A stretch of 64,000 nucleotides of DNA, taken from the NCBI RefSeq assembly GCF_036429475.1, contig NZ_CP144125.1, forward strand, positions 3,489,521 through 3,553,520, read 5' to 3'. Positions 1 through 64,000 of the stretch are shown one piece after another. The DNA is from Halalkalicoccus sp. CGA53. Lineage in GTDB: Archaea > Halobacteriota > Halobacteria > Halobacteriales > Halalkalicoccaceae. The notes beneath the pieces are model-generated. The model was not told the origin of the DNA, did no database searches, and was given only the letters and a program-made list of their open reading frames with translations. The translations under genes were made by a program, and so were the position numbers. Position 1 is the stretch's first letter; each line of letters begins with the position of its first letter.

Positions 1-214
1 CGAGAGTGGAGCGACGATCGCATACACCCCGTCGGACGACGGAGTGGTGGTCTATCTGACCGTCGACGGTGATCTAGACGACGCGCTCTCGCGAGTCGAA
101 TCGACCGGCGGTGAAGTCGTTCTCCCGAAAGAGTCGATCCCGGACCACGGCGGCCACTACGCGATAATCAAAGATACCGAAGGAAACCGAGTCGGACTGG
201 TCTCCGGAGGATAG
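1..214 (+). CDS. VOC (glyoxalase/bleomycin-resistance fold) protein, C-terminal part
   Basis: This is the 3' end of a gene that begins before the window; the reading frame starts at base 2 and stops with TAG at 212-214. The translated end has the order typical of a VOC half-domain: a beta-strand (VVVYLTVD), an 'LDDALSRVESTGGEVVLP' helix-turn region, then 'GGHYAIIKDTEGNRVGL'. The last segment is the classic C-terminal VOC signature (a strand with 'D.EGN..GL'), and one metal ligand would normally lie nearby. These proteins bind a divalent metal and catalyse isomerisation, dioxygenation or drug binding, and the substrate cannot be told from this piece. No neighbour on the right appears to belong to the same operon. 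The family call is good; the function is open. Confidence 0.8.
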   Translation, partial: ESGATIAYTPSDDGVVVYLTVDGDLDDALSRVESTGGEVVLPKESIPDHGGHYAIIKDTEGNRVGLVSGG

Positions 215-483
215 ACCCGCTGTCACCAACCCCGTCGTGACTCCCGCGGTACTCGTAGTTGTACGCAATCGTAGCCATATTGACCCGAATGTGTTTATCC
301 TCGTCGTGTCGTACCTGGTGTGATCGAAGGTGACACCACCGATCGATGCTCGACGATACCCCCGTCGAGAAGGGGAACGTCGTCGGAACCTCAGGCGCTG
401 GGGCGGCGTACTTCTGCCCGCGGGTAGACAGAGGGGACGGGCTGGACAACAGCAAGAATAGCTTCCGGTGACGTGCGAAAGCC
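215..483. other. Intergenic stretch, no gene seen
   Basis: This separates the VOC gene from the small membrane protein. Open frames on the minus strand here are short and have no haloarchaeal-like composition. I see no tRNA and no strong hairpin. It presumably carries the promoter of the gene at 484. Confidence 0.5.
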
Positions 484-678
484 ATGAAACTCGACTACAC
501 GCTCGGAACCAGACAGTTCGATAGTTACGGTGTCGGCCTCGCGGGCGTCATCCTCGCGTTCGCGTTCGTCCTCTGGTACTTCGGTGGGGCGCTCTGGTTC
601 GTTCTGCTGTGGGCTTGCCTCGGACTCGCAGTGTTAGCCGCTGCCGGTACGCTCGCCGGAGAGGTGGTTCGTGTGTAG
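484..678 (+). CDS. Small two-helix membrane protein, unknown function
   Basis: This 64-residue protein has a short polar N-terminus (about residues 1-16) followed by two hydrophobic stretches. The first is roughly residues 17-33 (VGLAGVILAFAFVLWYF) and the second roughly 35-58 (ALWFVLLWACLGLAVLAAA). That pattern suggests two transmembrane helices with both ends on the same side of the membrane. Small proteins of this kind are common and mostly uncharacterised in haloarchaea. The ATG start at 484 is the only sensible one and no clear Shine-Dalgarno is seen. It stands alone, with no close neighbour on the same strand. I do not recognise the family. It is called real because of its coherent hydrophobic pattern. 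Confidence 0.6.
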   Translation: MKLDYTLGTRQFDSYGVGLAGVILAFAFVLWYFGGALWFVLLWACLGLAVLAAAGTLAGEVVRV

Positions 679-1012
679 TTCAGTCGTTTCCACTTCAACC
701 CGAAACTGTCGAGCCTTCCTAGTCGGCCCACAGATTCGATTGGATCACACGGCATGGAGTGACTCGGTCCGCAGTCCGTTCTTACCCAGGCGCTCCGCAA
801 TGAGAACAGTTGACATAGGATCGTGTGTGACTCCAACTGCGGTGTGATCGAGGCCATCGCATACACCCCTTGCCATCGAGACACCCGGCCCGATCGCGCC
901 TCTCAGGAGGCACGTCCCTCATCTGGCTTCGACCTCCTGATCGGGTTCGCCAGTTTCTCGCTCGAAGACAGTACACCACGTCCGTAGTACGCTAAAAATC
1001 CGAACGTTTCGA
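679..1012. other. Intergenic stretch, no gene seen
   Basis: This lies between the small membrane protein and the 3' end of the permease gene. Its composition is lower in GC than most of the window. It contains a 14-base string at 856-869 identical to one inside the truncated VOC gene (17-30). No open frame here is convincing. Confidence 0.5.
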
Positions 1013-2422
1013 TCAGTCGTTTTCCAGGGACTGGAGTTTTTCTGCGAGGTCTTCAGTTGCTCTCGCTGTCGATCCTCCAGATAGCATGAACAGTACCACG
1101 CCAAGCACACACCAGCCTATGACGATCACCCATTCATACGGCCACAGCAAGGCTGACTCGCCCCACGGTAGATAGAGAAAGACGAAAATAGCAGTCATAG
1201 TCAATCCGATTGCGCCAACGATATACCCTCCTGGAACTCTGTACGGCCGGTCCATCCCTGGCTCGCGGTACCGGAGGACGAGAAACGACACAGCGACTAG
1301 AAACCACGCAACGACGATTCCAAACCCGCCAGCGTTCACGACCCATGTGAGCATCTGCTCTCCGAAGAGAGGCGCGAGCACGGAGAGCCCTCCGACGAGA
1401 ACAATCGCGTTACTCGGTGTGTTGTATTTCGGATGAACTTTGGAAAGTGAGGCAGGAAGCATACCGGACTCGGAAAGGGCGAAGAGAGCCCGGCTTCCAC
1501 CGATAACGAACGCGTTCCAGCTCGTCAGAATCCCTGCGATCCCAGCGAACGCCATGAGTTGGCCAATCATTTGACTGTCATAGAGGGCTGCCATCGCCTC
1601 AGCAGCGGGCAACGGACTCTCGACGAGTTCGCTTCCGGGAAGTGCACGGCTAGCTCCCCAGATAACAGCCATGTAGAACAGTGCAGCGAGAACGACTGAG
1701 AAGACGATCAACATCCCCAGTCTTCGAGGCGGGACGTCGGCTTCTTCCGCCGATTGTGGTATGACGTCAAACCCGACGAACATGAACGGTACCATGAGGA
1801 TGACAGCGAAGATACCTGCAGTACCGATCCCGAATGAGGGGTCCGGAGAGGGTTGTCCACCGGCTACTGCGCCGGCGATCAGAACGACTCCCGCAAAGGC
1901 GATCACGATCGTCATGATTATCTGAAACTGTGCCGCAGGTCGAATCCCGATGTAGTTCAGATATGTAACACCAACAGTTCCGAGTACGCCGACGAATATC
2001 CACGTTCCGTAGACGGGTTCGCCTGCGATAGACCACAGTTCGATCGAATCAAAGCCTGGAACGATATACGACATCGCAGAAGGGAGAGCTACTGCTTCGA
2101 AAGCGGCGACGGTAACGTAGCCGAAAATAATCGCCCACGTACACACGAATGACCCAAGCGGACCGAGAGCACGAAGGCTGTAAACGTGTTCTCCACCGAC
2201 CAACGGCATGGCTGAGGCGAGTTCGCTATAGAGTAGGGCAACGACCCCGACGACGACTCCTCCGATCAGGAACGCTACGATCGCTCCTAAGGGACCTCCC
2301 TCGTTGATCCACTCCCCCGTCAGAATGATCCAACCCCATCCGATCATCGCTCCGAAGGAAAGTATCAGTACTTCTTTGGAAGATAACGTCTTCGAGAGCC
2401 CACTGTGTGTTGTTTTCGACAT
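1013..2422 (-). CDS. APC-family amino-acid permease
   Basis: This 469-residue, strongly hydrophobic protein has about 12 membrane segments, the usual length and layout of amino acid-polyamine-organocation (APC) superfamily transporters. The N-terminal segment carries the family's first-helix signature: 'LSFGAMIGWGWIILTG' fits the Gly-rich unwound substrate-binding helix. Further support is 'YSELASAMPLVGGEHVYSLRALGP' just after helix 2 and 'LFALSESGMLPASLSKVHPKYNTPSNAIVL' after helix 8, both characteristic of APC permeases. It should take up an amino acid or amine by symport, but the substrate cannot be read from sequence. It is monocistronic, with a divergent AT-rich region upstream. Its codon use is noticeably less GC-rich than the genes after 4.7 kb, in line with the composition of this end of the window. 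Confidence 0.9.
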   Translation of the reverse strand: MSKTTHSGLSKTLSSKEVLILSFGAMIGWGWIILTGEWINEGGPLGAIVAFLIGGVVVGVVALLYSELASAMPLVGGEHVYSLRALGPLGSFVCTWAIIFGYVTVAAFEAVALPSAMSYIVPGFDSIELWSIAGEPVYGTWIFVGVLGTVGVTYLNYIGIRPAAQFQIIMTIVIAFAGVVLIAGAVAGGQPSPDPSFGIGTAGIFAVILMVPFMFVGFDVIPQSAEEADVPPRRLGMLIVFSVVLAALFYMAVIWGASRALPGSELVESPLPAAEAMAALYDSQMIGQLMAFAGIAGILTSWNAFVIGGSRALFALSESGMLPASLSKVHPKYNTPSNAIVLVGGLSVLAPLFGEQMLTWVVNAGGFGIVVAWFLVAVSFLVLRYREPGMDRPYRVPGGYIVGAIGLTMTAIFVFLYLPWGESALLWPYEWVIVIGWCVLGVVLFMLSGGSTARATEDLAEKLQSLEND

Positions 2423-2987
2423 TGTGTGGTTTAATTCGGCTTAAGAGCTACCCTAGTAGGGTCAGCGTCTATCATGTCTATTGTGCTTGCAGCGACCAGG
2501 TACCAAGAACGCACCGAGGCTGGAATGATCGGGTACGCGAGGTGGGGACCCCAAGTGGAACGATGACCGACGTCGTGCACAGGCATGTTGCTTGGCCCGG
2601 AGTCTCGTCGGTAACGGTACCCCTGTTCACGCTCGAAGCCGTAGCGTTCTTGAGGAAGAAAGAATTCAAGCAAGGTTACGATCGACACCTGCAGGTTATC
2701 CTAATACTTCGCGAAACGCATTTTTGGCCAGGTGCGAACCAGTCGTCGTCGTTCAATAGTGCGCCCAGAGACCAGTAGCAGCGTAAGTTCTCGTTTATAT
2801 GTACTCTCGTGTTCTTTAACACAGTTTCACGTAACTCTTCTTCCAATACCTCCGTCTTTCCGAGAATGAATAATACAATCGTTCTGGGGATTTGCTTGAC
2901 TTCTCTACAATATTACTATTGAATGTTACAGGAATATTCTAACTACATACTATTTAATATAGCAAACAAGACTTAATATACGTTGCA
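2423..2987. other. AT-rich intergenic region with promoters on both sides
   Basis: This is a long spacer between two divergently transcribed genes. About 2780-2990 is the most AT-rich part of the window. Open frames on both strands (for example 2407-2778 plus and 2431-2688 minus) are unlike haloarchaeal proteins and are not called. It should hold the permease promoter near 2430-2460 and the carboxypeptidase promoter near 2950-2981. It could also hold decayed sequence that I cannot identify. Confidence 0.5.
2950..2981 (+). promoter_or_regulatory. TATA-like boxes of the carboxypeptidase gene
   Basis: Two overlapping candidates are visible: 'tatttaatata' at about 2950-2960 and 'cttaatatac' at about 2971-2980. 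The first lies roughly 30 bp before the ATG at 2988 and the second roughly 28 bp before the ATG at 3006. The choice of start and promoter is therefore linked. Either would give a leaderless or short-leader transcript. Confidence 0.4.
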
Positions 2988-4016
2988 ATGTGGATTGATC
3001 GTACCATGAGGAGGCGTACTACACTAAAGCTGATGGGCGCGATCGTAGGCGGTGGAGCGCTCGGAACAAACGTCGTGAGCGCGGATGAGCCGTGGCCACG
3101 CGAGGAGACAGGGCGGTTCCTGACCCACGGAGAGGTCCAAGATTTCTTGGACGGCCTTGACCGACGAGCGCGACGGAGTTTCGAACTAGAAGACATCGGC
3201 GAGAGCCTCGAAGGGCGCGAGCTTACCGTGGCCCGCGTCGGTAGCGGTGAGACGGATGTCTTCTTCACAGCCGAGCAACACGGAAACGAACCAACGGGCA
3301 CGAACGCGATCCTCGCAGAACTCCGAGAACTCGCGACGTCGGGAACTCCCTTCGCGAGGAACGTAACGGATGCACTGACGGTTCATGTCCTGCCGATGCA
3401 CAACCCTGATGGGGCAATGCGTAATCAGCGGGCCAACGCCGACGGCGTCGACCCCAACCGCCAACACCACTACGAGGTCGGTGCAGACGACAACCCATCG
3501 CCCGAAACTCAAGCGATGATCGATTACGTTGTCCCCCTGGAGCCACTATGGGTCTCAGACCTGCATACCCAGAGCGGGATGTACCACGACGAGAAGGAGG
3601 TACCGGGCGATATGCATCACTCGTCGAACTTCTGGCCGATCGCATCTGAGGCGGACCCCGATGCGGTTGAACTCTCCCAGCGACTCAACGTCTCGATGTG
3701 GGACCACGCGCAGGGAAAGGCCAATGCCCAACTGTCGGTCTACCCGGGTGGGACTGGGACGAATATCGCGCGAAACGCATACGGCGTTCGTGGTTTCGGC
3801 AGCATCCTGAACGAGATGACAGGACAAACGTGGGACCGCGGCGAACGTATGGAGGGGCAAATGATCCGGATCATGCGTAACGAAAACCGAGGAATCCTTG
3901 AAGACACCGCGGACGGCTCGCTCTTTGAGCGCGATCCCGATCGAGTCGACGAAATTCCGCCACGCGGCGACCGCGGCGATTGGCCGTGGTGGGGCGGCGA
4001 GTCCACGACGGAGTAA
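2988..4016 (+). CDS. Tat-exported M14-family zinc carboxypeptidase
   Basis: This 342-residue protein begins with a Tat-like signal (MRRRTTLKLMGAIVGGGALG after an optional six-residue extension) and is probably exported folded. The metallocarboxypeptidase zinc site is complete: H98 and E101 in 'AEQHGNEPTG' (HxxE) and H193 in 'SDLHTQSG'. 'DPNR' near 155-158 provides the substrate carboxylate-binding Asn/Arg, and E276 in 'ILNEMTG' is the expected general base. M14 enzymes remove C-terminal residues or cleave gamma-D-Glu-type amides; as an exported halophile enzyme it most likely trims peptides outside the cell. The start may be 2988 or 3006; the second ATG gives a more usual Tat n-region. It is monocistronic, with AT-rich sequence on the 5' side. 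Confidence 0.9.
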   Translation: MWIDRTMRRRTTLKLMGAIVGGGALGTNVVSADEPWPREETGRFLTHGEVQDFLDGLDRRARRSFELEDIGESLEGRELTVARVGSGETDVFFTAEQHGNEPTGTNAILAELRELATSGTPFARNVTDALTVHVLPMHNPDGAMRNQRANADGVDPNRQHHYEVGADDNPSPETQAMIDYVVPLEPLWVSDLHTQSGMYHDEKEVPGDMHHSSNFWPIASEADPDAVELSQRLNVSMWDHAQGKANAQLSVYPGGTGTNIARNAYGVRGFGSILNEMTGQTWDRGERMEGQMIRIMRNENRGILEDTADGSLFERDPDRVDEIPPRGDRGDWPWWGGESTTE

Positions 4017-4695
4017 ACAGCAGTCGATTTAAACCCCCCATTCTTGCTGCTGTAGCTCGTTTTCGCTTATCTGTATGGTTTCACCGATTGCTCGAGTTGA
4101 TCCTCGTCCGCCACGTCTTGGATGAACAAGCGGAGCTTACGTCGAGCTTCCGTGAGCTTCCCATCTTCTAGCTGTACTTGGATTTCCGCGAGACGGGAGA
4201 CACTCTTGCCTGAGAGCGTTCGCTGTCCTTCCTGATCGAGCGAAACGAGGTTCCCCTGACGTCTCGCGGTCGTTAGTTCACCACGGGTGAGCGCAGGCGT
4301 GCAGAATCCCTGCCTCGATACTCGAGAGCCGAGAGTCCACTCCGTAGGATCTCGACTGCGCTCTCCCTCTCTGCCGGGTCGGCGCAGCCGACTATTCCAC
4401 ACATGGATCACGAGTATAGCTGAAAGACTTCACAGAGGTGGTCCCTCCAACAGTTTGGGAGGCGGTTCGTCAGAGACGAGGTATCGACCACCCGAGTCGG
4501 TCGAACACTGGCCGCTCGTCGACGATCGAGCCCTTCTCGTGAACCCCCACGACGGACGATCCACGCACTTCATAAGAGACGAGTCAGTATGGAAGAGTGA
4601 AGGAATGAGTCAGTAGTGTCCCCGGGAGTGGAGGCCGAGGCGTGGACCCCGAGCAACGGACTGGCGATCGATATCGCCATCGAGAGGTCGTAGCC
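4017..4695. other. Gene-poor stretch before the polysaccharide locus
   Basis: Apart from the possible minus-strand remnant at 4067-4411, I see no gene. The base composition changes here: left of about 4.6 kb the sequence is richer in A/T, and from about 4.62 kb on it becomes strongly GC-rich. This looks like a junction between two segments of different history. No repeat or tRNA marks the boundary. Confidence 0.5.
4067..4411 (-). pseudogene. Possible FIMAH-like domain remnant
   Basis: The frame encodes 114 residues, of which only the last 65 or so look like protein. They read as two amphipathic helices, including 'ELTTARRQGNLVSLDQ' and then 'RLAEIQVQLEDGKLTEARRKL' and 'LRLFIQDVADEDQL'. The spacing of 'GKLTEA...L..FI.DV' resembles the C-terminal FIMAH-type helical domain (often '...NG....A...L..FI..V') found at the end of secreted hydrolases. 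The upstream half has no such character, there is no signal peptide, and no start is persuasive. I infer a decayed fragment of a secreted enzyme, perhaps linked in origin to the neighbouring carboxypeptidase but inverted. It could also be chance. Confidence 0.3.
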
Positions 4696-5847
4696 GTGCG
4701 GATACTCCGCGTCGCACAGACGATCTACCCGGACGTGAAAGGCGGCGGCGCGTACCACGCACACGCGCTGAGCCGAGACCAGGCAGAAATGGGCCACGAC
4801 GTCACGGTGCTGACGATCGAGGCGGATCGATCGAGACCGCACGTCGAGCGCCGCTCGGGCTACACGGTCGTCCGGTACCCGGCGACGCTCGACGCGCTCG
4901 GCAACGACATCTCGCTGGGCCTCGCCCAGCACCTCTCGGCCGCCGACGACTTCGACGTCGTCCACGCACACTCGCATCTCTACTTCTCGACGAACCTCGC
5001 GGCGCTCGCCCGCCGGTGTGGGGAGACGCCGCTCGCGATCACGAACCACGGCCTCTACTCGCAGAACGCCCCCGAGTGGGTCTTCGACCGGTATCTCCGG
5101 ACGGTCGGCCGGTGGACGTTCGATCAGGCGGACGTCGTGTTCTGTTACACCGACGTCGAGCGGGCGCGTCTGGAGTCGCTCGGCGTCGAGACCGAGATCT
5201 CGGTGGTGCCGAACGGGATCGATACGACGAAGTTCGCCCCCGAAGGGCCGACGAGCGAGCGGATCGACACCGACCGGGAGGCGATCCTGTTCGTCGGCCG
5301 GGTCGTCGAGGGAAAGCGTCCCAGGGTCGCCATCGACGCCCTCTCGCAGCTGAACGGCTCGGAGAGACCGGACCTCTACATCTGTGGGGACGGACCGATG
5401 CTCAAGGAGCTGCGCGAGTACGCCGAGCGGAGGGGACTGGCCGACCGAGTCGTCTTTCTCGGGCAGGTGGCGTACGACGAGATGCCGGCGCTCTATCGGT
5501 CGGGCGACCTCCTCGTGCTGCCGAGCCGTGCGGAGGGCGTCCCGCGCACGGTGCTGGAGGCGATGGCGTCGGAGATACCTGTCGTCTGTTCCTCGCTCGA
5601 CCAGGTCGAGGGCGTCCTCGGCGGGGCCGGCAAGACCGCACCGGTCGACGACGTCGATGGCTTCACACGCGCGATCGAGTCCTACGTGGGCGATCCCGAA
5701 ACGCGCGCGAACGCGGGTCTGGTCGGACGAGAGCGGGTGAAAGAGAACCACGAGTGGCGCGAGACCGTCGAGCGGACGACCGACGAACTGGCGCGGATCG
5801 CGGACGGTCGTGGTCGGCGACCGGTGACCGCCGGTCGGTATCGGTAA
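4696..5847 (+). CDS. GT4-family glycosyltransferase
   Basis: This is a GT-B-fold glycosyltransferase of about 383 residues. The N-terminal domain starts 'ILRVAQTIYPDVKGGGAYHAHALSR', the Gly-rich acceptor/nucleotide loop of family 4 enzymes. The C-terminal domain has 'ILFVGRVVEGKRPRVAIDAL', 'ICGDGPMLKELREYAE' and the Ex7E motif in 'EGVPRTVLEAMA', which binds the nucleotide-sugar. It should transfer a sugar with retention of configuration from an NDP-sugar onto a lipid-linked or growing glycan at the cytoplasmic membrane face. I chose the GTG at 4696, just before the first beta-strand, over the GTG at 4642, which would add an 18-residue charged tail. It is the first gene of the GC-rich polysaccharide locus. 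Donor and acceptor are unknown. Confidence 0.88.
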   Translation: MRILRVAQTIYPDVKGGGAYHAHALSRDQAEMGHDVTVLTIEADRSRPHVERRSGYTVVRYPATLDALGNDISLGLAQHLSAADDFDVVHAHSHLYFSTNLAALARRCGETPLAITNHGLYSQNAPEWVFDRYLRTVGRWTFDQADVVFCYTDVERARLESLGVETEISVVPNGIDTTKFAPEGPTSERIDTDREAILFVGRVVEGKRPRVAIDALSQLNGSERPDLYICGDGPMLKELREYAERRGLADRVVFLGQVAYDEMPALYRSGDLLVLPSRAEGVPRTVLEAMASEIPVVCSSLDQVEGVLGGAGKTAPVDDVDGFTRAIESYVGDPETRANAGLVGRERVKENHEWRETVERTTDELARIADGRGRRPVTAGRYR

Positions 5848-5883
5848 ACGCAATGGGCACGGTTCGACGGAGTTCGCCCCGAC

Positions 5884-6174
5884 TCACCGGTCGTCGTCCC
5901 GGATCGCGTACGCGCCCTCGACGCGTTCGACGAGGCCCTGGTCCACTAGGCGCCCGAGCAGCGGATAGAGCGTGAGCAGTGAAAGGCCGAGCCGCTCGCG
6001 GAGCAGCCCCGGCGTCTGTGGCCCGCCGACGGCGAGACAGAGATAGACGAGCTTAACGCTCGGCGAACGGAGCGTCTCGGGGACGGGCGGTGGACTCCGT
6101 CCCGGCCGCCCGCCGCCCGTCGACCGTCCCCGCGTCTCGTCCTCACCGCCGACGAGCGAAGAGTCGCCGTTCAC
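5884..6174 (-). CDS. Small winged-helix DNA-binding protein
   Basis: This 96-residue protein has a disordered Gly/Arg-rich N-terminal third followed by a compact winged helix: 'VKLVYLCLAVGGPQTPGLL', 'LGLSLLTLYPLLGRLVDQGLVERVEGAY'. The pattern of helix, recognition helix ending 'L..L...G.VER', then a wing with 'YAI' is typical of haloarchaeal MarR/TrmB/ArsR-like regulators that read 'start-stop' sugar or metabolite signals. The GTG start overlaps the TGA of the upstream reductase by four bases (GTGA), so the two are translationally coupled. A role as regulator of the reductase or its pathway is an inference from the coupling. No effector domain is visible. Confidence 0.7.
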   Translation of the reverse strand: MNGDSSLVGGEDETRGRSTGGGRPGRSPPPVPETLRSPSVKLVYLCLAVGGPQTPGLLRERLGLSLLTLYPLLGRLVDQGLVERVEGAYAIRDDDR

Positions 6175-6911
6175 AGGTCGAGCCCCCCGGTGATGTCGAT
6201 CGTCTCGCCGGTGATGTACGACGCGTGAGGGCTCGCGAGGAACGCGATCAGCTCGGCGACCTCCCCGGCGGTCGCGAACCGCCCGATCGGGATCTCCTCC
6301 CTGATCCGGTCCTGGATGTCCTCTGGGACGGCGCGAACCATCTCCGTATCGGTGTAGCCGGGGGCGACGCAGTTCGCGGTCGACCCGCTCTCGGCGAGTT
6401 CGAGCGCGAGCGTCCGGGTGAAGCCAAACAGCCCGCTCTTCGCCGCGGCGTAGTTCGCCTGCCCGTAGTTGCCCTGTTTCCCGATGACGCTCGAGACGTT
6501 GATCAGCCGCCCCTGCGGAGACGATTTGATGTCGTCGAAAAACGCCTTCGTACAGGCGAACGTCCCGTTCAGGGTGACGTCGATGACGCGCTCCCAGTCC
6601 TCGCGGTCCATCCGTCCGAACGTCGTGTCGGCGGTGACGCCCGCGTTGTTGACGAGGACGTCGACAGGCCCGATTCGCTCGTGGACGCGATCGCGCATCC
6701 CCTCGACGGCCGCCGGGTCCGTCACGTCCGCCTGCATCGCCACGGCCGTCCCGCCCGCGTCCTCGATCGCCGCGACGGCGTCGTACGCCCCGGCCTCCGA
6801 CCGCCGGTAGTTGACCACGACGGTCCGTTTCTCGCCCGCCAGCGCCTCTACGGTGGCGCGTCCGATCCCTTTCGATGCTCCCGTCACTACGCACAGCTGG
6901 TGTGAATTCAT
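6171..6911 (-). CDS. SDR reductase, FabG/PhaB-like (3-oxoacyl or acetoacetyl-CoA reductase)
   Basis: This 246-residue classical short-chain dehydrogenase has the TGASKGIG cofactor loop at residues 10-17, 'NNAG' around residue 88, catalytic Ser in 'NVSSVIG', and the YxxxK pair in 'NYAAAKSG'. The C-terminal 'ITGETIDITGGLDL' closes the fold. The overall sequence is closest to 3-oxoacyl-ACP/acetoacetyl-CoA reductases, so NADPH-dependent reduction of a 3-ketoacyl thioester is likely; PhaB of polyhydroxyalkanoate synthesis is one candidate. I start at 6911 because a GGAG stands seven bases upstream (6919-6922) and the protein then begins right at the Rossmann strand; a GTG at 6941 would add ten residues. 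A winged-helix gene follows with a 4-bp overlap. No phaC or phaE is present here. Confidence 0.85.
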   Translation of the reverse strand: MNSHQLCVVTGASKGIGRATVEALAGEKRTVVVNYRRSEAGAYDAVAAIEDAGGTAVAMQADVTDPAAVEGMRDRVHERIGPVDVLVNNAGVTADTTFGRMDREDWERVIDVTLNGTFACTKAFFDDIKSSPQGRLINVSSVIGKQGNYGQANYAAAKSGLFGFTRTLALELAESGSTANCVAPGYTDTEMVRAVPEDIQDRIREEIPIGRFATAGEVAELIAFLASPHASYITGETIDITGGLDL

Positions 6912-7268
6912 TGTCACTCTCCGAAAAGAACCGACCGTCACCCGCTCGACGACCCTCTACATATCAACCGATAGTCCTTTTCTAGGAACAGAATCGGTGG
7001 TGAGGAGCATAAGTGTTGCCTGATACGACAGTGCGCACCAGGGACCGCCTCCACCCGTGACGCCGACTCCAGTCACCCGCTTCGTTCGCCCACGGCGCGC
7101 TGGCCGGACACCTCCGCGTCGACTGCCGGCTCCGTCCGGTCCCACCTGCGAAGGCCGAACCCTCTCGAGGTCGGACTCTCGCGGCGACGCTCGTCGCGCT
7201 CGTCGGTTTGTTTCGGGTCTCTCACCGACGGTGGGGGTCCGTCGCCGTCCGGGAGAGGGGTTGAGAGG
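6912..7268. other. Intergenic region with reductase promoter
   Basis: For the minus-strand reductase, a TATA-like 'gatatgtag' (complement of about 6957-6965) precedes a short leader with GGAG at 6919-6922. The rest, up to the sulfatase stop codon, shows no convincing gene. Confidence 0.45.
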
Positions 7269-8714
7269 TCACTGGAGGTAGCCGAGGTCCTCGAGGCGGT
7301 CCTGTGTCGACTGCGTCATCGAGACCGAGCCCGACGCGTCGGCGTGCTCGAACGAGGAGAGCCACTCGTCGAGACGTGTTTCGAGGTCCGCAACCACCCC
7401 CGGTCGCTCCCCGGAGATCTCCTCCCGTTCCCCGGGGTCCGACGCGACGCGATAGAGTTCGCGCGCACCGTCGGAGCCACGGACGAGTTTGTACTCCCCG
7501 GAACGGATCGTCCGCAGCGATCGGTCGTACCGTTCGACCTCGGGGGAGATCTCACCGACGCGCTTTTCGAGCGCCTCCATCGACGGCTGTGGCGAGAGGT
7601 ACTCCGCGATGGCGTGCTCTCTCGGGTCGGCGTCGCCCCCCGGATGGAAGGACACGCCCTGAACCTCCTCTCGCATCCCCACCGCGTCGATTCCGGCCAC
7701 GTCGAGCAGTGTGGGTGCGAGGTCGGTGAGCTGGACGAGTCGGTCGTCTTCGCCCTCGTCGAACGACGGCCCGTGGACGAACAGCGGGACGTGCAACAGC
7801 GTGTCGTAGAGACAGTACTGGTGGTCCATCAGACCGTGGTCGCCGATGTTCTCGCCGTGATCGCCGGTGACGACGAAGACGGTGTCCTCCCACTCGCCGG
7901 CCGCCTCGAGCGACGTCCTCAACTCGTCGATGCGCTCTCCCAGATAGGCGAGTTCGGCGCGATAGAGCCCACGCAGTATATCGAACTCTCGCTCGCCCAT
8001 CTCGAGGTTCCCCGCGATGTATTCCCAGGCGTCCTGTGGGACCTCCATCGCCTCCTCGTAGCTCACGCCGTCGGGGAGGTACGCCTCGGCGATCTGTTTC
8101 TGGGGTCGGTACTCCAGGTGTGGCTCGAGGTAGTTGACGAAGAGGAAGAAGGGACGGGTGTCCGCTCGTTCCGTGAGCCAGTCGTCGATCCACTCGTTGG
8201 TCGCGCGCGCACCCTCGTCGCTGCGCCGTCGAAAGAACTGGCCGTAGACCGCGTTCGTGAGGTTCGTCAGCGGATTTCCCTCAAGGATCTTCTTCGCGAC
8301 GCCCCGGAGCTTTTCTGTACCTTCCTTCGTCCGGGCGATCTCGCCGAGGTCCGTCTCGGTCTGGACGTACTGCCAGGTCTTGTAGAAGGTCTCGAAGCCG
8401 CGGGCGAAACCGAACTCCTCGCTGATCCACGTGTTGTTCGAGACGCCGACCGTCTCGTAGCCCCCGTCGCCGAGTGCCTCCGCGAGCGTCGGGAGATTTC
8501 CCGAGAGGCGTTTGTGACCGCCGTGTGCGCCGTGTTTCGAGGAGTACGTCCCCGTGAAGAGCCCCGCATGGGACGGGAGCGTCCAGGGCGCGCTCGCGAA
8601 CGCGTTCGTGTAGCGTCGTCCCGCGATCGGAGGCTCGAGTGCTGCGTCGTTTCCGGGAGAGAAGACGTCCGCTCTGGCGGTGTCCATCACGATCAGGACG
8701 ATGTTGGAGGTCAT
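7269..8714 (-). CDS. Sulfatase-superfamily (alkaline phosphatase fold) hydrolase/transferase with Thr nucleophile
   Basis: This 481-residue protein of the arylsulfatase/phosphatase superfamily begins 'MTSNIVLIVMDTARAD', where D11 and the following residues bind metal. The nucleophile motif reads 'SAPWTLPSHAGLFTG': T45 takes the place of the Cys or Ser that becomes formylglycine in true sulfatases (C/S-x-P-S-R). A second metal site is in 'VFVVTGDHGENIGDHGLMDH' in the second half. A Thr in that place is normal in the phosphotransferase branch (LtaS, EptA), so the product may be a phosphodiesterase or a phosphoalcohol transferase rather than a sulfatase. No membrane segments or signal peptide are seen, so it is probably cytoplasmic. 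The ATG at 8714 is chosen; open sequence further upstream is not conserved-looking. It sits among glycosyltransferases, so a surface-glycan substrate is likely. Confidence 0.85.
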   Translation of the reverse strand: MTSNIVLIVMDTARADVFSPGNDAALEPPIAGRRYTNAFASAPWTLPSHAGLFTGTYSSKHGAHGGHKRLSGNLPTLAEALGDGGYETVGVSNNTWISEEFGFARGFETFYKTWQYVQTETDLGEIARTKEGTEKLRGVAKKILEGNPLTNLTNAVYGQFFRRRSDEGARATNEWIDDWLTERADTRPFFLFVNYLEPHLEYRPQKQIAEAYLPDGVSYEEAMEVPQDAWEYIAGNLEMGEREFDILRGLYRAELAYLGERIDELRTSLEAAGEWEDTVFVVTGDHGENIGDHGLMDHQYCLYDTLLHVPLFVHGPSFDEGEDDRLVQLTDLAPTLLDVAGIDAVGMREEVQGVSFHPGGDADPREHAIAEYLSPQPSMEALEKRVGEISPEVERYDRSLRTIRSGEYKLVRGSDGARELYRVASDPGEREEISGERPGVVADLETRLDEWLSSFEHADASGSVSMTQSTQDRLEDLGYLQ

Positions 8715-8844
8715 GACGAGGGGTGGGTTACTCTTGTCTGTCGTACACGAGCTGCAGTGAAGTATCCTCTCATTCCGGGAGCCCGACGCTCGATCGGGCG
8801 CCGGCGGTTCGGCGAACGCGAGAGAGTGAGCGTGCCAGCGAGCG

Positions 8845-9945
8845 TCACCCACGTTCGGCGAGCACCTCGTCGTAGAGCGCACGGTACTCCTCGACGCTCC
8901 GTTCGAGCGGGAACTCCGTCCGCGCCCGTTCGTCGGCGTCCCTGGCGCGTCGTTCGCGTCGTTCCGGGTCGCGCAGCAGCGTCCGGATCGCGGCCGCGAA
9001 CGACTCCGGGCTCCTCGAGTCGGCGAAGGCGGCGGTCTCACCGGCGACCTCGTGGAGTACCGGGATGTCACTGACGACGGGCGCGAGCCCACAGGCCATC
9101 GCCTCGACCAGCGCGACGCAGAACCCCTCGGAGTGGGAGCTGAGCGCGAAGAGGTCGCTCGCGTGGAGGATCCGATAGACGTCGAGACGGGAGACGGTGC
9201 CGGTGAACGTGACGTGGTCTCCGAGGCGGCGAGCCCGGACGAACCGTTCGAGCGCCGCTCGCTCGGGTCCGTCGCCGACGATCATCAGCTCCGCGTCGGG
9301 CACCGACCGCCTGACGTCGTCGAACGCCGCGATCAACGTTCGCTGGTTCTTCGTCGGGATCATCCGGCCGACGGTCGTCACCCGCGGGCGGTCGGTCTCC
9401 CACGGGTTCGACTCGGGGCGCGCGGCGTCGATGGCGTCGATGTCGACGCCGTTGTAGATCACGCGGCGCTTTCGCTCCGGGACCAGAAGTCGTTCGTGTG
9501 GGTAGAAGGAATCGAGCGTCGCCTGCGAGTTCGCGACGACGCGGTCGGCACGCCAGAGCGTCGTCGCGTTGACCGCGTTCTGGGCGGCGGAGTAGTGCAG
9601 CCGGTGATCGGCGTGTTCGGTGTCGACGATCGGGAGCTCGGAGGGCGCGAGCGCGCGTCCGAGCGCACCGGAGAAGTTCGTCTGGGTGTGCAGCAGGTCG
9701 AATCGACCGGCCGTGAGGAGTTCACGGAGCCGCCCGATCGCCGTCCGGTCGAATCGGTTCCTCGCCCCGAGGAACTCGAGGGAGACCGCGTCGGTGTCGA
9801 CGGGAGCTTCGGTCTCCTCGAGCGATGCGTCCTCGTAACAGGCGACCGTCACCTCGAAGCCGGGCTCCCGGCCGAGCCGTTCCGAGATGTCGTACTCGAT
9901 GGTCGTCGGCCGGATCCAGTTGAGGAGGACGAGTATATGAGACAT
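8845..9945 (-). CDS. GT4-family glycosyltransferase
   Basis: This 366-residue GT-B enzyme starts with 'MSHILVLLNWIRPTTIEYDISERL', a family 4 N-terminal domain. The donor-binding half contains 'RVTTVGRMIPTKNQRTLIAAF', 'MIVGDGPERAALERF' and the acidic Ex7E pair in 'EGFCVALVEAMACG'. These are the hallmarks of retaining glycosyltransferases that use NDP-sugars. It is transcribed in the same direction as the sulfatase-like gene, about 130 bp upstream of it, so both may share a transcript. It should add one sugar in the assembly of the surface polysaccharide on the cytoplasmic side of the membrane. Which sugar cannot be predicted. Confidence 0.88.
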   Translation of the reverse strand: MSHILVLLNWIRPTTIEYDISERLGREPGFEVTVACYEDASLEETEAPVDTDAVSLEFLGARNRFDRTAIGRLRELLTAGRFDLLHTQTNFSGALGRALAPSELPIVDTEHADHRLHYSAAQNAVNATTLWRADRVVANSQATLDSFYPHERLLVPERKRRVIYNGVDIDAIDAARPESNPWETDRPRVTTVGRMIPTKNQRTLIAAFDDVRRSVPDAELMIVGDGPERAALERFVRARRLGDHVTFTGTVSRLDVYRILHASDLFALSSHSEGFCVALVEAMACGLAPVVSDIPVLHEVAGETAAFADSRSPESFAAAIRTLLRDPERRERRARDADERARTEFPLERSVEEYRALYDEVLAERG

Positions 9946-10162
9946 ACCGAGACGGTTCAGGCCGAACCGATTTCACTCGGTCGGTCGACGGCGCTGGCCG
10001 ATGTGATCCCCTGTCGGATTTCGTAACCGGCCGACTCCCCTCGACTGTGTCGCGAGGCGGTACCGGAGTCAGTGCTCTCACGAGCGCCGGATCTCGGTCT
10101 TCGTGAGTGCAGTCGACCCGGGCTGGAAACCCATCGACAGAGTGAATAGTCGATCCCGGGAA

Positions 10163-10169
10163 GGTGATC
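10163..10169 (+). promoter_or_regulatory. Strong Shine-Dalgarno, GGTGATC
   Basis: GGTGATC lies five bases before the ATG at 10175 and is complementary to the 3' end of haloarchaeal 16S rRNA. Most genes in this window lack such a site, so this decides the start and suggests a leadered transcript. Confidence 0.6.
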
Positions 10170-10174
10170 GGTAG

Positions 10175-11476
10175 ATGGGATACGTCCGGCAGAGCGCGGC
10201 GGCCGTCCCCCGCCCGAACGAGATCTGGATCCCGGTGCTCTGTATCCTCGCCGCCCTCACGACGAACACGTGGCTGCTCTCGTCGACCGTCGGATACGGA
10301 CTCTCGCTGGTCGCGCTGACGGTCGCGGGTGTCTACCTCGTCTTCGTCGCCGACGTCGAGGTTCGTATCGACCTCGTCTTCCTCGCGCTCTTCGGGGGCT
10401 ACTGGCTCGTCCTCACCGCCGGGTGGTTCGTCGATCGCTCGCTCGACCGGCTCGCGTACGTCCTCGTGACGCCGCTCGGCGTGATCGTCGCGATGTTCCT
10501 CCTCCCGGGGGTGATCGACCGCTCGGACGGGCGTCGCCGGCTCGTGACGACGCTCACCGCGATCGGGGTCCTCGTCGCGGCGATCGGCTTCGCGATGCTC
10601 GCCGTCGAGTCCGTTACCGACCTCGCGACGTTCCCCTGGACGGGCGGGAACGTCTACGGGTTCTCCGGCTACCGGACGAACTCGGTGTTCTCGAACCCGA
10701 ACACTTACGGCTTCTTCATGATGGTCTGCACGATCACGGCCGTCCTTCACGCGGTAGCGCGTGGCCCTCGCCCCCTCTCTCTGAGCGCGATCGTCCTCTG
10801 CTCGCTGGCGGTCCTGACGAGCGACTCCACCGGGGCGTTGCTCGGCCTCGGTGCGGGGACGGCGCTCGTCGCCGCGGTCGCGTTCAGGAAGACGGCGATC
10901 GCGGTCGTTTTCGCGGGCGCGCTGACCACGGGCGCGCTCGTCGTGACCGGCCTGCTCGGAACGGCGATCGAGGGCCTCCTCCCGGCCAGGGTCGTCGCGC
11001 TGATCGACCTGCTGATCTCCGTGCGGGGTACGCTCTGGATGGCGTCGATCGAGCGCCTCGCGGCCGACCCGCTCGTGGGGATCGGCTTCGGCGACACGGC
11101 GGCCGAGATCGCCCCCTACGTCCCCCCCGGTGGCCCGGTCGGCTACGGGACGCACAACTCCTACATCAACATCCTCCTCCAGACCGGGGTCGTCGCCGGC
11201 GCGCTCTACCTCACGGCCGTGTTCTACGCGGTCGGGGCGGTGATCGTGAGCGCCCTCAGGACGCGGTTCTCCCCGCGCGAGCGGGGCGACTGGTGGCCGG
11301 TCTACGTATCGGCGGTCCTCGTCGCGATCCTCGTGACCATGACCTTCGAGTCGATGACGCTCGGTGGGCTCTCGCTGAACTCCGTACTGCTCGCGATCTA
11401 CCTCGGCCTCGCGCTCTCGTACGGGGGCGCGAGGGTCGTCGAGATCAGACCGCGGGAGGTCCTCTCGACCGGATGA
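10175..11476 (+). CDS. O-antigen ligase/polymerase-like membrane protein (Wzy/WaaL type), copy 1
   Basis: This 433-residue polytopic membrane protein has about 10-12 hydrophobic helices. Between the last helices it carries the family signature: a large extracytoplasmic loop with 'RGTLWMASIERLAADPLVGIGFGDT' followed by 'GTHNSYINILLQTGVVAGALYL'. The pattern 'R...W..a.....p..G.G.......HN.yl..l...G..G' is typical of O-antigen ligases and polymerases (Wzy_C/PF04932). An earlier 'NSVFSNPNTYGFFMM' is also family-like. It should join undecaprenyl- or dolichyl-linked glycan units outside the membrane. Its stop codon overlaps the start of a second such gene by four bases (ATGA), so both are made together. 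Confidence 0.82.
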   Translation: MGYVRQSAAAVPRPNEIWIPVLCILAALTTNTWLLSSTVGYGLSLVALTVAGVYLVFVADVEVRIDLVFLALFGGYWLVLTAGWFVDRSLDRLAYVLVTPLGVIVAMFLLPGVIDRSDGRRRLVTTLTAIGVLVAAIGFAMLAVESVTDLATFPWTGGNVYGFSGYRTNSVFSNPNTYGFFMMVCTITAVLHAVARGPRPLSLSAIVLCSLAVLTSDSTGALLGLGAGTALVAAVAFRKTAIAVVFAGALTTGALVVTGLLGTAIEGLLPARVVALIDLLISVRGTLWMASIERLAADPLVGIGFGDTAAEIAPYVPPGGPVGYGTHNSYINILLQTGVVAGALYLTAVFYAVGAVIVSALRTRFSPRERGDWWPVYVSAVLVAILVTMTFESMTLGGLSLNSVLLAIYLGLALSYGGARVVEIRPREVLSTG

Positions 11477-12849
11477 GACCCATGCGGAAAGACCGACTGC
11501 ACCGCGCGGACGAACCCCGCGACCGCCCACGAACACCGAACCACCCCGAGACGGTCGCGTTCGCGGCCTTCCTCCTCGCCTGTGTACTCGGCCTCTCGGT
11601 GTTCGTCACCCCGTCGGCCGGGCGTCTCGTCGCGCTGGTGGGCCTCCTCGCCTTTCTCGCGGTCGTCCTCCTCTACCGATGGAGGCCCGAGCAGCGACGA
11701 CTCGACCTCTCGCTCCGGACCCACCCCGCGATCGTCGTTCCGACGCTCGTCCTCTGGGCGGTCTTCGTCCTCACCCTCCTTCGCAACCCAACGCCCGCAG
11801 CGTTCGTTCACACCGCCGCGTTCGTCGTCTTCTCCGGCGTCGCGCTCTTCGTCGTCCCGGGGGTCGTCTCGAGGGAACGGGCGTTCGTGGTCATCGCCCT
11901 CCTCGGGGCGTTCGGCTTCCTCACGAGCGTTCCCACGGTCCTCTGGGGGAACTTCACCCTTTTGGGCTATCCGTTCGACCAGGCGGGCCCACAGCGCGTG
12001 GTCCTCGATTTCGCCTTCTACCCGCCGTCGTCGATCCTCGAGAGCCGGAACTACCTCCGGGTGCTCTTCGCGTTCGGCGCGGTCTGTGCGGCTGCGCTCT
12101 ACGTCGAACGCCGCCGCCCCTGGGCGGTGGCCGTCGCGGCGATGAACGTCACCGGGGTGGCGCTCACGCTCGGGCGCGCGGCGAGCCTGGCGCTGCTCGC
12201 CGTCGCGGTACTGCTCGCCGTCTACTCGCTCGCCGGGAGCGAGGCGCTGTTGGGCGCGACGCTCCTCGGCGTCGTCGGGACGCTCCTCGGCGTCGCCGTC
12301 GCGGTCGGACTGCTCCCGGGACCGGGTGCGACGATACAGGCGGCGCTCGACGAACGCATCAGGGACTGGACGCTGTCGTATCGGGCGTTCGCCGAACGGC
12401 CGGTGCTCGGGTGGGGGATCGTCGACTCGCACGGCGCGGCCGAGCGGCTCTACGGAGCGGGGTTCACCGGCATCCACAGCAGCTACATCCGGATGTTCGT
12501 CATCGGCGGCGTCGTCGGCGGCCTCGCCTACGTGGCGCTGTTCGTCTCGGCGCTCACACTGGCGTACAGGGGCGTCCGCGAGTCGGCGTTCGACGGGCTA
12601 CGAGGTCGAATACGGGAGCCGACGGCGCTCGAACTCGTCTACGGGAGGGAGGCGGCCGCACCGCTGGCGGTCGGCGCGTACTCGCTGGTCGTGCTGGTGC
12701 TCGTCTTCCAGCTGTTCGACGGGGCGACGGTCTTCGGGACGAACCTCTCGTCGGTGCTCTGGGCGCTCGCGGTGGGCTACACCCAGCCGACGTCCGCGTT
12801 GAGTGAGCTCTCGCTCCATCTCGGCGTGACTGGAGAGAGAGACGCGTAA
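11473..12849 (+). CDS. O-antigen ligase/polymerase-like membrane protein, copy 2
   Basis: This 458-residue multi-pass protein is coupled to the previous gene by an ATGA overlap, which fixes the start at 11473. It begins with a basic, cytoplasmic-looking tail (about 25 residues), then roughly 11 membrane helices. The conserved late loop reads 'ERIRDWTLSYRAFAERPVLGWGIVDSHG' and then 'GFTGIHSSYIRMFVIGGVVGGLAYV', the O-antigen ligase pattern with the His before 'S.Y....'. Another family trait is 'SRNYLRVLFAFGAVCAA' in the middle. Two different proteins of this class made from one transcript could be a polymerase and a ligase that act in turn on the same glycan. That division of labour is inference. 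Confidence 0.82.
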   Translation: MRPMRKDRLHRADEPRDRPRTPNHPETVAFAAFLLACVLGLSVFVTPSAGRLVALVGLLAFLAVVLLYRWRPEQRRLDLSLRTHPAIVVPTLVLWAVFVLTLLRNPTPAAFVHTAAFVVFSGVALFVVPGVVSRERAFVVIALLGAFGFLTSVPTVLWGNFTLLGYPFDQAGPQRVVLDFAFYPPSSILESRNYLRVLFAFGAVCAAALYVERRRPWAVAVAAMNVTGVALTLGRAASLALLAVAVLLAVYSLAGSEALLGATLLGVVGTLLGVAVAVGLLPGPGATIQAALDERIRDWTLSYRAFAERPVLGWGIVDSHGAAERLYGAGFTGIHSSYIRMFVIGGVVGGLAYVALFVSALTLAYRGVRESAFDGLRGRIREPTALELVYGREAAAPLAVGAYSLVVLVLVFQLFDGATVFGTNLSSVLWALAVGYTQPTSALSELSLHLGVTGERDA

Positions 12850-12912
12850 CGAGCGGAGCGAAGAGAGCCCGCGCGAGCCCCATCGGAGACCCGCACGACG
12901 CTGACCGATCGA

Positions 12913-14721
12913 TCACTGCGTCGCGTAGAGCTGTGCGTACTTCCCGTCGCCCTCGACGAGTTCGTCGTGCGGGCCGCTCTCGACGATCTCGCCCGCGTCG
13001 AGCGTGTAGATCCGGTCGGCGTTGCGGACCGTCGAGAGCCGGTGGGCGATGGCGATCATCGCGTAGCCCCGGTCCATCGATTCGATCGCCGACTGGACCT
13101 CCTCTTCGATGTTCGTGTCCAGGTCCGACGTCGCCTCGTCGAGGACGAGCAGGTCCGCGTCCTTCAACAGCGCGCGGGCGAGCGAGACGCGCTGGCGCTG
13201 ACCCCCGGAGAGCCGCACGCCGTTGTCCCCGAGGACCGTATCGTAGCCATCGGGTAGCTGCCCGACGTACTCGTCGATGTGTGCGAGTTCGCACGCCCGC
13301 TGGAACTCGCGCTCGGTGGCCGCCTCGTTGCCGATCATCACGTTCTCCCTGAGCGAGCGGTTGAAGATGAAGGGGTCCTGGCGGACGAACGCGATGCGTT
13401 CACGCCACTTGGTGAGGTCGATCTCCTCGATCGGCACCCCGTTGGCCGTGATCCGCCCGGAGTCGATCTCGTAGAGCCGCGCCAAAAGCGAGACGATCGT
13501 CGACTTCCCGGCCCCGGACTGGCCGACGAACGCGACGAACTCGTTCTCGTCGACCGAAAAGGAGACGTTCTTCAGGACCGGCTCTTCCTCCTCGCCGGTG
13601 TCGTAGGTGAACGAGACGTCCTCGAACCCGATCGGCGTCGGCGGGCGTGGGACCTCCCTCGTACCGGAGTCGAGTTCGGCCTGCGCCTCCAGTTCGCGGA
13701 CGAACTCCTGGGTGCGAATCAGGTGCGGGAGCCGCCCCTCGACCTTGTAGAACCGGTTGTTCGCCCGGCTGACGACGGGTGCCAGCTGGAACATCGCGAA
13801 GAGGAAGACGCCGAGCGCGCCCAGCGACATGTTCGCGAACGTGAGCGCGACATAGATCATCCCGAAGACTACGAGCGCCGCCGCGAGGTTGTAGAAGGCG
13901 TCGATCGCCTCCTCGTTCCGCCCGAGTTTGACGTAGGAGGTGACGAACTGGTCGATCGCCTCGTTGAACGTACCCAGGACGTCGTCGCCCTTCGTGTAGA
14001 GCTTGACGTCCCGGATCCCCTGCGTGGCCGCCTGTGCGGACTCCTGGATCCGCTCGTTCGCGTCCGCAACCCGATCACCCAGCGTGTAGCCCGGTTCGAG
14101 GACGTATCTGATGAGGTACGTCAGCCCCCCGAGGAGGACGAGCGCGAGCACCGTCAGCTGTGGGGCGAGGTAGAAGGCGACGGCGAGGTACATCACCCCC
14201 AGGAGCACCTGTTCGAAGAACTGGATGAAGTCCCGGATCACCTTCCCGGCGTACTCGGCCTGGGTGACGATCGCGTTCATGATGTCGTCGGAGCCGTGCT
14301 GGTCGAAGTACGCGATCCGCGCGTCGACCGACCGCTCGATCGACAGCGTCTGGAGGTGTCGCATGTACTCCGTGTAGAGCGCGATCCGTAGCCAGCCGAC
14401 CATGAACGTCGCGGTGTAGCGCGCGGTCATCACCAGCGCGAGGCCGAGGACGATGTAGCCCAGCGTGAACGGGACGCCGACCGTGTCGTAGGCCATCGCG
14501 AACGCCCCGACGAGACCACCTTCTGCGGTCGGGTCGTCCGGTGTCTGAACCACCTCGATGATCGGCATGAGGAAGCTCAGCCCGACCCCCTGGAGGAGGG
14601 CGGCGAGCGCACTGAACGCGATGATGAACGCCGTCAGGACGGGTTTGAACATCGCGACGCGCCAGAACGCACGCGCCTTCTCGCGGAGAGAGAGGTCCTC
14701 CGTCTCCCGATCCGGTTCCAT
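12913..14721 (-). CDS. ABC exporter with fused membrane and ATPase domains (MsbA/PglK-like candidate flippase)
   Basis: This 602-residue half-transporter has an N-terminal six-helix transmembrane domain (about residues 25-330) followed by an ATPase domain. Walker A 'GQSGAGKST' lies near residue 399-407, the signature 'LSGGQRQR' near 503, Walker B 'LLVLDEATSDLD' near 521 and the His-switch in 'IAIAHRLSTV' shortly after. The protein should form a homodimer and export an amphipathic substrate. Among glycan loci this architecture occurs in MsbA and PglK, which flip lipid A or lipid-linked oligosaccharides. No Wzx/MATE-type flippase is present in the locus, so this protein is the best candidate for moving the lipid-linked glycan across the membrane. 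The start at 14721 is plausible and the N-terminus is charged. Confidence 0.88.
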   Translation of the reverse strand: MEPDRETEDLSLREKARAFWRVAMFKPVLTAFIIAFSALAALLQGVGLSFLMPIIEVVQTPDDPTAEGGLVGAFAMAYDTVGVPFTLGYIVLGLALVMTARYTATFMVGWLRIALYTEYMRHLQTLSIERSVDARIAYFDQHGSDDIMNAIVTQAEYAGKVIRDFIQFFEQVLLGVMYLAVAFYLAPQLTVLALVLLGGLTYLIRYVLEPGYTLGDRVADANERIQESAQAATQGIRDVKLYTKGDDVLGTFNEAIDQFVTSYVKLGRNEEAIDAFYNLAAALVVFGMIYVALTFANMSLGALGVFLFAMFQLAPVVSRANNRFYKVEGRLPHLIRTQEFVRELEAQAELDSGTREVPRPPTPIGFEDVSFTYDTGEEEEPVLKNVSFSVDENEFVAFVGQSGAGKSTIVSLLARLYEIDSGRITANGVPIEEIDLTKWRERIAFVRQDPFIFNRSLRENVMIGNEAATEREFQRACELAHIDEYVGQLPDGYDTVLGDNGVRLSGGQRQRVSLARALLKDADLLVLDEATSDLDTNIEEEVQSAIESMDRGYAMIAIAHRLSTVRNADRIYTLDAGEIVESGPHDELVEGDGKYAQLYATQ

Positions 14722-14796
14722 TGGAGACGTCTTACGGAGTCCGCTATTTCAACCTGCCGAGTTAACGAGAGGATGAGCAACGGTCGGTACCGACGG

Positions 14797-16158
14797 TTAC
14801 CGCTTCGGTCGGGCCGAGGCACGCTCGGCGACGGATCCGTCGAGGACGTAGGTGAGATAGAGTTCGGTCGCGACGCTGTCGAACGGGTACGGAAGCTTCG
14901 TACAGAGTCGCCGTTTCAGGCTGGCGGTGTAGTTCGGTTCGTGGATCGGCAGCGGGTGGCTCAGTTCCTCGGAGATCGTCGCGTCCGCGAACCACTCGAG
15001 GAACTCGTTCACGCCGTCGTACGGTAGGTCCACCCGATCGGGGTCGACCCGCTCTTGCATCTCGATCCAGAACCGCGCTTTCACGCTGTCGGCGGTGAAC
15101 CGCTCTCCCTCGACGTGCGACCGGATCCGGTCGAAGGTCCTCTCGTCGACCTCGAAGCCGTACTCTTCCGGGTCGTGGCCGGCGACGAGGAAGCCGGTGA
15201 TCGTGTGGAGACAGGTCCCACACCGGTTGCACGAGAGCGAGTCCTCGCCGCCCTCGTCACAGCTACTGATCTCCCAGGCGGTCTCCCGGCCCGCGAAGTA
15301 CTCGCCGATCAGTTCGATCTTCTCCTGGCGCGTGGTCCCGACCGCGTCGGACTCGACGGCCGTCCCCGACCAGCGGAGCGTGTCCACCAGCCGTGGCTGT
15401 GCGGAGTTGGGAAACCCCTCGTGGGGCATGTAATCGGCCGACTGGTAGATCCGCGTGATCCCCTCGTTGTGGGTGATCGGCGCCGTGAGCCCCGGGTAGC
15501 CGATGCCGAAGTACATCGTCCGGTCCCAGGAGTCGTTGAGCAGGTGTCTGAAGTAGAGGTTCACCGTGAACTTATCGACCATCGACTTCACGTTCGTCTC
15601 GACGTAGTGGGCGGTGAGACCGTTCTCCTCGGCGAACGCATCGATCATCGTCGAGCGTTTCCTCCAGGTGTTCTCGCGGGTCTCGCGCTCCTTTCTGACC
15701 GTGATGAGGTGGGGCTCTTCCTCCCGGTGGTTGAGGTACGTCGTCGTCGAGTCCACGCCACCGGTGAAGAGCACGCCTACCGCTCGCTCCGTCCGTGGTG
15801 ATCGGGTGTTCACGACCGTCTCGTACCGGATCGGCTCGACCCGGTCGAACGGGGCGTCGGGGTACTGGTCGGCGTACGCTCGCTGGAGCGCCGAGAGCGA
15901 GCGGAGAACGCGTGAGTCGACCCGACCGACGGACACCTCGGTGCCGGTGATCCACGCGAGCGGACAGAGCGTGGTGAGAAGCGGGACGACGAGAATGCTC
16001 TCGGGGACCGCGGAGACGTCCTCCGAGTACCGGACGTACGGATCGACACCGGTCAGAAACCGCCCGAACCGACGCGAGTACGAGAGGTCGTAGCGCACCT
16101 CGGTACCGTCGTGGACCGAGATGGCATCTATCGAGACGGAGGGCCGGGTGTTTAACAC
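14797..16158 (-). CDS. QueC-like PP-loop ATP pyrophosphatase of the polysaccharide locus
   Basis: This 453-residue protein has a PP-loop motif at residues 131-137 ('FTGGVDS', the SGGxDS class) that binds ATP and adenylates a substrate. A cysteine cluster further on (C300, C310, C313, C316 in 'SCNRCGTC') has the same arrangement as the zinc site of QueC-type synthases. The first 110 residues are an extra domain of unknown function. PP-loop enzymes activate carboxyl or carbonyl groups and add N or S; in glycan loci distant members amidate sugars (WbpG-like). A sugar- or lipid-modifying amidation or thiolation is therefore possible, but unproven. It starts with a GTG directly beside a small palindrome and a TATA-like sequence. 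I cannot name the exact family. Confidence 0.75.
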   Translation of the reverse strand: MLNTRPSVSIDAISVHDGTEVRYDLSYSRRFGRFLTGVDPYVRYSEDVSAVPESILVVPLLTTLCPLAWITGTEVSVGRVDSRVLRSLSALQRAYADQYPDAPFDRVEPIRYETVVNTRSPRTERAVGVLFTGGVDSTTTYLNHREEEPHLITVRKERETRENTWRKRSTMIDAFAEENGLTAHYVETNVKSMVDKFTVNLYFRHLLNDSWDRTMYFGIGYPGLTAPITHNEGITRIYQSADYMPHEGFPNSAQPRLVDTLRWSGTAVESDAVGTTRQEKIELIGEYFAGRETAWEISSCDEGGEDSLSCNRCGTCLHTITGFLVAGHDPEEYGFEVDERTFDRIRSHVEGERFTADSVKARFWIEMQERVDPDRVDLPYDGVNEFLEWFADATISEELSHPLPIHEPNYTASLKRRLCTKLPYPFDSVATELYLTYVLDGSVAERASARPKR

Positions 16159-16167
16159 GTTACGTGT
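16155..16167. promoter_or_regulatory. Small palindrome over the PP-loop gene start
   Basis: ACACG-TTA-CGTGT covers the GTG start of the minus-strand PP-loop gene. TATA-like sequence follows at about 16180-16200 ('agtatactctaa', 'ttactata'). It may be an operator or chance. Confidence 0.25.
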
Positions 16168-16351
16168 CGCTTAGGACCAGTATACTCTAAACGTTACTAT
16201 ACGAATCCGGGAGAATGATTGCGAGACGCGAAGAGACGGTCGCGTCGTCTACACCTTCCTCGGCCCGGTTTCACTCGGGCGGAACGCGATACTGTATGTC
16301 GGCCGAGGTGTCCGTCGGTGTGCGGGCGAGTCGTCCGGGGAGAAGCGGATG

Positions 16352-16359
16352 TTTAACTA
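16352..16359 (+). promoter_or_regulatory. TATA-like box of the first ParB-like gene
   Basis: 'tttaacta' lies about 26 bp before the ATG at 16382, which fits a leaderless transcript and supports that start over the ATG at 16349. Confidence 0.45.
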
Positions 16360-16381
16360 CTTCCCCTCTACTGCTACGGGC

Positions 16382-17308
16382 ATGAGCAGAGCGAACCGGT
16401 GGGCCCGCCTCGGTCGGCAGCCCGCCGACCTGCTGGGCGACGGTCTACCGGGCCGGATCGGGTCGCTCTCGCGGCGGGCAGCCAGGGTCTATCGCGAGGA
16501 GGGGATCGGATACGCGGGAAAACGGCTGATCGAGGAAGGGCCACTGGGGGGGCTCCGGCGAGCGCACCCGGATCTATACTGGCGGGTCGCACCGGAGTAC
16601 CACCGACGTGCGTACACGAGGGACATCGACCGGTACGACGCGCCGCTCGACCCGTTCAAGGTCGAGTCCGTCGATCCGGCGCGGATCGCGCGGTCGTCGC
16701 TGCGGCCGTATCCGGCGTGGGAGGGGAAATCCCGGCTGTTCGGAACCGTCGTGGGAGGAGACTGGGATCGACCGCGACCAGACCACGAGGGGATCGCCAG
16801 GGGCCCGAACGCCTCGTGGGGGGAGAACGCCCTCTTCGAGAACAAGCTCACCTACCGGGCGTTCGAGGAGCACTTCGTCGACGGCGTCGAGTGGGAGGAG
16901 ATCGACCTGATCCGAGAGCGACTGGAGGAAGCACGCCGGGGAAAGGAAGCCTGGCAGGGCTGTCACTCGCCGGAGGAGATCCTCGAGCAATGTCGCTTCT
17001 TCGACGAGCTCTACGAGGAGATCCGGACCTCGGGGTTCAAGAGCCAACGCGAGCTACGCGACCGCGACCCGGAGCGCTATGAGAGCTTCCGTCACCTCGT
17101 GGCGGGGGAGGTGCTCGTCGACGTCGGCCGGACGGGCGAACTCCTCCACGTCGCCGGCGACCATCGCACCTCGATCGCGAAGATCCTCGGCCTAGAGACG
17201 ATCCCGGTCGGGTTCCTCGTCAGGCACAGCGAGTGGATGGCCTACCGCGACCGACTGTACGAGAGCGGATCGATCCCGGACCACCCCGACCTCCGGGACC
17301 TCCAGTAG
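16382..17308 (+). CDS. ParB/sulfiredoxin-like fold protein of the polysaccharide locus, copy 1 (diverged)
   Basis: This 308-residue protein is paralogous to the genes at 18557-19411 and 19465-20312. Shared blocks are 'VDPARIA', 'GTVVGGDWDRP', an 'AFEEHFVDGVEWEE' helix, 'LYEEIRTSGFKSQ' and, near the C-terminus, 'VDVGRTGELLHVAGDHRTSIAKILGLETIPVGFLVRH' read here in parts. The last block matches the ParB/Srx box (DGHHR..AAk.LG...IPV), here with 'GDHRTS'. The ParB/Srx fold binds nucleotides and includes ParB CTPases, sulfiredoxin, and the free-serine kinases SerK and SbnI. The role here is unknown; a nucleotide-dependent modification of a glycan component or of a partner is one possibility. It is followed 76 bp later by an oxidoreductase in the same direction. 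I do not recognise a named family. Confidence 0.72.
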   Translation: MSRANRWARLGRQPADLLGDGLPGRIGSLSRRAARVYREEGIGYAGKRLIEEGPLGGLRRAHPDLYWRVAPEYHRRAYTRDIDRYDAPLDPFKVESVDPARIARSSLRPYPAWEGKSRLFGTVVGGDWDRPRPDHEGIARGPNASWGENALFENKLTYRAFEEHFVDGVEWEEIDLIRERLEEARRGKEAWQGCHSPEEILEQCRFFDELYEEIRTSGFKSQRELRDRDPERYESFRHLVAGEVLVDVGRTGELLHVAGDHRTSIAKILGLETIPVGFLVRHSEWMAYRDRLYESGSIPDHPDLRDLQ

Positions 17309-17384
17309 CTCCTCCGGCGCTGATCCGAATCGCTCGATGGACAACGGGGGAGATATACGTCGGACTCGAAAAGGTCCCGGTAGA

Positions 17385-18560
17385 ATGACGCTCGAAGTAG
17401 CCGTGATCGGCACCGGACCCGATCCCGAGGAGGCCGGTGGCGTGGGATACGCGATGGGGTACCGTCACGCCTCCGCGTACGAACGAATCGACGACTGTGA
17501 GCTGAGCGCCTGCGTCGACATCGTCGAGGAGAACGCGCTCGCGTTCGCCGACCGGTACGACCTCGGCGCGGAGAGCGTCTACACGGACCATCGGATCATG
17601 CTCGAGGAGACTTCGCCGGACCTGGTCAGCGTCTGCACGCCGGCGAACACGCACGCCGATCTCGTCGCCGACTGTGCCGACGCCGGGGTGGGCGCGATCC
17701 ACTGCGAGAAGCCGATGGCGTCGACCTGGAGAGACTGCGAGCGGATGGTCGAGGTCTGCGAGGCCGAAGGCGTCTCGCTTTCGATCAACCACCAGCGCCG
17801 GTTCGCCGGGCCGTTCCGACAGGCGAAGGTGCTGCTCGACGACGGCGAGATCGGCGACCTCGAACGGATCGAGGTCGGCGGGAAGAACCTCTACGACTTC
17901 GGCACCCACCTCTTCGATCTCTGCGCCTACTTCACCGGAGGGGCCGACCCGGAGTGGGTGCGCGCGCTGCTCGTCTACGACGACGAGGACGTCCGCTACG
18001 GCGTCCACAACGAGAACCGGGCGATGAGCGAGTGGGTCTACGACACCGGAGTCACGGGGTTCGCGGAGACGGGCGTGGGCGATCGAAGATCCCTGATGAC
18101 GCTCCGCGGGAGCGAGGGGACGATCGAGATCGGTCGCGAGAACGGTCCCTCGCTCCGGGTAAGAGGGAGTACCGAAGACGAGTGGCGGTCGATCGACACG
18201 GGGATGGAGCGGGTCTCGCACGTGGTGGTCGAGCCGAGCCTCCCGGTCGTCGCGCTCAGGAGAGCCGACGACGCGCTTCCCGGCCCCCAGCTCCTGCGGC
18301 CGATCGCCGAGCGGATCCACGAACGCGGTCGGGATCCGTTCTTCGAGCCGTACATCCACAGGGCGCTTCGAGAGGTGGTCGACGCCACGCTGGAGGGCAG
18401 GGAGTCGGTGCTTCGCGCCGAGACCGCGCTGTCGGCGACGGAGCTTATCTTCGGGAGCTGGGAGTCCGCACGTCGACAAGAGCGGGTCGAGCTTCCACTG
18501 GAGATCGAGGACAACCCGCTCGAAGCGATGGTCGAGGAGGGACGGCTGCGGCCGAGCTAA
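17385..18560 (+). CDS. Gfo/Idh/MocA-family oxidoreductase
   Basis: This 391-residue NAD(P)-dependent dehydrogenase of the Gfo/Idh/MocA family has an N-terminal Rossmann fold starting 'LEVAVIGTGPDPEE' and the conserved 'HCEKPMA' motif near residue 110 (EKP, lysine for catalysis). The family's second domain follows, with 'GGKNLYDFGTHLFDLCAYFTGG' carrying the G.H.ID-like histidine. Such enzymes oxidise or reduce a hydroxyl on a sugar, an inositol or a UDP-sugar. In a glycan locus it probably makes a keto- or amino-sugar precursor, though the partner aminotransferase is not seen here. The ATG at 17385 puts the protein at the start of the first strand; the upstream frame from 17337 looks non-coding. 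Its stop overlaps by a few bases the stop of the convergent ParB-like gene. Confidence 0.88.
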   Translation: MTLEVAVIGTGPDPEEAGGVGYAMGYRHASAYERIDDCELSACVDIVEENALAFADRYDLGAESVYTDHRIMLEETSPDLVSVCTPANTHADLVADCADAGVGAIHCEKPMASTWRDCERMVEVCEAEGVSLSINHQRRFAGPFRQAKVLLDDGEIGDLERIEVGGKNLYDFGTHLFDLCAYFTGGADPEWVRALLVYDDEDVRYGVHNENRAMSEWVYDTGVTGFAETGVGDRRSLMTLRGSEGTIEIGRENGPSLRVRGSTEDEWRSIDTGMERVSHVVVEPSLPVVALRRADDALPGPQLLRPIAERIHERGRDPFFEPYIHRALREVVDATLEGRESVLRAETALSATELIFGSWESARRQERVELPLEIEDNPLEAMVEEGRLRPS

Positions 18561-19411
18561 CTCAGCGACCGCCCCGCAGACCAGGGTGACGTATCGGGTG
18601 TGCGCGGCGAGTTCGACGGTCGATCCCTCCGGTCGAACTCGTGGAGTGGCCGGACGTCCGGGTGGTCGAGATGTCGACGCTCCCGCTCGTCGAGGTCGTC
18701 GACGGAGGCGGCGCTCGCGACGACCTCCCGGATCGCCTCCCACCGTTCGTGACGAACGACGACGAACACGGGGATACGGTCGATGCCGAGGACCTTCGCG
18801 AGCGCCAGGCGATGGTGGCCCTCCCAGTTGTTGAAGATCAGCGTTCCGTCCCGTCCGACGTTCACCGGAACGTTTCGAGTGGGGTCCGACGATGGCTCGT
18901 AGCCGTCTCGAAGCATCGACCGGTAGAGCGACTCACAGATACCGATCCGCTGCTCGACGGCCTGGACGTCGTACAACTCACCCATCAACAGCATGTGTTG
19001 GGCGTACTCCGTCTCCATCCAGTCGACCCCATCGAGGTAGTGATCCGCGAAGGCGCTGTACACCCGGTCGAACCGATACGGCTTACGGTGTCGGTCCCAC
19101 TCCCCCGGGACGACCCTCCCTCCGAAGAACTGGACCGGAAAGTACGCCTTCGATAGCTCGTGTTTGGTTATCAGGCCCTTCTCGGTCCTGTAGCTGGTCG
19201 CCGGGTGCCGACCCTCGATCAGGAAATGCGTGATCGAACCCGGATCGACGTCGATGACGTCGGCGCCGAGCGACGTTCGCCGGTAGGCTCGTCGGACCCG
19301 AACCCGTCTCGCAGCCTGGCGAACACGGCTCGACGCAGCAGAGAGGAGGGCGACGAACCCGTCCTCGCGCCACTTTCCGACCGCCCTCGACGGAAGCTCG
19401 CGAACGGCCAT
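18557..19411 (-). CDS. ParB/sulfiredoxin-like fold protein, copy 2
   Basis: This 284-residue paralogue of the genes at 16382 and 19465 has a basic, amphipathic N-terminus (about 50 residues), then 'VIDVDPGSITHFL', 'KHELSKAYFPVQFFGG', 'VVPGEWDRHRKPYRFDRVY' and 'ADHYLDGVDWMETEYAQH'. The C-terminal box contains 'VNVGRDGTLIFNN', 'EGHHRLALAKVLGIDRIPV' and 'VVVRHERWEAIRE'. The last three pieces have the shape of the ParB/Srx active-site segment: Gly-His-His-Arg, helix, then 'IPV' strand. The EGHHR box is closer to the ParB consensus than in copy 1. Function is not known; see the finding on this trio. The ATG at 19411 is chosen because the frame upstream loses similarity to the paralogue. Confidence 0.75.
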   Translation of the reverse strand: MAVRELPSRAVGKWREDGFVALLSAASSRVRQAARRVRVRRAYRRTSLGADVIDVDPGSITHFLIEGRHPATSYRTEKGLITKHELSKAYFPVQFFGGRVVPGEWDRHRKPYRFDRVYSAFADHYLDGVDWMETEYAQHMLLMGELYDVQAVEQRIGICESLYRSMLRDGYEPSSDPTRNVPVNVGRDGTLIFNNWEGHHRLALAKVLGIDRIPVFVVVRHERWEAIREVVASAASVDDLDERERRHLDHPDVRPLHEFDRRDRPSNSPRTPDTSPWSAGRSLS

Positions 19412-19464
19412 CGGGGACACTATCGTCGGCGTGCTATATACGGGCTGTGGTGGTCGAACCGATC

Positions 19465-20312
19465 TCACCGCCCGAACAGCGCCTCGACCGGTCGTCGGAA
19501 GCCTCCGATCACCGAACTCGATCGATCCTCCCGGTCGAACGCGTGGAGCGAGGTCACGTCCGGGCGGTCGAGATGATCGCGTCCTCGATCGCCGAGATCG
19601 TCGACCGAGTCGGCGCTCGCGACCGCCTCGCGGATCGCCTGCCACTCCGCGTGTCGAACGACGACGGTCACGGGGATTCGGTCGACATCGAGTATCTTCG
19701 CCACCGCCAGCCGGTGGTGGCCGTCCTCGTTGTTGAAGGTCAGTTCCCCGTCCCGGCCGACGTTGACGGCGACCTTTCGGTCCTCTCTCGGCTCGGGTTC
19801 GTATCCCTCGCTCGCCACGTCGCGATTGAGCGCGTCACAGCGGTCGGTTCGGCGGTCGAAGAAGCCGTGGCCGTACAGTTCGTTGAGCACCAGCATGTGC
19901 TGGCCGTACTCCGTCTCCTCCCACCCCTTCCCCTCGACGAAGCACTCTCTGGCCGCGAGGTGGACCCGGTCGAACCAGTGGGATTTCGTGTATCGATCCC
20001 ACTCTCCGGGGACGATCGCCCCTTTTAACCGGTCGATCGGGAAGTGAGCTTGTCGAGTTCGTGTTTCGTCGCGAAGCCGTTCTTCACCCGGTAGCTCGTC
20101 GCGGGGTGCTCGCCCTCGACGAGGTACCGCTCGATCCGGCCGGGGTCGACCTCGATCACGGTCGTCCCGTCCGGGACGGAGGCGTAGGTCCTCGCTACCC
20201 GAAACCGGTCGAATCGGTCGGAGAGTCGTTCGTGTGCGACGGAGAGTACGGTCAGCGGGCCCTCCTCGTGAAACCGTCGGAGAGCCTTCCGGACGAGCGA
20301 TAGACCACTCAT
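19465..20312 (-). pseudogene. ParB/sulfiredoxin-like fold protein, copy 3, frameshifted
   Basis: The start at 20312 opens the same family: 'MSGLSLVRKALRRFHEEGPL' then 'VIEVDPGRIERYLVEGEHPATSY' and 'KHELDK'. Right after 'KHELDK' the frame runs to a stop. A shift of one base at about 20046-20051 restores the family sequence: 'AHFPIDRLKGAIVPGEWDRY', then 'HMLVLNELYGHGFF', 'VNVGRDGELTFNNEDGHHRL' and 'AKILDVDRIPV', ending at 19465. Compared with copy 2 ('KHELSKAYFPV'), the loss of one G in an AAGG(CT) context explains the break. It is either a recent inactivating mutation or a sequencing error. If it is an error, the protein is about 282 residues long and functional. Confidence 0.78.
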
Positions 20313-20388
20313 TGCTCAGTCATAGGGGAGGCGAGGAATAAACGGGAGGATCGCCTACGAACCGTGTGGACGGATCGCACGCCCCGGT

Positions 20389-21627
20389 CTACTGTGGATC
20401 GTCGACGACCGCATCCAGGCGGTCCGAGAGCTCGTCGGGGTCGACCAGCAGGTCGTCGTGCGGGTCGTGGGCGACCGGCTCGACGACCATCGGTTCGTAC
20501 TCGAAGCCGAGCATCCCCGAGAGCAGGTAGTACGACGGGCGGACGAGCGTTTCCGCGAACAGTTCGACGACCGTCGGGTCCTCGGCGAAGAGACCGTTCG
20601 CGAGTCCCGCGCCGTGCGGCGAGAGGATCACCTCGGCGTCCGAGACCAGGCGGACCTGCTCGGCGAACGGAAGCGACTCGAGGACGTAGGACTCGAAGCC
20701 GTAGCTATCGAGGACCGGTTCGATCTCGTCGTAGTTCGCGACCCGGCGACCCCGGTCCGTCGCCCGTCGAGAGACGTAGAGTCGCTTCCCGCCGGACGAC
20801 GCGGAGGGGAGATCGACCGCCGACCGGATCGCGTCGCGAACCCACAGACAGTCCTCGGCCGAGAGCGAGAAGCCGTATCGTGGGCCCGCCCACGACGTCG
20901 CGAGCCGGTGGTCGGTCACCAGGAGGGGGTCGACGGTACACTCCGCGCCGTCCCACTCGACGTACCGTCCGTCGTAGCCGAGCAGCGCCAGCGTCGCCCG
21001 GACGAACGAGGGGGGGTCCTCCTCGACGATCACCACCGGCTCGCGTCCGGTTTCGGCCTCGTACCGTTCGATCAACCGGAGTTTCGGGAGGTACTCGACC
21101 AGCCACGGGTAGTAGTAGTTGTCGTAGAACGGGACGAGCGGGAGCACGGGGGGCAGCGAGCGTTCCGGTACCGAAGGCGACCGGGAGGCGACGTTGCGCA
21201 GTACGAGTTCGAGCGCCGTCTTCGTCCCGAGGAAGTCCTTGTGGGCGGTGAAGAAGTGCTCGTAGTGCGAGCCCGCGGTATCGAGGAGGATCCGGTCGTC
21301 GAGCAGGCCGACCGCGCTGTCGCCGACGAGACGGCAGTCGGGCACCTCGCAGAGGAACCGTGGCTCCGGGTGGTACTCGCCGGCGAACTGCCCGAGTTCT
21401 CGAGGGACGTCCACGGGCGAAATCCGACACGGTGTCTCCTGGGCTTCGAACCAGCGGTAGCTCCGTTCTGCGGCCCGCCGGTCGAGGCCCGCTCGCGTGA
21501 CGAACTCCAGTCCCCGGTGGAGCGCGATCGACTTCGGGAAGCCGAGCGCTTTCAGCGCCAGCACCCGTGGGCCGTGCTCGCGGTAGATCTCGGCGGCCCG
21601 GCCCGGGAGCTCTCGTGGGGCGTTCAT
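20389..21627 (-). CDS. GT61-family glycosyltransferase (DUF563 type)
   Basis: This 412-residue protein with the GT61 C-terminal block runs 'LYVSRRATDRGRRVANYDEI', 'LDSYGFESYVLESLPFAEQVRLVSDAEVILSPHGAGLANGLFA' (read in pieces), then 'PTVVELFAE'. The 'SPHGAGLAN' motif is the strongest marker of this family (EOGT, plant xylosyltransferases and bacterial capsular enzymes). The N-terminal half carries 'FYDNYYYPWLVEYLPKLRLIERY' of the acceptor region. It should transfer a sugar, commonly a pentose or hexose, to a polysaccharide or protein. It is transcribed in the same direction as the frameshifted ParB-like gene, 76 bp upstream of it, and a GT2 lies just upstream on the same strand. The specific sugar cannot be told. 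Confidence 0.85.
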   Translation of the reverse strand: MNAPRELPGRAAEIYREHGPRVLALKALGFPKSIALHRGLEFVTRAGLDRRAAERSYRWFEAQETPCRISPVDVPRELGQFAGEYHPEPRFLCEVPDCRLVGDSAVGLLDDRILLDTAGSHYEHFFTAHKDFLGTKTALELVLRNVASRSPSVPERSLPPVLPLVPFYDNYYYPWLVEYLPKLRLIERYEAETGREPVVIVEEDPPSFVRATLALLGYDGRYVEWDGAECTVDPLLVTDHRLATSWAGPRYGFSLSAEDCLWVRDAIRSAVDLPSASSGGKRLYVSRRATDRGRRVANYDEIEPVLDSYGFESYVLESLPFAEQVRLVSDAEVILSPHGAGLANGLFAEDPTVVELFAETLVRPSYYLLSGMLGFEYEPMVVEPVAHDPHDDLLVDPDELSDRLDAVVDDPQ

Positions 21628-21691
21628 CGGATCCAGTACTCGGGAGTGTGAGGTCGGCTGGCGGATCGCGGCGGACGACCGACGATCGCCA

Positions 21692-22684
21692 TCAGATCCG
21701 GAAGTGTCGCTCGATCAGGCTCGGTCTGACGATGGCGACGAGTCGGGCGACGAACTCAAGGAGGTAGTACGACGCGCCGAGCGCGAGCGCGAGCGCGATC
21801 GTCGCCGGATCGTTCGAGACGGATTCGCGTCGCGAGAGCACGTTGTACCCCACCTGTTTCGCGCGGTGAACGAGCTTCGAGACCGCCGCTTTCGCGCGGT
21901 CTTTCTCGCTCCTCTCCTCGCCGTAGCGGTACCAGAAGTCCGAGTCGTAGCCGCTGCAGACCGCGCGGTTGACGAAGTGATCGAGCCCGTTCATCGCGGG
22001 GTGTGAGACCTTCGCCTCCGGCGCGTTGTAGAGGCACCTCTCGTCGATTTCGAGTCGACGCTTCAGTTCGACGCACTGGCCCCGGTAGGAGTCCTCCTCG
22101 GGAAAGCGGTACTCGAGGAACGCCTCGCGCGAGAACGCGACGTTACACGCCATGTAGCCCTCGTAGGCCTCCTCCTCGGTCGGGAAGAACCAGAACATCG
22201 CGACGGCGGACTTGTACCGGGTGTCGGTCTCGACGTAGGGGTGGCCGAGCACCATCTCCGTCCCCTCCTCGAGAAACGGCGAGACGATCTCCGCCAGCCA
22301 GCCCGCCTGGGGGACGACGTCGCTGTCGACGTAGACGAGCACGTCGCCGGTGGCGCGCTCGGCACCGACGTTCTTCAGTTCGTAGAAGTGCGAGCCCGGC
22401 GAGGCGACGAACTGCGGGTCGTGGTGGTCGTCGAGCGTGAGCGACGCCAAGTGTCTGATCTGGGTCTCCTCGACGTCCTCGGGGTTGTAGACGAAGATGA
22501 TCTCCGGCGTCTCGGGAAAGCGATCGGCGAGCTCCGCTAGCTGGGCGTTCAGCGCCCGGAGCATTCTCTCGGAACGGCTCTCCTCGGCGTGGATGACGTT
22601 CTCCCACTCGATGACGATCGAGGTCGAGGGGAACGTCTCCTCTCCCGACCGGCCGCGCCTGATGGAGCCGAGTATGCTGCTCAT
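21692..22684 (-). CDS. GT2-family glycosyltransferase with C-terminal membrane segment
   Basis: This GT-A enzyme of about 330 residues begins 'MSSILGSIRRG' and soon runs 'TSIVIEWENVIHAEESRSERML'. The nucleotide-sugar-binding acidic motif is in 'VLVYVDSDVVPQAGWLAEIV' (DxD), and 'GHPYVETDTRYKSAVAMFWFF' follows. Near the end 'TIALALALGASYYLLEFVARLVAIV' is a hydrophobic segment that could anchor the enzyme to the membrane. I chose the Met at 22684 over that at 22714. It should add a sugar to a membrane-bound glycan precursor. It is the first gene of the minus-strand row that continues with the GT61. Confidence 0.82.
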   Translation of the reverse strand: MSSILGSIRRGRSGEETFPSTSIVIEWENVIHAEESRSERMLRALNAQLAELADRFPETPEIIFVYNPEDVEETQIRHLASLTLDDHHDPQFVASPGSHFYELKNVGAERATGDVLVYVDSDVVPQAGWLAEIVSPFLEEGTEMVLGHPYVETDTRYKSAVAMFWFFPTEEEAYEGYMACNVAFSREAFLEYRFPEEDSYRGQCVELKRRLEIDERCLYNAPEAKVSHPAMNGLDHFVNRAVCSGYDSDFWYRYGEERSEKDRAKAAVSKLVHRAKQVGYNVLSRRESVSNDPATIALALALGASYYLLEFVARLVAIVRPSLIERHFRI

Positions 22685-22787
22685 CGTTCCCGGATTCGTA
22701 CCGACACGCATCAACCTGTTGAACGACGACAGCTCTCGCTCTCGGGTGTATCGACGGGTTTAGAACGTCGGCCGCGTTTCTCGGCAC

Positions 22788-23729
22788 GTGAGCAACGCAG
22801 ACGGGTCGAGCGAACCGACGCTCTCGGTGGTGATCCCGGTCTACAACGACCCGGCGGGGATGAGGCTGACCCTGGAGTCGGTGACGGAACAGACCTATCC
22901 CACAGAGCGCTACGAGGTGCTCGCCGTCGACAACGGGAGCACCGACGGGACTCCCGAGGTGATCCGGGCATTCTCTTCGTTCTACGATAACGTCCACCTG
23001 CTCGTCGAGGACGAGGTCCAGGGCTCGTACGCCGCCCGCAACGAAGGGATCGAACACGCACGCGGGGAGGTCGTATCGTTCGTCGACGCGGATATGACCG
23101 TCGAGGAAAACTGGGCCGAGTCGGTCCTCGACTCCTACGATCGACACGGCTGGGACTACATGGGCTGTCCGGTCGAACTCTATGTAGAAGGAGAGGAGAC
23201 GCTCACCGCGACCTACGACCGGACGCTCGGCGGGTTCCCCGTCGAACGGTACATGCGAGAGCGCGAGTTCACCGGAACGGGCAGCCTCTCGATCCGACGC
23301 GAGGTGTTCGATTCTGTCGGAACCTTCGACGAGCGGATCGTCTCGCAGGGCGACGGCGAGTTCGGAAAGCGCGTCGCCGAGGCAGGCTTCGTCCAGCACT
23401 TCGAGCCGACAATCACGATGTACCACGCGGCGCGGACGGATCTGCGCGCGTGGCTCGGAAAGCAGGTCCGGATCGGACGCGGGGCGATCCAGAAGCAGGT
23501 CTACTATCCCGATCGGACGGAAGCGGCCGAACGCGCCCATCCCCTTCACCCGCGGAAGTTCCTCCCCCCGAAACCGTGGGGCTTCTACCGACGGCTCACC
23601 GACGAGACGGATCCGAGTCCCGGAGAGGTGGGCGGGCTCTACGCGATCGACTACGCGAGCAAACTCGCCCGGACCGCCGGCGGGATCGCCGAGTGGATCG
23701 AACGGTCCCGAAGCGGGGAGTGGAACTAG
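22788..23729 (+). CDS. GT2-family glycosyltransferase
   Basis: This 313-residue GT-A enzyme starts (GTG at 22788) with 'LSVVIPVYNDPAGMRLTLESV', the classic family 2 opening. 'VLAVDNGSTDGTPEVI' holds the first Asp, and 'VVSFVDADMTVEENWAESVL' the DxD metal site. 'GTGSLSIRREVFDSVGTFDE' is the acceptor-side segment. The last 70 residues run to 'YAIDYASKLARTAGGIAEWIE'. It should transfer a sugar from a UDP/GDP-sugar to a lipid-linked acceptor. A TATA-like 'gggtttagaa' stands about 30 bp upstream, which suits a leaderless message. A deacetylase gene follows nine bases later and a nucleotidyltransferase further on, so it starts a plus-strand run. Confidence 0.88.
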   Translation: MSNADGSSEPTLSVVIPVYNDPAGMRLTLESVTEQTYPTERYEVLAVDNGSTDGTPEVIRAFSSFYDNVHLLVEDEVQGSYAARNEGIEHARGEVVSFVDADMTVEENWAESVLDSYDRHGWDYMGCPVELYVEGEETLTATYDRTLGGFPVERYMREREFTGTGSLSIRREVFDSVGTFDERIVSQGDGEFGKRVAEAGFVQHFEPTITMYHAARTDLRAWLGKQVRIGRGAIQKQVYYPDRTEAAERAHPLHPRKFLPPKPWGFYRRLTDETDPSPGEVGGLYAIDYASKLARTAGGIAEWIERSRSGEWN

Positions 23730-23738
23730 GGGGCAGCC

Positions 23739-24494
23739 GTGATACGAGAGGGCGTGAAGCGAGGACTGCGGGAACTCGGGCGGACAGGGCTCTACCAGCG
23801 GCTTCCGGACAGCCACAACACCGTCCTTGCCTATCACTCGGTCGGTGGCGGTGGGTACGACGACATCCCTCCAGAACGGCTCGGAGCGCAGCTCGAGTGG
23901 CTCACTGCGACCTACGAGGTCGTCGACCTTCCCGCAGTCCTGGAGCGAGGCGATCGAAAGCGGATCGCGCTCACGTTCGACGACGCGCTCCGGTCGTTCC
24001 AGGAGAACGTGGTTCCACTGCTTCGCGAGTACGACGTCCCGGCCACCGTCTTCGCCATCGGGGGGTCGGTGACCGACCCGCCGGGGCTGGATTCGATCCG
24101 GGGTGAACCGCTCATGACGGCAGAACAGCTGCGAGCGGTCGCCGACGACCCGCTCGTGACCGTCGGCTCGCACACGATGACCCACGTCCCGCTCTCGGAG
24201 ATCACCGACGAAGCGGAGTTACACGAGGAGATCACCGGCGGGACCGAACGCGTCGAGTCCGCCGTCGGAGTCGGGATCGACCGGTTCAGTTACCCGTTCT
24301 ACGAGTGGTCGGCGGAGGCCAGAGAGGTCGTGGCGGAACGCCACGAGTACGCCGTCAGGGGGGAGGGATCACACGCGCTCATCGGGGAGGACACCGATCC
24401 GTACCTCGTCCCCCGAATAAACGGCGCCGTCCCCCTCTCGACGCTCAGGTTCACCGTCTCGGACGCGAAGAAACACCTCACGCGGCTCTCGTAA
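23739..24494 (+). CDS. NodB-type polysaccharide deacetylase
   Basis: This 251-residue protein has the NodB homology domain of carbohydrate esterase family 4. Motif 1 is 'ALTFDDALRSF' with D81 and D82 (TFDDG in most members; here DDA). Motif 2 is 'VGSHTMTHVPLS' with H145 and H149 (H-x3-H), which binds zinc with the first Asp. 'YPFYEWS' and 'PYLVPRINGA' cover the other active-site strands. The enzyme should remove an N- or O-acetyl group from a sugar of the surface glycan. No signal peptide is seen, so the reaction is probably cytoplasmic or at the membrane on the lipid-linked unit. A GTG start sits nine bases after the GT2 stop, which makes an operon very likely. Confidence 0.85.
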   Translation: MIREGVKRGLRELGRTGLYQRLPDSHNTVLAYHSVGGGGYDDIPPERLGAQLEWLTATYEVVDLPAVLERGDRKRIALTFDDALRSFQENVVPLLREYDVPATVFAIGGSVTDPPGLDSIRGEPLMTAEQLRAVADDPLVTVGSHTMTHVPLSEITDEAELHEEITGGTERVESAVGVGIDRFSYPFYEWSAEAREVVAERHEYAVRGEGSHALIGEDTDPYLVPRINGAVPLSTLRFTVSDAKKHLTRLS

Positions 24495-24937
24495 CCGTCG
24501 TGAGTTCTCGCGTGCGACTGGAACCAGGGCGACGTATCTGGAGTACCGTCGGAGGCGATCGAACTGACGGCGGCGTCCGAGGGCCGTCTCGCCGCCGAAA
24601 GCGATCGCCGGGTTCGGCTACCGATTCGACTCCGCGGCGCTCGCGAACGGGGCGTACGACGACGACCGACGGTCACCGGTGCGGTCGGTCGCCCGCTCCC
24701 GTTCAGATCGACCGTCTCTCCGTAGCCTGGCAGCGTCACTGGGAGGTGAGCACGTCCACATGGCCAGCAGTGACGCAAGAAGCGCGCGCTGATCGACCGA
24801 CTCACCGGACCCGGACGGACCGATCGATCGCACCCGGAAACCGTTGCCGTCCGAGACGATTTGGCCCCGGCTAAGCGCCGACCGATCGGGACAGGTGTCG
24901 ATATATGTTTATGTAGCGCTCGATAGAGTGGAGAGCA
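24495..24937. other. Intergenic stretch with promoter at its end
   Basis: No gene is convincing in this 443-base spacer. At the right end a TATA-like 'atatatgtttatgta' (24901-24915) lies about 25-30 bp before the ATG at 24938, so the coupled pair that follows has its own promoter. The rest is unexplained; it could be a regulatory leader or the decayed end of a gene. Confidence 0.5.
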
Positions 24938-25702
24938 ATGAACGACGACCGACGAGCGATCGTCCTCGCGGCGGGGCAGGGAAAGCGACTCCAGCCGCTC
25001 ACCGACGAGACGCCGAAGACGCTTCTCGACGTGGGGAGCCAGTCGATCCTCGATCACATCCTCGACAGCCTCGAAGCCAACGGCTACGAGGAGGCCGTCG
25101 TCGTGACGGGCTTCGGGCGCGAACAGGTCGAAGCTCACTGCGACGCCCGCGAGGGCATCGGGATCGAGTTCGTCCACAACGCCGACTACGACACGACGAA
25201 CAACATCTACTCGCTCTGGCTCGCCCGCGAGTACGCCGAAGGCGGGTTCACCCTCATCAACGCGGACACCCTCTTCCCCGCGAGCAGTCTCGAGAAGCTG
25301 TGTGCAGCCGAGGGGAGCGCGCTGCTCGTCGACACCGAGCAGGACCTCGACGACGAGGAGATGCAGGTCGCCTTCGGTTCCGACCACATCGAAACCATCG
25401 GGAAGAACCTGGATAGTGAGAACCGAGAAACAGGTGTCTACCTCGAGGACGGCGACGGGGAGTACATCGGCGTCTCGCGCTTTACCGCCGAGGATACGAC
25501 GCTCCTGTTCGGGCACATCGAGGAGTTCGTCGAGCGCGGGGCCGTGACGGACTGGTACGAGGCGGCGTTCGACCGGCTCTTCGACGAGCGCGAGATCGGT
25601 TACGTCGAGGTCGACGACACCTGGATGGAGATCGACACGCCCGAGGACCTCGAACGGGCGCGCACCCGATGGCCCGAGGCGCACGTCGAGCAGTCGCTGT
25701 GA
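24938..25702 (+). CDS. Sugar/alcohol-phosphate nucleotidyltransferase, LicC-like
   Basis: This 254-residue nucleotidyltransferase has the opening 'AIVLAAGQGKRLQPLTDETPK' (G-x-G-x-R plus the lysine K27 that contacts the nucleotide). The fingerprint 'DYDTTNNIYSLWLA' is what sets apart choline-phosphate cytidylyltransferase LicC and inositol-phosphate cytidylyltransferases from ordinary RmlA-type enzymes. 'LINADTLFPASSLEKL' holds the metal-binding Asp, and 'VDDTWMEIDTPEDLERA' closes the site. It should join CTP (or another NTP) with a phosphorylated alcohol to give CDP-X. Its stop overlaps the GTG of the next gene by four bases (GTGA), a TagF-like phosphotransferase that would use CDP-X. The exact alcohol is unknown. 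Confidence 0.85.
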   Translation: MNDDRRAIVLAAGQGKRLQPLTDETPKTLLDVGSQSILDHILDSLEANGYEEAVVVTGFGREQVEAHCDAREGIGIEFVHNADYDTTNNIYSLWLAREYAEGGFTLINADTLFPASSLEKLCAAEGSALLVDTEQDLDDEEMQVAFGSDHIETIGKNLDSENRETGVYLEDGDGEYIGVSRFTAEDTTLLFGHIEEFVERGAVTDWYEAAFDRLFDEREIGYVEVDDTWMEIDTPEDLERARTRWPEAHVEQSL

Positions 25703-26880
25703 TCCGGCGGGGCGTCCGGGGTGTCTTGGCGACAGTCCTGTTCGCCCTCTCGCTGGTCAGTCCTCGCGATGACTCACTGTGGGTCTTCGGCTCGAACGGC
25801 GGCGACGCCTTTCGCGACAACGCGAAGTACCTCTACCTGCACGCCGCCGACGAGCGCGAGCACGTCAGGGCGGTGTGGCTCTCGCGGAACGAGGAGGTCA
25901 TCGAGCGACTCCGATCGAGCGGATACGAGGCGTACCACGTCGACTCCCTCCGTGGGATCCGGGCGAACCTCCGTGCGGGGTACGTCTTCGTGACGCACGG
26001 CATGCCGGACGTGAACCGGTGGTGTTCCGGTGGAGCGACGAAAGTCCTGCTCTGGCACGGCGTCGCGCTGAAACGGATCGGCTGGGACGCACCGAAACTC
26101 CGACACCGGAGAGAGCGTCTGAAGCGGGTGATGAAGGACACGCTCTTCGACCGCTACGACTGGATCACGGTACCGTCGGAGGCGATGGTCGGACCGTTCG
26201 CCTCCGCGTTCCGGATCGGAGAGGACAGGGTGCTCACGACCGGCTACCCGCGAAACGACGTGCCGGCGGGGACGTGGACGGGTGCGGACCCGACGAGGGA
26301 GGTGGAACTCGAACGGCGCTATCGCGCGTACCACGAGGAGGGACCGGTGGTCCTCTACATGCCGACGATCCACCGCGAGACGGGAGAGAGCATCGTCGAT
26401 CATCTCGACCTCGACGCGTTCGATCAGTGGCTCGCCGAGCGGGACGCCCGTCTGCTGTTCAAACCGCACCCCGCCGAACCGATCGACCTCGGTGGAGGGT
26501 TCTCCAGGATCGAGGAGGTGCCCGAGGGCGTCGACGTCTATCCGCTGCTCGAGTACGCCGACGTGGTGCTCACCGACTACTCGTCGGTCTACTTCGACTT
26601 CCTCCTACTCGACCGGCCGGTCGTCTTCTACCCGTTCGATCTCTTAGGGTACCGGGAGGAACGCGGGTTCTATCCCGAGTACGAGGCGGTGACGCCCGGG
26701 CCAGTAGCGACGACGTTCGCGGGCCTCCTCGACCGACTGGACGACGTACTCGAGACCGACGAGTACGCCGCCGATCGCACGGCAGTTCGCGAGGAGTTCC
26801 TGTGGACCGGGCCCGGGAGCCGGTGTCGATCGGTCGGCGACCGGTTCGACCCGCGTGCCGATACGTCGGGGGGGAGGTGA
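25699..26880 (+). CDS. CDP-glycerol glycerophosphotransferase-family protein (TagB/TagF-like)
   Basis: This 393-residue protein has the order of motifs typical of PF04464: 'DSLWVFGSNGGDAFRDNAKYL', 'VFVTHGMPDVNRWCSGGATKV', 'LLWHGVALKRIGWDAPKL', 'LYMPTIHRETGES', 'LLFKPHPAEP' and 'VVLTDYSSVYFDFLLLDRPV', followed by 'VFYPFDL'. The histidines in the WHG and KPH boxes bind the phosphates. In bacteria these enzymes transfer glycerol- or ribitol-phosphate from CDP-alcohols to teichoic-acid chains at the inner face of the membrane. Here the partner next door is a LicC-like cytidylyltransferase, joined by a GTGA overlap that fixes the start at 25699. The pair suggests a phosphodiester-linked surface polymer; no archaeal product is known to me. 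The first 25 residues could be a membrane-associating segment. Confidence 0.86.
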   Translation: MIRRGVRGVLATVLFALSLVSPRDDSLWVFGSNGGDAFRDNAKYLYLHAADEREHVRAVWLSRNEEVIERLRSSGYEAYHVDSLRGIRANLRAGYVFVTHGMPDVNRWCSGGATKVLLWHGVALKRIGWDAPKLRHRRERLKRVMKDTLFDRYDWITVPSEAMVGPFASAFRIGEDRVLTTGYPRNDVPAGTWTGADPTREVELERRYRAYHEEGPVVLYMPTIHRETGESIVDHLDLDAFDQWLAERDARLLFKPHPAEPIDLGGGFSRIEEVPEGVDVYPLLEYADVVLTDYSSVYFDFLLLDRPVVFYPFDLLGYREERGFYPEYEAVTPGPVATTFAGLLDRLDDVLETDEYAADRTAVREEFLWTGPGSRCRSVGDRFDPRADTSGGR

Positions 26881-26953
26881 CCTCGAAAGAGGTCGGGGTG
26901 AGTCTCGGGGATCGACCACTCGAACCGTGACGAGGAGACCGATTAGTCACAGC

Positions 26954-26963
26954 GTATTATAGA
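26954..26963 (+). promoter_or_regulatory. TATA-like box of the third ligase/polymerase gene
   Basis: 'gtattataga' lies about 25-34 bp before the GTG at 26988, as expected for a leaderless or short-leader transcript. Confidence 0.4.
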
Positions 26964-26987
26964 GCCAGTCGCCTAACTATCGGGAAC

Positions 26988-28250
26988 GTGAGCGCTCACT
27001 CCCACCTCCGACGGGTCTCTGGCCACCTCGGGAGTTTCGAGGTGGTGTTCGCGCTCTTTCTCTTCTCCGGCGTCTACAAGGCTTCGCCGCGGCTCGCGTG
27101 GGTGCCGATCGACCTGACGGCGATGCTCGCGGCCGTGAGCCTCCTCCTCTCCGTCGGCCTGCTCGCCCGGGGACGCGTCGAGGTTCGCCCCGGTTCACTG
27201 GCCCTGGTCGCGCTGTTCGGGGGCTTTCTCGTCTACGCGCTCCTCTCCGTCCTCTGGACGCCGAGCGAGATCTACGTGCGAGAGAAGGCGTTCAGGCTCG
27301 CCAGCGTCACGACGTTCTCGCTGCTCGGCTGTGCGCTCGTCGTGGCCCAGGACCGGGTTCGACTGTGGCGTTTTCTCGCCGTCTCGCTCGCGCTGGCCGT
27401 CGTGACGGCGGTGGCGACGGTCTACCCGGTCGTCCTCTACGGACCCGTGCGGGTCGAGCCGTTCGGGACGACGTACCTCATCCTCGGCCGGATGATCGGC
27501 TTCGGCGCGGTCGTCGCCGCCTGCTACCTCCTGTTCGTCTCCCCGTCGACCCCCCGATCTATCGCGGCGACCGCCGTCCTCGGGTTTCTCGGCGCCGGTC
27601 TGGTCCTGCTCGACGGACGGGGGCCGCTGGCGGCCACCGTGCTCACGATCGGGGCGCTCGCCGTCGCGGCGTTCCCGCTCGCCTCGCTTCACCGGAGACC
27701 CGAACGCCTCCTCCCGAGCCTCGCTGCCGGCGGCATCGTCGCCGCCGCGACCGTCGTCTACGGCGAGTCGCTCCGCGTCACCGAGAAGTTCCGGGCGACG
27801 TTCAGCGACGATCCCGACCCGGCGACGACCGGACGGCTGGAGAACTGGGAGTTCGCGCTCGAGACCTGGCTCTCGGGTCGGACGGTCACCGGTCACGGGC
27901 TTGCGAGCTGGGGCCCGCTCAACGATCAGGTCGTTCGCTGGCCGCACAACGTCGTCCTGGAACTCCTCGTCGAACTGGGGGTGGTCGGCCTCGTCCTCTT
28001 CTCGCTTCCGGTCGTGATCGGCCTCTCGCTCGCGATCCTCGGCTACCGGGAGACACGCGAGCCGGAGTGTGTGGTCGTCCTCGCGCTCTTCTGCTACACG
28101 TTCCTCAACGCACAGGTGACCGGCGACTTCAACGAGAACCGCTTTCTCTTCGCCGCGATCGGACTGCTCTGTTACGGTGCGTACGCGAGGGGATCCGAAC
28201 CGGTGACGGTCGACCGACTCGTCGATCGAGCCCGGCGCCTCCTCGGGTGA
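26988..28250 (+). CDS. O-antigen ligase/polymerase-like membrane protein, copy 3
   Basis: This 420-residue polytopic protein has about 11 hydrophobic helices (for example 'FEVVFALFLFSGVYKAS', 'LVALFGGFLVYALLSVLW'). The Wzy_C-like loop is present: 'GRLENWEFALETWLSGRTVTGHG' and 'VRWPHNVVLELLVELGVVGLVLF', where 'HN..LE.L.E.G..G' is the signature. It is only moderately like copies 1 and 2. It should polymerise or ligate lipid-linked glycans at the outer face. A GTG start at 26988 lies behind a TATA-like box. It comes right after the TagF-like gene but with a promoter of its own. Having three such proteins within 18 kb suggests more than one glycan or a separate ligase step. Confidence 0.8.
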   Translation: MSAHSHLRRVSGHLGSFEVVFALFLFSGVYKASPRLAWVPIDLTAMLAAVSLLLSVGLLARGRVEVRPGSLALVALFGGFLVYALLSVLWTPSEIYVREKAFRLASVTTFSLLGCALVVAQDRVRLWRFLAVSLALAVVTAVATVYPVVLYGPVRVEPFGTTYLILGRMIGFGAVVAACYLLFVSPSTPRSIAATAVLGFLGAGLVLLDGRGPLAATVLTIGALAVAAFPLASLHRRPERLLPSLAAGGIVAAATVVYGESLRVTEKFRATFSDDPDPATTGRLENWEFALETWLSGRTVTGHGLASWGPLNDQVVRWPHNVVLELLVELGVVGLVLFSLPVVIGLSLAILGYRETREPECVVVLALFCYTFLNAQVTGDFNENRFLFAAIGLLCYGAYARGSEPVTVDRLVDRARRLLG

Positions 28251-28296
28251 GACGCCGCCGGCTAGGGCGACCGGAGAGAGCGAACCCTCGAGCGGT

Positions 28297-28309
28297 TTCA
28301 CGCCGTGAA
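28297..28309. promoter_or_regulatory. Perfect 13-bp palindrome upstream of the lipoprotein gene
   Basis: TTCACG-C-CGTGAA lies 47 bp before the ATG at 28356. The place suits an operator, but no protein can be assigned. Confidence 0.25.
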
Positions 28310-28355
28310 GATCGTTCACGCCTCGGTAGCGTTTCGACCCGTACGGTGATACCCG

Positions 28356-29237
28356 ATGGGTCAGTATCGTGATACGAGTGAGACGGAGATGAGATCCACA
28401 CGATCCGATCGAACGGGACCAGAGCGCCGGATCGACCGCAGGGACGTCCTCCGCGCGCTGGGCGCCGTGGGCGTGACGGCGATCGCCGGGTGTGCCGGCG
28501 AGGAGACCGATCCGACCGACGACGGGGGCGACGACGATCCACCCGACGACGACGCAGGTGACGACGACCCCGACACCGACGATGGGGACGGTGAGGAGGT
28601 CGCCGACGACGCGGACGACGGGGAGGTGGAGGAAGGAGACGACGAAGAGAGCGAAGCGGACGACGAGGACGACGAGACCACGCGGTTCGGGGACACGATC
28701 CAGTTCGCCGACTCCTACGCCTACGAGGCGACGGTCACCGAGGAGGGGACCGGCCAGGAGTTCCGGATGGAGGGCCGAATCGCGAGGGGAGACTCGTACA
28801 TGCGGATGGACGGCGAGGAGGGGGTGATGGAGATATACGCCATCGACGGCGAGACGTTCTTCGTCGAGAACGAAGCGCAGTGTTTCGCCTTGCCGGAGGC
28901 CGAGAGGGAGGGGGAGGAGCCCGAGGACGTCGACGCCGGAACCCACGAAGAGGAGGTCGACGAGCACCCGGAGCTGGAGTCTGTCGGCAAGGACGAGATC
29001 GACGGCGAGGACGTGTACGTCTTCGAGCTGACGGCGGAGGAGGCCGCGGCCCACGACGAGGAGGTGACCTACTACGTGGGCGTCGAGAGCGGCTACCTCC
29101 GCCGCGTCGAGACCGACGAGGCCGTCATCGACTTCCACTCGTGGGGGGAGGTGGACTCCATCGATCCGCCCGATATGGAGTGTATGGCGATCGACGGGGA
29201 GTTCGACGACGACGACCTGCCGAACGTTCGGATCTGA
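28356..29237 (+). CDS. Acidic haloarchaeal lipoprotein, unknown function
   Basis: This 293-residue protein with a Tat/lipobox signal 'RRIDRRDVLRALGAVGVTAIAGC' would be lipidated at C46 and anchored outside the membrane. Residues 47-110 are a low-complexity Asp/Glu/Gly linker. The folded part (about 110-293) reads 'FADSYAYEATVTEEGTGQ', 'RMEGRIARGDSYMRMDGEEG', 'VYVFELTAEEAAAHDEEVTYYV' and 'VESGYLRRVETDEAVIDFHSW'. This alternation of strands resembles LolA/LppX-like lipoprotein-binding beta-sheets, but similarity is only in pattern. A start at 28389 is equally possible. It follows the polysaccharide locus and may belong to the envelope. I do not recognise the family. Confidence 0.75.
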   Translation: MGQYRDTSETEMRSTRSDRTGPERRIDRRDVLRALGAVGVTAIAGCAGEETDPTDDGGDDDPPDDDAGDDDPDTDDGDGEEVADDADDGEVEEGDDEESEADDEDDETTRFGDTIQFADSYAYEATVTEEGTGQEFRMEGRIARGDSYMRMDGEEGVMEIYAIDGETFFVENEAQCFALPEAEREGEEPEDVDAGTHEEEVDEHPELESVGKDEIDGEDVYVFELTAEEAAAHDEEVTYYVGVESGYLRRVETDEAVIDFHSWGEVDSIDPPDMECMAIDGEFDDDDLPNVRI

Positions 29238-29360
29238 GCGGGAACGGGCCCGTCGAAACCGGCGGCGCGTTCGAGATGGCGCGATCCCTCGCCGATCGGT
29301 CGAGTGAGCCGATCGAACTGAACGGGGTAAGACGATCGCCGATCGCCAGCGACTCGCCTC

Positions 29361-30194
29361 TCAGGCCGTCGGCTCGGAGGTCTCCGTTGTACTCCGTTCG
29401 ACGAGCGACCGGTAGAACGAGACGTGGTACGTCCAGGCGAGTGTGGCCGCGAGGGTTCCGAGGAGGAGTCCGAGCGCGACGGAGAGCGCGAGGAGGGGTT
29501 CCGAGGTGACGACGTAGGCGGTCCCGTCGGTCTCCGGGTCCGGAAGCTCCACCGCGGTGAAGAACAACACCGTGTCCGGGATTCGTGGGACGAACGTGAT
29601 CAGCAGGAAGATCGCCGACTAGCCGAGCACGCCGAGGAAGTTCTCCCTCACGAGACCGACGCTCGCGGAGAGGGAGCCGATCGCACTCTCGTCGGAGACG
29701 ACGACCGCCGCGTAGAAGAACTGCAAGAAGACGAAGGCCAGAACGACCACCAGCAGGCTCGCGAGGATCAGTCCGAGGAGTAGCAGGCCGGCCCCGAGCA
29801 CCCCTCCCTCGCCGAGGCTGAACAGGGCGACGCCGCCGACGATACCGACGACCATCGTGAGGACGAACATCGCGACGTAGACGACCAGGATCGCGAGCAC
29901 GAACAGGATCGTCGCACCGAGCATCGAGAGGTAGTTCGAACGCGCCTCCGGGAGGAACCGATCGAGCCCCGTCTCGCCGTCGAGATCCGCGTTCGCCATC
30001 CCGACCAGACCCGCGATGGCGAACGGCCAGACGAGGAGGAAGGCGAACGAGAGCCCGACGCTGACGGCCGGACCGCCGAGCTGTCCGAGCGCAGATAGCT
30101 CGCCGAGCGCTGCGAACACCAGACCGCCGGCCAGCAGGATCGGGTGGTCTCGGATCGTCCGAACGGCCGTCGACACGGAGCGTATCGCGATCAT
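29361..30194 (-). pseudogene. Multi-pass membrane protein interrupted by an in-frame TAG
   Basis: From the ATG at 30194 the frame encodes about 191 residues with five or so membrane helices (for example 'ILLAGGLVFAALGE', 'FVLTMVVGIVGGVALFSL', 'ASLLVVVLAFVFLQFFYAAVVV') up to 'LVRENFLGVLG'. A TAG codon follows (complement of 29619-29621). Reading continues in the same frame with 'SAIFLLITFVPRIPDTVLFF' and the final helix 'PLLALSVALGLLLGTLAATLAW' to a stop at 29361. The reunited protein (277 residues plus the stop) is like the DUF4013/DUF7847-type haloarchaeal membrane proteins, judging from the N-terminal 'RTIRDHP' and the 'GSLSASVGLVRENFL' motif. One base change would make this nonsense. Pyrrolysine use is not expected in this group. 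It is either truncated or an error. Confidence 0.75.
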
Positions 30195-30357
30195 ATCCGA
30201 ACAGTTATCGTATAGGTATATGGATCCGCGGCGGAGTTTCCGGACGAGAAAACCGGGTTGCTGCGAGTCGATCGGTCCGTGAGCGTCGGAGGTTGTCGGG
30301 AGGGACATTCTTCAATTTCGAGACGTCTCACGAAGCGATCGATCCGGCCGACGACGA

Positions 30358-31263
30358 TCACACCTGGAGCGCGCTCTCGAAGACCGACACCGGCTGGTTG
30401 CCGACGATCCGCGTGAGGAACTCCCCCTCCCTGAAGAGGAAGAAGGAGGGCGTCCGGAAGAAGCCCGCCCGACGTCGGACGTCGAGGTCCAGATCGACCA
30501 TCGGATCGAACGTCCCGTCTTCGACGTCCTCGGCGACGGCCTCGCCGTCGACGTCCGTTCCACGGAGGAATCCCCGGGTGTGATCGAGAACGGATTCGTC
30601 GTTGAGCGAGTCCTGTGCGTCGTAGTACTCCCCACGAAGCTCCCAGAAGGAGGGCTCGTCGCGCGCGAACGTCGCCTCCAAGGCGTGTGTCGCGGGCTCG
30701 GCCCACGCCGCGGTCCGGGGGAACTGACGGGTGACGAACGTCACACGGCCGCTGTCGATCAGTTCCGTCTCGAACTCCGGGAAGGTCCGCTCGTGAAAGC
30801 GTGCACAGACCTGGCAGGAGGCGTCCTCGAACTCGACGACCACCGCACCGGTCTCCTCGGGGAGCGAGCCCAGGAACGGCCGTCGGCCGAGGCCGTCCGC
30901 GACCGGGTGGCCGTAGTCGACGGTGAACCGCTCGGTGTGGACCGGATCGACCGGTTCGGGGTCGTTCTCGCCGTCCTCGCTGTCCTTGCCGTTTCCATCG
31001 TCCTCGTCGTCGCTCCCGTCCGTCTCGTACTCCTCGAGGTCGAACTCCGAGGAGTCTGTCTCGTTCGCCGAGTCGGTCGCGTTCGGTGACTCGGTGTCGT
31101 CGGCGGGCACGGCGGAGTCCGGATCGTCGTCCGATCCTCCGATGTCGAGCGCCCCACTGCCGAGACAGCCGGAGAGTCCAGCGGCCGCGGCGGCAGCGAG
31201 GACCGCTCGTCGCGACCGCCGGGACCCGCTCGTGTTCCTGTCGGGAGGGAAACCGTCGTCCAT
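30358..31263 (-). CDS. DsbA/thioredoxin-like lipoprotein with CxxC
   Basis: This 301-residue protein has a Tat-like 'RRSRRAVLAAAAAAGLSGC' signal and lipobox Cys at residue 33, followed by an acidic, Asn/Thr-containing linker (about 40-105). The thioredoxin-fold domain begins near 110, with the redox motif 'FEDASCQVCARFHERTF' (C150 and C153, preceded by a strand). After 'VTFVTRQFPRTAAWAEPATHA' comes a helical insertion as in DsbA, and 'GFFRTPSFFLFREG' holds the cis-Pro segment (T-P). It should catalyse or shuttle disulfides in exported proteins. It is divergent from a second DsbA-like lipoprotein, with which it shares a 257-bp intergenic region. Partner DsbB-like proteins are not seen in the window. 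Confidence 0.85.
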   Translation of the reverse strand: MDDGFPPDRNTSGSRRSRRAVLAAAAAAGLSGCLGSGALDIGGSDDDPDSAVPADDTESPNATDSANETDSSEFDLEEYETDGSDDEDDGNGKDSEDGENDPEPVDPVHTERFTVDYGHPVADGLGRRPFLGSLPEETGAVVVEFEDASCQVCARFHERTFPEFETELIDSGRVTFVTRQFPRTAAWAEPATHALEATFARDEPSFWELRGEYYDAQDSLNDESVLDHTRGFLRGTDVDGEAVAEDVEDGTFDPMVDLDLDVRRRAGFFRTPSFFLFREGEFLTRIVGNQPVSVFESALQV

Positions 31264-31520
31264 GACCAGTCGTACCGGGAGATCACGTTTCGTTATGACT
31301 CCGATAAGATACTTTCACGATAGCCTTATAGACACGTCGGAATATCGTACTATCGAAAACGTATCGAACGGGACGAATATCAACTAGAGGTACAATCCGG
31401 CTGTCTAGGTCACTCTCTCTCTCCGTACTTCGTTTGGTACCTGCTAAAAGGGAACGTTCAGTACTTCTAGGTTAGAAGCCGGTCTATAACCAAGTCACGG
31501 CGACCGGTACGAATTCCGAT
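31264..31520. promoter_or_regulatory. Divergent promoter region of the two DsbA-like genes
   Basis: For the plus gene, 'ctataacc' at 31494-31501 lies about 24 bp before the ATG at 31521. For the minus gene, a 'gtcataacg' type box (complement of about 31288-31297) lies about 30 bp upstream of the ATG at 31263. The region is AT-richer than its surroundings. Confidence 0.45.
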
Positions 31521-32654
31521 ATGGACACCCCGACGACTCGTCGACGGCTGCTACGGGGAACGGGCGTCACCCTGGCGGCCGCGCTGGCCGGCTGCATGGG
31601 TGACGACGACCCGCCGGAGAACGCCACGAACACGACGAACGCGACCGATTCGACGAACCGGACGTCGACTCCCACGCCCACCGAGACGCCGGAGCCGACC
31701 GAGGAGGCGAACGACGGCCCGGACGACGAGGAACCGGAAGAGGCGCTCGGGACCCTCCTCGTCACACTCGAAGACGAATCGGGAACCCCGGTAACGAGCG
31801 ACGTTTCGGTGACGGTCGAGCACGAACGCGAGCCGTTCTCCGAGCGCTACGACGAGGGGATCGGCGAGGGACGCCTCTCGGTCCAGATCGAGGAGGCTGG
31901 CGCGCACACGGTCACCGTACACAGCCCCGAAGAGACCTACGAGACGGTCGAGGAGACCGTCGAGGTCGACGAGGCGGACGAGACGGTCGCGTTCACGCTC
32001 GTCGAACGGGAGCCGGAGTACGACACCTCGGAGATCGACGAGCCGTCGGGCGCGCTGTTCGACGCACCGATCCCCGAGACCCCGGAGCTCCACGAGTTCG
32101 CGGTCGCCGGTACCGGGGACGCCCCCGTGACCGCGACGGTCTACGGTGGCTGGAAGTGCAGTTACACGCTCCGGTTCGTCCGGGAGGTCCTCCCCACTGT
32201 GATCGAGGAGTTCGTCCGCACCGGCGAGGTCGACCTCCGGTTCCGGGCGGTCGGCTACAGACAGAACGGGAACCCGTACCACGGCCCGGACGGCGTCGAC
32301 GCCGCACGGGCCGGCCTCGCCGTCTGGTACCACGATCCCGCGGCCTACTGGCGGTACTTCGAGACCTTCTTCCACAACATGAACCAGTACCACGGCTGGG
32401 CCGAGACCGAGACGGTGATGGCGATCGCAGAGACCGCCGAGGTCTCGGACCGGCGGGGGATCGAGAGCGCCGTCGAGGGCGGGGCCTACCGCGCACAGAT
32501 CGACGACACGATGGAGATCGCGACGGACTACGAGATGGAGACGATCCCCCGGATGGTGATCGGGGAGGACGGGGACGAGGATGCCGAAGAGATCAGGGCC
32601 TCGGACCTCGCGACGGTTCGAGAAGCGCTCCGGGAGGCGGTCGACTCGGCCTGA
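31521..32654 (+). CDS. DsbA-like lipoprotein with a single active-site Cys (CxxT)
   Basis: This 377-residue protein has a Tat-type lipobox signal 'RRRLLRGTGVTLAAALAGC' (C25). Residues 26-75 are a Thr/Asn/Pro-rich linker likely to carry glycans. Residues about 76-160 form a beta-sandwich of the carboxypeptidase-regulatory kind ('GTLLVTLEDESGTPVTSDVSVTVE', 'YETVEETVEVDEADETVAF'). The DsbA-like domain starts about 200 with 'VTATVYGGWKCSYTLRFV': C213 is followed by S-Y-T, so the second Cys of CxxC is missing. 'YHDPAAYWRYFETFFHNMNQYHGW' is the helical insertion and 'TIPRMVIGEDG' the cis-Pro loop. A monothiol form could isomerise or reduce mixed disulfides, or only bind. It is divergent from the CxxC protein. 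Confidence 0.82.
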   Translation: MDTPTTRRRLLRGTGVTLAAALAGCMGDDDPPENATNTTNATDSTNRTSTPTPTETPEPTEEANDGPDDEEPEEALGTLLVTLEDESGTPVTSDVSVTVEHEREPFSERYDEGIGEGRLSVQIEEAGAHTVTVHSPEETYETVEETVEVDEADETVAFTLVEREPEYDTSEIDEPSGALFDAPIPETPELHEFAVAGTGDAPVTATVYGGWKCSYTLRFVREVLPTVIEEFVRTGEVDLRFRAVGYRQNGNPYHGPDGVDAARAGLAVWYHDPAAYWRYFETFFHNMNQYHGWAETETVMAIAETAEVSDRRGIESAVEGGAYRAQIDDTMEIATDYEMETIPRMVIGEDGDEDAEEIRASDLATVREALREAVDSA

Positions 32655-32768
32655 TCGGACGTCTCGCGATCCGTACGCCGGCCACGTGCCGCAGCACTCC
32701 CACGACCGTTCACTGGAGCCACCCCGGGCGTGAGAAGATGTAAGTCCCGTAGGACCCTACGACGGTCG

Positions 32769-32966
32769 ATGGAAGGGAGCGATCCGGGGATCCGGTTCGA
32801 GCGAAAGTGGTTCCGGCTGGGGCTCGCCCTGGCGTTCGTCTACGCGGGATTCACCCTCCTGCTCGTCACACTGCTCCGGATCGACCAGACGCTCGCGTTC
32901 GCCGTGGCGGTCGTCGGCGGAACGCTCGGGGCGCTCGCGCTGATGGTCTTCGTCAGATACTACTGA
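32769..32966 (+). CDS. Small two-helix membrane protein
   Basis: This 65-residue protein has two hydrophobic stretches: 'LGLALAFVYAGFTLLLVTLL' and 'LAFAVAVVGGTLGALALMVFV'. The N-terminus 'MEGSDPGIRFERKWFRLG' is polar and would be inside. The ATG at 32769 gives the compact form; upstream codons are not protein-like. It ends ten bases before the 3' end of the convergent TRAP permease gene. The protein is not recognised, but the hydrophobic pattern is consistent and suits a real gene. Confidence 0.65.
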   Translation: MEGSDPGIRFERKWFRLGLALAFVYAGFTLLLVTLLRIDQTLAFAVAVVGGTLGALALMVFVRYY

Positions 32967-32976
32967 CCCGGAGAGG

Positions 32977-35046
32977 TCAGCGGCCGAGGCTGGTCGGGAA
33001 CGGGAGGTCCCGTCCGTTCGCGATCGCCCGCTCCGAGGCGAACAGGAGGAAGAACGCGGCGATGACTACGGCCTTCAGCACCCAGCTCGGGTAGATCATC
33101 ACGAACGCACCGAGGGCGAACAGCACCGCCCGGAGCGGCAGCGTGACCCACCGGGAGTGGGGGAACGGGTAGTTGAGCCCGTAGATGATCGTGATCGCGC
33201 CGAGCAGTATCAGCAGGCCGCTGATAAGCGACTGAGGGCCGATCGCCGTCGAGACGATCTCCGGGTGGTAGATAAAGGAGATCGGCAGGACGAACAGCGG
33301 CGCCGCTATCGTGATCGCCGAGGCACACGAGCGCCAGAAGTTAGAGCCGGCTATCCCGGAGGCGACCACCACCGCGACCGCGACCGGTGGGGTGACCCCG
33401 GCCATCACCGCCGCGTAGAACACCATGTAGTGGGCCGCGAGTTCGGGGATCTCGAAGACGTTGATGAACGTCGGCGCGACGAGCGTCGAGACGATGACGT
33501 AGGCGGCGACCGTCGGCATCCCGACGCCCATGACGATACAGACGCCCATCCCGAAGATCACCGCGACGATCAGGATGCCGCCCGAGAGCTGCATCAGCAT
33601 GATCGCGATCCGGGAGGGGACGCCGGTCGTCCCCAGCAGGTCGACGACGCCGTTGACCGCCGCGAGGATGATCGCGATCGGCGCGAGGATCACGGCACCG
33701 CGACGGAAGCCGTGGATCGTGTTCCCGACCTCGTCGACGAGCGTATCGAAGACGCTGTTGCGCCGGACCGACGCGACGCGCGATCGAACGCCAGTCGACC
33801 ACCGCTCGTCGAGTTCGACGCGGGCGCCTCGCTGTCCGTTCGAGACCTCGTATGCGGTCTGTGCGACCGGGATGGCGACTCCGAGTCCGACCATCGCGAC
33901 GATCGTGTAGAGCGCGGAGGTCATCACCGTCCACTGGAGGTAGCCAAGCGTGATCAGCAACACCGCGAACGGGACGCCGAAACGCACGCTCTGGACGAGC
34001 TTGTCGTTTCTGGTCATCTCCTCGTCGAAGTAGTCCTCGAAGTCCATGCTCTGACCGCCGATCTCGTTGACCGACGTGTAGTGGACCGCGACGAGGATGC
34101 TGATGACGAGGATCGCCGCGGGGATCAGCCCCGCGATCACCACGTCGATGTAGGCGATGCCGAGCACGGAGGCCATGACGAACGCCGAGGCGCCCATCAC
34201 CGGGGGGAGCACCTGCCCGGAGGTCGAGGCCGTCCCCTCGATCCCGGCCGCGGTGCGCCCGGAGAGGCCCGCGTCCATCATCGTCGGGATCGTGAACGAG
34301 CCGGTCATCCCGGCGTTGGCGGCGTAGCTGCCGTTTATCGAGCCGATGATCGCACTCGCGATCACCGCGGTCTGGGCGACGCCGGACTCGATGTACTTCG
34401 CGCTCACGATCGCGATCCGCAGGATGAGGTCGAACGCGCCGTAGGCGAACAGCAAGCCCGCGTACAGCAGGAACGGCGCGATCCACGCGGCCGTCAGCTG
34501 TGTGAGCGAGCCGTAGAAGCCCGCGAGGTCGGTGATCAGCATCTGCAGCATGAAGTTCGTCTCGATGCCGCTGTGACCGAACAGCCCCGGCACGTAGTTA
34601 CCGAAGCGGGCGTAGAGCATCACACCCCCGATGAGTGCGAGGAAGACGTTGCCGTAGGCCCGCCAGGTGAGATAGAGGATCACCGCGATCACGAGCCACG
34701 CGAGGCGGTACTCGTAGTCGTGCGCCCAGCCCTGCCGGCGGATGTAGAAGGCTTCGTAGTCGGTGTAGATGTAGACGCTCGCGACGACCATCACCGCCCC
34801 ACACGCGACGAGTATCAGCAGGTCGAGTAGGTCGCCCTCCGAGAGCGAGTCCACCGCCTCGTGCATCAGGTAGAGGACGAGGATCCCGCCGAGGAAGACG
34901 ACCGCGTAGCGGTTCCGGGCGATCGAGCCCTGGCCCCAACGTATCCAGGCGAGGACGATCGCCCAGAACACGAGCGCCCCGACCGTCACGGCGACGTCGA
35001 GCGCCCTCACCTTCCCGTTCAGCGTCGTCGATGTTTCCGTGCTCAT
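32977..35046 (-). CDS. TRAP transporter fused permease (small plus large membrane subunits)
   Basis: This 689-residue, very hydrophobic protein matches the fused 4TM/12TM permease of TRAP systems. An N-terminal section of about four helices ('ALDVAVTVGALVFWAIVLAWI', 'LLDLLILVACGAVMVVASVYIY') corresponds to the DctQ part. The rest has 'LLFAYGAFDLILRIAIVSA', 'SGVAQTAVIASAIIGSINGSY', 'SGQVLPPVMGASAFVMASVLGI' and 'MGVGMPTVAAYVIVSTLVAPT', typical DctM motifs. TRAP carriers import organic acids with Na+ using an extracytoplasmic binding protein. Its partner, a TAXI-type binding protein, is encoded upstream, with a 41-bp gap. The substrate is unknown; the neighbouring genes point to an organic or sugar acid. 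Confidence 0.93.
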   Translation of the reverse strand: MSTETSTTLNGKVRALDVAVTVGALVFWAIVLAWIRWGQGSIARNRYAVVFLGGILVLYLMHEAVDSLSEGDLLDLLILVACGAVMVVASVYIYTDYEAFYIRRQGWAHDYEYRLAWLVIAVILYLTWRAYGNVFLALIGGVMLYARFGNYVPGLFGHSGIETNFMLQMLITDLAGFYGSLTQLTAAWIAPFLLYAGLLFAYGAFDLILRIAIVSAKYIESGVAQTAVIASAIIGSINGSYAANAGMTGSFTIPTMMDAGLSGRTAAGIEGTASTSGQVLPPVMGASAFVMASVLGIAYIDVVIAGLIPAAILVISILVAVHYTSVNEIGGQSMDFEDYFDEEMTRNDKLVQSVRFGVPFAVLLITLGYLQWTVMTSALYTIVAMVGLGVAIPVAQTAYEVSNGQRGARVELDERWSTGVRSRVASVRRNSVFDTLVDEVGNTIHGFRRGAVILAPIAIILAAVNGVVDLLGTTGVPSRIAIMLMQLSGGILIVAVIFGMGVCIVMGVGMPTVAAYVIVSTLVAPTFINVFEIPELAAHYMVFYAAVMAGVTPPVAVAVVVASGIAGSNFWRSCASAITIAAPLFVLPISFIYHPEIVSTAIGPQSLISGLLILLGAITIIYGLNYPFPHSRWVTLPLRAVLFALGAFVMIYPSWVLKAVVIAAFFLLFASERAIANGRDLPFPTSLGR

Positions 35047-35087
35047 GAGATCTCAGACCGTCGGATGGCCCGACGGAGTGTCGGGAC

Positions 35088-36248
35088 TTAGTTGTACTCT
35101 TCGTCCGGGTCGCCGACGATCCAGTCGTCCTCCCAGACGCCCTCGTCCTGGTAGTACTCGGCGGCGCCGGGGTGCCACGGGTAGTCCTCGAGGGCACCGA
35201 CGATCAGGTCCTCGGGGCCCTCGGGGGTGAACCGCCGCTCGGAGTCGCGCACCGTGTCGCCGTGCTCGCCCGCGACGCGGGTGAGTTCGTAGACCGCCTC
35301 CTCGGGCGTCTCCGGGTGGAACGCCAGCGTCGTGTTCAGGTCCCAGGTGACGATCTCGTCCGCCTCGATGTCCTGGTCCCAGCCGAACGTCTCGCCGGGG
35401 TCGTCGTCGTAGATCGTGAGGCCGGCGCCGGGGAACTGTTCGATCGATTCGACCAGCGCGTCGGTGTGTTCGACGTAGTGGACGTCGACGCGGGCGTCGT
35501 ACTCGACGACCCAGCCGGTGTTGCCGACGCCGGGGGTTCCGTAGGCGATCGCCGCGTCGATCTGGCCCTCCTCCATCGCGCCGGGGGCGTCGGCGACGTC
35601 CATGTCGACGATGTTCATCTCCTCGTAGACGTCCGCCGTCGGCTCCTGCTCCCAGACTTCGAGCGTCGTCGCGCGGGTGGAGTATCCCGGCTCCGCCGGG
35701 TAGACGTTCGCACCCGCGAGGTCGTCGAACGTCTCGATGCCGGTGTCGTCGAGCGCCATCACGTAGATGCCGTACGGGAACGCGAGGAAGCCCTGGTACG
35801 GGACGATGTCGACCGGGTCCTCCTCGAACATGTCCATGTTGTTGATCGCCTTGTTCATCGTGTTGGTGTCGATGAACCCGGCGTCGACGGCGCCCTCTGC
35901 CATCCGGTAGGTCGTCCCGACGTAGCCCGGACTCTCGATCGTCGAGTAGGAGACGGTGTCGCTCACCTCGGCGACCGCCGCCTCGAAGGCGAGGCCGACG
36001 TCCATCGTCCCTCCGGCGGAGGTACCGGAGTCGACGTGGTACTCGGCGTCCTCGTCGGGTTCGTCGTCGTCGTCCGGTTCCGGAGCGTCGTCGTCCGCGT
36101 CGGCGTCGTCGGCGTCGTCCCCGTCCTCGAGGGGGTCGTCCTCGTCCGGATCGACGTCGTCGCCGCCGATACAGCCAGCTACGCTGATCGCGCTCGCGCC
36201 CACGGCGGTCTGCAGGAACCGCCGCCGGGTCGAGTCATTGTCTGTCAT
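35088..36248 (-). CDS. TAXI-family TRAP solute-binding lipoprotein
   Basis: This 386-residue lipoprotein has Tat-like 'RRRFLQTAVGASAISVAGC', lipidated at C26, then an acidic linker (about 28-70). The mature domain starts 'YHVDSGTSAGGTMDVGLAFEAAVAE', the TAXI signature (a Gly-rich substrate loop), followed by 'YSTIESPGYVGTTYRMAEGAVDAGFID' and 'GAMEEGQIDAAIAYGTPGVGN', both typical of this family. It delivers the substrate to the permease encoded downstream on the same strand. A TATA-like 'aatatatata' (complement of about 36280-36290) lies 32-42 bp upstream, so the leader is short. The ATG at 36248 gives a normal Tat n-region. The two genes form the operon at the left edge of the catabolic region. 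Confidence 0.93.
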   Translation of the reverse strand: MTDNDSTRRRFLQTAVGASAISVAGCIGGDDVDPDEDDPLEDGDDADDADADDDAPEPDDDDEPDEDAEYHVDSGTSAGGTMDVGLAFEAAVAEVSDTVSYSTIESPGYVGTTYRMAEGAVDAGFIDTNTMNKAINNMDMFEEDPVDIVPYQGFLAFPYGIYVMALDDTGIETFDDLAGANVYPAEPGYSTRATTLEVWEQEPTADVYEEMNIVDMDVADAPGAMEEGQIDAAIAYGTPGVGNTGWVVEYDARVDVHYVEHTDALVESIEQFPGAGLTIYDDDPGETFGWDQDIEADEIVTWDLNTTLAFHPETPEEAVYELTRVAGEHGDTVRDSERRFTPEGPEDLIVGALEDYPWHPGAAEYYQDEGVWEDDWIVGDPDEEYN

Positions 36249-36460
36249 GGTGACTCCGGATAATAAAGGGATACCGCTGTATATATATTCTTCGAGATAC
36301 GGTGGCGGGAGGACGCCGACGGGGCCGGGAATCGACGGACGGGACGGCAGTCGATTCACGGGGACCGATCGGCAGACCGCCGGTCCGGAGAGTTCTTCTC
36401 GTGCTTCACGTCGGTGAGCTTGGCCGGCGAGCGCCTGCCGTCTCCCGAACGGTTATTCGA

Positions 36461-36477
36461 GCGGGCTTCGAACCCGC
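36461..36477. promoter_or_regulatory. Hairpin GCGGG...CCCGC between TATA box and ATG of the SDR gene
   Basis: Two arms of five bases with a seven-base loop 'cttcgaa' lie three bases before the ATG. If the message is leaderless it would be in DNA only, and a place for a regulator. It resembles a T-arm, but no tRNA body surrounds it. Confidence 0.25.
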
Positions 36478-36480
36478 GGT

Positions 36481-37278
36481 ATGGACCTTCGAATCGACGG
36501 GAACGTCGCGCTCGTCACCGCATCGAGCGGGGGCCTGGGATTCGCCGCCGCCCGGGCGCTCGTCCGGGAGGGGGCGACCGTCGTCGTGAACGGACGGACC
36601 GAGGAGACGCTCGAGGCGGCGGCCGAGGAGTTGCGATCGGAGGCGGCCGACGGGGCGTCGGTCCTCCCGGTCGCGGCCGACCTCACCGACCCCGACGGGC
36701 CGGGTCGGATCGTCGAGGAGGCCGTCTCCGAGTTCGGCGGGCTGGACCACCTCGTGACGAGCGCGGGCGGCCCGCCCTCGGGCGCGTTCCTCGACATCGG
36801 GGAGGAGGAGTGGTACGACACCTACGACCTGCTGGTGATGAGCGTCGTCAGGACGGTGACGGAGGCGGCGCCGCACCTGCGCGCCGACGAGGGCGGGACG
36901 ATCGTCACGGTCGCCTCCCGAACGGTGAAGGAGGCCGCCGACGCGATGGTGCTCTCGAACTCGGTGCGGATGGGCGTCGTCGGGCTAGAGAAGACGCTCT
37001 CGACCGAACTCGCTCCGGAGGTCCGCGCGAACGCTGTGTTGCCGGGTTCGCACGAGACCGAGCGCGTCGAGAACCTCATCGAGCAGGCAATCGACCGCGG
37101 CGACGTCGACTCCTACGAGGAGGGCTACGCCGACCGCGTGCGCGAGGTCCCGCTCGAACGGCTGGGGACCACCGAGGAGTTCGGCGCGACCGTCGCCTTC
37201 CTCTCCTCGCCACGCTCGGGCTTCGTAAACGGTGCCGCGGTCCCGATCGACGGCGGCTCGCTCGGGTCGAACCTCTAG
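36481..37278 (+). CDS. SDR-family oxidoreductase with altered catalytic residues
   Basis: This 265-residue protein of the SDR superfamily has 'ALVTASSGGLGFAAARALV' as the cofactor loop and 'LVTSAGGPPSGAFLD' in the NNAG place. The Ser after strand 5 is present (S146 in 'TVASRT'). The YxxxK segment reads 'MVLSNSVRMGVVGLEKTL', in which Tyr becomes S159 and Lys becomes R163. A known subgroup has this 'SN.VR' type, and its catalysis is unclear. NAD(P)-binding remains likely; dehydrogenase activity is uncertain. A TATA-like 'ggttattcg' (36451-36459) precedes the ATG. A 17-base hairpin lies at 36461-36477 just before the start. It opens the catabolic set next to the TRAP genes but on the other strand. 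Confidence 0.85.
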   Translation: MDLRIDGNVALVTASSGGLGFAAARALVREGATVVVNGRTEETLEAAAEELRSEAADGASVLPVAADLTDPDGPGRIVEEAVSEFGGLDHLVTSAGGPPSGAFLDIGEEEWYDTYDLLVMSVVRTVTEAAPHLRADEGGTIVTVASRTVKEAADAMVLSNSVRMGVVGLEKTLSTELAPEVRANAVLPGSHETERVENLIEQAIDRGDVDSYEEGYADRVREVPLERLGTTEEFGATVAFLSSPRSGFVNGAAVPIDGGSLGSNL

Positions 37279-37300
37279 TACACAGCCGTCCCTGCCGGGT

Positions 37301-37936
37301 TCAGAACGCGTGGCCGTCGCGCTGGAGGTCGGGGACGGTCGCACCGGCGTCGATCTTCGCCTCCAGGAGCAGTTCCTCTCCGAGGATCCCCTCCGCCGTC
37401 TCCGCGACGACGGCGGCCTCGTCGGCGGGGACGACGACGACGCCGGTCGCGTCGGCGACGATCACGTCACCCGGGGCGACGGTGACGCCGTCGATCGCGA
37501 TCGGCTCGCCGATCCCCTCGACGGTCACCCGCCGCTGGCCGGTCTTCGGCGTCGGCCCACGGGCGAAGACGGGGAACTCGCCCCCGTGAACCTCGGGGAC
37601 GTCGCGGTAGCCCCCGTCCACGACGACGCCGGAGACCCCCGCGTTCGCCGCGAGCCGAGAGGCGTTCCCACCCCAGCAGGAGAGTTCCGGGCCGACCCCG
37701 TCGATCGCGAGGACGCGGTCGGCCGCGAGTTCGTGGAGCATCGCGAACGGGAAGTTCGTCTCCCGTGGCTCGTCCACCCGCTCGAACCGCAATGTGCTCG
37801 CGCGGCCCACCGCCCGCTGGTTCGGGTGAGCCGGCTCGATGCCGGTGATCACGCCGTCGATCCCGTGCTCGTCGAGCGCGTCGGAGACGATACTCGTATC
37901 GAAGAGCCGAAACGTGTCGGCGACGCTCTCCGTCAT
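37301..37936 (-). CDS. RraA/HMG-aldolase-type protein
   Basis: This 211-residue protein of the RraA-like fold contains the complete aldolase signature G-x20-R-D-x2-E: G90 ... R111-D112 ... E115 in 'VVDGGYRDVPEV'. Class II pyruvate aldolases of this fold (4-hydroxy-4-methyl-2-oxoglutarate/4-carboxy-4-hydroxy-2-oxoadipate aldolases, also oxaloacetate decarboxylases) use it with a divalent metal. 'TPKTGQRRVTVEG' and 'VAPGDVIVADATGVVVVP' complete the fold. The enzyme would cleave a 2-keto-4-hydroxy acid to pyruvate plus another keto acid, or decarboxylate oxaloacetate. It is followed on the same strand by no other gene, while a D-2-hydroxyacid dehydrogenase lies just upstream (30 bp), making an operon likely. 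Neighbouring sugar-acid-type enzymes fit this reaction. Confidence 0.85.
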   Translation of the reverse strand: MTESVADTFRLFDTSIVSDALDEHGIDGVITGIEPAHPNQRAVGRASTLRFERVDEPRETNFPFAMLHELAADRVLAIDGVGPELSCWGGNASRLAANAGVSGVVVDGGYRDVPEVHGGEFPVFARGPTPKTGQRRVTVEGIGEPIAIDGVTVAPGDVIVADATGVVVVPADEAAVVAETAEGILGEELLLEAKIDAGATVPDLQRDGHAF

Positions 37937-37966
37937 ACACCAGAGGCTCCGTCCGGGTGCTTATAA

Positions 37967-39010
37967 CTACGTCTTCTCCCGGTCGATCCGCTCGAAGACC
38001 GCGGGGTTCACGACGGTGTCGGGTCGCCCACCGGTGAGGACGGTCTCGACTTTCTCCGCGGCGAGTCGCGCCCCACGTTCGAGGTACCCCTCGGTGACGC
38101 CGGCGACGTGCGGCGTCACGAGCACCTCGGACGCCGTGAGCAAGGGGTCGTCGGCCGCGGGCGGTTCCTCGCGCATCACGTCGAGTGCGACGCCGCCGAG
38201 CGTCCCCGACCCGACGGCACGGAGGAGGGCGTCCTCGTCGACGATCCCGCCGCGGGCGACGTTGATCAGGTAGCCGCCCGAGAGCGCCGACAGCTGGTCG
38301 GAGCCGACCGAGCCACTGGTCTCGTCGGTCAGCGGCGCGTGCAGCGAGAGGACCTCCGTCAGCTCGAACAGTGCGTCGAAGCCGACGAGTTCGACGCCTG
38401 CCGCCTCGACCGTCTCGCGGTCGACCCGGGGGTAGAGCGCGGAATCGGAGCGCTCGCCGGCGACGTACGGGTCGTGGCCCAGCACCGTCGCGCCGAGGTC
38501 GGCGGCCCGCCGGGCGACGTCGAACCCGATCGTCCCGAGGCCGAGGACGCCGACCGTGCTCCGGCCGAGTTCGCGACCCATACCCGTCGCCGCGTCCCAC
38601 TCGCCCGCGGTCGTCCGCGCGTGGATCCCCAGTAGATCACGCAACAGTAGCGTCATCACCGAGAGCGTGTACTCGACGACCGCCGGGCCGGGCGCACCCG
38701 GCGAGTGGGTGACGACGACGCCGTGGTCGGTGGCCGCCTCGAGGTCGACCCGGTCGTAGCCCGACCCGTAAACGGCGATCACACGCAGTGAGGGCGCTCG
38801 TTCGAACAGCGCTCGGGTGGCGACGCCTGGTCTGAGGATCAGCGCGTCGTGGCCGTTCGCGGCCGTCGCGAGCGCGTCGGTCGATCCACGCTCGATGCCG
38901 GCCTCCCTCACCTCGTGTGTCTCGAAGCGCCAGTCGTCGGGGAGCGCGTCCGCCACGATGTCGGCACGGACGGGGCGGGAGCGGCTCGTCGTGGCCAGCA
39001 CGGAGTACAT
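37967..39010 (-). CDS. D-isomer 2-hydroxyacid dehydrogenase
   Basis: This 347-residue enzyme begins 'MYSVLATTSRSR' and has the two-domain layout of D-2-hydroxyacid dehydrogenases. The NAD-binding loop is 'VGVLGLGTIGFDVARRAADLG'. The catalytic Arg lies in 'LINVARGGIVDEDAL', the Glu in 'MREEPPAADDPL', and the His in 'LVTPHVAGVTEGY'. It should interconvert a 2-hydroxy acid and a 2-keto acid with NAD(H). The ATG at 39010 gives a normal length; the open frame upstream to 39115 is out of pattern. The aldolase-type gene follows after 30 bp, and the divergent AtuA gene starts 82 bp away, so the intergenic region is a shared promoter. Confidence 0.92.
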   Translation of the reverse strand: MYSVLATTSRSRPVRADIVADALPDDWRFETHEVREAGIERGSTDALATAANGHDALILRPGVATRALFERAPSLRVIAVYGSGYDRVDLEAATDHGVVVTHSPGAPGPAVVEYTLSVMTLLLRDLLGIHARTTAGEWDAATGMGRELGRSTVGVLGLGTIGFDVARRAADLGATVLGHDPYVAGERSDSALYPRVDRETVEAAGVELVGFDALFELTEVLSLHAPLTDETSGSVGSDQLSALSGGYLINVARGGIVDEDALLRAVGSGTLGGVALDVMREEPPAADDPLLTASEVLVTPHVAGVTEGYLERGARLAAEKVETVLTGGRPDTVVNPAVFERIDREKT

Positions 39011-39063
39011 ACCGGGGGCGACTCCGGGGAGCACAAAGAGCGTTCGTGTCGCCCATCCGTGCG

Positions 39064-39071
39064 TATTTACC
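39064..39071 (+). promoter_or_regulatory. TATA-like box of the AtuA operon
   Basis: 'tatttacc' is about 22-29 bp before the GTG at 39093. It supports that start and a leaderless transcript for the AtuA gene. Confidence 0.4.
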
Positions 39072-39092
39072 CCCGCCGCGCGATCACCGAGC

Positions 39093-40439
39093 GTGAGCAG
39101 TGACCGACTCCGCATCGGCGGCGGCGCGGGCTACGCGGGCGATCGCATCGAGCCGGCGGTCGAACTCTCGGCGGATCCGGGCCTCGACTACCTCTGTTTC
39201 GAGTGTCTCGGCGAGCGGACCGTCGCGCTCGCTCGTCGGAGATCGACCGAAGGCGGCCACGGGTACAACCCGCTCCTCGAGGAACGGACACGGGCCGTCC
39301 TCGCGGACTGCGTCCAGAACGGGATCACGATCGTCACGAACATGGGCGCGGCGGACCCGACGGCCGCGGCTGCGCGTGTACGGGAGATCGCGGCCGATGC
39401 GGGCCACGACGGACTTCGGATCGCGGCGGTGAACGGCTCGGACGTCTCGGATCGCTTCGAGGACCTCCACACGGAGACGACCGAGGGCGAACCGGTCGCC
39501 GCCTACCGCGACCGGGCGCTCGCCGCCGACGCCTACCTCGGTGTCGAGCCGATCCTCGCGGCGCTCGACCGCGGTGCCGACGTCGTCGTCACGGGCCGGG
39601 TCGCGGACGCGTCGCTCTTTCTCGCACCGTTGATCTACGAGTTCGACTGGCCGTACCCACACGGAGAGCCCTCCGAGCGGATCGGCCAGGGGATCGCCGC
39701 GGGCCACTTACTGGAGTGTGCCGGGCAGGTCACGGGCGGCTACTTCGCGGATCCCGGACGCGCCGACGTCGAGGGGCTCGCCTCGCTCGGCTTCCCGATC
39801 GCCGAGGTCGGGGCCGACGGCGATGTCACGATCACGAAGCTCCCGGGGACGGGGGGGACGGTGACGGCGGAGACCTGCACGCAGCAACTGCTCTACGAGG
39901 TCCACGATCCAAGTACCTACCTCGGCCCGGACGGCGTCGCCGACTTCTCCGGCGTCTCCTTCGCCGAGGTCCGAAAGGACGCCGTCCGTGTCGAGGGGGC
40001 GGTCGCCGATCCACCGCCGGAGACGCTCAAGGTCTCGCTCGGCTACGACGCCGGCTACCGGGGCGTCGGCGAGATCTCGTACGCCGGTCCGAACGCGAGA
40101 GCACGTGCCGAACTCGCCGGCCGGATCGTTCGCGATCGGCTCTCGATCCGCGGGCTCGACCCGGCGGAGCTTCGGACCGACCTCGTGGGCGTCGACTCGC
40201 TCCACGGCGACCTCGGCGACGAGGAGCCCTACGAGGTGCGACTCCGCGTCGCCGTGCGATCGGACGACGAATCGACCGCCCGCGGGGTCGCTCGCGAGGT
40301 CGAGACGCTCTACACGAACGGACCCGCCGGCGGCGGCGGTGCGCGCATGGAGACGGATAGGGTGGTGGGGATCGTCTCGACGCTCGTCGACCGCGAGCGC
40401 GTCGATCCGACGGTCTCTGTGGAGGAGGTGGAGGTGTGA
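39093..40439 (+). CDS. AtuA-type (DUF1446) protein
   Basis: This 448-residue protein is of the acyclic terpene utilisation AtuA type. The opening 'LRIGGGAGYAGDRIEPAVEL' and the block 'CLGERTVALARRRSTEGGHGY' are typical. 'ITIVTNMGAADPTAAAARVREIA' and 'VVVTGRVADASLFLAPLIYEF' follow in family order, with 'GHLLECAGQVTGGYFADPG' and 'ITKLPGTGGTVTAETCTQQLLYE' further on. The family is involved in citronellol/geraniol degradation in Pseudomonas and related branched acyl-CoA pathways, but its reaction is not established. The start is the GTG at 39093. The following gene carries the C-terminal domain that is fused in many bacterial AtuA proteins; here it is a separate small gene with a 4-bp overlap. 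Confidence 0.88.
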   Translation: MSSDRLRIGGGAGYAGDRIEPAVELSADPGLDYLCFECLGERTVALARRRSTEGGHGYNPLLEERTRAVLADCVQNGITIVTNMGAADPTAAAARVREIAADAGHDGLRIAAVNGSDVSDRFEDLHTETTEGEPVAAYRDRALAADAYLGVEPILAALDRGADVVVTGRVADASLFLAPLIYEFDWPYPHGEPSERIGQGIAAGHLLECAGQVTGGYFADPGRADVEGLASLGFPIAEVGADGDVTITKLPGTGGTVTAETCTQQLLYEVHDPSTYLGPDGVADFSGVSFAEVRKDAVRVEGAVADPPPETLKVSLGYDAGYRGVGEISYAGPNARARAELAGRIVRDRLSIRGLDPAELRTDLVGVDSLHGDLGDEEPYEVRLRVAVRSDDESTARGVAREVETLYTNGPAGGGGARMETDRVVGIVSTLVDRERVDPTVSVEEVEV

Positions 40440-40753
40440 GGACGGTCCGCGACCTCGCGCACGTCCGCGCCGGCGACAAGGGGAACACGTCGAACCTCGT
40501 CGTCGTCGCCGATTCGGAGGCGGCGTACGAGGAGCTCCTCGCGGGACTCACCGCCGACCGCGTCCACGAACGCTTCGCCCACCTCGGCGCGAAGGAGGTC
40601 ACCCGCTACGAGCACCCGCCGACGGGTGCACTGAACTTCGTCGTCCGCGGCGTCCTCGCGGGCGGGGTGACGACCTCGCTCCGCGTCGACGGCCACGGGA
40701 AGTCGCTCTCGTCGCTGCTCGCCGGGACGAAACTGCCCGAGGAGTCCCGGTAG
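40436..40753 (+). CDS. AtuA C-terminal-like domain protein
   Basis: This 105-residue protein has the block 'VRDLAHVRAGDKGNTSNLVVVADS', then 'ELLAGLTADRVHERFAHLGAKEVTRYEHPPTGALNFVV' (in pieces) and 'TTSLRVDGHGKSLSSLL'. That is the ferredoxin-fold domain found at the end of bacterial AtuA-like proteins. The GTG start overlaps the TGA of the AtuA gene (GTGA), so they are coupled and presumably form a complex. As a discrete subunit it may deliver or bind an acyl-CoA or hold the active site together. The two-gene form is a known variation in archaea and actinobacteria as far as I recall, but its use is not clear. Confidence 0.85.
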   Translation: MRTVRDLAHVRAGDKGNTSNLVVVADSEAAYEELLAGLTADRVHERFAHLGAKEVTRYEHPPTGALNFVVRGVLAGGVTTSLRVDGHGKSLSSLLAGTKLPEESR

Positions 40754-40780
40754 CCGAACGACGCGCGGTACACCCACACC

Positions 40781-40788
40781 CTTATTGG
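40781..40788 (+). promoter_or_regulatory. TATA-like box before the thiolase-fold gene
   Basis: 'cttattgg' is about 25-32 bp before the ATG at 40813, so the thiolase and DUF35 pair may have a promoter of its own within the AtuA run. Confidence 0.35.
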
Positions 40789-40812
40789 GACCCGGTACCG
40801 TCAGTCACGGAA

Positions 40813-42021
40813 ATGGCGTTCGAGGAGGCGGTGATCGCCGGCATCGGCGAGACCGAGAAGAGCAGACCGAGCCCGAGAAACGACCAGCCTGCCTACGACT
40901 TAGAGGAGTACCTCGCGACGGCGGCCCGACTCACGCTCGCGGACGCGGACCTCGACGCCGACGAGGTCGACGGGCTCGGGGTCGCCCGGCCCTCGGTCGA
41001 GACCCCGTACCGCTACCCACTTTTGCTCGCGGACGAACTCGGCTTTCGCGATCTCGCGTGGATCACGGCGACCGACCACTGCGGCGGACAGGCCGTCCCC
41101 CTGCTCGCGCAGGCCGCGATGGCCGTCGACGCGGGCGTCGTCGAGACCGTACTCTGTCTGGGGGCCGACACCCCGAAGGTCCCCGGCGGCGGGGGCGAGG
41201 TATTCCCCCGTGATCCCCGCGGCCTCCAGCGGAACTACAAGGACCCGTTCGGCGTCCAGGGGACGAACGCGGAGGCGGCGCTCGCCCAGCGCCGTCACGC
41301 CGAGCGCTACGGGACGTCCCCCGAGGTCCTCGGTCGCATCTACGTCGCCCAGCGCCGGCACGCGGCGGCCAACCCGCTCGCGTACCTCCGCGAGGAGGTC
41401 GACCTCGAGACCTACCTCGACTCGGAGCCGATCGCCGACCCGATCCGGCTGTTCGACTGCGTCATCCCGGTCAACGCGGGCTTCGGCGCGCTCGTGACCA
41501 CGCCAGAGCGGGCCGCAGAACTGGGTACCGATCCGGTGTCGATCGCCGGCGTCGGTCACAATCACAGCCCGTCGGTCCCCAGGGACGAAACGCTCACCAC
41601 CATCGGGATGGAGCCGGCGGCCCGCCGGGCGTTCGGGATGGCGGGGCTCGACCCACGAGAGGCGGACTTCTACCAGCTCTACGACGACTACCCGATCGTC
41701 GTGACGATGGAAATGATCGAAATCGGTCTCTGTCGACCGACGGAGGCCGCCCGGTTCGTCGCGGAGACCGACTTCGGCGTCGAGGGCGAGGTCCCGCTGA
41801 ACACGGGCGGCGGCCAGCTCTGTGCCGGCCAGGCAGGCGTCGCCGGGGGGTTCCTCCAGCTCGTCGAGGGGGTCAGACAGCTCCGCGGCGAGGGCGGCGA
41901 GGGACAGGTCCCCGACGCCGAATGGGGGATCGTCACCGGCATCGGCGGCGTCTCCGCGAACTACGACGGCGTGCTCGCGGCGAACTCCGTGATGGTCCTC
42001 GAACGGGGGGTGTCGGCGTGA
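40813..42021 (+). CDS. Thiolase-fold (SCP2/Ltp-type) protein
   Basis: This 402-residue thiolase superfamily member has the N-terminal nucleophile place occupied ('ATDHCGGQAVPLLAQA', C90). The 'NEAF' region is replaced by 'FYQLYDDYPIVVTMEMIE' (Y290), and the usual GHP motif is 'TGGGQLCAGQAGVAGG' with Gln340 instead of His. That combination is seen in lipid-transfer-protein-type thiolases, including the Ltp2 aldolase that works with a DUF35 protein in steroid side-chain removal. It could be a thiolase, a retro-aldolase or a substrate-binding partner. The DUF35 gene follows with a 4-bp overlap (GTGA), in the arrangement of those aldolases. The ATG at 40813 is supported by the TATA-like box. Confidence 0.86.
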   Translation: MAFEEAVIAGIGETEKSRPSPRNDQPAYDLEEYLATAARLTLADADLDADEVDGLGVARPSVETPYRYPLLLADELGFRDLAWITATDHCGGQAVPLLAQAAMAVDAGVVETVLCLGADTPKVPGGGGEVFPRDPRGLQRNYKDPFGVQGTNAEAALAQRRHAERYGTSPEVLGRIYVAQRRHAAANPLAYLREEVDLETYLDSEPIADPIRLFDCVIPVNAGFGALVTTPERAAELGTDPVSIAGVGHNHSPSVPRDETLTTIGMEPAARRAFGMAGLDPREADFYQLYDDYPIVVTMEMIEIGLCRPTEAARFVAETDFGVEGEVPLNTGGGQLCAGQAGVAGGFLQLVEGVRQLRGEGGEGQVPDAEWGIVTGIGGVSANYDGVLAANSVMVLERGVSA

Positions 42022-42428
42022 TCGACGACCGACCGCTCCCGGACACGAAGGCAGAACACGACGCGACCTTCTGGGAGGCGGCCGCCGAGGACCGGCTGCT
42101 CGTCCAGGAGTGTGGGTCCTGTAGCCACCGGCAGCTCTATCCAGGACCGGTCTGTCGGGCGTGTCACGCCGAGGCACCCGGCTGGATCGAGGCCGAGGGC
42201 ACCGGCGAGGTCCACTCGTACACGGTGATCCGCCGGGCGACCGAACACCGCGCGTTCGAGCCGGTGATCCCGTACGTCGTCGCGTCGGTCGAGCTTCCGG
42301 AGGGTCCGAGAATGCTGACGAACGTCGTCGGCTGCGACGTCGAGGACGTCGAGGTCGGAATGTCGGTCGTCGTGGAGTTCGAGCCGTTGGGAGCGGGACT
42401 CGCGATCCCGGTGTTCCGTCCGCGGTGA
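42018..42428 (+). CDS. DUF35 zinc-ribbon/OB-fold protein, partner of the thiolase-fold protein
   Basis: This 136-residue protein has an N-terminal zinc ribbon with CxxC pairs ('VQECGSCSHRQLYPGPVCRACHAE') and a C-terminal OB-fold ('GTGEVHSYTVIRRAT', 'LTNVVGCDVEDVEVGMSVVVEFEP'). DUF35/OB-fold proteins bind acyl-CoA and are needed by thiolases, HMG-CoA synthases and Ltp2-type aldolases. The GTG overlaps the thiolase gene's stop, so the two should form a complex. The next gene, a ThDP-dependent enzyme, follows after 127 bp. Confidence 0.9.
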   Translation: MIDDRPLPDTKAEHDATFWEAAAEDRLLVQECGSCSHRQLYPGPVCRACHAEAPGWIEAEGTGEVHSYTVIRRATEHRAFEPVIPYVVASVELPEGPRMLTNVVGCDVEDVEVGMSVVVEFEPLGAGLAIPVFRPR

Positions 42429-42555
42429 GCCGGGTCGTGCGGCGGCTGCTGGCTCGACGGTGCCCGACGTGTCCGCCCGTAGGTCTCCCTCGTCCACGGC
42501 GCCGACTCCGGCCTCGACCGAAACGGTGAGGGCGGTGGCCTCCGCAGCCCGGAGT

Positions 42556-44196
42556 ATGACCGACAGTGCCACGACCGCCACCGGGAGCGACTACACCCTC
42601 GACGCGCTCGTCGCCGAGGGGATCGGGACGCTCTTCGGCGTCATCGGCGAGGGCAACGCCCACCTGCTCGACGCGGTGAACGACTCGGAACTCTCCTTCG
42701 AACAGGCGCGTCACGAACAGGCGGCCGTCTCGATGGCCGACGGCTACGCCCGAACGACCGGCGAGGTCGCCGTCTGTACGCTCACCCACGGTCCGGGCGT
42801 GACGAACGGCGCGACCGGCATCGCGGCGGCCGACCGCGACGACGTCCCGCTCGTGGTCCTGGTGGGGGACACCGGCGCCGAGGGGCGAGAGACGTCGCTC
42901 CAGTACCTCGATCACCGGACGTTCGCGGAGCCGATCACGGTCTACAGAACGAGAGTCGAGACGCCCGCGACGCTCCCCGAGTCGCTCTCGCGAGCGTTCG
43001 ACCGGGCTCGCACCCGAAGCGGTCCGGTCCTCGTCGAACTCCCGAGCGACGTCCAGCGCGCGTTGGCACCCGGAGAGAGCTACGAGCCGGTCCCCCGACC
43101 GCGCCAGCGACCCCGGCCGGACGGACGACTGCTCTCGGAGGCCGTCTCGCTGCTAGAGCGTGCCGAGCACCCCGCGATCCTCGCCGGCGGCGGCGCGGCT
43201 CGATCGGACGCGGGCGAGGCGATCGCGGCGCTCGCCGAACGGATCGGCGCGCCGATCGCGACGACCTACTTCGGCCGGGGCGTGCTCCCCGACTCGCACC
43301 CGCTGGTCAGCGGGATCGGCGGCACGTTCATGACGCCCGCGAACGACGACCTGCTCCGTGAGGTGGACGTCCTCGTGGCCGTCGGCGCGACGCTCTCGGG
43401 GAAGGTGAGCCGCTACGGCGAACTCTACGCCGACGCGGACGTGATTCAGGTCGACCTCTCGGAGGAGGCGATCGGCACACACCGGGTACCGAGGGTCGGC
43501 CTCGTCTCCGACGCCCGGGCGGCGGTCGAGGCGCTGACCGACCGGGTCGGATCGAACCCGGATCGAGCCGACCGGGTCAAGGGGCGGATCGCGGGCGCGC
43601 CCGATCCCTGGGCCGACGGCTTCACCGACACGGAGGACGAGATCGACCCACGAGAGCTCACGCTCGCGCTCTCGGAGGCGGTGCCGGGGGACTCGATCGT
43701 CGCCGTGGACTCGGGGAACAACACCGGATTTCCCGCCGTGTTCCACGAGATCGGAGAGGGCGGGAGCGTCCTCGTCAACGGCAACTTCGGGACGATGGGC
43801 TACGCGCTGCCGGCGGCGCTGGGCGCGGCGGCCGCCGATCCCGACCGGACGGTCGTCTGCTACACCGGTGACGGCGCGTTCATGCAGGTGATCCAGGAGC
43901 TAGAGACGGGCGCGAGACTCGGCTTACCACTGATAGTCGCGGTACTCAACGACCGGAGCTACGGTATCATCCGCCACCGCCAGCGCCTCGAGTACGACCG
44001 CGAGACGGCGAGCAGCTACGACAGCCCCGAGTTCGTCTCGATCGCGGAAGGGTTCGGCTGCGAGGCGGCGCTCGTCCGCGCTCGCTCCGATCTCGCCGTC
44101 GTCGAGGAGTACCTCGCGTCGGAACCGGGGGTCCCGCTCGTGCTCGATGTCCGGACCGATCCCGGGGTTGCCCGCCCCGGGTTCCCTCCGTACTGA
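42556..44196 (+). CDS. ThDP-dependent lyase/decarboxylase (acetolactate synthase-like)
   Basis: This 546-residue ThDP-dependent enzyme has the PYR domain with 'LFGVIGEGNAHLLDAVNDSELSF' and the cofactor-activating E54 in 'QARHEQAAVSMADGYA'. A central domain lies between about 190 and 330. The PP domain has 'VVCYTGDGAFMQVIQELETGARLGLPLIVAVLND' (the GDG...N metal/diphosphate site near residue 437-465). The family includes acetolactate synthase, benzoylformate decarboxylase and oxalyl-CoA decarboxylase/2-hydroxyacyl-CoA lyase. The substrate is unclear. A class III CoA-transferase gene lies convergently 15 bp away, the pairing seen for oxalyl-CoA metabolism (formyl-CoA:oxalate transferase plus decarboxylase). 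That link is an inference. The ATG at 42556 starts just before the fold. Confidence 0.88.
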   Translation: MTDSATTATGSDYTLDALVAEGIGTLFGVIGEGNAHLLDAVNDSELSFEQARHEQAAVSMADGYARTTGEVAVCTLTHGPGVTNGATGIAAADRDDVPLVVLVGDTGAEGRETSLQYLDHRTFAEPITVYRTRVETPATLPESLSRAFDRARTRSGPVLVELPSDVQRALAPGESYEPVPRPRQRPRPDGRLLSEAVSLLERAEHPAILAGGGAARSDAGEAIAALAERIGAPIATTYFGRGVLPDSHPLVSGIGGTFMTPANDDLLREVDVLVAVGATLSGKVSRYGELYADADVIQVDLSEEAIGTHRVPRVGLVSDARAAVEALTDRVGSNPDRADRVKGRIAGAPDPWADGFTDTEDEIDPRELTLALSEAVPGDSIVAVDSGNNTGFPAVFHEIGEGGSVLVNGNFGTMGYALPAALGAAAADPDRTVVCYTGDGAFMQVIQELETGARLGLPLIVAVLNDRSYGIIRHRQRLEYDRETASSYDSPEFVSIAEGFGCEAALVRARSDLAVVEEYLASEPGVPLVLDVRTDPGVARPGFPPY

Positions 44197-44211
44197 ACGG
44201 TCGAATCGGCG

Positions 44212-45390
44212 TCAGTCGTCCCCGCCGACCCCAGAGAGCTCCTCCGGGGAGAGCACCGACGACAGCACCGCCTCGGTGTGCTCGCCGAGTCGCGGTGGGG
44301 TGTGTCCCGACCGCATCCCCCCGATCGAGAACTCGATCGGACAGACCGGGTACGGGAACTCGACCTCTCCGACCGTTATCTCGTCGAGGGTACCGCTCTC
44401 CAGTAGGTGTTCGTCCTCGAACACCTCACGGGTGTCCTTGACCGGAGCGCCCGGGATGCCGTGTTCCCGGAAGAGTGCGAACCACTCCTCGGCCGAGTGC
44501 TCCTCGAAGATCGGCCCGAGTGTATCCGCGAGCGCCTCTCGGTTCGCCACGCGGTCGGCGTTCGTCACGAACCGCTCGTCGGTCGCGAGCTCCGGCCTGT
44601 CGATCGCCGAACAGAGCGCGCGCCAGGTGTCGTCGCTGCCGATGGCGAGCGCGAACCAGCCGTCTGCGGACTCGACCGCGCGATACGGCGCGAGCGAGGG
44701 GTGGACGGTTCCCAGCCTGGGGTAGGGCTCGCCCGTGGCGAAGGTGCGGCCCGCGCGCTCGGTGAGCCAGGAGACCAGCCCCTCGAACATCGGCACTTCG
44801 ACGTACCCGCCGTTACCCCGGTAGAGCGCGGTCGTCACCCCGATCACGGCGTACATCCCCGCACAGATGTCGCCGATGGGGATCCCCGGTCTCGCCGGTG
44901 GACCGTCTGCCTCCCCGGTGACGCTCATGCTCCCCGAGAGCGCCTGCGCGACCATGTCGAACGCCGGCAGGTCGCGGTACGGCCCGTCGAGGAAGCCCGA
45001 GATCGAGCAGTAGACCAGGTCCTCGTTGGCCGACCGGAGCTCCTCGTAGCCGAGACCCCACTTCTCCATCGTCCCCGGCCGGTAGTTCTCGACGAGCACG
45101 TCGGCCTCGTCGGCAAGCAGGGAGAACGCCGCCGCCCCCTCCTCGCTCGAGAGGTCGAGTTCGACGCTCCGCTTTCCCCGGTTCAGCGACGCGAAGTAGG
45201 CGGTGACCCCGCCCGCCTCCAGCTCGTCGCCGATGTTCCGGGTGATGTCGCCCCGTTCGGGCCGTTCGATCTTGATCACGTCCGCGCCCATGTCCGCGAG
45301 CAGCTGCGTCGCGAACGGGCCCGAGAGCATCTGTGTACAGTCGAGGACCCGCACGTCGGAGAGCGGGTGGCTGTCGGTGGCGTCGGTCAT
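44212..45390 (-). CDS. Class III (CaiB/BaiF) acyl-CoA transferase, copy 1
   Basis: This 392-residue family III CoA-transferase has 'VRVLDCTQMLSGPFATQLLADMGADVIKIE' (in parts) as the classic opening, followed by 'ADVLVENYRPGTMEKWGLGYE' and 'DLVYCSISGFLDGPYRD'. The catalytic Asp is D174 in 'PGIPIGDICAGMYAVIG'. Class III enzymes transfer CoA between carboxylic acids through aspartyl-CoA. It would activate the catabolised acid at the cost of a pre-formed CoA thioester. It ends next to the convergent ThDP enzyme. A TATA-like box (complement of 'gatatataac', 45417-45426) lies about 27 bp upstream of the ATG at 45390, so it is expressed by itself. Confidence 0.92.
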   Translation of the reverse strand: MTDATDSHPLSDVRVLDCTQMLSGPFATQLLADMGADVIKIERPERGDITRNIGDELEAGGVTAYFASLNRGKRSVELDLSSEEGAAAFSLLADEADVLVENYRPGTMEKWGLGYEELRSANEDLVYCSISGFLDGPYRDLPAFDMVAQALSGSMSVTGEADGPPARPGIPIGDICAGMYAVIGVTTALYRGNGGYVEVPMFEGLVSWLTERAGRTFATGEPYPRLGTVHPSLAPYRAVESADGWFALAIGSDDTWRALCSAIDRPELATDERFVTNADRVANREALADTLGPIFEEHSAEEWFALFREHGIPGAPVKDTREVFEDEHLLESGTLDEITVGEVEFPYPVCPIEFSIGGMRSGHTPPRLGEHTEAVLSSVLSPEELSGVGGDD

Positions 45391-45416
45391 CGGATGCGCG
45401 TCGATACCGAGGCGGG

Positions 45417-45426
45417 ATATATAACC
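45417..45426 (-). promoter_or_regulatory. TATA-like box of the class III CoA-transferase gene
   Basis: The complement of 'gatatataac' is an almost ideal haloarchaeal box, about 27-36 bp before the ATG at 45390. Confidence 0.5.
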
Positions 45427-45444
45427 CCTGCGTCACACCCTCGC

Positions 45445-45648
45445 TCACGCCGCGGTCGAGAACCAGTAGAGCCAGTGGGCGAGGTAGCCGAGCAGCGCCA
45501 GCGCGAGCACGACCTCGATCGCCCGCACCAGGTAGGGGGTGTAGGTCCGAACCTCCGCCATCGCGTCGTCGTAGACCGCCTGGAGCCGATCGAGTGTCTC
45601 GGTGACCCGGCCGCCGGCCGCCCCTTCGCCCGTGCCTTCGGAGGACAT
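45445..45648 (-). CDS. Small single-helix membrane protein
   Basis: This 67-residue protein has an acidic N-terminal helix ('VTETLDRLQAVYDDAMAEVRTYTPY') followed by one hydrophobic stretch ('LVRAIEVVLALALLGYLAHWLYWF') near the C-terminus. It reads like a tail-anchored or C-terminal membrane-bound helical protein. It lies between the CoA-transferase and the sugar-acid-type enzymes on the same strand. I cannot assign a family. The composition supports a real gene. Confidence 0.6.
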   Translation of the reverse strand: MSSEGTGEGAAGGRVTETLDRLQAVYDDAMAEVRTYTPYLVRAIEVVLALALLGYLAHWLYWFSTAA

Positions 45649-45746
45649 ACACCGATCCTCGGCCGACTGGCTCTTAAATCCACCTCTCGACGCCGGGCGC
45701 CGGTCGGAGACGGTCCGCCCCGGATCGAGACCCTAGCGAACCCGGA

Positions 45747-46964
45747 TCAGAAGCCCTCGGTCCCCGACAGTCGGTGCTCCTCGACGACGTCGTAGTCCAG
45801 CTCGATCCCGAGCCCGGGCGTCTCGGGTACCTCGATGTATCCCTCGTCGATCAGCGGCTCCTCGCGCGTCACCAGGTCGTCCCACCACTCGACCTCGAGC
45901 GCGTGGTACTCGAGCACGTCGAAGTTCGCGATCGCAGCCCCCAGGTGGACACACGCCATCGTTCCCACGGGGGAACAGACGTTGTGCGGCGAGATCGGGA
46001 TGTAGTTCTCCTCCGCCCGATCCGCCACCCGCATCGTCTCCGCGAGCCCGCCCACGGTCGTCGGATCCGGCGTGATCACGTCCACGCCGTGCTCGTAGAG
46101 GAGTTCGGAGAGCTCGTGGACTCTGAACCGGTTCTCGCCGGTCGCGATCGGCGTCCGCGTCGCCCCCGTCACCTCGCGCTGTGCGCGCATGTTCTCCGGC
46201 GGGACGGGGTCCTCGAGCCACATCAGTTCGAACTCCTCTAGCTGGTAGGCCAGTCGCTTCGCGCTCTCGACCGAGTAGTCCCAGTGACAGTCGAACGCGA
46301 GGTCGACCTCGTAGCCGATCTCCTCGCGCACCGCCTCGACGATCTCCCGTTTCCGGTGGATCGCCGCGTTCGAGAGCCGGCCGTTCGTCGGGTCCGGATC
46401 GTTGTCCATCTCCATGTCGAGGTCGAACTTCAGCGCACTGAACCCCATGTCGACGACGCGACGTGCCTCGGCAGCGTACGCCTCCGGGGAGTAGGCGTCG
46501 GCGTCGGCGTACTCGGTGTAACCGTCCTCGACGGCGTACGCTTCCCCCGCGTGACAGTCGCAGTAGATCCGCACCTCGTCGCGGAACTTGCTCCCCAGCA
46601 GCTGATACACCGGCAGGTCGAGGATCTTCCCCGCGGCGTCCCAGAGCGCGATCTCGATGCCCGACGCCGCGGTGACGACCTTCCCGGTCGTCCCGCCGTG
46701 TCCCGACATCTCCTGAACGATCCGCCTGAACAGCCGCTCGACGTCGAGCGGGTTCTCCCCGATCAGAAACCGTTTCGTGTACTCGACGAGTTCGGGGACG
46801 CCCCCGCCACGGTAGGACTCGCCGATGCCGGTCACCCCGGCGTCGGTCTCGATCTCGATCAGGTTCCACTCGAAGTTGCCCTCGACGACGCAGGTCCGGA
46901 TGTCCGTGATTGCGACGTCGCGCGATTCCGCCCGGTTCGTTGCGTGGTTCGAATAATCCCTCAT
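45747..46964 (-). CDS. Enolase-superfamily dehydratase, galactonate-dehydratase-like
   Basis: This 405-residue enolase-superfamily enzyme has the ligands and catalytic residues of the D-galactonate/mannonate dehydratase branch. 'SALKFDLDME' replaces KxK, 'DLAFDCHWDYS' gives the Asp and catalytic His (DxH), 'LMWLEDPVPPEN' and 'PIATGEN' supply the other metal ligands, and 'ISPHNVCSPVGTMA' the second His. These enzymes dehydrate sugar acids (acid-sugar dehydratases) to 2-keto-3-deoxy acids with Mg2+. The exact sugar acid is unclear. Its ATG overlaps the TGA of the upstream racemase-type gene by four bases (ATGA). An aldolase-type and a 2-hydroxyacid dehydrogenase nearby would suit the keto product. 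Confidence 0.9.
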   Translation of the reverse strand: MRDYSNHATNRAESRDVAITDIRTCVVEGNFEWNLIEIETDAGVTGIGESYRGGGVPELVEYTKRFLIGENPLDVERLFRRIVQEMSGHGGTTGKVVTAASGIEIALWDAAGKILDLPVYQLLGSKFRDEVRIYCDCHAGEAYAVEDGYTEYADADAYSPEAYAAEARRVVDMGFSALKFDLDMEMDNDPDPTNGRLSNAAIHRKREIVEAVREEIGYEVDLAFDCHWDYSVESAKRLAYQLEEFELMWLEDPVPPENMRAQREVTGATRTPIATGENRFRVHELSELLYEHGVDVITPDPTTVGGLAETMRVADRAEENYIPISPHNVCSPVGTMACVHLGAAIANFDVLEYHALEVEWWDDLVTREEPLIDEGYIEVPETPGLGIELDYDVVEEHRLSGTEGF

Positions 46965-48091
46965 TCTCTGTCTACCTCGTCCGCCGTCTCCCTGAACCCC
47001 TCGACCGCCCGCTCGTCTAGCTGCACGCCGTGGCCCGGCTCGCTCGGGAGGGAAATCAAACCCTCGTCGTCCGGCGCGAGCGGCTCACTGACGATGTCGT
47101 CGAACACCTTCACGTCCATGTCTCGGTAGAAGTACTCGACGAACAGCCCGTTCTCGATACTGCCGACCAGCGACGAGTGGAGGTTCCAGTTGTAGTGTGG
47201 CGCGATCGGGACGTCGTAGGCCGCCGCGTGGTGGGCGATCTTCAGCCACTCGGTGATCCCGCCACAGACCGTCGCGTCGGGCTGGAGGATCGTCGCCGCA
47301 CCCGTATCGTGCAGGCGCGCGAAGTTGTGTCGCGTCCCCTCGAGTTCGCCCGTCGCCACTGGATAGCCGAGTGCGTCGTTCACCGCCGCCATCGTCTCGA
47401 CTCGGTCGATCATCACCGGCTCCTCGATGAAGTACGGGTCGTACGGCTCGAACGCGCGACACGCCCGGATCGCCTCGGTGGCGTTCGCCCACTTCCCGTT
47501 CGCGTCGAGCAGCAGCGTCCGGTCGGGACCGATCTCCTCTCGCACCGCCGCGACACGCTCGACCTCCTCGGGGACGGATCGCCGCCCGACCTTCATCTTC
47601 ACCGTGTCGTGGCCCTCGGCCAGATACCGCCCGATCTCCGCGCGGAGACCCTCGTGGCCCTTGTCGTCGCGGTAGTAGCCGCCGCTGGCGTACGACGGGA
47701 CCGAGTCGGCGTAGCCGCCCAGTAGCTTGTAGAGCGGCTGGTCGGCGGCCTTCGCCTTGAGGTCCCAGAGCGCGATGTCGACGGTGGAGATCGCCCGGAG
47801 GAAGAGTCCGGTCCTCCCGATCTGGACGTTGCCGTCGTACATCTCGCGCCAGAGCCGCTCGGTGTCCCGCGGGTCCTCGCCGACGAGCAACGGCGCGAGC
47901 ATCGACTCGACCGCGTCGGCGATCAGTCCCGCCCCCTCGTAGCCCAGCGAGTAGCCGACGCCCTCTCGTCCCTCTCTCGTCCGGACGTACGTGATCGCGT
48001 GATCGCGGTAGGTGATCGTCCGGTTCGAGAACGAGACGGGCGTCTCGAGCGGGATCGCTACGGGGAACGACTCGACGTCTGCGATCTCCAT
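46961..48091 (-). CDS. Enolase-superfamily enzyme, mandelate-racemase-like
   Basis: This 376-residue enzyme of the mandelate racemase/muconate-lactonising group has the KxK motif in 'HDTVKMKVGRRS', metal ligands in 'LLLDANGKW', 'YFIEEPVMID' and 'PVATGELEG', and the His of a His-Asp dyad in 'VPIAPHYNWNLHSSLVG'. The last acid is in 'GLFVEYFYRD'. It should abstract the alpha-proton of a carboxylic acid and either racemise, dehydrate or cycloisomerise it. Its stop overlaps the start of a second enolase-superfamily enzyme of another subgroup, so both act in one pathway. The divergent LarA-like gene is 115 bp away. A 'gctatttca' type box (complement near 48108-48120) lies upstream of the ATG. Confidence 0.9.
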   Translation of the reverse strand: MEIADVESFPVAIPLETPVSFSNRTITYRDHAITYVRTREGREGVGYSLGYEGAGLIADAVESMLAPLLVGEDPRDTERLWREMYDGNVQIGRTGLFLRAISTVDIALWDLKAKAADQPLYKLLGGYADSVPSYASGGYYRDDKGHEGLRAEIGRYLAEGHDTVKMKVGRRSVPEEVERVAAVREEIGPDRTLLLDANGKWANATEAIRACRAFEPYDPYFIEEPVMIDRVETMAAVNDALGYPVATGELEGTRHNFARLHDTGAATILQPDATVCGGITEWLKIAHHAAAYDVPIAPHYNWNLHSSLVGSIENGLFVEYFYRDMDVKVFDDIVSEPLAPDDEGLISLPSEPGHGVQLDERAVEGFRETADEVDRE

Positions 48092-48178
48092 GGCCCCACA
48101 CCGGGAGGCGGTGTGAAATAGCTTCCCGCGCAGGCAAGTGTTTCTCCGAACTCTATCGAGGAGAACCGACCCAACCGT

Positions 48179-48186
48179 CTATATCC
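48179..48186 (+). promoter_or_regulatory. TATA-like box of the LarA-like gene
   Basis: 'ctatatcc' lies about 21-28 bp before the ATG at 48207 and supports that start over the open frame from 48138. Confidence 0.45.
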
Positions 48187-48206
48187 CGGGGTCCGTTGGG
48201 CCGGGT

Positions 48207-49505
48207 ATGGAGTTTCCCGATCGATCCCAGGTGGCCGATCTCCTCGAGCCGAAGCCGTTCCCCGAGTTCGCGCGGGTGCGCTACGACCCGCCGACCGAGA
48301 CCGTCTCCGACGTCCACGGGACGACCCGATCGGAGCTGGATCAGCTCCCGCTCTCGGAACTCGACCCGGGCGCGACCGTCGCCGTCGGCGTCGGGAGCCG
48401 GGGGATCCACGCGATCGACGAGGTCGCGACCGCAGTCGTCGCCGGCCTCCGCGACCGGGGGCTCGAACCGGTCCTGGTCCCGGCGATGGGGAGCCACGGC
48501 GGGGCGACGCCGGCCGGCCAGCGGGAGGTGCTCGAGGTGCTCGGGATCACCGAGGAGCGCGTCGGCGCGCCGATAGACGCCCGGATGGACGCCGAGCAGG
48601 TGGGCGAGGTCGACGTCCGCGGGACGACGATGGCGGTCTACGTCGCGGAGGCGGCGCTCGAGGCCGACGCCCTCCTGCCGATCAACCGGGTGAAGCCGCA
48701 CACCAACTTCGGCGGGCGGATCGAGAGCGGACTCTGTAAGATGGCCGTCGTCGGCTTCGGGAAACAGCACGGCGCGCGGGCGTTTCACTCGACCGCGATC
48801 GACCGCGGCTACGTGCCGACGCTCGAGGCGGCGCTCTCCCGTCTTCGGGAGGCGGTCCCGCTGGTCGGCGGGATCGCGCTCGTCGAGAACTTCCACGAGG
48901 AGACCGCGCTCGTCGAGGCGATCCCGGGCGACGAGTTCGAGGAACGCGAACCGGCGCTGCTGGAGCGGGCGAAAGCGGAGATGGCGACGCTGCCCACCGA
49001 CGAGATCGACCTGCTGGTCGTCGACGAACTCGGCAAGGAGGTCTCCGGGGCGGGAATGGACACGAATGTGATCGGCCGCTACCGCGTGCTCAACGCGCCG
49101 GACCCCGAGACCCCGGCGATCGACCTGATCTACGCGCGTGGGCTGACCGAGGGGACGAAGGGCAACGGAAACGGGATCGGCCTCGCCGATATCACCCGAA
49201 AGGCGGCGATCGACCAGCTCGACCTGCAGAAGACGTACGCGAACGCGCTCACGAGCGGCTCGCTCGCGAAGGCACAGCTCCCGGTGGTCGCGCCCGACGA
49301 CGAACTCGCGCTCCGGATCGCGCTGAACTCGCTCGGGGGCTACGACGCCGAGACCGTGCGAGTCGTCTGGATCGAGAACACGACCGACCTCGCGGAGCTG
49401 CGGATCTCGGAGGCGCTCGTCCCCGAACTCTCGGAGAGGACGTCGGTTCTCGACCGCGAACGACTCGCCTTCGAGGACGGCGAGGTACGGTTCGTTCCCG
49501 CCTGA
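48207..49505 (+). CDS. LarA-like (lactate racemase family, DUF2088) protein, putative nickel-pincer isomerase
   Basis: This 432-residue protein of the LarA family opens with 'VRYDPPTETVSDVHGTTRSEL', then 'AVGVGSRGIHAIDEVATAVV' and 'VLVPAMGSHGGATPAGQREVLEVLG', characteristic of the N-terminal domain. 'INRVKPHTNFGGRIESGLCKMAVVGFGKQHGARAFHS' carries the candidate cofactor residues in pieces: H165, K178, H188 and H194, arranged as in LarA, where Lys184 holds the nickel-pincer nucleotide and histidines bind Ni or move protons. Family members racemise or epimerise 2-hydroxy acids; lactate itself need not be the substrate. It needs LarB, LarC and LarE homologues, which are not in the window. It is divergent from the two enolase-type genes and followed by an ~80-bp palindromic repeat. 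Confidence 0.85.
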   Translation: MEFPDRSQVADLLEPKPFPEFARVRYDPPTETVSDVHGTTRSELDQLPLSELDPGATVAVGVGSRGIHAIDEVATAVVAGLRDRGLEPVLVPAMGSHGGATPAGQREVLEVLGITEERVGAPIDARMDAEQVGEVDVRGTTMAVYVAEAALEADALLPINRVKPHTNFGGRIESGLCKMAVVGFGKQHGARAFHSTAIDRGYVPTLEAALSRLREAVPLVGGIALVENFHEETALVEAIPGDEFEEREPALLERAKAEMATLPTDEIDLLVVDELGKEVSGAGMDTNVIGRYRVLNAPDPETPAIDLIYARGLTEGTKGNGNGIGLADITRKAAIDQLDLQKTYANALTSGSLAKAQLPVVAPDDELALRIALNSLGGYDAETVRVVWIENTTDLAELRISEALVPELSERTSVLDRERLAFEDGEVRFVPA

Positions 49506-49508
49506 CGC

Positions 49509-49588
49509 ATACGGGCGGTTGTAGTCTCTTACCGGTGATCGCCAGTACGGGTCGGCGATCACCGGTGACCAGTCACAACCGTCCGTAT
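49509..49588. repeat. About 80-bp nested palindromic repeat, copy A
   Basis: The outer arms are 'atacgggcggttgt' and its near-complement 'acaaccgtccgtat'; the inner arms are 'accggtgatcgcc' and 'ggcgatcaccggt'. It fills the space between the convergent stops of the LarA-like gene and the iclR gene, touching the latter. A close copy is at 61395-61471. It may act as a two-way terminator, but being present twice with the same relation to a stop codon suggests a mobile or structural repeat. Confidence 0.7.
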
Positions 49589-50379
49589 CACTCGACGACG
49601 TGGTCCTCGGCGCTGTCGCCGTCGGCGTAGAGGACGTTCAGCTCCAGTTCGTTCGCGGTGGCGAGCATCGTGTCCGGGATCTCGCGTTCGAAGCGCTCAC
49701 CCTTCAGCCGGTGAGAGGGGCCGGAGACGCTCAGCACGCCGAGGACCGACCCTTCACGCTGGACCGGGACGGCCGCCGCGTTCAGCCCCCGGATGTGTTC
49801 CTGGCGGTTGTAGGCGAACCCGCGCTCTCTGACCCGCTCCAGTTCCCCGTAGAGCGCCTCGCGATCGGTGATCGTGTTCTCGGTGTGCGCGGGCAGCCCC
49901 CACCGGTCGAGGATGGCGTCGACGCGCTCTCTGGGGTAGTGTGCGAGGATCGCCTTCCCGGCCGACGAACAGTGGAGGTGGATCTGGCGACCGACCCCGA
50001 AGCCGACGCGCACAGCCCGGCTGCCCGTCTCCATGAAGAGGTAGATCCCGAGCCCGTGGTCCTCGACGACGAACTGCGCGCGCTCTTCGGTCTCCTCCGC
50101 GAGCGTCCGAACGTACGGCTCGGCCATCCGGTAGGCCGGATCCCGCGTCTGTGCCGCCCGTCCGAGGCGGGCGAACCGGAGCCCGATCTGGTAGCGCTCG
50201 CCAGCCCGCGAGACGTACCGGAGGTCCGCGAGGGTGTTGAGGTGGCGGTGGGTCGTCGACTCCGCGAGGTCGAGCGCCGCCGCGATCTCGGAGAGCCGCG
50301 ACGGGCCGCGCTCTTGGAGCGCGTGGATGATCTCGAAGCTCGTCTCCGTGCTCTGTATCCGCTCGTCGCGCCCGGTCAT
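49588..50379 (-). CDS. IclR-family transcriptional regulator
   Basis: This 263-residue protein has an N-terminal winged helix: 'FEIIHALQERGPSRLSEIAAALDLAESTTHRHLNTLADLRYVSRAGERYQIG' (read in parts) is a textbook IclR DNA-binding domain. The effector domain includes 'RTLAEETEERAQFVVEDHGLGIYL', 'HLHCSSAGKAILAHYPRERVDAIL' and 'GFAYNRQEHIRGLNAAAVPV', with the small-molecule pocket. IclR proteins bind organic acids or aromatic compounds and control the catabolic genes around them. A 15-bp dyad (50411-50425) overlaps the BRE/TATA place of this gene, so it should repress itself. Which of the nearby operons it also controls is not known; the LarA/enolase genes are the likely ones. Confidence 0.93.
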   Translation of the reverse strand: MTGRDERIQSTETSFEIIHALQERGPSRLSEIAAALDLAESTTHRHLNTLADLRYVSRAGERYQIGLRFARLGRAAQTRDPAYRMAEPYVRTLAEETEERAQFVVEDHGLGIYLFMETGSRAVRVGFGVGRQIHLHCSSAGKAILAHYPRERVDAILDRWGLPAHTENTITDREALYGELERVRERGFAYNRQEHIRGLNAAAVPVQREGSVLGVLSVSGPSHRLKGERFEREIPDTMLATANELELNVLYADGDSAEDHVVE

Positions 50380-50410
50380 GATCGAACACTCTCGCCGAGG
50401 GGGAAATAGA

Positions 50411-50425
50411 TTCCGTACTGCGGAA
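50411..50425. promoter_or_regulatory. Candidate IclR operator TTCCG-N5-CGGAA, proximal
   Basis: TTCCGTACTGCGGAA lies 32 bp before the iclR start and overlaps the promoter. Its arms (six of seven bases paired) and its length are like other IclR-type operators. Binding here would block the promoter. Confidence 0.45.
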
Positions 50426-50528
50426 CGTTTGACGTTCGGCCGGAGGGGATAGATCCCGTCGTATGGCGAATTGCTGTCGGACGAGAGTTCCTTTCATCGA
50501 GTCCCTTCCCGGATCGGACACGGTTGGA

Positions 50529-50543
50529 TTCCGCTCCCCGGAA
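50529..50543. promoter_or_regulatory. Candidate IclR operator TTCCG-N5-CGGAA, distal
   Basis: TTCCGCTCCCCGGAA has the same outer arms and N5 spacing as the proximal dyad, about 118 bp further upstream. A second site could help cooperative binding or looping. Confidence 0.35.
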
Positions 50544-50738
50544 GGTCCGACCGGGCCGACCACGGCAGAGCGGTAGTGATCGGATCGCTCTGACAGCGAT
50601 ACGCCTGTAACGACCCACAGGTACGCACCGGAAGGGATCTCGTTCCGCGGGAGAGCGGCCCCTGACCTGACGGAGATCAAGCCCGTTCGAGCGATCGTTT
50701 CCGTCGGTCGGAATTTCGGGCGCTCTTCACCGTCCAGG

Positions 50739-51911
50739 TCAGTACGACCGCGGCATCCCGAGGACGTGCTGGCCGATGTAGTTTCTCACCATCTCGTTCG
50801 AGACCGGCGCGAGCACGTTGATCATCATCTCGCGCCAGTACCGCTCGACGTCGTACTCCTTCGCGTAGCCCATCCCGCCGTGGACCCGGATCGCGCGCTC
50901 GCAGGCCTCCAGTGCGTCCTCGCTCGCCCGGAGCTTGAGCGCGTTCGCCGCCGCCGCACACTCCTCATCGCGATCGTAGAGCCAGGCCGCCTTCCGGAGC
51001 ATGAGGTCGGCCTGTTCGAGCTTGCTCCAGGAGTCCGCGAGCGGGTGCTGGACCGCCTGGTAGCTCCCGATGGGCGCGTCGAAGACGACCCGCTCGCTCG
51101 CGTACGACGCCGCCTTCTCGATCGCACGCTGGCCCGTCCCGATCGAGCAGGCCGCGAGACTGATCCGCTCGGCGTTGGCGAACGAGAGGAGGTACCGGAA
51201 GCCCGCGCCCTCCTCGCCGACCCGGTCCTCGGCGGGGATCGAGTAGCCGTCGAACCAGACCTCGTACGAGGGCGACGCGCCGCGACCGGCCTTCGAGATC
51301 TCGCTCACCTCGATCGCCTCGTGCTCCGGGTCGAACTCCGTGAAGAAGAGCGTGAGGCCGCCGAAGCGGTCGGCCGCCTCGCGCGGGGTCGTCCGGGCGA
51401 GCAGCATGATCAGGTCGGCCTCCCCCGCCTTCGAGGTCCAGATCTTCTGGCCCGTCACCCGGTACTCTTCGTACTCGGTCCGCTCGGCGGTCGTCTCGAT
51501 CCGCGAGGTGTCGAGCCCGGCGTTCGGCTCGGTCACGCCCGTACAGACCTGCACCTCGCCGTCGGCTACGAGCGGGAGGTAGCGCTCTTTGTGCGCCTCG
51601 TCCCCGTACGCGACGAGTGGCGCGCTGCTGAAGACGTGGTGGGAGGTCACCGAGGTGCCGGCCATCGCCGCGCCCGAGCGGGCGATCTCCTGCTGGACGA
51701 TCGCAGCCTCCTGCACGCCGTAGCCCTGGCCGCCGTACTCGGTCGGGATCGTGACGCCACACCAGCCGCCCTCGGCGAACGCGTCGAAGAACTCCTCGGG
51801 GTACTCGTGGCGCCGGTCGCGCTCGCGCCAGTACTCGTCGCCGAACTCCGCACAGAGCTCGCGGATCTGTCGCCGGATGAGTCGCCGTTCCTCGTCGAAG
51901 GTGAACTCCAT
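50739..51911 (-). CDS. Acyl-CoA dehydrogenase, copy 1
   Basis: This 390-residue flavoenzyme has an N-terminal helical domain ('EFTFDEERRLIRRQIRELC', 'GVTIPTEYGGQGYGVQEAAIV'), a middle beta-domain ('VCTGVTEPNAGLDTSR', 'YRVTGQKIWTSKAG') and a C-terminal four-helix domain with 'QAVQHPLADSWSKLEQADLML' and 'AIRVHGGMGYAKEYDVERYWREM'. The motif 'VHGG.GY.KEY.VER' holds the C-terminal FAD-binding part, and the catalytic Glu is expected in that domain. It should oxidise an acyl-CoA to the 2-enoyl-CoA, passing electrons to ETF. The ATG at 51911 (Met of 'MEFTFDEE') is chosen over the Met at 51941. It is on the same strand as the beta-oxidation genes that follow upstream. Confidence 0.93.
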   Translation of the reverse strand: MEFTFDEERRLIRRQIRELCAEFGDEYWRERDRRHEYPEEFFDAFAEGGWCGVTIPTEYGGQGYGVQEAAIVQQEIARSGAAMAGTSVTSHHVFSSAPLVAYGDEAHKERYLPLVADGEVQVCTGVTEPNAGLDTSRIETTAERTEYEEYRVTGQKIWTSKAGEADLIMLLARTTPREAADRFGGLTLFFTEFDPEHEAIEVSEISKAGRGASPSYEVWFDGYSIPAEDRVGEEGAGFRYLLSFANAERISLAACSIGTGQRAIEKAASYASERVVFDAPIGSYQAVQHPLADSWSKLEQADLMLRKAAWLYDRDEECAAAANALKLRASEDALEACERAIRVHGGMGYAKEYDVERYWREMMINVLAPVSNEMVRNYIGQHVLGMPRSY

Positions 51912-52088
51912 AGATCCGGGATCGCCCCCCATCGACTTCAATCTGCCCGGACCCGAAAACGAATACTACCGAGATCGGTCGTTCGGTACGGAGGCCGTCG
52001 GCAGGGACCTCGTCGGGAGGATTCCGATCTCACCATCCCGGTATATAGTCGACGACCGCTCGTGGTATCGGGTGTCGGTCTCGGATCC

Positions 52089-52895
52089 CTACCGACCCTC
52101 GAACTCCGGCTCCCGGCCCTCGAAGAACGCGTCGATACCCTCGTTCTTGTCCCTGGTCGAGAAGAGCTGGACGAACAGTTCGGACTCGTAGGCGAGCCCG
52201 TCGTCGAGGCCCATCCGCGAGGCCGCACGGATCGCCCGCTTCGCGCGTTCGAGCGCGAGCGGGCTCTTCTCGGCCATCGATCCCGCGAGGCCGTAGACGC
52301 GCTCGTCGAGTTCGTCCTCGGTACGGAGTTCGTCGACGAGTCCGATCCGGGCGGCTTCTTCGGCGTCGATGATCTCACCGGAGAGGACGAGCCGCATCGC
52401 CTGCCCCTCGCCGACGAGCCGTGTCAGCCGCTGGGTGCCGCCCCCGCCGGGCATGATCCCGAGCGAGATCTCTGGCTGACCGAGTTTCGCACCCTCGACG
52501 GCGATGCGGACGTCACAGGCCTGCGCCAGCTCGCAGCCCCCGCCGAGCGCGTGGCCGTTGATCCGGGCGATCACCGGCAGGGTAGCCTCGTCGACCGTCT
52601 CGTAGATCCTGGGAGCCGCGCTCGCTTCTCGCTGCTCGACCATGTCCCGTTCTCGTAGCTCGCTCACGTCCGCGCCCGCGACGAACGCTCCCGACCCCTC
52701 CCCACCCGTGAGGACGACCACTCGCACCCCGTCGTCCGCCTCCGCCGCTCCGATCGCGTCCATCAGCTCCGCCCGGACCTGTCCGTTGAGCGCGTTTCGC
52801 GCCTCCGGCCGGTCGATCGTGACCGTCGCCACGCGCTCGGCGTGCCCGCCGACGTCGACCGAGAGGAGGTCGTACCCGTCTTCCAGATCCGTCAT
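52089..52895 (-). CDS. Enoyl-CoA hydratase/isomerase family protein
   Basis: This 268-residue crotonase-superfamily protein has the oxyanion-hole and acid/base parts intact: 'FVAGADVSEL' near residue 71-80, 'GHALGGGCELAQACD' with E122 and 'LGQPEISLGIMPGGGGTQRL' with E142 (both acids of true hydratases). It should add water across the double bond of 2-enoyl-CoA esters. Its start codon overlaps the stop of the 3-hydroxyacyl-CoA dehydrogenase by four bases (ATGA), so hydration and the next oxidation are encoded together. The acyl-CoA dehydrogenase genes around it give the step before. Confidence 0.93.
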   Translation of the reverse strand: MTDLEDGYDLLSVDVGGHAERVATVTIDRPEARNALNGQVRAELMDAIGAAEADDGVRVVVLTGGEGSGAFVAGADVSELRERDMVEQREASAAPRIYETVDEATLPVIARINGHALGGGCELAQACDVRIAVEGAKLGQPEISLGIMPGGGGTQRLTRLVGEGQAMRLVLSGEIIDAEEAARIGLVDELRTEDELDERVYGLAGSMAEKSPLALERAKRAIRAASRMGLDDGLAYESELFVQLFSTRDKNEGIDAFFEGREPEFEGR

Positions 52896-53794
52896 CGTTC
52901 GCTCCCGCCCCGGTTCGTGTCCCCTTCCCCGCTCACGCCGACACGCTCGCCCTCGTCCCAGAGGTAAAAGCCCTCGCCGGTCTTCTTCCCGAGCTTGCCC
53001 GCCCGAACCTTCCGGCGGAGGAGCTGTGGCGGTCGGAACCGCTCGCCGAGTTCCTCCCGGAGGTGTTCGGCGATGTGGAGGCGAACGTCCAGACCGACGT
53101 GGTCGCCGAGTTCGATCGGCCCCATCGGGTGGCCGTAGCCCAGCCGCATCGCCCGGTCGACGTCCTCGGGACCGGCGACCCCCGCCTCGACCATCCGGAT
53201 CGCCTCCAGACCGGAGACGAGGCCGAGCCGGGAGCTCGCGAAGCCGGCGCTGTCGCGGACGACGACCGCTTCCTTTCCCAGTCCGTCGACGTACTCGACC
53301 GCGAACTCCTCCGTACGTCCGTCGGTCTGTTCGGCGATCACGACCTCGACGAGCTCCATGATGTGCGGCGGGTTGAAGAAGTGGAGGCCGACGACCCGTT
53401 CGGGTGAGGCCAGCCCGCTCGCCATCTCGCTGACCGAGAGCGAGGAGGTGTTGGAAGCGAGTACGGTTCGAGAGGAGACGAACGCCTCGCAGTCTTCGAA
53501 CAGCTCCTTCTTCAGCTCCATCTCCTCGGGGACCGCCTCGACGACCAGATCCGCGTCGGTGACGGCCGACTCGAGGTCGGTCGTCCCCTCGATCCGCGAG
53601 AGCGTCGCCTCCATCTCCGCCTCGCTCACCTTCCCGCGTTCGACGCCGCCGGCGAGGTTCCCCTCGATCCCGTCGAGCCCCCGATCGACGAACTCCCGCT
53701 CGACGTCCCTGAGCGAGACGGTGTGACCGGCCATCGCCGAGACCTGTGCGATCCCGTGTCCCATGCTTCCCGCGCCGAGAACGGCGACGTGCAT
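52892..53794 (-). CDS. 3-hydroxyacyl-CoA dehydrogenase
   Basis: This 300-residue enzyme has an NAD-binding fold starting 'MHVAVLGAGSMGHGIAQVSAMAGHTV' (GxGxxG) and the catalytic His of the family in 'VVGLHFFNPPHIMELVEVV'. The C-terminal dimerisation/substrate domain has 'DSAGFASSRLGLVSGLEAIRMVEAGV' and 'MRLGYGHPMGPIELGDHVGLD'. It should oxidise 3-hydroxyacyl-CoA to 3-ketoacyl-CoA with NAD+. It is coupled to the enoyl-CoA hydratase gene downstream (4-bp overlap). An acyl-CoA dehydrogenase gene lies 86 bp upstream on the same strand, so three successive beta-oxidation steps are encoded in one run. A matching thiolase would be the unusual one at 40813 or elsewhere. Confidence 0.94.
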   Translation of the reverse strand: MHVAVLGAGSMGHGIAQVSAMAGHTVSLRDVEREFVDRGLDGIEGNLAGGVERGKVSEAEMEATLSRIEGTTDLESAVTDADLVVEAVPEEMELKKELFEDCEAFVSSRTVLASNTSSLSVSEMASGLASPERVVGLHFFNPPHIMELVEVVIAEQTDGRTEEFAVEYVDGLGKEAVVVRDSAGFASSRLGLVSGLEAIRMVEAGVAGPEDVDRAMRLGYGHPMGPIELGDHVGLDVRLHIAEHLREELGERFRPPQLLRRKVRAGKLGKKTGEGFYLWDEGERVGVSGEGDTNRGGSER

Positions 53795-53880
53795 GACGGG
53801 TGGAATCGGAGTGCGGATAAAAATCGTTCCCTCCCGGCCACGAGGGCGCGCTCCTCGGCGTCGATCGGTCGGAAGGCGTC

Positions 53881-55020
53881 TCAGAGCAGTCGGTCCGCGA
53901 TGATGTTCTTCTGGATCTCGGAAGTGCCCTCGTAGATCTTCGTGATCCGTGCGTCGCGGTAAAATCGCTCGACCGGGTGGTCGGTGACGTAGCCGGCCCC
54001 GCCGTGGACCTGGATCGCCTCGTCGGCCACCTCGACGGCTCGTTCCGAGGCGAACAGCTTCGCCATGCTCGAGAACCGGGCGGCGGTCTCCTGGTCGTCC
54101 TCGTCGACGGCCGTCGCCGCGCGGTAGGTCAGCGAGCGGGCCGCCTCGACCGCCGTCGCCATCTCGGCGATCTTGTGCCGGATCGCCTGGAACTCCGCGA
54201 TCGGCCGGTCGAACTGCTCTCGCTCGTTCGCGTACTCGGTCGCCGCGTCGAGCGCGCCCTGGCCCGCGCCGACCGCCTGCGCGGCGACGTTCGTCCGTCC
54301 GGAGGCGAAAAACGCCATCAGCTGGTAGAACCCCCGGTCGACCTCCCCGATGACGTTCTCCTCGGGTATCCGAACGTCGTCGAGGACGATCTCAGCGAGG
54401 TCGGAGGCGCGAATGCCGAGTTTGTTGTCGATCTTCGTCGGACGGAACCCCTCGGTGTCGGTGGGGACGAGAAACGCCGTGATCCCGCGGTGGCCCTCGT
54501 CGGGGGAGGTCTTCGCCATCACGACGGCGACGTCCGCGACGGTTCCGTTGGTGATCCACGTCTTGGTCCCGTTGATCACGTACTCCTTGCCGTCGCGTTC
54601 GGCGCGGGTCTCGATCCCCGCGACGTTCGAGCCGTGGGCGGGTTCGGAGATCGCCGAGGCGGACGCCGACTCTCCGGCTGCGATCCGCGGCAGCCACTCC
54701 TCTTTCATCCACTCGTCGCCGAACTCGATGATCATGTCCGTCCCGAAGCCGGCGCTGCCGACCGCGGAACCGATCCCCGGGTCCGCCCGCCAGAGCTCCT
54801 CGACGACGAGCACCGTCGAGAGCTTGTCCATCCCCGCGCCGCCGTACTCGAGCGGTATGTTCGGCGCGACGAAGTCGTACTCCGCTGCCTCGCGCCGAAT
54901 CACTTCGGGGTAGCGTTTCTCCCGGTCGTGGGCCTCGGCAACCGGGACGATCTCCTCTTCCGCGAACTCGCGAACCGCCCCGCGGATCGCCCGGTGTTCG
55001 TCCGACAGCGAGAATGCCAT
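53881..55020 (-). CDS. Acyl-CoA dehydrogenase, copy 2
   Basis: This 379-residue flavoenzyme contains 'PNIPLEYGGAGMDKLSTVLVVEEL' in the helical domain, 'ASASAISEPAHGSNVAGIETRAER' and 'YVINGTKTWITNGTVADVAVVM' in the beta-domain, and 'EQFDRPIAEFQAIRHKIAEMAT' plus 'IQVHGGAGYVTDHPVERFYRDARI' at the end. That is the short/medium-chain acyl-CoA dehydrogenase layout. 'ISEP.HGSN' holds the flavin N5 contact, and the end segment 'R..KIYEGTSEIQK' is the usual C-terminus. It should desaturate an acyl-CoA in the first step of the beta-oxidation set that follows (HAD and hydratase genes). The start at 55020 is usual for the family. Confidence 0.94.
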   Translation of the reverse strand: MAFSLSDEHRAIRGAVREFAEEEIVPVAEAHDREKRYPEVIRREAAEYDFVAPNIPLEYGGAGMDKLSTVLVVEELWRADPGIGSAVGSAGFGTDMIIEFGDEWMKEEWLPRIAAGESASASAISEPAHGSNVAGIETRAERDGKEYVINGTKTWITNGTVADVAVVMAKTSPDEGHRGITAFLVPTDTEGFRPTKIDNKLGIRASDLAEIVLDDVRIPEENVIGEVDRGFYQLMAFFASGRTNVAAQAVGAGQGALDAATEYANEREQFDRPIAEFQAIRHKIAEMATAVEAARSLTYRAATAVDEDDQETAARFSSMAKLFASERAVEVADEAIQVHGGAGYVTDHPVERFYRDARITKIYEGTSEIQKNIIADRLL

Positions 55021-55087
55021 GCACGTCGTACCGAGTCGACCGGGTAAAGGGTACCGGTGGGACGGACACCCCGAGGCGAGCGCCCGG

Positions 55088-55654
55088 TTAGCTCGCCGGA
55101 TCCGACGCCGTCGAACCGTCGCCCGGAGCCGGCTCTACCCGGTCGAGCCAGTCGACGAAGGCGTCGATGATGCGTACCCTGAGATCGATCAGTTCGCTCC
55201 GGTAGCCCACACCCTCCGAGTCGGTTCCCTCCGTCTCGTGGGACTGATCGGCGGTCAGCAGCCGGTCGCGGGCGGCGTGGAGCTGTTCCCGCAGGCCGTC
55301 GAGTTCCTCGCGCTGCTCGCCCGCCGGCAGGTGGTGGAGGAAGCCGAGTTTCATCATCAGGTGCGGGCGGAACGAGGGGTGTGAGACGTCCTCGACCGGC
55401 TCCCGCAGGAGCGCCCGGAGCCGGTCGAACCCTTCGTCGGTGATCCGATGACCGACGGATTCGGCCCCGGAGACGACCTCCACGTGGCCGTCGTCGACGA
55501 GCTGTGAGGCCGTCGGCGAGAGGATACCCGTGCTCGCACCCCAGTACCGACCGAACGTGTGGTGGAGCGAGTCGTGTACCTCGTCGACCGTCGCGACCTC
55601 CCGTTCGGCGAGCGTCCCGAGTATCCCGAGGCTCGCGAGTTCTCGCTGGTCCAT
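55088..55654 (-). CDS. PadR-family transcriptional regulator
   Basis: This 188-residue protein has an N-terminal winged helix of the PadR type: 'LGILGTLAEREVATVDEVHDSLHHTFGRYWGASTGILSPTASQLVDDGHVEVV' (in parts), where 'S.GIL.P....L...GHVE' is diagnostic. The C-terminal part has helices with 'FLHHLPAGEQREELDGLREQLHAARDRL' typical of the PadR-C dimerisation arm. The ATG at 55654 is the sensible start. It faces away from the alcohol dehydrogenase gene (99 bp between starts), which could be its target. It would bind small phenolic or other effectors. Confidence 0.85.
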   Translation of the reverse strand: MDQRELASLGILGTLAEREVATVDEVHDSLHHTFGRYWGASTGILSPTASQLVDDGHVEVVSGAESVGHRITDEGFDRLRALLREPVEDVSHPSFRPHLMMKLGFLHHLPAGEQREELDGLREQLHAARDRLLTADQSHETEGTDSEGVGYRSELIDLRVRIIDAFVDWLDRVEPAPGDGSTASDPAS

Positions 55655-55753
55655 ACGGGGTCCTCGTGTGCCAGGAACAAAAACGGACCGTCGAGCCGTG
55701 ATCGGCGGTCGGCGACCGACCGGTATTATGGGCGGCGGTCGCGTGGGGCGGGT

Positions 55754-56788
55754 ATGAGCGAGCGCGACGGCGAGATGCGGGCACTGCTCAAGACCGACGT
55801 CGGTCCGGGGATGGAGCTCGAGAGCCTTCCGATCCCCGAGCCAGGACCCGGCGAGGTCCGGATCCGCGTCGAGTCGGTCGGCATCGACGGCGGGGCGGAG
55901 GCGCTGATATACGACTGGCACGAGAGCAAGCGTTTTTACGAACCGGCGTTACCGCAGCTCTTCGGCCACGAGTTCGCGGGCGTGATCGACGCTGTGGGGG
56001 AACACGTCGAGCGGTTCGGCGAGGGCGAACGCGTCGCCGTCGAGCCGTTCGTCGGCTGCGGCCACTGCCGGTACTGCCGGTCGGGCTCACCCGCACTCTG
56101 CGAGGAGCGTCGGCTGATCGGCCTCGACACGGAGCTCGACGGCGCGCTCGCGGAGTACGCGGTCGTCCCCCAGGAGACGCTCTACCCGATCGGCGACCTC
56201 GACCCGGACGAGGGGGTCTTCCTCGAACTGCTCGGGCTCGCGATGCTGGGCGTCGAGCGCTCGGGCTTCGAACCCGGCGACAGCGTCGCGATCACCGGCC
56301 CCGGCGCGGTGGGCGTCGGCGCGCTCGTCGACTTCGTCGCCGGCGGTGCGGGGCCGGTCACGGTCGTCGGTACCGACGCCGACAGGGAGCGGAGACTCCC
56401 ACTCGCCGAGGAACTGGGCGCGACGCGCGCGGTGACCGCGGAGGAGGGCCTCGACGAGGAGGTCGACGTCTTCGTCGAGGCGTCGGGCCACCCCGACGCG
56501 CTCGCGCTCGCGACGGAGGCGACTCGTCGCGGCGGTGAGGTCGTCCAGATCGGCATCTACCACGGCCACGAGACGGTTCCCGCGAACCTCAACCAGTTCG
56601 TCAGGAAGAGTCTGCGGTTCACCCCGGTCTACGGCAGACGCGACTCCAGCTGGCGACGCGCGCTCGCGGTCGCCGAACGCACCGATCTCTCGCCAGCGAT
56701 CGGCCCCAGCTTCCCGCTCTCGGAGTACGAGGAGGGGTTCGAGGCCGTGAGAGAGCGCCGGGGCGTGAAGGTGACGCTCCACCCGTAG
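55754..56788 (+). CDS. Zinc-dependent MDR alcohol/sugar dehydrogenase with Asp zinc ligand
   Basis: This 344-residue medium-chain dehydrogenase has its structural zinc site complete in 'GCGHCRYCRSGSPALC' (C102, C105, C108, C116). The catalytic site has the first ligand D45 ('VGIDGGAEALIYDW') in place of the usual Cys, then H72 and E73 in 'LFGHEFAG'. This Asp form is known from haloarchaeal glucose dehydrogenase (Asp38). The Rossmann domain reads 'SVAITGPGAVGVGALVDFVAGGA'. It should oxidise a sugar or alcohol, such as a polyol or hydroxyacid ester, with NAD(P)+. The ATG at 55754 has normal spacing to a divergent PadR gene. Confidence 0.9.
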   Translation: MSERDGEMRALLKTDVGPGMELESLPIPEPGPGEVRIRVESVGIDGGAEALIYDWHESKRFYEPALPQLFGHEFAGVIDAVGEHVERFGEGERVAVEPFVGCGHCRYCRSGSPALCEERRLIGLDTELDGALAEYAVVPQETLYPIGDLDPDEGVFLELLGLAMLGVERSGFEPGDSVAITGPGAVGVGALVDFVAGGAGPVTVVGTDADRERRLPLAEELGATRAVTAEEGLDEEVDVFVEASGHPDALALATEATRRGGEVVQIGIYHGHETVPANLNQFVRKSLRFTPVYGRRDSSWRRALAVAERTDLSPAIGPSFPLSEYEEGFEAVRERRGVKVTLHP

Positions 56789-56818
56789 CGGGTCGCGGTA
56801 GCGGAGAGACGAATCGGA

Positions 56819-57544
56819 TCAGTCCTCGACCACCGCGAACGCCCGGACCGGACTCGCGGTCGCCCCCGACAGCGGCAACGGGACCGCGCTGAACGTGAAG
56901 CGGTGTGCGGGAACGGTGTCGATGTTCCGGAGGTTCTCGACGATCAGGGTGTACTCCTCGGGCGCGCCGTCGCGCAGCAGTACCCGGTGTGCCGGCATCG
57001 AAACCTCGCCGGCGACGTCGACGTTCCCACAGTCGATCCCGACGAGGCTTACCTCCCGCTCTCGCAGCCAGCGCGCGCCGTCGGCGGAGAGGCCCGGGTG
57101 CTCGCCGAGGTACGTCTCCTCGTCCCCGGGGAGGTGTGCGTCCCACCCGGTAGAGAGCAAGAGCGCGTCGCCAGGACGGATGTCGACGTCCGCCTCCTCG
57201 ACGGCCAGGTCCAGGAGTTCGGGACCGATCAGCCCCCGAGAGCCCACCTCGGAGACGTCGAGCCAGACGCCGGGGCCGTGGCACTCCTCCAGTGCCAACT
57301 CGTCGATCGTCTTTCCATCCCTGTGGAGGTGGTACGGCGCGTCGATGTGGGTGCCGTTGTGTTCTGCGATGAAGACGAAGCCGTTGACGAGCGAGAGGTC
57401 CTCGACGCCCTTCCCCCGCCAGGTGTCCTCGGCCTCGTCGTGGTTCATTCTGGTTCCGGGGAGAAAGAGCGGACTCCGGCCGTGGCTCGGGTGGTTCGCC
57501 ATTCCCTCCTCGATCCTCGCGGTCAGGTCGATGACTCGTGACAC
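56819..57544 (-). CDS. Cyclase/kynurenine formamidase-family metal hydrolase
   Basis: This 241-residue protein with the HxGTHxDxPxH metal signature ('AEHNGTHIDAPYHLHRDG') of the PF04199 cyclase/kynurenine formamidase family begins 'SRVIDLTARIEEGMANHPSHG' ('IDLT..I..GM..HP'). Other landmarks are 'VWLDVSEVGSRGLIGPELL', 'DALLLSTGWDAHLPGDEETYLGEHPGLS' and 'VGIDCGNVDVAG'. Such enzymes hydrolyse amides, esters or lactones with zinc or manganese. The GTG at 57544 is chosen; a start at 57571 would add a Pro/Ala-rich tail. It lies 30 bp from the convergent dehydrogenase and upstream of no obvious operon partner. It may open a ring or amide for the acyl-CoA pathway. Confidence 0.87.
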   Translation of the reverse strand: MSRVIDLTARIEEGMANHPSHGRSPLFLPGTRMNHDEAEDTWRGKGVEDLSLVNGFVFIAEHNGTHIDAPYHLHRDGKTIDELALEECHGPGVWLDVSEVGSRGLIGPELLDLAVEEADVDIRPGDALLLSTGWDAHLPGDEETYLGEHPGLSADGARWLREREVSLVGIDCGNVDVAGEVSMPAHRVLLRDGAPEEYTLIVENLRNIDTVPAHRFTFSAVPLPLSGATASPVRAFAVVED

Positions 57545-57596
57545 GCCCGCACCTGCGCGAGGAGGGCCCATAACGGTTTCTCGGCCCCGGGACTGA

Positions 57597-58736
57597 TCAC
57601 TCGTAGAGCCGTTTCGCGATCACCAACCGGTTGATCTCGTTGGTCCCCTCGTAGATCTGCATCCCCTTCGCGACGCGCATGTACCGTTCGAGCGGGTACT
57701 CCCGCGAGTAGCCCCGAGAGCCGTGGACCTGCACCGCCTCCGTCGTAACGTCCATCGCGACGTCCGTCGCCTTCGTCTTCGCCATCGCCGCCTCGCTCGT
57801 CACCCGCTCACCCCGGTCGCGTTTCGCGGCCGCGGAGAGGGTGAGCAGCCGCGCGGCCTCGACCTCGATCGCCATGTCCGCGAGCTTGAACGAGATCCCC
57901 TGGAACTCGCGAATCGGCCGGCCGAACTGCTCGCGCTCGTCGGCGAACCCGCGGCTCGCCTCGAACGCCGCCTGTGCGACGCCGACGCCCTGTGCGCCGG
58001 TCCCGATCCGACCAACGTCGAGGCCCTCGAGCACGTAGCGGAGCCCCCGTCCGGCCTCGCCGACCAGGTACTCCCTCGGAACCCGTGCGCCGTCGAACCG
58101 GATCTCCGTCTCGACCGACGCCTCGCCCTCCATACACGGGATGTCCCGGACCATCTCGATCCCCTCTCTCCCCTGCGGGTCGGGGATTCCGACGAGGCCG
58201 ATCCCGTCCCCGGTCCGGACGCCGACGAGGAGGAAATCCGCGACGCTGCCGTTGGTCGTCCATACCTTCTCGCCGTCCAGGACGTACTCGTCGCCCTCGG
58301 CGGTCGCCGTCGTCGAGAGCGATCCCGCGTCGCTTCCCGCCTCCGGTTCGGTCAGCGAGAGCGCGGGGAGCCACTCGCCGGAACAGATCGCCCCGAGCCA
58401 CTCCTCTCGCTGCCACTCGGCGCCGAACTCGTGGATCGGGTAGCCGACGAGGCTCGCGGCGACCGAGGCGGTCCCCGCGAGCAGCTTCCAGCTCCGGGCG
58501 AGCTCCTCGATCGTGATCGCGTACGACCGGTAGTCGAGGCCCAGCCCGCCGTACTCGGTCGGGTACTGCACGCCGTGAAAGCCGGCCTCCGCGACCCGCT
58601 CGACGAGTTCGGACGGGAAGATCCCCTCGGCCTCGTGCGCCTCGACGTGTGGGTCGACCTCGTCCTCGCAGAACCGCCGGACGCGCTCTCGGTGGTCGTG
58701 GTGGTCCTCGGAGAGCGGCGCGTCGTTCGTTCGCAT
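57597..58736 (-). CDS. Acyl-CoA dehydrogenase, copy 3
   Basis: This 379-residue flavoenzyme has an N-terminal domain with 'FHGVQYPTEYGGLGLDYRSYAITIEELA', a beta-domain with 'PALSLTEPEAGSDAGSLSTTA' and 'YVLDGEKVWTTNGSVADFLLVG', and a C-terminal domain with 'REQFGRPIREFQGISFKLADMAIEVEAARLL' and 'AVQVHGSRGYSREYPLERYMRVAKGMQIYEGTNEINRLVIA' (in parts). All family landmarks are kept, including 'EPEAGSD' and the C-terminal EGTNEI segment. It should desaturate an acyl-CoA. It is divergent from an acyl-CoA synthetase gene, with a 96-bp intergenic region between the starts. Which acyl-CoA it takes is unknown. Confidence 0.94.
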   Translation of the reverse strand: MRTNDAPLSEDHHDHRERVRRFCEDEVDPHVEAHEAEGIFPSELVERVAEAGFHGVQYPTEYGGLGLDYRSYAITIEELARSWKLLAGTASVAASLVGYPIHEFGAEWQREEWLGAICSGEWLPALSLTEPEAGSDAGSLSTTATAEGDEYVLDGEKVWTTNGSVADFLLVGVRTGDGIGLVGIPDPQGREGIEMVRDIPCMEGEASVETEIRFDGARVPREYLVGEAGRGLRYVLEGLDVGRIGTGAQGVGVAQAAFEASRGFADEREQFGRPIREFQGISFKLADMAIEVEAARLLTLSAAAKRDRGERVTSEAAMAKTKATDVAMDVTTEAVQVHGSRGYSREYPLERYMRVAKGMQIYEGTNEINRLVIAKRLYE

Positions 58737-58832
58737 CGTCTCACCGGTCGGACGCCGGCGACATAACTACCGCGGGCGGTCGAACGGATCGCGTCAGCAC
58801 CGTTATTACGGCAGGTCGCGATACCGCGAGGC

Positions 58833-60377
58833 GTGAACGATTCGACCCTCCGCACGACGCTCTCGGAGGTGGCCGCTCGAACTCCCGACCGCGAGGCGCT
58901 CGTCGATCCCAGGGCGGGCGAACGGCGCAGCTTCGTCGATCTGGATCGGCGTGCGAGCGACCTCGCGGCGGGGCTCGCGGATCAGGGAATGGAGCGCGGC
59001 GATCGGCTCACCGTCCTCGTCGGCGACTCGGTCGAGTTCCTCGAACTGCTGTTCGCCTGTGCGCACGCCGGGATCGTCTGCAACCCGATCAGCACCCGCG
59101 TCGCGCCCGACCGGCTCGCGTACGTCCTCGATCACGCGGGCTCGACCGGGGTGGTCGTCGATCGACACGGCATCGGGACGCTGCGGACGCTCGAGGCAGA
59201 GGATCGACCACCCGTCTCCATCGGCGTCGGTGCCGGGAACGAGTCTCCCGTCGACCACACCTACGACTCGCTGTTCGGCGAGAGAGCGGCCGATCCGGCG
59301 CCGATCGCCGAGGACGATCCTGCCCTGCTGCTCTACACCTCCGGGACGACCGGGCGGCCGAAGGGCGTCGTCCACACCCACCGGAACGTCGTCGACGCCG
59401 CACTGGTCTGTCTGCCCTACAACCGGTTTCGACCGACCGACGTCAACCTCGCGCTCGGCCCGCTCTACCACGTCGGGCCGCTGCTCTGTAACGTCCTCCC
59501 CGCGTTCTCCGTCGGCGCGACGAACGTGATCCGCCACGGCTTCGACCCGACCGCAACGCTCGACCTGATCGAGTCCGAGGGGATCACCGCGATGTGGGGC
59601 GTCCCGACGCACGTCCGGGCGCTCGTCGACGAGGGGTCGATCGGAGAGCGCGACCTCGGTAGTGTGAGAATGATCCAGTACTCCGGCTCGGCGATGCCGG
59701 CGTCGGTCGCCCACCGCTGTCGCGAGCACATGCCCGACTGCGCGTTCGTCAACGCCTACGGGACGACCGAGATGGTCTTCGGGACGATCCTCTTTCCCGA
59801 GTTCCACGACGGGAAACTGGGGAGTATCGGCCGGGCGGTCCCGAAGGCGACTGTCCGGGTCGTCGACCCCGACGAGTCCGACCCGGAGGCGACCTGCGAG
59901 CCAGGCGAGGTCGGCGAGCTCCTGATCAGGAACGCGACGACGATGACCGAGTACTGGCGGGATCCGGAGGCCACGGAGGAGACGTTCGTCGACGGCTGGT
60001 ACCGAAGCGGCGACCTCGTCCGCCGGGACGAAGAGGGCTTTCTCTACTTCGTCGACCGGACCGACGACATGATCGTCACCGGCGGCGAGAACGTCTACCC
60101 CGCGGAGGTCGAGGACGTGCTCCACTCCCATCCCGGAGTGGTGACCGGCGCCGTCGTCGGGGTCCCGGACGGCCGCTGGGGAGAGGTCGTCACCGCGGTC
60201 GTCGTCCCGCGGGACGAGGGGCTCTCCGCGGAGGAGCTGGAGGGGTTCTTCCTCGACTCGTCGGCGATCGAGTCGTTCAAACGGCCCCGCCGGTACGTCT
60301 TCCGGGAGTCGTTGCCGACGACCGCGAGCGACAAGATCGACCGCCGGACGCTGCTCGACTCGATCACGGACGGGTGA
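58833..60377 (+). CDS. AMP-forming acyl-CoA synthetase
   Basis: This 514-residue adenylate-forming ligase has the AMP-binding motif 'LLYTSGTTGRPKGVVHTHRNV' near residue 167, 'NAYGTTEMVFGTI' (A5), 'VDGWYRSGDLVRRDEEGFLYFVDRTDDMIVTGGENVYPAEVED' (A7/A8 in parts) and 'LPTTASDKIDRRTL' with the catalytic Lys (A10). It should activate a carboxylic acid to its CoA thioester with ATP. It starts with GTG at 58833 opposite the divergent acyl-CoA dehydrogenase gene. Its stop is directly followed by an inverted repeat. It could start the beta-oxidation pathway around it; the chain length or ring type is not predictable. Confidence 0.93.
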   Translation: MNDSTLRTTLSEVAARTPDREALVDPRAGERRSFVDLDRRASDLAAGLADQGMERGDRLTVLVGDSVEFLELLFACAHAGIVCNPISTRVAPDRLAYVLDHAGSTGVVVDRHGIGTLRTLEAEDRPPVSIGVGAGNESPVDHTYDSLFGERAADPAPIAEDDPALLLYTSGTTGRPKGVVHTHRNVVDAALVCLPYNRFRPTDVNLALGPLYHVGPLLCNVLPAFSVGATNVIRHGFDPTATLDLIESEGITAMWGVPTHVRALVDEGSIGERDLGSVRMIQYSGSAMPASVAHRCREHMPDCAFVNAYGTTEMVFGTILFPEFHDGKLGSIGRAVPKATVRVVDPDESDPEATCEPGEVGELLIRNATTMTEYWRDPEATEETFVDGWYRSGDLVRRDEEGFLYFVDRTDDMIVTGGENVYPAEVEDVLHSHPGVVTGAVVGVPDGRWGEVVTAVVVPRDEGLSAEELEGFFLDSSAIESFKRPRRYVFRESLPTTASDKIDRRTLLDSITDG

Positions 60378-60456
60378 TACGGACTGCTGTACGTCGTGTT
60401 CAGAGCGATCGCGACCCGCCCGCGGTCTCCCCGGTACACAGCTACAGCAGTCCGTA
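60378..60456. repeat. Inverted repeat after the acyl-CoA synthetase gene
   Basis: Perfect 14-bp arms TACGGACTGCTGTA (60378-60391) and TACAGCAGTCCGTA (60443-60456) are separated by 51 bases and begin right behind the stop codon. In DNA it could form a cruciform and in RNA a long-loop hairpin. It is near the convergent SDR gene's 3' end, so it may serve as a terminator or be a small non-autonomous element. It has a layout like the 80-bp repeats but a different sequence. Confidence 0.6.
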
Positions 60457-60496
60457 CGAACCCGTGGTCTCCCCGAGCGAACGAGCGGTGGCGGTC

Positions 60497-61237
60497 TCAC
60501 CGCATCGTCTGCCCACCGTTGACGTCGAGCGTCTCGCCGGTGACGAACTCCGCGTCCCTGAGGTAGGCGGCCGCCTCGGCGATGTCTCCGGGTCGGCCCA
60601 GTCTGTGTAGCGGGATCGCCTCGCGTCGATCCTCCTTGTCCGACTCGGTGTTCGTCCGGTCGGTCATGTCGGTCTCGACGAAGCCGGGGGCGATGGCGTT
60701 CACCCTGATCTCGGGGGCGAACTCCGACGCGTGGCTCTTCATCAGCGCGATGACCCCGGCCTTCGATGCGGCGTAGTGCGGTTCGTACGCGGCGCCGGTG
60801 TGGGCGATCCGCGAGGAGAGGTAGGTGACCGACGGTCCCGCTGGAACCGTCGACTCGCGAAGGTGCGTGAGCGCGGCCTTCGTCACCGCGAACGAGCCGG
60901 TGACGTTCGTTTTCAGTACGCGATCGAACTCCTCGATCGACAGCTCCGGGGTGAAGCGGTGGCTGTTCACGCCCGCGTTGTTCACCACGTGATCGAGGCC
61001 GCCGAAGCGCTCGACCGCCTCCGCGACCATCCCATCGACCGCGTCCGGGTCCGCGACGTCCGTCCGAACGGCGATCGCGTCGTTCGCGGTCTCCCCCTCG
61101 ATCCTCCCGACGACCGTCTCGGCCGCCTCCCGGTCGTTGTGGTAGTTCACCGCGACGTCGTAGCCGTCGGCCGCGAAGCGTGCCGCGATCGCACGGCCGA
61201 TCCCGCGCGACCCCCCGGTGACGAGCGCTGCTGGCAT
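60497..61237 (-). CDS. SDR-family reductase, FabG-like
   Basis: This 246-residue classical short-chain dehydrogenase has the cofactor loop 'ALVTGGSRGIGRAIAARF', 'VVNNAGVNSHRFTPELS', the catalytic Ser in 'VTYLSSRIAHTG', and Tyr/Lys in 'EPHYAASKAGVIAL'. 'VNAIAPGFVETDM' and 'VTGETLDVNGGQTMR' finish the fold. It should reduce a 3-ketoacyl-CoA or oxidise an alcohol with NADP(H) or NAD(H). It is convergent with the acyl-CoA synthetase gene, separated by the inverted repeat. No partner on the same strand is nearer than the oxidoreductase/CoA-transferase genes upstream. Confidence 0.92.
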   Translation of the reverse strand: MPAALVTGGSRGIGRAIAARFAADGYDVAVNYHNDREAAETVVGRIEGETANDAIAVRTDVADPDAVDGMVAEAVERFGGLDHVVNNAGVNSHRFTPELSIEEFDRVLKTNVTGSFAVTKAALTHLRESTVPAGPSVTYLSSRIAHTGAAYEPHYAASKAGVIALMKSHASEFAPEIRVNAIAPGFVETDMTDRTNTESDKEDRREAIPLHRLGRPGDIAEAAAYLRDAEFVTGETLDVNGGQTMR

Positions 61238-61394
61238 GGCTCTCCCTCTCTCGCGAGGGGGCTAATAGCTTCGTCAGGCGGAAGCCAACTCGCAGGCTCA
61301 CCGTAAAAGCTCGTGGTTCCTCGATCGCGAACCGAACGACACCGGGGATACACGTCCCTCCGAGATCCGATCGGCTACGCCGATCCCTGTCGTG

Positions 61395-61471
61395 CGGACC
61401 GTCGTAGTCTCATCCCGGTGATCGCCGACCCGTTCTGGCGATCGCCGGTATCCAGTTACAACCGTCCGGAT
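61395..61471. repeat. About 80-bp nested palindromic repeat, copy B
   Basis: It aligns with copy A (49509-49588) over its whole length: 'cgtagtctc', 'ccggtgatcgcc', 'ggcgatc.ccggt', 'ccagt.acaaccgtccg.at' are shared. As with copy A, it directly touches the stop codon of a minus-strand gene, here the FAD oxidoreductase. The inner arms are less perfect than in copy A. Confidence 0.7.
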
Positions 61472-62613
61472 CAGAGGTCCGCGGTCGAGCGGAGGGCGAA
61501 CTCCGCTCGGTCGGTCTCGAACCGGTTCGCGCGAAACGGCGCTGTCTCGAACGGACACTCCTCCCCGGCGACGAGCGAACGGACCAGCTCCGCCGCGACC
61601 GGCGAGAGGGTGATCCCGAGGCCGTTGAACCCGGTCGCGACGAGCGCGCCCTCCGGTACGCCGTTCGGGCGGCCGATCACGGGTCGACCGTCCGGGGTTC
61701 CCACGTCGACGCCGGCCCACGAGCCGACCACCCTCGCGCCCTCGAACCCCCGGAGCAGCCCCGGCACCTCGGCCGCGACCGTTCGCAGGAACGACTCGTC
61801 GGCGCTCTCGCTCGCGGTTTCCGGCTCGTCGATCGGGTCGTGACGGCCGCCGACCAGCAGTTCGCCGCCATGTTCCGGCCGGAAGTAGAGCCCCTCGCTC
61901 GCGACCCGGCCGATCGGGAGCGTCCCTTCGACCTCGGAACCCGGATCGAGGGTGGCACACTGCGTCCGGTACGGACGGATCGGGACCGCCGCACCCGGGA
62001 GCAGCGCCGACGTCCGGTAGCCGGCCGCGAGGACGACGCGGTCGGCCTCGTAGCTCCCCCCGCCCGTCTCGACCCCGTCGACTGCGCCCCCCGACACCGA
62101 GGGACTCCCGACGGTCGTGCCGAACTCCACGTCCGCCCCGTAGTCCAGCGCGACGTCGAGAAGCGTCCGCGCGTAGGTCGCCGGATCGACCCAGCCGGTG
62201 TCCTCGTAGCGGACCGCACCGGCGAACGACCCGAGGTCGGCGGCCGGATACCGCCGTTCGACCTCCTCGCGAGCGAGGTACTCGACGGGAAAGCCCGCCT
62301 CGGAGCGCCGTTCGGCGGTCTCTCTCGCCTCGCGTTCGTCCTGCGGCGTCACGTAGTCGAGTCGGGGCCACCCGGTGAACGAGAACGCCCCGGTCCCGTC
62401 GAGCTCTCGGAAGGCGTCGTTCGCGTGTCGCGCCGCCCCGGGAAGATCCCCGTAGAAGAGCGTCGGCGAGACCAGCCCCGCGGACCGTCCGGTCGCCTCC
62501 GCAGCGACGCCCGTCCGGTCCAGCACGAGGAGGTCGTGGTCCGGCGCGAGCGCCGCCGCGATCGAACAGCCGATCGCGCCCGCACCGACGACGATCACCT
62601 CATACCTATCCAC
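61471..62613 (-). CDS. FAD-dependent DAO-family oxidoreductase
   Basis: This 380-residue protein of the D-amino acid oxidase/sarcosine oxidase family has the FAD-binding start 'YEVIVVGAGAIGCSIAAAL' (GxGxxG) and 'LLVLDRTGVAAEATGRSAGLVSP', the usual 'R.sg.' after the first helix. 'ADVEFGTTVGSPSVSGG' and 'ADRVVLAAGYRTSALLPGA' are the next FAD strand and the 'GaW' like motif. The end 'VPEGALVATGFNGLGITLSPVAAELV' has the 'GHGFGvtlsP' motif. It oxidises an amine or an alpha-hydroxy or amino acid, with the reduced flavin passing electrons to O2 or another acceptor. It follows the CoA-transferase gene by three bases, so they form an operon. Confidence 0.9.
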   Translation of the reverse strand: MDRYEVIVVGAGAIGCSIAAALAPDHDLLVLDRTGVAAEATGRSAGLVSPTLFYGDLPGAARHANDAFRELDGTGAFSFTGWPRLDYVTPQDEREARETAERRSEAGFPVEYLAREEVERRYPAADLGSFAGAVRYEDTGWVDPATYARTLLDVALDYGADVEFGTTVGSPSVSGGAVDGVETGGGSYEADRVVLAAGYRTSALLPGAAVPIRPYRTQCATLDPGSEVEGTLPIGRVASEGLYFRPEHGGELLVGGRHDPIDEPETASESADESFLRTVAAEVPGLLRGFEGARVVGSWAGVDVGTPDGRPVIGRPNGVPEGALVATGFNGLGITLSPVAAELVRSLVAGEECPFETAPFRANRFETDRAEFALRSTADL

Positions 62614-62616
62614 CGC

Positions 62617-63798
62617 TCAGAGCACCCCGCGCCCCTCGAGCTCCTCGATCTCCCTCCGCGAGTAGCCGAGTTCCGAGAGCACCTCGCTCGTGTGCTCGCC
62701 GAGCGTCGGCGGCGGGTCACAGCGATCGGTCTCGAGCGTCGAGAAGTTCACCGGGTTCGCGGCCATCTTGAACGTGCCGTGATCGGGGTGTTCGGCCTCC
62801 GCGATCATCCCCCTGGCTTCGATGTGCGGGTCCTCGACGATCTCCTCGACCGTGTTGACCGGCGTGCACGGTACTCCGTGCTCCTGGAGCTGGTCGATCC
62901 ACGCCTCGGTGCTCCGCGTCTCGAAGAGGTCGTCGAGCAGTGCGTCGAGCGTTTCGCGGTTCGCCACCCTCTCCGTGAACGTCGCGAACCGTCCGTCGTC
63001 GACCCACTCCTCGCGGTCGATCGCCGCGCAGAACCCCGGCCACTGGTACTCGCTCACCACCCCGATGACGATGTAGGAGTCCGCGGTCCGGAACGCCTGG
63101 TACGGCGCGAGGTTCGGGTGTTTCGACCCCATCCGCTCGGGGTTCTCCCCGGTCGCGAAGTAGTTGGTGACGTGATAGAGGAGGAACTGGAAGCTCGTGT
63201 CCAGTAAGGAGATGTCGATGTACTGTCCCTCGCCGGTGTTCGAGCGGTGATAGAGCGCGGTCAGGATCGCGTACGTGGCGGTCATCGCCGCGGAGATGTC
63301 CGAGAGAGATGTGCCCACCCGGACCGGTTCGCCGCCCGCCGGGCCGGTGATCCCCATCAGCCCGGACTGTCCCTGGAGGACGATGTCGAACGCCTTCCGA
63401 TCGCTGTACGGACTCTCCTCGCCGTAGCCCGAGACGTCGCAGTAGACCAGGTCCTCCTGTACGGCAGAAAGCTCCTCGTAGCTCGCCCCGAGCTTCTCCG
63501 CGCGTCCCGGCGAGAAGTTCTGGACGAAGACGTCCGCGCCGTCGACGAGTTCCCGCAGGATACGCTGGCCGTCCTCGGTCGTCAGGTCGAGGGTCACCCC
63601 GCGTTTGTTCCGGTTGAGGCTCACGAAGTACGCCGACATCGATCCGTAGTCGGGCGTGAACCCCCGACAGAGGTCGCCGCGCTCGGGGTGTTCGATCTTC
63701 ACCACGTCCGCGCCGAGGTCGCCCAGGATCTGCGTCGCGAGCGGGCCGGCGATCGCCTGCGAGGGATCGACGACCGTCACGCCCTCTAACGGCTGCAT
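62617..63798 (-). CDS. Class III (CaiB/BaiF) acyl-CoA transferase, copy 2
   Basis: This 393-residue family III CoA-transferase opens with 'VTVVDPSQAIAGPLATQILGDLGADVVKIEHPERGD' (in parts), followed by 'VFVQNFSPGRAEKLGASYEEL' and 'VYCDVSGYGEESPYSDRKAFD'. The catalytic Asp is D167 in 'RVGTSLSDISAAMTATYAI'. The C-terminus keeps the 'GEHTSEVLSELGYSRREIEEL' family end. It should move CoA to a carboxylic acid substrate from another CoA thioester. It is followed three bases later by the FAD oxidoreductase. Fifty-one bases upstream a probable CoA-transferase beta-subunit gene ends in the same direction, so a second operon starts outside the window. Confidence 0.93.
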   Translation of the reverse strand: MQPLEGVTVVDPSQAIAGPLATQILGDLGADVVKIEHPERGDLCRGFTPDYGSMSAYFVSLNRNKRGVTLDLTTEDGQRILRELVDGADVFVQNFSPGRAEKLGASYEELSAVQEDLVYCDVSGYGEESPYSDRKAFDIVLQGQSGLMGITGPAGGEPVRVGTSLSDISAAMTATYAILTALYHRSNTGEGQYIDISLLDTSFQFLLYHVTNYFATGENPERMGSKHPNLAPYQAFRTADSYIVIGVVSEYQWPGFCAAIDREEWVDDGRFATFTERVANRETLDALLDDLFETRSTEAWIDQLQEHGVPCTPVNTVEEIVEDPHIEARGMIAEAEHPDHGTFKMAANPVNFSTLETDRCDPPPTLGEHTSEVLSELGYSRREIEELEGRGVL

Positions 63799-63849
63799 GG
63801 ATCGGCTGTGTCGCGAAACGTGATAAACCCCGCCGGTGAGTTCGACCGT

Positions 63850-64000
63850 TCAGTCGCGCTCGCCCATGAGACGACCCTCCGGGTCGAGCTCCTCGCGGAG
63901 CAGCCGGAGCTCCTCCTCGTCGGGGGTCGGCGTCTCCGAGAGCTCGTCGGCGAACGCGAGGTCCCACCCGGTGTTCTCCTGGACCTCCCTCCGTTCGACG
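63850..64000 (-). CDS. Probable CoA-transferase beta subunit, C-terminal part
   Basis: The gene enters from the right edge and ends with TGA (complement of 63850-63852). The last 49 residues include 'REVQENTGWDLAFADELSETPTPDEEELRLLREELDPEG' (in parts). The pattern 'v.e.TGw.l..a.d...tp.PteeELrlLReelDP.G' is common at the C-terminus of glutaconate/3-oxoacid CoA-transferase beta-like subunits (GctB/IpdB type). I am reasonably but not fully sure, because only the end is seen. If correct, the operon has both a class I and a class III CoA-transferase. The neighbour downstream is the class III enzyme. Confidence 0.5.
   Translation of the reverse strand, partial: VERREVQENTGWDLAFADELSETPTPDEEELRLLREELDPEGRLMGERD

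Follow-up and report, generated by a model that had tools for sequence, protein, structure and literature searches.

Family genes at the glycan locus

The stretch of DNA analysed here, 64 kb long and referred to below as the window, carries two intact genes of an undescribed protein family, A and B, and a third, interrupted copy, C, next to genes for glycosyltransferases and other glycan functions (Table 1). Genome searches with A and with B each recovered the other gene plus additional copies, A reaching the locus of B at E 3e-8 and B matching C at E 6e-63, and a profile made from relatives matched B at E 1.4e-44. In a comparison with the relative that has the same gene order, A and B show dN/dS values of ca. 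0.32, like those of their neighbours in the same comparison (oxidoreductase, 0.32; glycosyltransferase family 61, 0.26). Given these values and the strong search matches, A and B are real constrained genes, intact homologues under purifying selection, well beyond chance.

Table 1. Coordinates of the family genes and their neighbours in the window
Feature	Coordinates	Strand	Remarks
Family gene A	16382..17308	+	308 aa; predicted ParB/Srx-like core; open frame, homology search, dN/dS 0.32
Family gene B	18557..19411	-	284 aa; block order as in A, GHHR P motif; dN/dS 0.32
Copy C	19465..20312	-	sister of B, frameshifted; frames 20312-20025 (N-terminal, closed by TAA) and 20022-19465 (C-terminal)
Gfo/Idh/MocA oxidoreductase	17337..18560	+	between A and B
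Conserved syntenic protein without Pfam match	14797..16158	-	PP-loop-like FTGGVDST motif, read by eye
ABC transporter, flippase type (membrane + ATPase domains)	12913..14721	-	relatives within 4 kb in 10/48 loci
Glycosyltransferase family 61	20389..21627	-	
Glycosyltransferase family 2	21692..22714	-	
Glycosyltransferase family 2	22788..23729	+	commonest partner type, 21/48 loci
Polysaccharide deacetylase	23739..24494	+	
Nucleotidyltransferase, sugar- or polyol-phosphate type	24938..25702	+	
TagF/TarF-like glycerophosphotransferase family	25669..26880	+	
Glycosyltransferase family 4	8845..9945	-	
Wzy_C/O-antigen ligase-like membrane protein	10175..11476	+	
Wzy_C/O-antigen ligase-like membrane protein	26988..28250	+	
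Sulfatase family protein	7272..8714	-	

The first-pass annotation had described three homologous genes generated by amplification. For A and B both the coordinates and the homology stand, but the stretch assigned to C comprises 848 bases, which is not a multiple of three, and is frameshifted. The two parts of C present dN/dS values of ca. 0.45-0.48, i.e. a weaker constraint, and C is probably a decaying duplicate of B, although the frameshift could also be a sequencing error. In a quick tree of the family, in which joins between long branches (L160 with L134) are unreliable, C clusters with B and with the B gene of the syntenic relative, which has a single B/C gene, and A is placed in another part. 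A and B are therefore two old, separate branches kept together, accompanied by a decaying or mis-sequenced duplicate, and not the outcome of a recent amplification. Five more copies lie elsewhere in the genome: two of them have transposase-like genes next to them, a tandem pair sits close to glycosyltransferase genes, and the fifth is near aglB.

Gene A encodes, in this order, a VDP strand, a GDWD motif, a C-motif-like helix, a GFKSQ loop, a GDHR P motif, RHSEW and HPDL. The motif list initially drawn up for the three genes is roughly right but overstated, A having GDHR instead of HHR, and C having GYEPEP and EGKGWEE instead of G[YF].S and DGV.W.E. The order A-Gfo/Idh-B is kept in a second genus, in which the block reads TagF, nucleotidyltransferase, GT2, GT2, GT61, B, Gfo/Idh, A, PP-loop-like protein, ABC transporter, GT4; a Gfo/Idh gene also adjoins a family gene on a plasmid of Halobaculum salinum (L149). 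Neither a ParA partner nor chromosome-segregation genes were found among the scanned neighbours of A-C, which are glycan genes, in agreement with the earlier statement that the setting is not one of chromosome segregation.

Predicted fold and comparison with known ParB/Srx systems

Searches of Pfam and NCBIfam with A, B and C rendered no matches. AF2, with 60 homologues in the input, rendered confident models of A (mean pLDDT 85.5, pTM 0.80) and B (pLDDT 82.4, pTM 0.72), whose core blocks exceed a pLDDT of 90. In these models the VDP and GVV.GDWD strands come first, then a mainly helical stretch and a long helix that closes with G[YF]xxQ, two further strands, the GxHR helix and a strand ending in RH, and the chain ends ca. 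25-60 residues past the last core strand. In the model of A, a helix spanning residues 197-217, followed by GFKSQ, lies ahead of the strand at 244-248, its equivalence to the C motif having been judged by eye.

Comparison of the models with the PDB by Foldseek rendered lists in which at least 42 of the 50 listed matches for A, and 45 of the 50 for B, are sulfiredoxin (Srx), ParB, Noc, KorB, PadC, SbnI or SerK, with human and plant sulfiredoxin among the top matches and 1vk1 also counted as ParB/Srx-fold. Atu1540 (2hwj), also present among the matches, was excluded from this tally. Many viral structural neighbours carry the names ParB or Sulfiredoxin. Taken individually none of the Foldseek matches is significant (best E 0.03, with overlaps of ca. 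60-110 residues), probably because an insertion splits the core. Among the PHROGs, 30 of the 60 family members match one 'ParB-like partition nuclease' family, and the best E-value, 1.9e-4, corresponds to another ParB-like family; weak tblastn matches in phages were named ParB-like or nucleoid occlusion proteins in 10 of 12 cases. A profile-profile alignment with ParB by hhalign reached 86.5% (E 4.6e-6) across the P motif (GxxR), as compared with 3.1% for the reversed alignment and no more than 0.5% for 30 column shuffles. In a PDB sequence search SbnI ranked first, weakly (E 0.11 over 30 positions, on the GxHR box), and with A alone only chance matches were obtained. The ParB_N domain (PF02195) was not matched by A, B or the C fragment, was not listed for the 60 members at E<=10, and was not found in the whole genome at 1e-5. 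Pfam detected neither an HTH nor a dimerisation domain in A, B, C or the 60 members.

The consistency of the structure lists, the PHROGs matches and the profile-profile match supports the presence of a ParB/Srx-like core in the modelled proteins, which would consist of this core, an N-terminal helical region and a largely helical insertion of ca. 100 residues. The fold proposed in the first-pass annotation is supported by the models, by their structural neighbours and by hhalign with its controls, with the missing PF02195 match counting against it.

The family resembles the free-serine kinases SbnI and SerK in the use of a ParB/Srx fold without an HTH and in the GxHR motif, and both are found among the fold matches; it differs from them in its large helical insertion, its glycan setting and the lack of a PF02195 match, as well as in the low sequence similarity to SbnI noted above. 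In the DGVHR motif of SbnI, the Asp residue directly before GxHR has a catalytic role. The corresponding position is D in 19 of the 60 members, the remainder bearing Y, S, N, C, A, E or other residues. The catalytic Glu of SerK is E30; structures of E30 mutants appear by title in the Foldseek list of B, and the sequence alignment ends short of the E30 region. Sulfiredoxins, which are the top Foldseek matches, share with the family the core and the GxHR loop, and their motif, GGCHR, carries the active-site Cys. At the equivalent position (260 in A numbering) the family mostly has R (22 of the 60 members), Q (14) or K (11), Cys is absent from the commonest residues, and a GGCHR-like sequence is found only in a distant member, L134. 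Since neither the Asp residue of SbnI nor the Cys residue of Srx is conserved, the family fits neither of these classes. With the CTPases ParB, Noc and KorB it shares the GxxR P motif preceded by a helix and loop, as well as the profile match; it differs from them in lacking an HTH, a C-terminal dimerisation domain and a match to PF02195, and no ParA neighbour was found. In the absence of a ParB-like domain architecture and of PF02195, the family is not a canonical ParB.

A survey of the ParB-CTPase fold published in 2025 gathered PF02195 proteins at the gathering cut-off (PMC12704722), and the A/B family was probably missed by it because it does not match PF02195. Like the family, the proteins of that survey use the fold in divergent forms, stand-alone or orphan (PMC12704722). 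The family is to be described as a new one on a known fold, with a large insertion and in a new setting.

Distribution, conserved residues and genomic setting

The family is undescribed, widespread in archaea and occasionally bacterial. It was found in 109 of 292 sampled Halobacteria, which represent 43 of 77 genera and have at most seven matches each, some copies being plasmid-borne. Outside this class it is present in Trueperaceae-type bacteria, a nanohaloarchaeal MAG and three genomes from other classes of the phylum, methanogen-like as judged by eye. The collection was scanned with a tighter alignment, the family-wide one being too diverse for this use, and a scan of viral contigs with a single pattern rendered no relative. 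Long open frames suggestive of domain fusions in several genomes were rejected as read-through of stop-free GC-rich frames.

Six residues (P99, D129, R250, G252, R262 and H282, in A numbering) are invariant in the 60 relatives, and G126, W128, G218, G259, R281, W171 and W285 are conserved in 58-59 of them; the triad H301-P302-D303 is kept in 55 of 57. Judged from the alignment, so many invariant D, H and R residues are more suggestive of an active site than of a scaffold.

A glycosyltransferase (GT) or AglB is encoded within 4 kb of the family gene in 30 of 48 named loci vs 1 of 20 control loci, a GT2 in 23 of the 48 vs none of the 20 (p 4e-5), and a MATE-type flippase in 15 vs 1, with the caveats that related species do not provide independent loci and that the control set is small; 18 of the 48 loci have neither GT nor AglB within that distance. 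Relatives of the ABC transporter of the window lie within 4 kb in 10 of the 48. Pfam assignment of 147 close neighbours, from which three very long ones were excluded, rendered 20 GT2, 10 polysaccharide flippases, 7 GT4 and 5 CDP-alcohol phosphatidyltransferases, all of them absent from the top families of 119 control proteins, and flippases are among the commonest immediate neighbours. A clade made up of L076, L077, L080, L081, L083, L085 and L087-L090 has a common DUF7475 setting, and in several of its members a CDP-alcohol phosphatidyltransferase gene directly follows the family gene.

Similar settings are observed outside the Halobacteria. In the methanogen-type genomes, in which some genes were named by eye, one copy lies beside aglB, another belongs to an operon with TagF, cytidylyltransferase and GT2 genes, and a third, divergent, is part of a cluster of the pseudaminic-acid type. 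In the Trueperaceae-type bacteria the copies lie in clusters of exopolysaccharide type, identified by eye, with GT2, GT4, ABC flippase and Wzz-like genes, of which the GT and ABC types were confirmed by local profiles. The association with glycan genes anticipated from the window is thus seen again in loci unrelated to each other, both within the Halobacteria and in other archaea and in bacteria. TagF and Gfo/Idh were also considered as general partners and rejected, a TagF relative being found within 9 kb in none of the 48 named loci and Gfo/Idh in only one. The location of family genes beside sugar-transferring, flippase and lipid-headgroup genes suggests that a ParB-like fold has been recruited to the building of cell-surface sugars.

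Possible roles of the family

Our preferred, still tentative, reading is that A and B are stand-alone (ca. 280 aa), nucleotide-dependent enzymes, probably phosphotransferases acting on a glycan, a polyol or a headgroup; nucleotide binding, catalysis, phosphate transfer and the nature of the acceptor are all things that we infer. The known uses of the fold include a CTP switch (ParB, Noc) and the phosphorylation of serine (SerK, SbnI) or of sulfinic acid (Srx) (PMC12704722, PMC5120207), SerK and Srx indicating that it can be catalytic (PMC5120207, PMC12704722), and in ParB-fold proteins the arginine of GxxR is required for NTP binding (PMC12704722). With this fold, a phosphotransferase would be the likeliest type of enzyme. 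The protein would be soluble and would bind the nucleotide through the GxHR loop, transferring phosphate or, less likely, another nucleotide-derived group to an acceptor (a glycan, a polyol or a polar headgroup) in the assembly of lipid-linked glycans. The acceptor site and the catalytic residues could be provided by the insertion, which includes the invariant WD (D129), together with R250, RH (281-282) and HPD (301-303), and within one genome each paralogue might have an acceptor of its own, as the adjacent glycosyltransferases do. The invariant acidic and His residues outside the P motif and the divergent paralogues located by different glycosyltransferases are what favours an acceptor-specific enzyme. 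On the other hand, no substrate is indicated by the gene context, and 17 of 28 ParB-fold proteins tested bound no NTP (PMC12704722). A wider proposal, about which we are more doubtful, is that the family constitutes a new class of phosphotransferases on the ParB/sulfiredoxin fold, each specific for its glycan- or lipid-intermediate acceptor, distributed across archaea and into bacteria, whose paralogues may decorate or activate different lipid-linked glycans or headgroups.

The main rival, possible but on balance unlikely, is a role without catalysis, either as nucleotide sensor or as assembly factor. The core would then bind a nucleotide sugar or an NTP, and the protein would switch or scaffold the glycosyltransferase/flippase machinery, in the manner of the CTP switch of ParB and Noc. 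The retention of the GxxR P motif and of a C-motif-like helix and loop is consistent with it, as are the membrane machinery encoded by the partner genes, with flippases among the commonest adjacent ones, and the existence of non-enzymatic uses of the fold in PadC and Noc (PMC12704722). However, the invariant D129, H282 and HPD residues, and the presence of many paralogues whose neighbours differ, are easier to reconcile with acceptor-specific enzymes.

It is a good deal less probable that the family consists of small-molecule kinases whose product, a polyol or cyclitol phosphate, would then be converted into a phosphodiester-linked polymer by the nucleotidyltransferase and the TagF-like protein of the locus. 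The set A, Gfo/Idh, B, nucleotidyltransferase and TagF is kept in the window and in its syntenic relative, and one methanogen-type locus combines a family gene with TagF, GT2 and a fusion of glycerol-phosphate cytidylyltransferase and Gfo/Idh, but a TagF gene is found near a family gene only in these three cases, the counts for TagF and Gfo/Idh given above speak against such a partnership, and two intact divergent paralogues would be surplus for a single kinase step. A supply of phosphate to a TagF pathway, as the first-pass annotation had suggested, is thus possible in the window locus and is at most a local example, not the general role of the family.

Quite improbable is also that these are passenger genes spreading with variable glycan islands and taking no part in glycan assembly. 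The patchy distribution among the Halobacteria, the plasmid copies, the transposase-like genes among the neighbours in L018 and the frameshifted copy C would agree with such a behaviour, but purifying selection similar to that of the neighbours, the gene order kept across genera, the clade with a fixed DUF7475/CDP-alcohol phosphatidyltransferase setting and the recurrence of the same context in bacteria argue against it. Least probable of all is a ParB-type DNA-binding regulator or partition protein, to which the resemblance of the fold and P motif to ParB and Noc and the description of SbnI in its PDB entry as a bifunctional transcriptional regulator might point, but against which stand the failure of Pfam to find an HTH or dimerisation domain, the scanned neighbours, which are glycan genes and not parA, and the end of the protein so soon after the last core strand.

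The literature searched contained nothing relevant on the A/B family or on ParB-like proteins encoded in glycan clusters, and no glycan-linked branch of the fold. The ParB/Srx fold is now seen as a general NTP-binding module, and here it is found in a family that is present in more than one third of the sampled Halobacteria, often in several copies, by AglB, glycosyltransferase and flippase genes, and that is nameless in Pfam and NCBIfam. If enzymatic, the family would provide a missing step in the synthesis of archaeal surface glycans or lipid headgroups as well as a new chemistry for the fold, and its role is directly testable in genetically tractable haloarchaea.

Neighbours of the family in the window

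A single locus of the window encodes three Wzy_C-like membrane proteins, together with a 453-aa conserved protein for which no Pfam match was found and which stays adjacent to gene A, an intact family member, in the related genus with the same gene order.

Features of the window beside the family genes
Feature	Position in window	Remark
Wzy_C-like membrane protein	10175-11476	
Wzy_C-like membrane protein	11482-12849	middle of three; below Pfam cut-off
453-aa conserved protein	14797-16158	PP-loop-like FTGGVDST motif
Wzy_C-like membrane protein	26988-28250	

Settings at other loci

Five family members lie within a single AglB/GT cluster of Halorubrum vacuolatum (L071:6186-12842). In loci L050 and L054, two members from different clades are arranged tail to tail; an MsbA-type ABC transporter adjoins them, and glycosyltransferases are absent from the vicinity of the pair. 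As for the loci from methanogen-type genomes, an operon of L132 (9626-12227) contains a fusion of glycerol-3-phosphate cytidylyltransferase and Gfo/Idh oxidoreductase, adjoined by a TagF-like gene, and the divergent member at L134:2574-6306 carries a sulfiredoxin-like GGGGCHR motif. The cluster around the latter looks like one for pseudaminic or legionaminic acid synthesis.

Possible lasso peptide and lipid settings

The member at L160:1140-5749 is very divergent (E 6.5e-21 against the family profile). Close to it are an asparagine-synthase-like protein that matches the lasso-peptide cyclase model with E 8e-106, below the model's cut-off, and an ABC transporter. This member may be an enzyme that tailors a lasso peptide. 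In one clade (loci L080, L081, L083, L076 and L095), a CDP-alcohol phosphatidyltransferase comes immediately after the family gene, and DUF7475 often lies ahead of it; this arrangement suggests that the clade is linked to polar lipid headgroups.

Follow-up and report, generated by a model that had tools for sequence, protein, structure and literature searches.

The haloarchaeal cell surface is usually described as an S-layer glycoprotein accompanied by sulfated or uronic-acid-rich polysaccharides. Two adjacent genes in Halalkalicoccus sp. CGA53, one encoding a LicC-like nucleotidyltransferase and the other a TagF-like transferase, raise the question of whether CDP-activated phospho-alcohols are made and attached to this surface as well, and, if so, which alcohol and which acceptor are involved. 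The genes lie in a stretch of 64,000 nucleotides, called the window below. Gene calls are based on open reading frames, and the G+C content of the pair is ordinary relative to the window. An earlier note had described two coupled reading frames with diagnostic motifs, and their coordinates, motifs and junction were all confirmed (Table 1): the 254-aa LicC-like protein contains TTNNIYSL at residues 86–93, the 393-aa TagF-like protein carries LWHGVALKRIG, FKPHP and LTDYSSVYFDFL, and the two genes meet at CTGTGATCCG, which yields the overlap.

Table 1. The gene pair, its key residues and its neighbours (positions are those of the window)
Feature	Positions	Strand	Basis or remark
Predicted LicC/COG1213-type CTP:phospho-alcohol cytidylyltransferase, 254 aa, ATG start	24938..25702	+	Pfam NTP_transf_3, PDB profile, AlphaFold/Foldseek
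Predicted TagF-like (PF04464) CDP-polyol-dependent polyolphosphotransferase, 393 aa, GTG start	25699..26880	+	Pfam, AlphaFold/Foldseek
GTGA, stop of LicC-like gene and start of TagF-like gene	25699..25702	+	Also in L061 and L081
TNNIYSLW, codons 87-94 of LicC-like gene	25196..25219	+	T87, N89, S92 invariant in 99 relatives
NAD, codons 108-110 of LicC-like gene (N108, acceptor-pocket position; D110, presumed Mg ligand)	25259..25267	+	
His120 of TagF-like protein, equivalent of S. epidermidis TagF catalytic His444	26056..26058	+	Alignment; invariant in 19 rows including bacteria
His257 in KPHP of TagF-like protein, second conserved TagF-like His	26467..26469	+	Alignment; invariant
DYSS motif of TagF-like protein, residues 293-296	26575..26586	+	D293, S295, S296 invariant
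GT2 glycosyltransferase, conserved companion 5' of the pair	22788..23729	+	Pfam; homologue upstream in L061, L062, L063, L081, L084
Polysaccharide deacetylase-like protein	23739..24494	+	Pfam PF01522; syntenic in L081
Wzy_C/O-antigen-ligase-like membrane protein, directly 3' of the pair	26988..28250	+	Pfam PF04932; syntenic in L081, 80% identity

The first protein is a member of the MobA/NTP-transferase family (Pfam NTP_transf_3, 52 bits at a cut-off of 27). When it was searched as a single sequence, LicC (1jyk) ranked at the top (E 2.4e-15), followed by inositol-1-phosphate (4jd0) and aminoethylphosphonate (AEP; 6pd1) enzymes. A 23-row profile compared with the PDB gave full-length matches to LicC (125 bits) and PntC (115 bits), while inositol-1-phosphate enzymes reached 70–85 bits and sugar-1-phosphate enzymes (mannose-1-phosphate, MurU and others) at most 65 bits, mostly over partial length; the proposed placement in the LicC-like cytidylyltransferase clade is thereby supported. 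The AlphaFold model (pLDDT 91) found PntC, LicC and IMPCT as its best Foldseek matches. VIA-align Z-scores did not separate CTP:phospho-alcohol from sugar-1-phosphate enzymes, GalU and RmlA also scoring high, and for this reason the profile scores were used instead. As for TTNNIYSL, which had been read as a fingerprint of LicC and inositol-phosphate enzymes, the motif is present, but TNNxYSL is common to the whole COG1213-type clade regardless of the partner gene, and is not a fingerprint of LicC alone.

R17, K27, T87, N89, S92 and D110 are invariant among 99 relatives, and T87, N89 and S92 correspond, in a mapping by residue spacing only, to T88, N90 and T93 of CpgD, which contact CTP and its ribose (PMC13228409). 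CTP is the predicted donor, in agreement with these contact positions. The acceptor-alcohol site is occupied in solved structures by D105 of LicC, E104 of Tde-PntC and N110 of CpgD (PMC13228409), and at the equivalent residue 108 each of the 26 haloarchaeal rows has Asn, whereas each of the 36 bacterial rows with a LicD or TagF-like partner has Asp or Glu; GlpA-linked archaeal enzymes, with Asp at this position, are an exception to the Asn rule. Asn108 would argue against a cationic amino-alcohol and is no proof of glycerol. Elsewhere in the protein, Glu208 matches D192 of LicC and E196 of PntC.

These data bear on the reading in which the LicC-like protein acts as a sugar-1-phosphate nucleotidyltransferase and its partner moves hexose-1-phosphate from a nucleotide sugar, as in poly(oligosaccharide phosphate) capsules. 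Such a function is very unlikely: the general NTP-transferase fold, the high Z-scores to GalU and RmlA and the weak NCBIfam matches to archaeal GlmU and AglF, under cut-off, are compatible with it, and TagF-like domains have hexose phosphate from UDP-sugars within their repertoire (PMC5974469), but the full-length LicC and PntC scores exceed those of the sugar enzymes, the CTP-contact positions are as in CpgD, and the neighbours of the relatives use CDP donors or make glycerol phosphate.

The second protein belongs to the TagF/CDP-glycerol glycerophosphotransferase family, as had been proposed, with both catalytic histidines in place (PF04464, Glyphos_transf; 215.5 bits against a cut-off of 22.1, E 1.4e-63, profile positions 3–348 of 367). 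Over its entire length it can be aligned with the catalytic domain of TagF (E 1.5e-25), H120 falling on the WHG histidine (H444) and H257 on the second conserved TagF histidine, and both, together with D293, S295 and S296, are invariant across 19 TagF-like rows, bacteria included. Its AlphaFold model (pLDDT 87.6) has the TagF GT-B fold: Foldseek placed TagF 3l7j first (E 6.9e-27, TM 0.76), then TarL, Bcs3 and Cps3D, and these four rank far over other GT-B proteins. A hydrophobic helix is found at the N-terminus (residues 2–20). The NCBIfam equivalog scores remained under cut-off (TarF 106.6 against 550, TarL 72.3 against 1000, TarB 56.8 against 500); with scores so far below these cut-offs and a single domain of 393 aa, the protein may equally well polymerise or carry out a primase-like or decorating transfer, and, as far as the sequence can tell, side-group decoration appears at least as likely as a polymer.

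In the window, the genes for GT2, polysaccharide deacetylase, LicC-like, TagF-like and Wzy-like proteins follow one another in one direction, and within 20 kb of the pair there are GT61, more glycosyltransferases, a second Wzy-like gene, an ABC exporter and a sulfatase. L081, from a Halococcaceae metagenome-assembled genome, keeps the core gene order at 67–84% identity. The locus fits a surface polysaccharide locus, and phosphoglycerol on the repeat unit is the simplest reading; the GT2, deacetylase, Wzy-like and ABC-exporter neighbours suggest that this repeat unit is the acceptor. One glycan region of about 25 kb thus holds an ABC exporter together with a pair of Wzy_C-like proteins (10175–11476, 12913–14721 and 26988–28250).

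The sulfatase at 7269–9092 on the minus strand, which the earlier note had suggested could add or remove the phospho-alcohol groups, is a real, arylsulfatase-like member of PF00884 in which Thr (WTLPSH) replaces the catalytic Cys/Ser; its match to LtaS is weak. It was set aside as a partner of the pair, as no conserved linkage between them was seen. Small sulfatase/PglZ-like proteins, several with a DACRYD motif, occur near the pair in L062, L063, L067 and L071, and a homologous group of this kind is present in eight of 20 neighbourhoods.

The pair recurs among 391 Halobacteria genomes, for which weaker homologues were considered among the matches listed. The best 16 LicC-like matches (at least 46% identity, one being that of the window) all lie 31–124 bp from a TagF match, 15 of them upstream and one downstream, which means adjacent homologous pairs in 15 more haloarchaeal genomes, with the same order in 14. 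Of the 56 full-length haloarchaeal PF04464 matches listed, 39 are accompanied by a LicC-like gene in the same orientation and at most 3 kb away. The pair is under purifying selection, with pN/pS values of 0.23–0.39 between the window's pair and two relatives. The haloarchaeal LicC proteins that stand alone make up a single clade (SH-aLRT 100), both of whose large subclades reappear in the TagF tree, so that the pair has been inherited as a unit; both trees are quick searches without bootstrap, and one TagF row (L003_G226x, branch 7.65, probably a misread frame) was disregarded. The joint function that had been proposed for the two proteins is upheld by this adjacency in the best 16 homologues and by the shared subclades, and their translational coupling is supported as well. 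The nesting of G047, from another family, with the window and L081 suggests a transfer from one haloarchaeal family to another. The module is found in several families, including the cultured genera Halovivax, Halostella, Halocatena and Natronococcus. The TagF family search gave no match in the control genome of Haloferax volcanii, and the module may have been overlooked for this reason.

Not every pair of this form, here called type A, lies in a glycan locus. In L069 and L072 it stands apart from obvious glycan genes, amid housekeeping genes, so the acceptor there may be general, either a lipid or a common glycan. A membrane lipid acceptor, giving an archaeal head group that bears phosphoglycerol, would share its chemistry with transfer to a surface glycan and differ from it in the acceptor. 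We regard it as improbable: these two loci and the pairing of LicC-like genes with CDP-alcohol phosphotransferases in other archaea speak for it, but GT2, GT61, Wzy and deacetylase genes flank the pair in the window's own subclade, and characterised TagF enzymes have glycan or polymer acceptors.

The identity of the alcohol is suggested by more distant relatives. A second haloarchaeal form, type B, is present in 23 genomes (L076–L080 and 18 more, e.g. G250, G149, G373, G159 and G056), in all of which the LicC-like domain, 33–39% identical to that of the window, is fused to a phosphatase domain of the HAD-IIA type, which has glycerol-phosphate phosphatases among its relatives. In 22 of the 23, the exception being G265, a gene for a glycerophosphodiester phosphodiesterase (GDPD, PF03009) adjoins or separates the TagF gene and the fusion. 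GDPD enzymes free glycerol phosphate from glycerophosphodiesters, and their presence in the cluster points to glycerol. A xylose-isomerase-like TIM-barrel gene stands beside the type B cluster in three of the five loci read.

Outside Halobacteria, TagF-like, LicC-like and GpsA-like genes occur together in two archaea of one genus (G603 and G481; L180:5192-8662 and L182:4646-7937). Since archaeal lipids are built on glycerol-1-phosphate and GpsA is unusual in archaea, its presence is telling. The genomes G432 and G409 have a LicC-like gene that overlaps the gene of a short (373 aa) GlpA-like FAD glycerol-3-phosphate dehydrogenase (L183:4754-6630; L184:5884-7762), and a TagF gene lies no more than about 3 kb away. 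These GpsA- or GlpA-linked LicC-like enzymes are about 26–30% identical to that of the window. In many archaeal genomes (family code f15), the LicC-like gene is instead paired with a CDP-alcohol phosphotransferase. An operon for an amino-alcohol lipid head group is possible at L179:5436-8189, and similarly in L177: the LicC-like protein there has Glu as its acceptor residue, and its gene is followed by those of a PLP enzyme of the CobD/HisC kind and of a CDP-alcohol phosphotransferase resembling archaetidylserine synthase.

Most bacterial homologues have LicD, CDP-alcohol phosphotransferase or PF04464 genes in their neighbourhood; those with PF04464 number at least 11 loci, including those of soda-lake Balneolaceae. 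The acceptor residue of TagF-linked bacterial enzymes is Asp or Glu, and is Glu in the LicC–TagF pairs of L107, L113 and L123 (Balneolaceae and another Bacteroidota-related bacterium), and in L107 the pair has a 4-base ATGA overlap. Such pairing is not unique to haloarchaea.

Gene content was profiled in the 16 pair-bearing genomes. Glycerol kinase is present in 14, GDPD in 14 and HAD-IIA in 11; where glycerol kinase is absent (G071 and G101), glycerol-1-phosphate is the more likely substrate, if the substrate is a glycerol phosphate. TagD over the TIGR01518 cut-off is found in none of the 16, all matches being weak and not counted as TagD, and these genomes have no other evident maker of CDP-glycerol. 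Inositol phosphate is disfavoured as a general substrate by residue 108 and by myo-inositol-1-phosphate synthase, which is present in four genomes and missing in 12, G000 among the latter (the H. volcanii control was positive). Phosphocholine is disfavoured because choline kinase (LicA, PF01633) occurs in none of the 16 and Asn stands where LicC has Asp105. Aminoethylphosphonate is disfavoured by residue 108 and the PEP-mutase profile: matches to this family are unspecific because the E. coli and B. subtilis controls match too, and strong ones are missing in five pair-bearing genomes.

Decoration of the LicC type with phosphocholine, phosphoethanolamine or aminoethylphosphonate is hence a remote prospect. 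Among solved structures, LicC and PntC come nearest, and Glu208 has its counterparts in both, but these gaps in choline kinase and PEP mutase, Asn108 in place of Asp or Glu, and a TagF-like partner instead of LicD stand against it. Somewhat less doubtful, although still unlikely, is that the same module handles another phospho-alcohol, such as phosphoglycerate, ribitol or erythritol phosphate, or another polyol phosphate. COG1213 substrates are diverse (choline phosphate, AEP, inositol-1-phosphate, phosphoglutamine and 2-phosphoglycerate), CpgD, the 2-phosphoglycerate enzyme, has the same Asn at the acceptor position, and the closest folds of the TagF-like model include TarL (CDP-ribitol by its PDB title) and Bcs3, whose donor we take to be CDP-ribitol; GDPD, GpsA and GlpA beside the relatives nevertheless favour glycerol phosphate.

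The evidence on enzyme families and gene coupling is strong. That the pair transfers a CDP-activated phospho-alcohol is likely, and that this alcohol is glycerol is moderately likely. We favour, with some reserve, the reading of the pair as a two-enzyme phosphopolyol module, in which the LicC-like enzyme would most likely make CDP-glycerol and the TagF-like enzyme would hand phosphoglycerol to a surface acceptor. In the first step, the LicC-like enzyme, taking the place of the unrelated bacterial TagD, would react CTP with a polyol phosphate, most probably that of glycerol, to give CDP-glycerol and pyrophosphate. The substrate would be either sn-glycerol-1-phosphate, which to our knowledge is present in every archaeon, or sn-glycerol-3-phosphate made by glycerol kinase. 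In the second, the TagF-like enzyme, probably anchored to the membrane by its N-terminal helix and with His120 and His257 as its presumed catalytic pair, would move phosphoglycerol from CDP-glycerol onto a hydroxyl group carried by a lipid-linked glycan or by another surface acceptor, releasing CMP. Type A loci, that of the window included, have no GDPD, HAD or glycerol-phosphate dehydrogenase gene alongside, so the assignment of glycerol is carried over from the relatives. In a bolder and rather doubtful version, haloarchaea would make a genuine teichoic-acid-like poly(glycosyl-glycerol phosphate), perhaps built on sn-glycerol-1-phosphate. Its CDP-glycerol would come from an enzyme of LicC fold with no relation to TagD, and in type B the phosphodiesterase of the operon would recycle glycerol phosphate.

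Each half of the module resembles known systems. TagF, TarF and TarL have the same PF04464 domain, fold and catalytic histidines, whereas the archaeal protein is a single domain, 26% identical to TagF, with neither a TagD partner nor a wall peptidoglycan acceptor. LicC of S. pneumoniae, a CTP:phosphocholine enzyme, shares the COG1213-type fold, the catalytic Arg/Lys/Asp and NNxYSL, but identity is about 23%, Asp105 corresponds to Asn108, and the archaeal pair has no LicA and a TagF-like protein in place of LicD. In the pneumococcal glycerol-2-phosphate capsule, likened here by description and not by sequence, dedicated activation genes and a separate transferase put phosphoglycerol on a Wzy-type surface polysaccharide. 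The names of its genes, gtp1-3 and wchX, are given in PMC6332807. The capsule polymerases Cps3D and Bcs3 also use a TagF-like domain to put polyol phosphate into a surface polymer, but contain fused glycosyltransferase domains, and those that use CDP-glycerol rely on TagD-type synthesis (PMC8262930, PMC5974469). R16, K26, T88, N90, T93, N110 and D112 of CpgD, the CTP:phosphoglycerate enzyme of Caulobacter, correspond by spacing only to R17, K27, T87, N89, S92, N108 and D110 here; CpgD differs in serving a sphingolipid head group and in having no TagF-like partner. An archaeal precedent is Archaeoglobus Af2299, in which a related cytidylyltransferase-like domain is coupled to a CDP-alcohol phosphotransferase that binds CDP-glycerol as donor (PMC4634129), though as a fusion with a membrane partner that is not TagF-like.

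What is new is the TagD-independent arrangement in archaea; the families themselves were known before. No description of a haloarchaeal teichoic-acid-like polymer was found in the open-access literature, which is no proof of absence. If the proposed reading is true, phosphodiester-linked polyols would join the known components of the haloarchaeal surface, a second fold would be established for CDP-glycerol synthesis, and the handedness of glycerol phosphate on archaeal surfaces would become a question in its own right.
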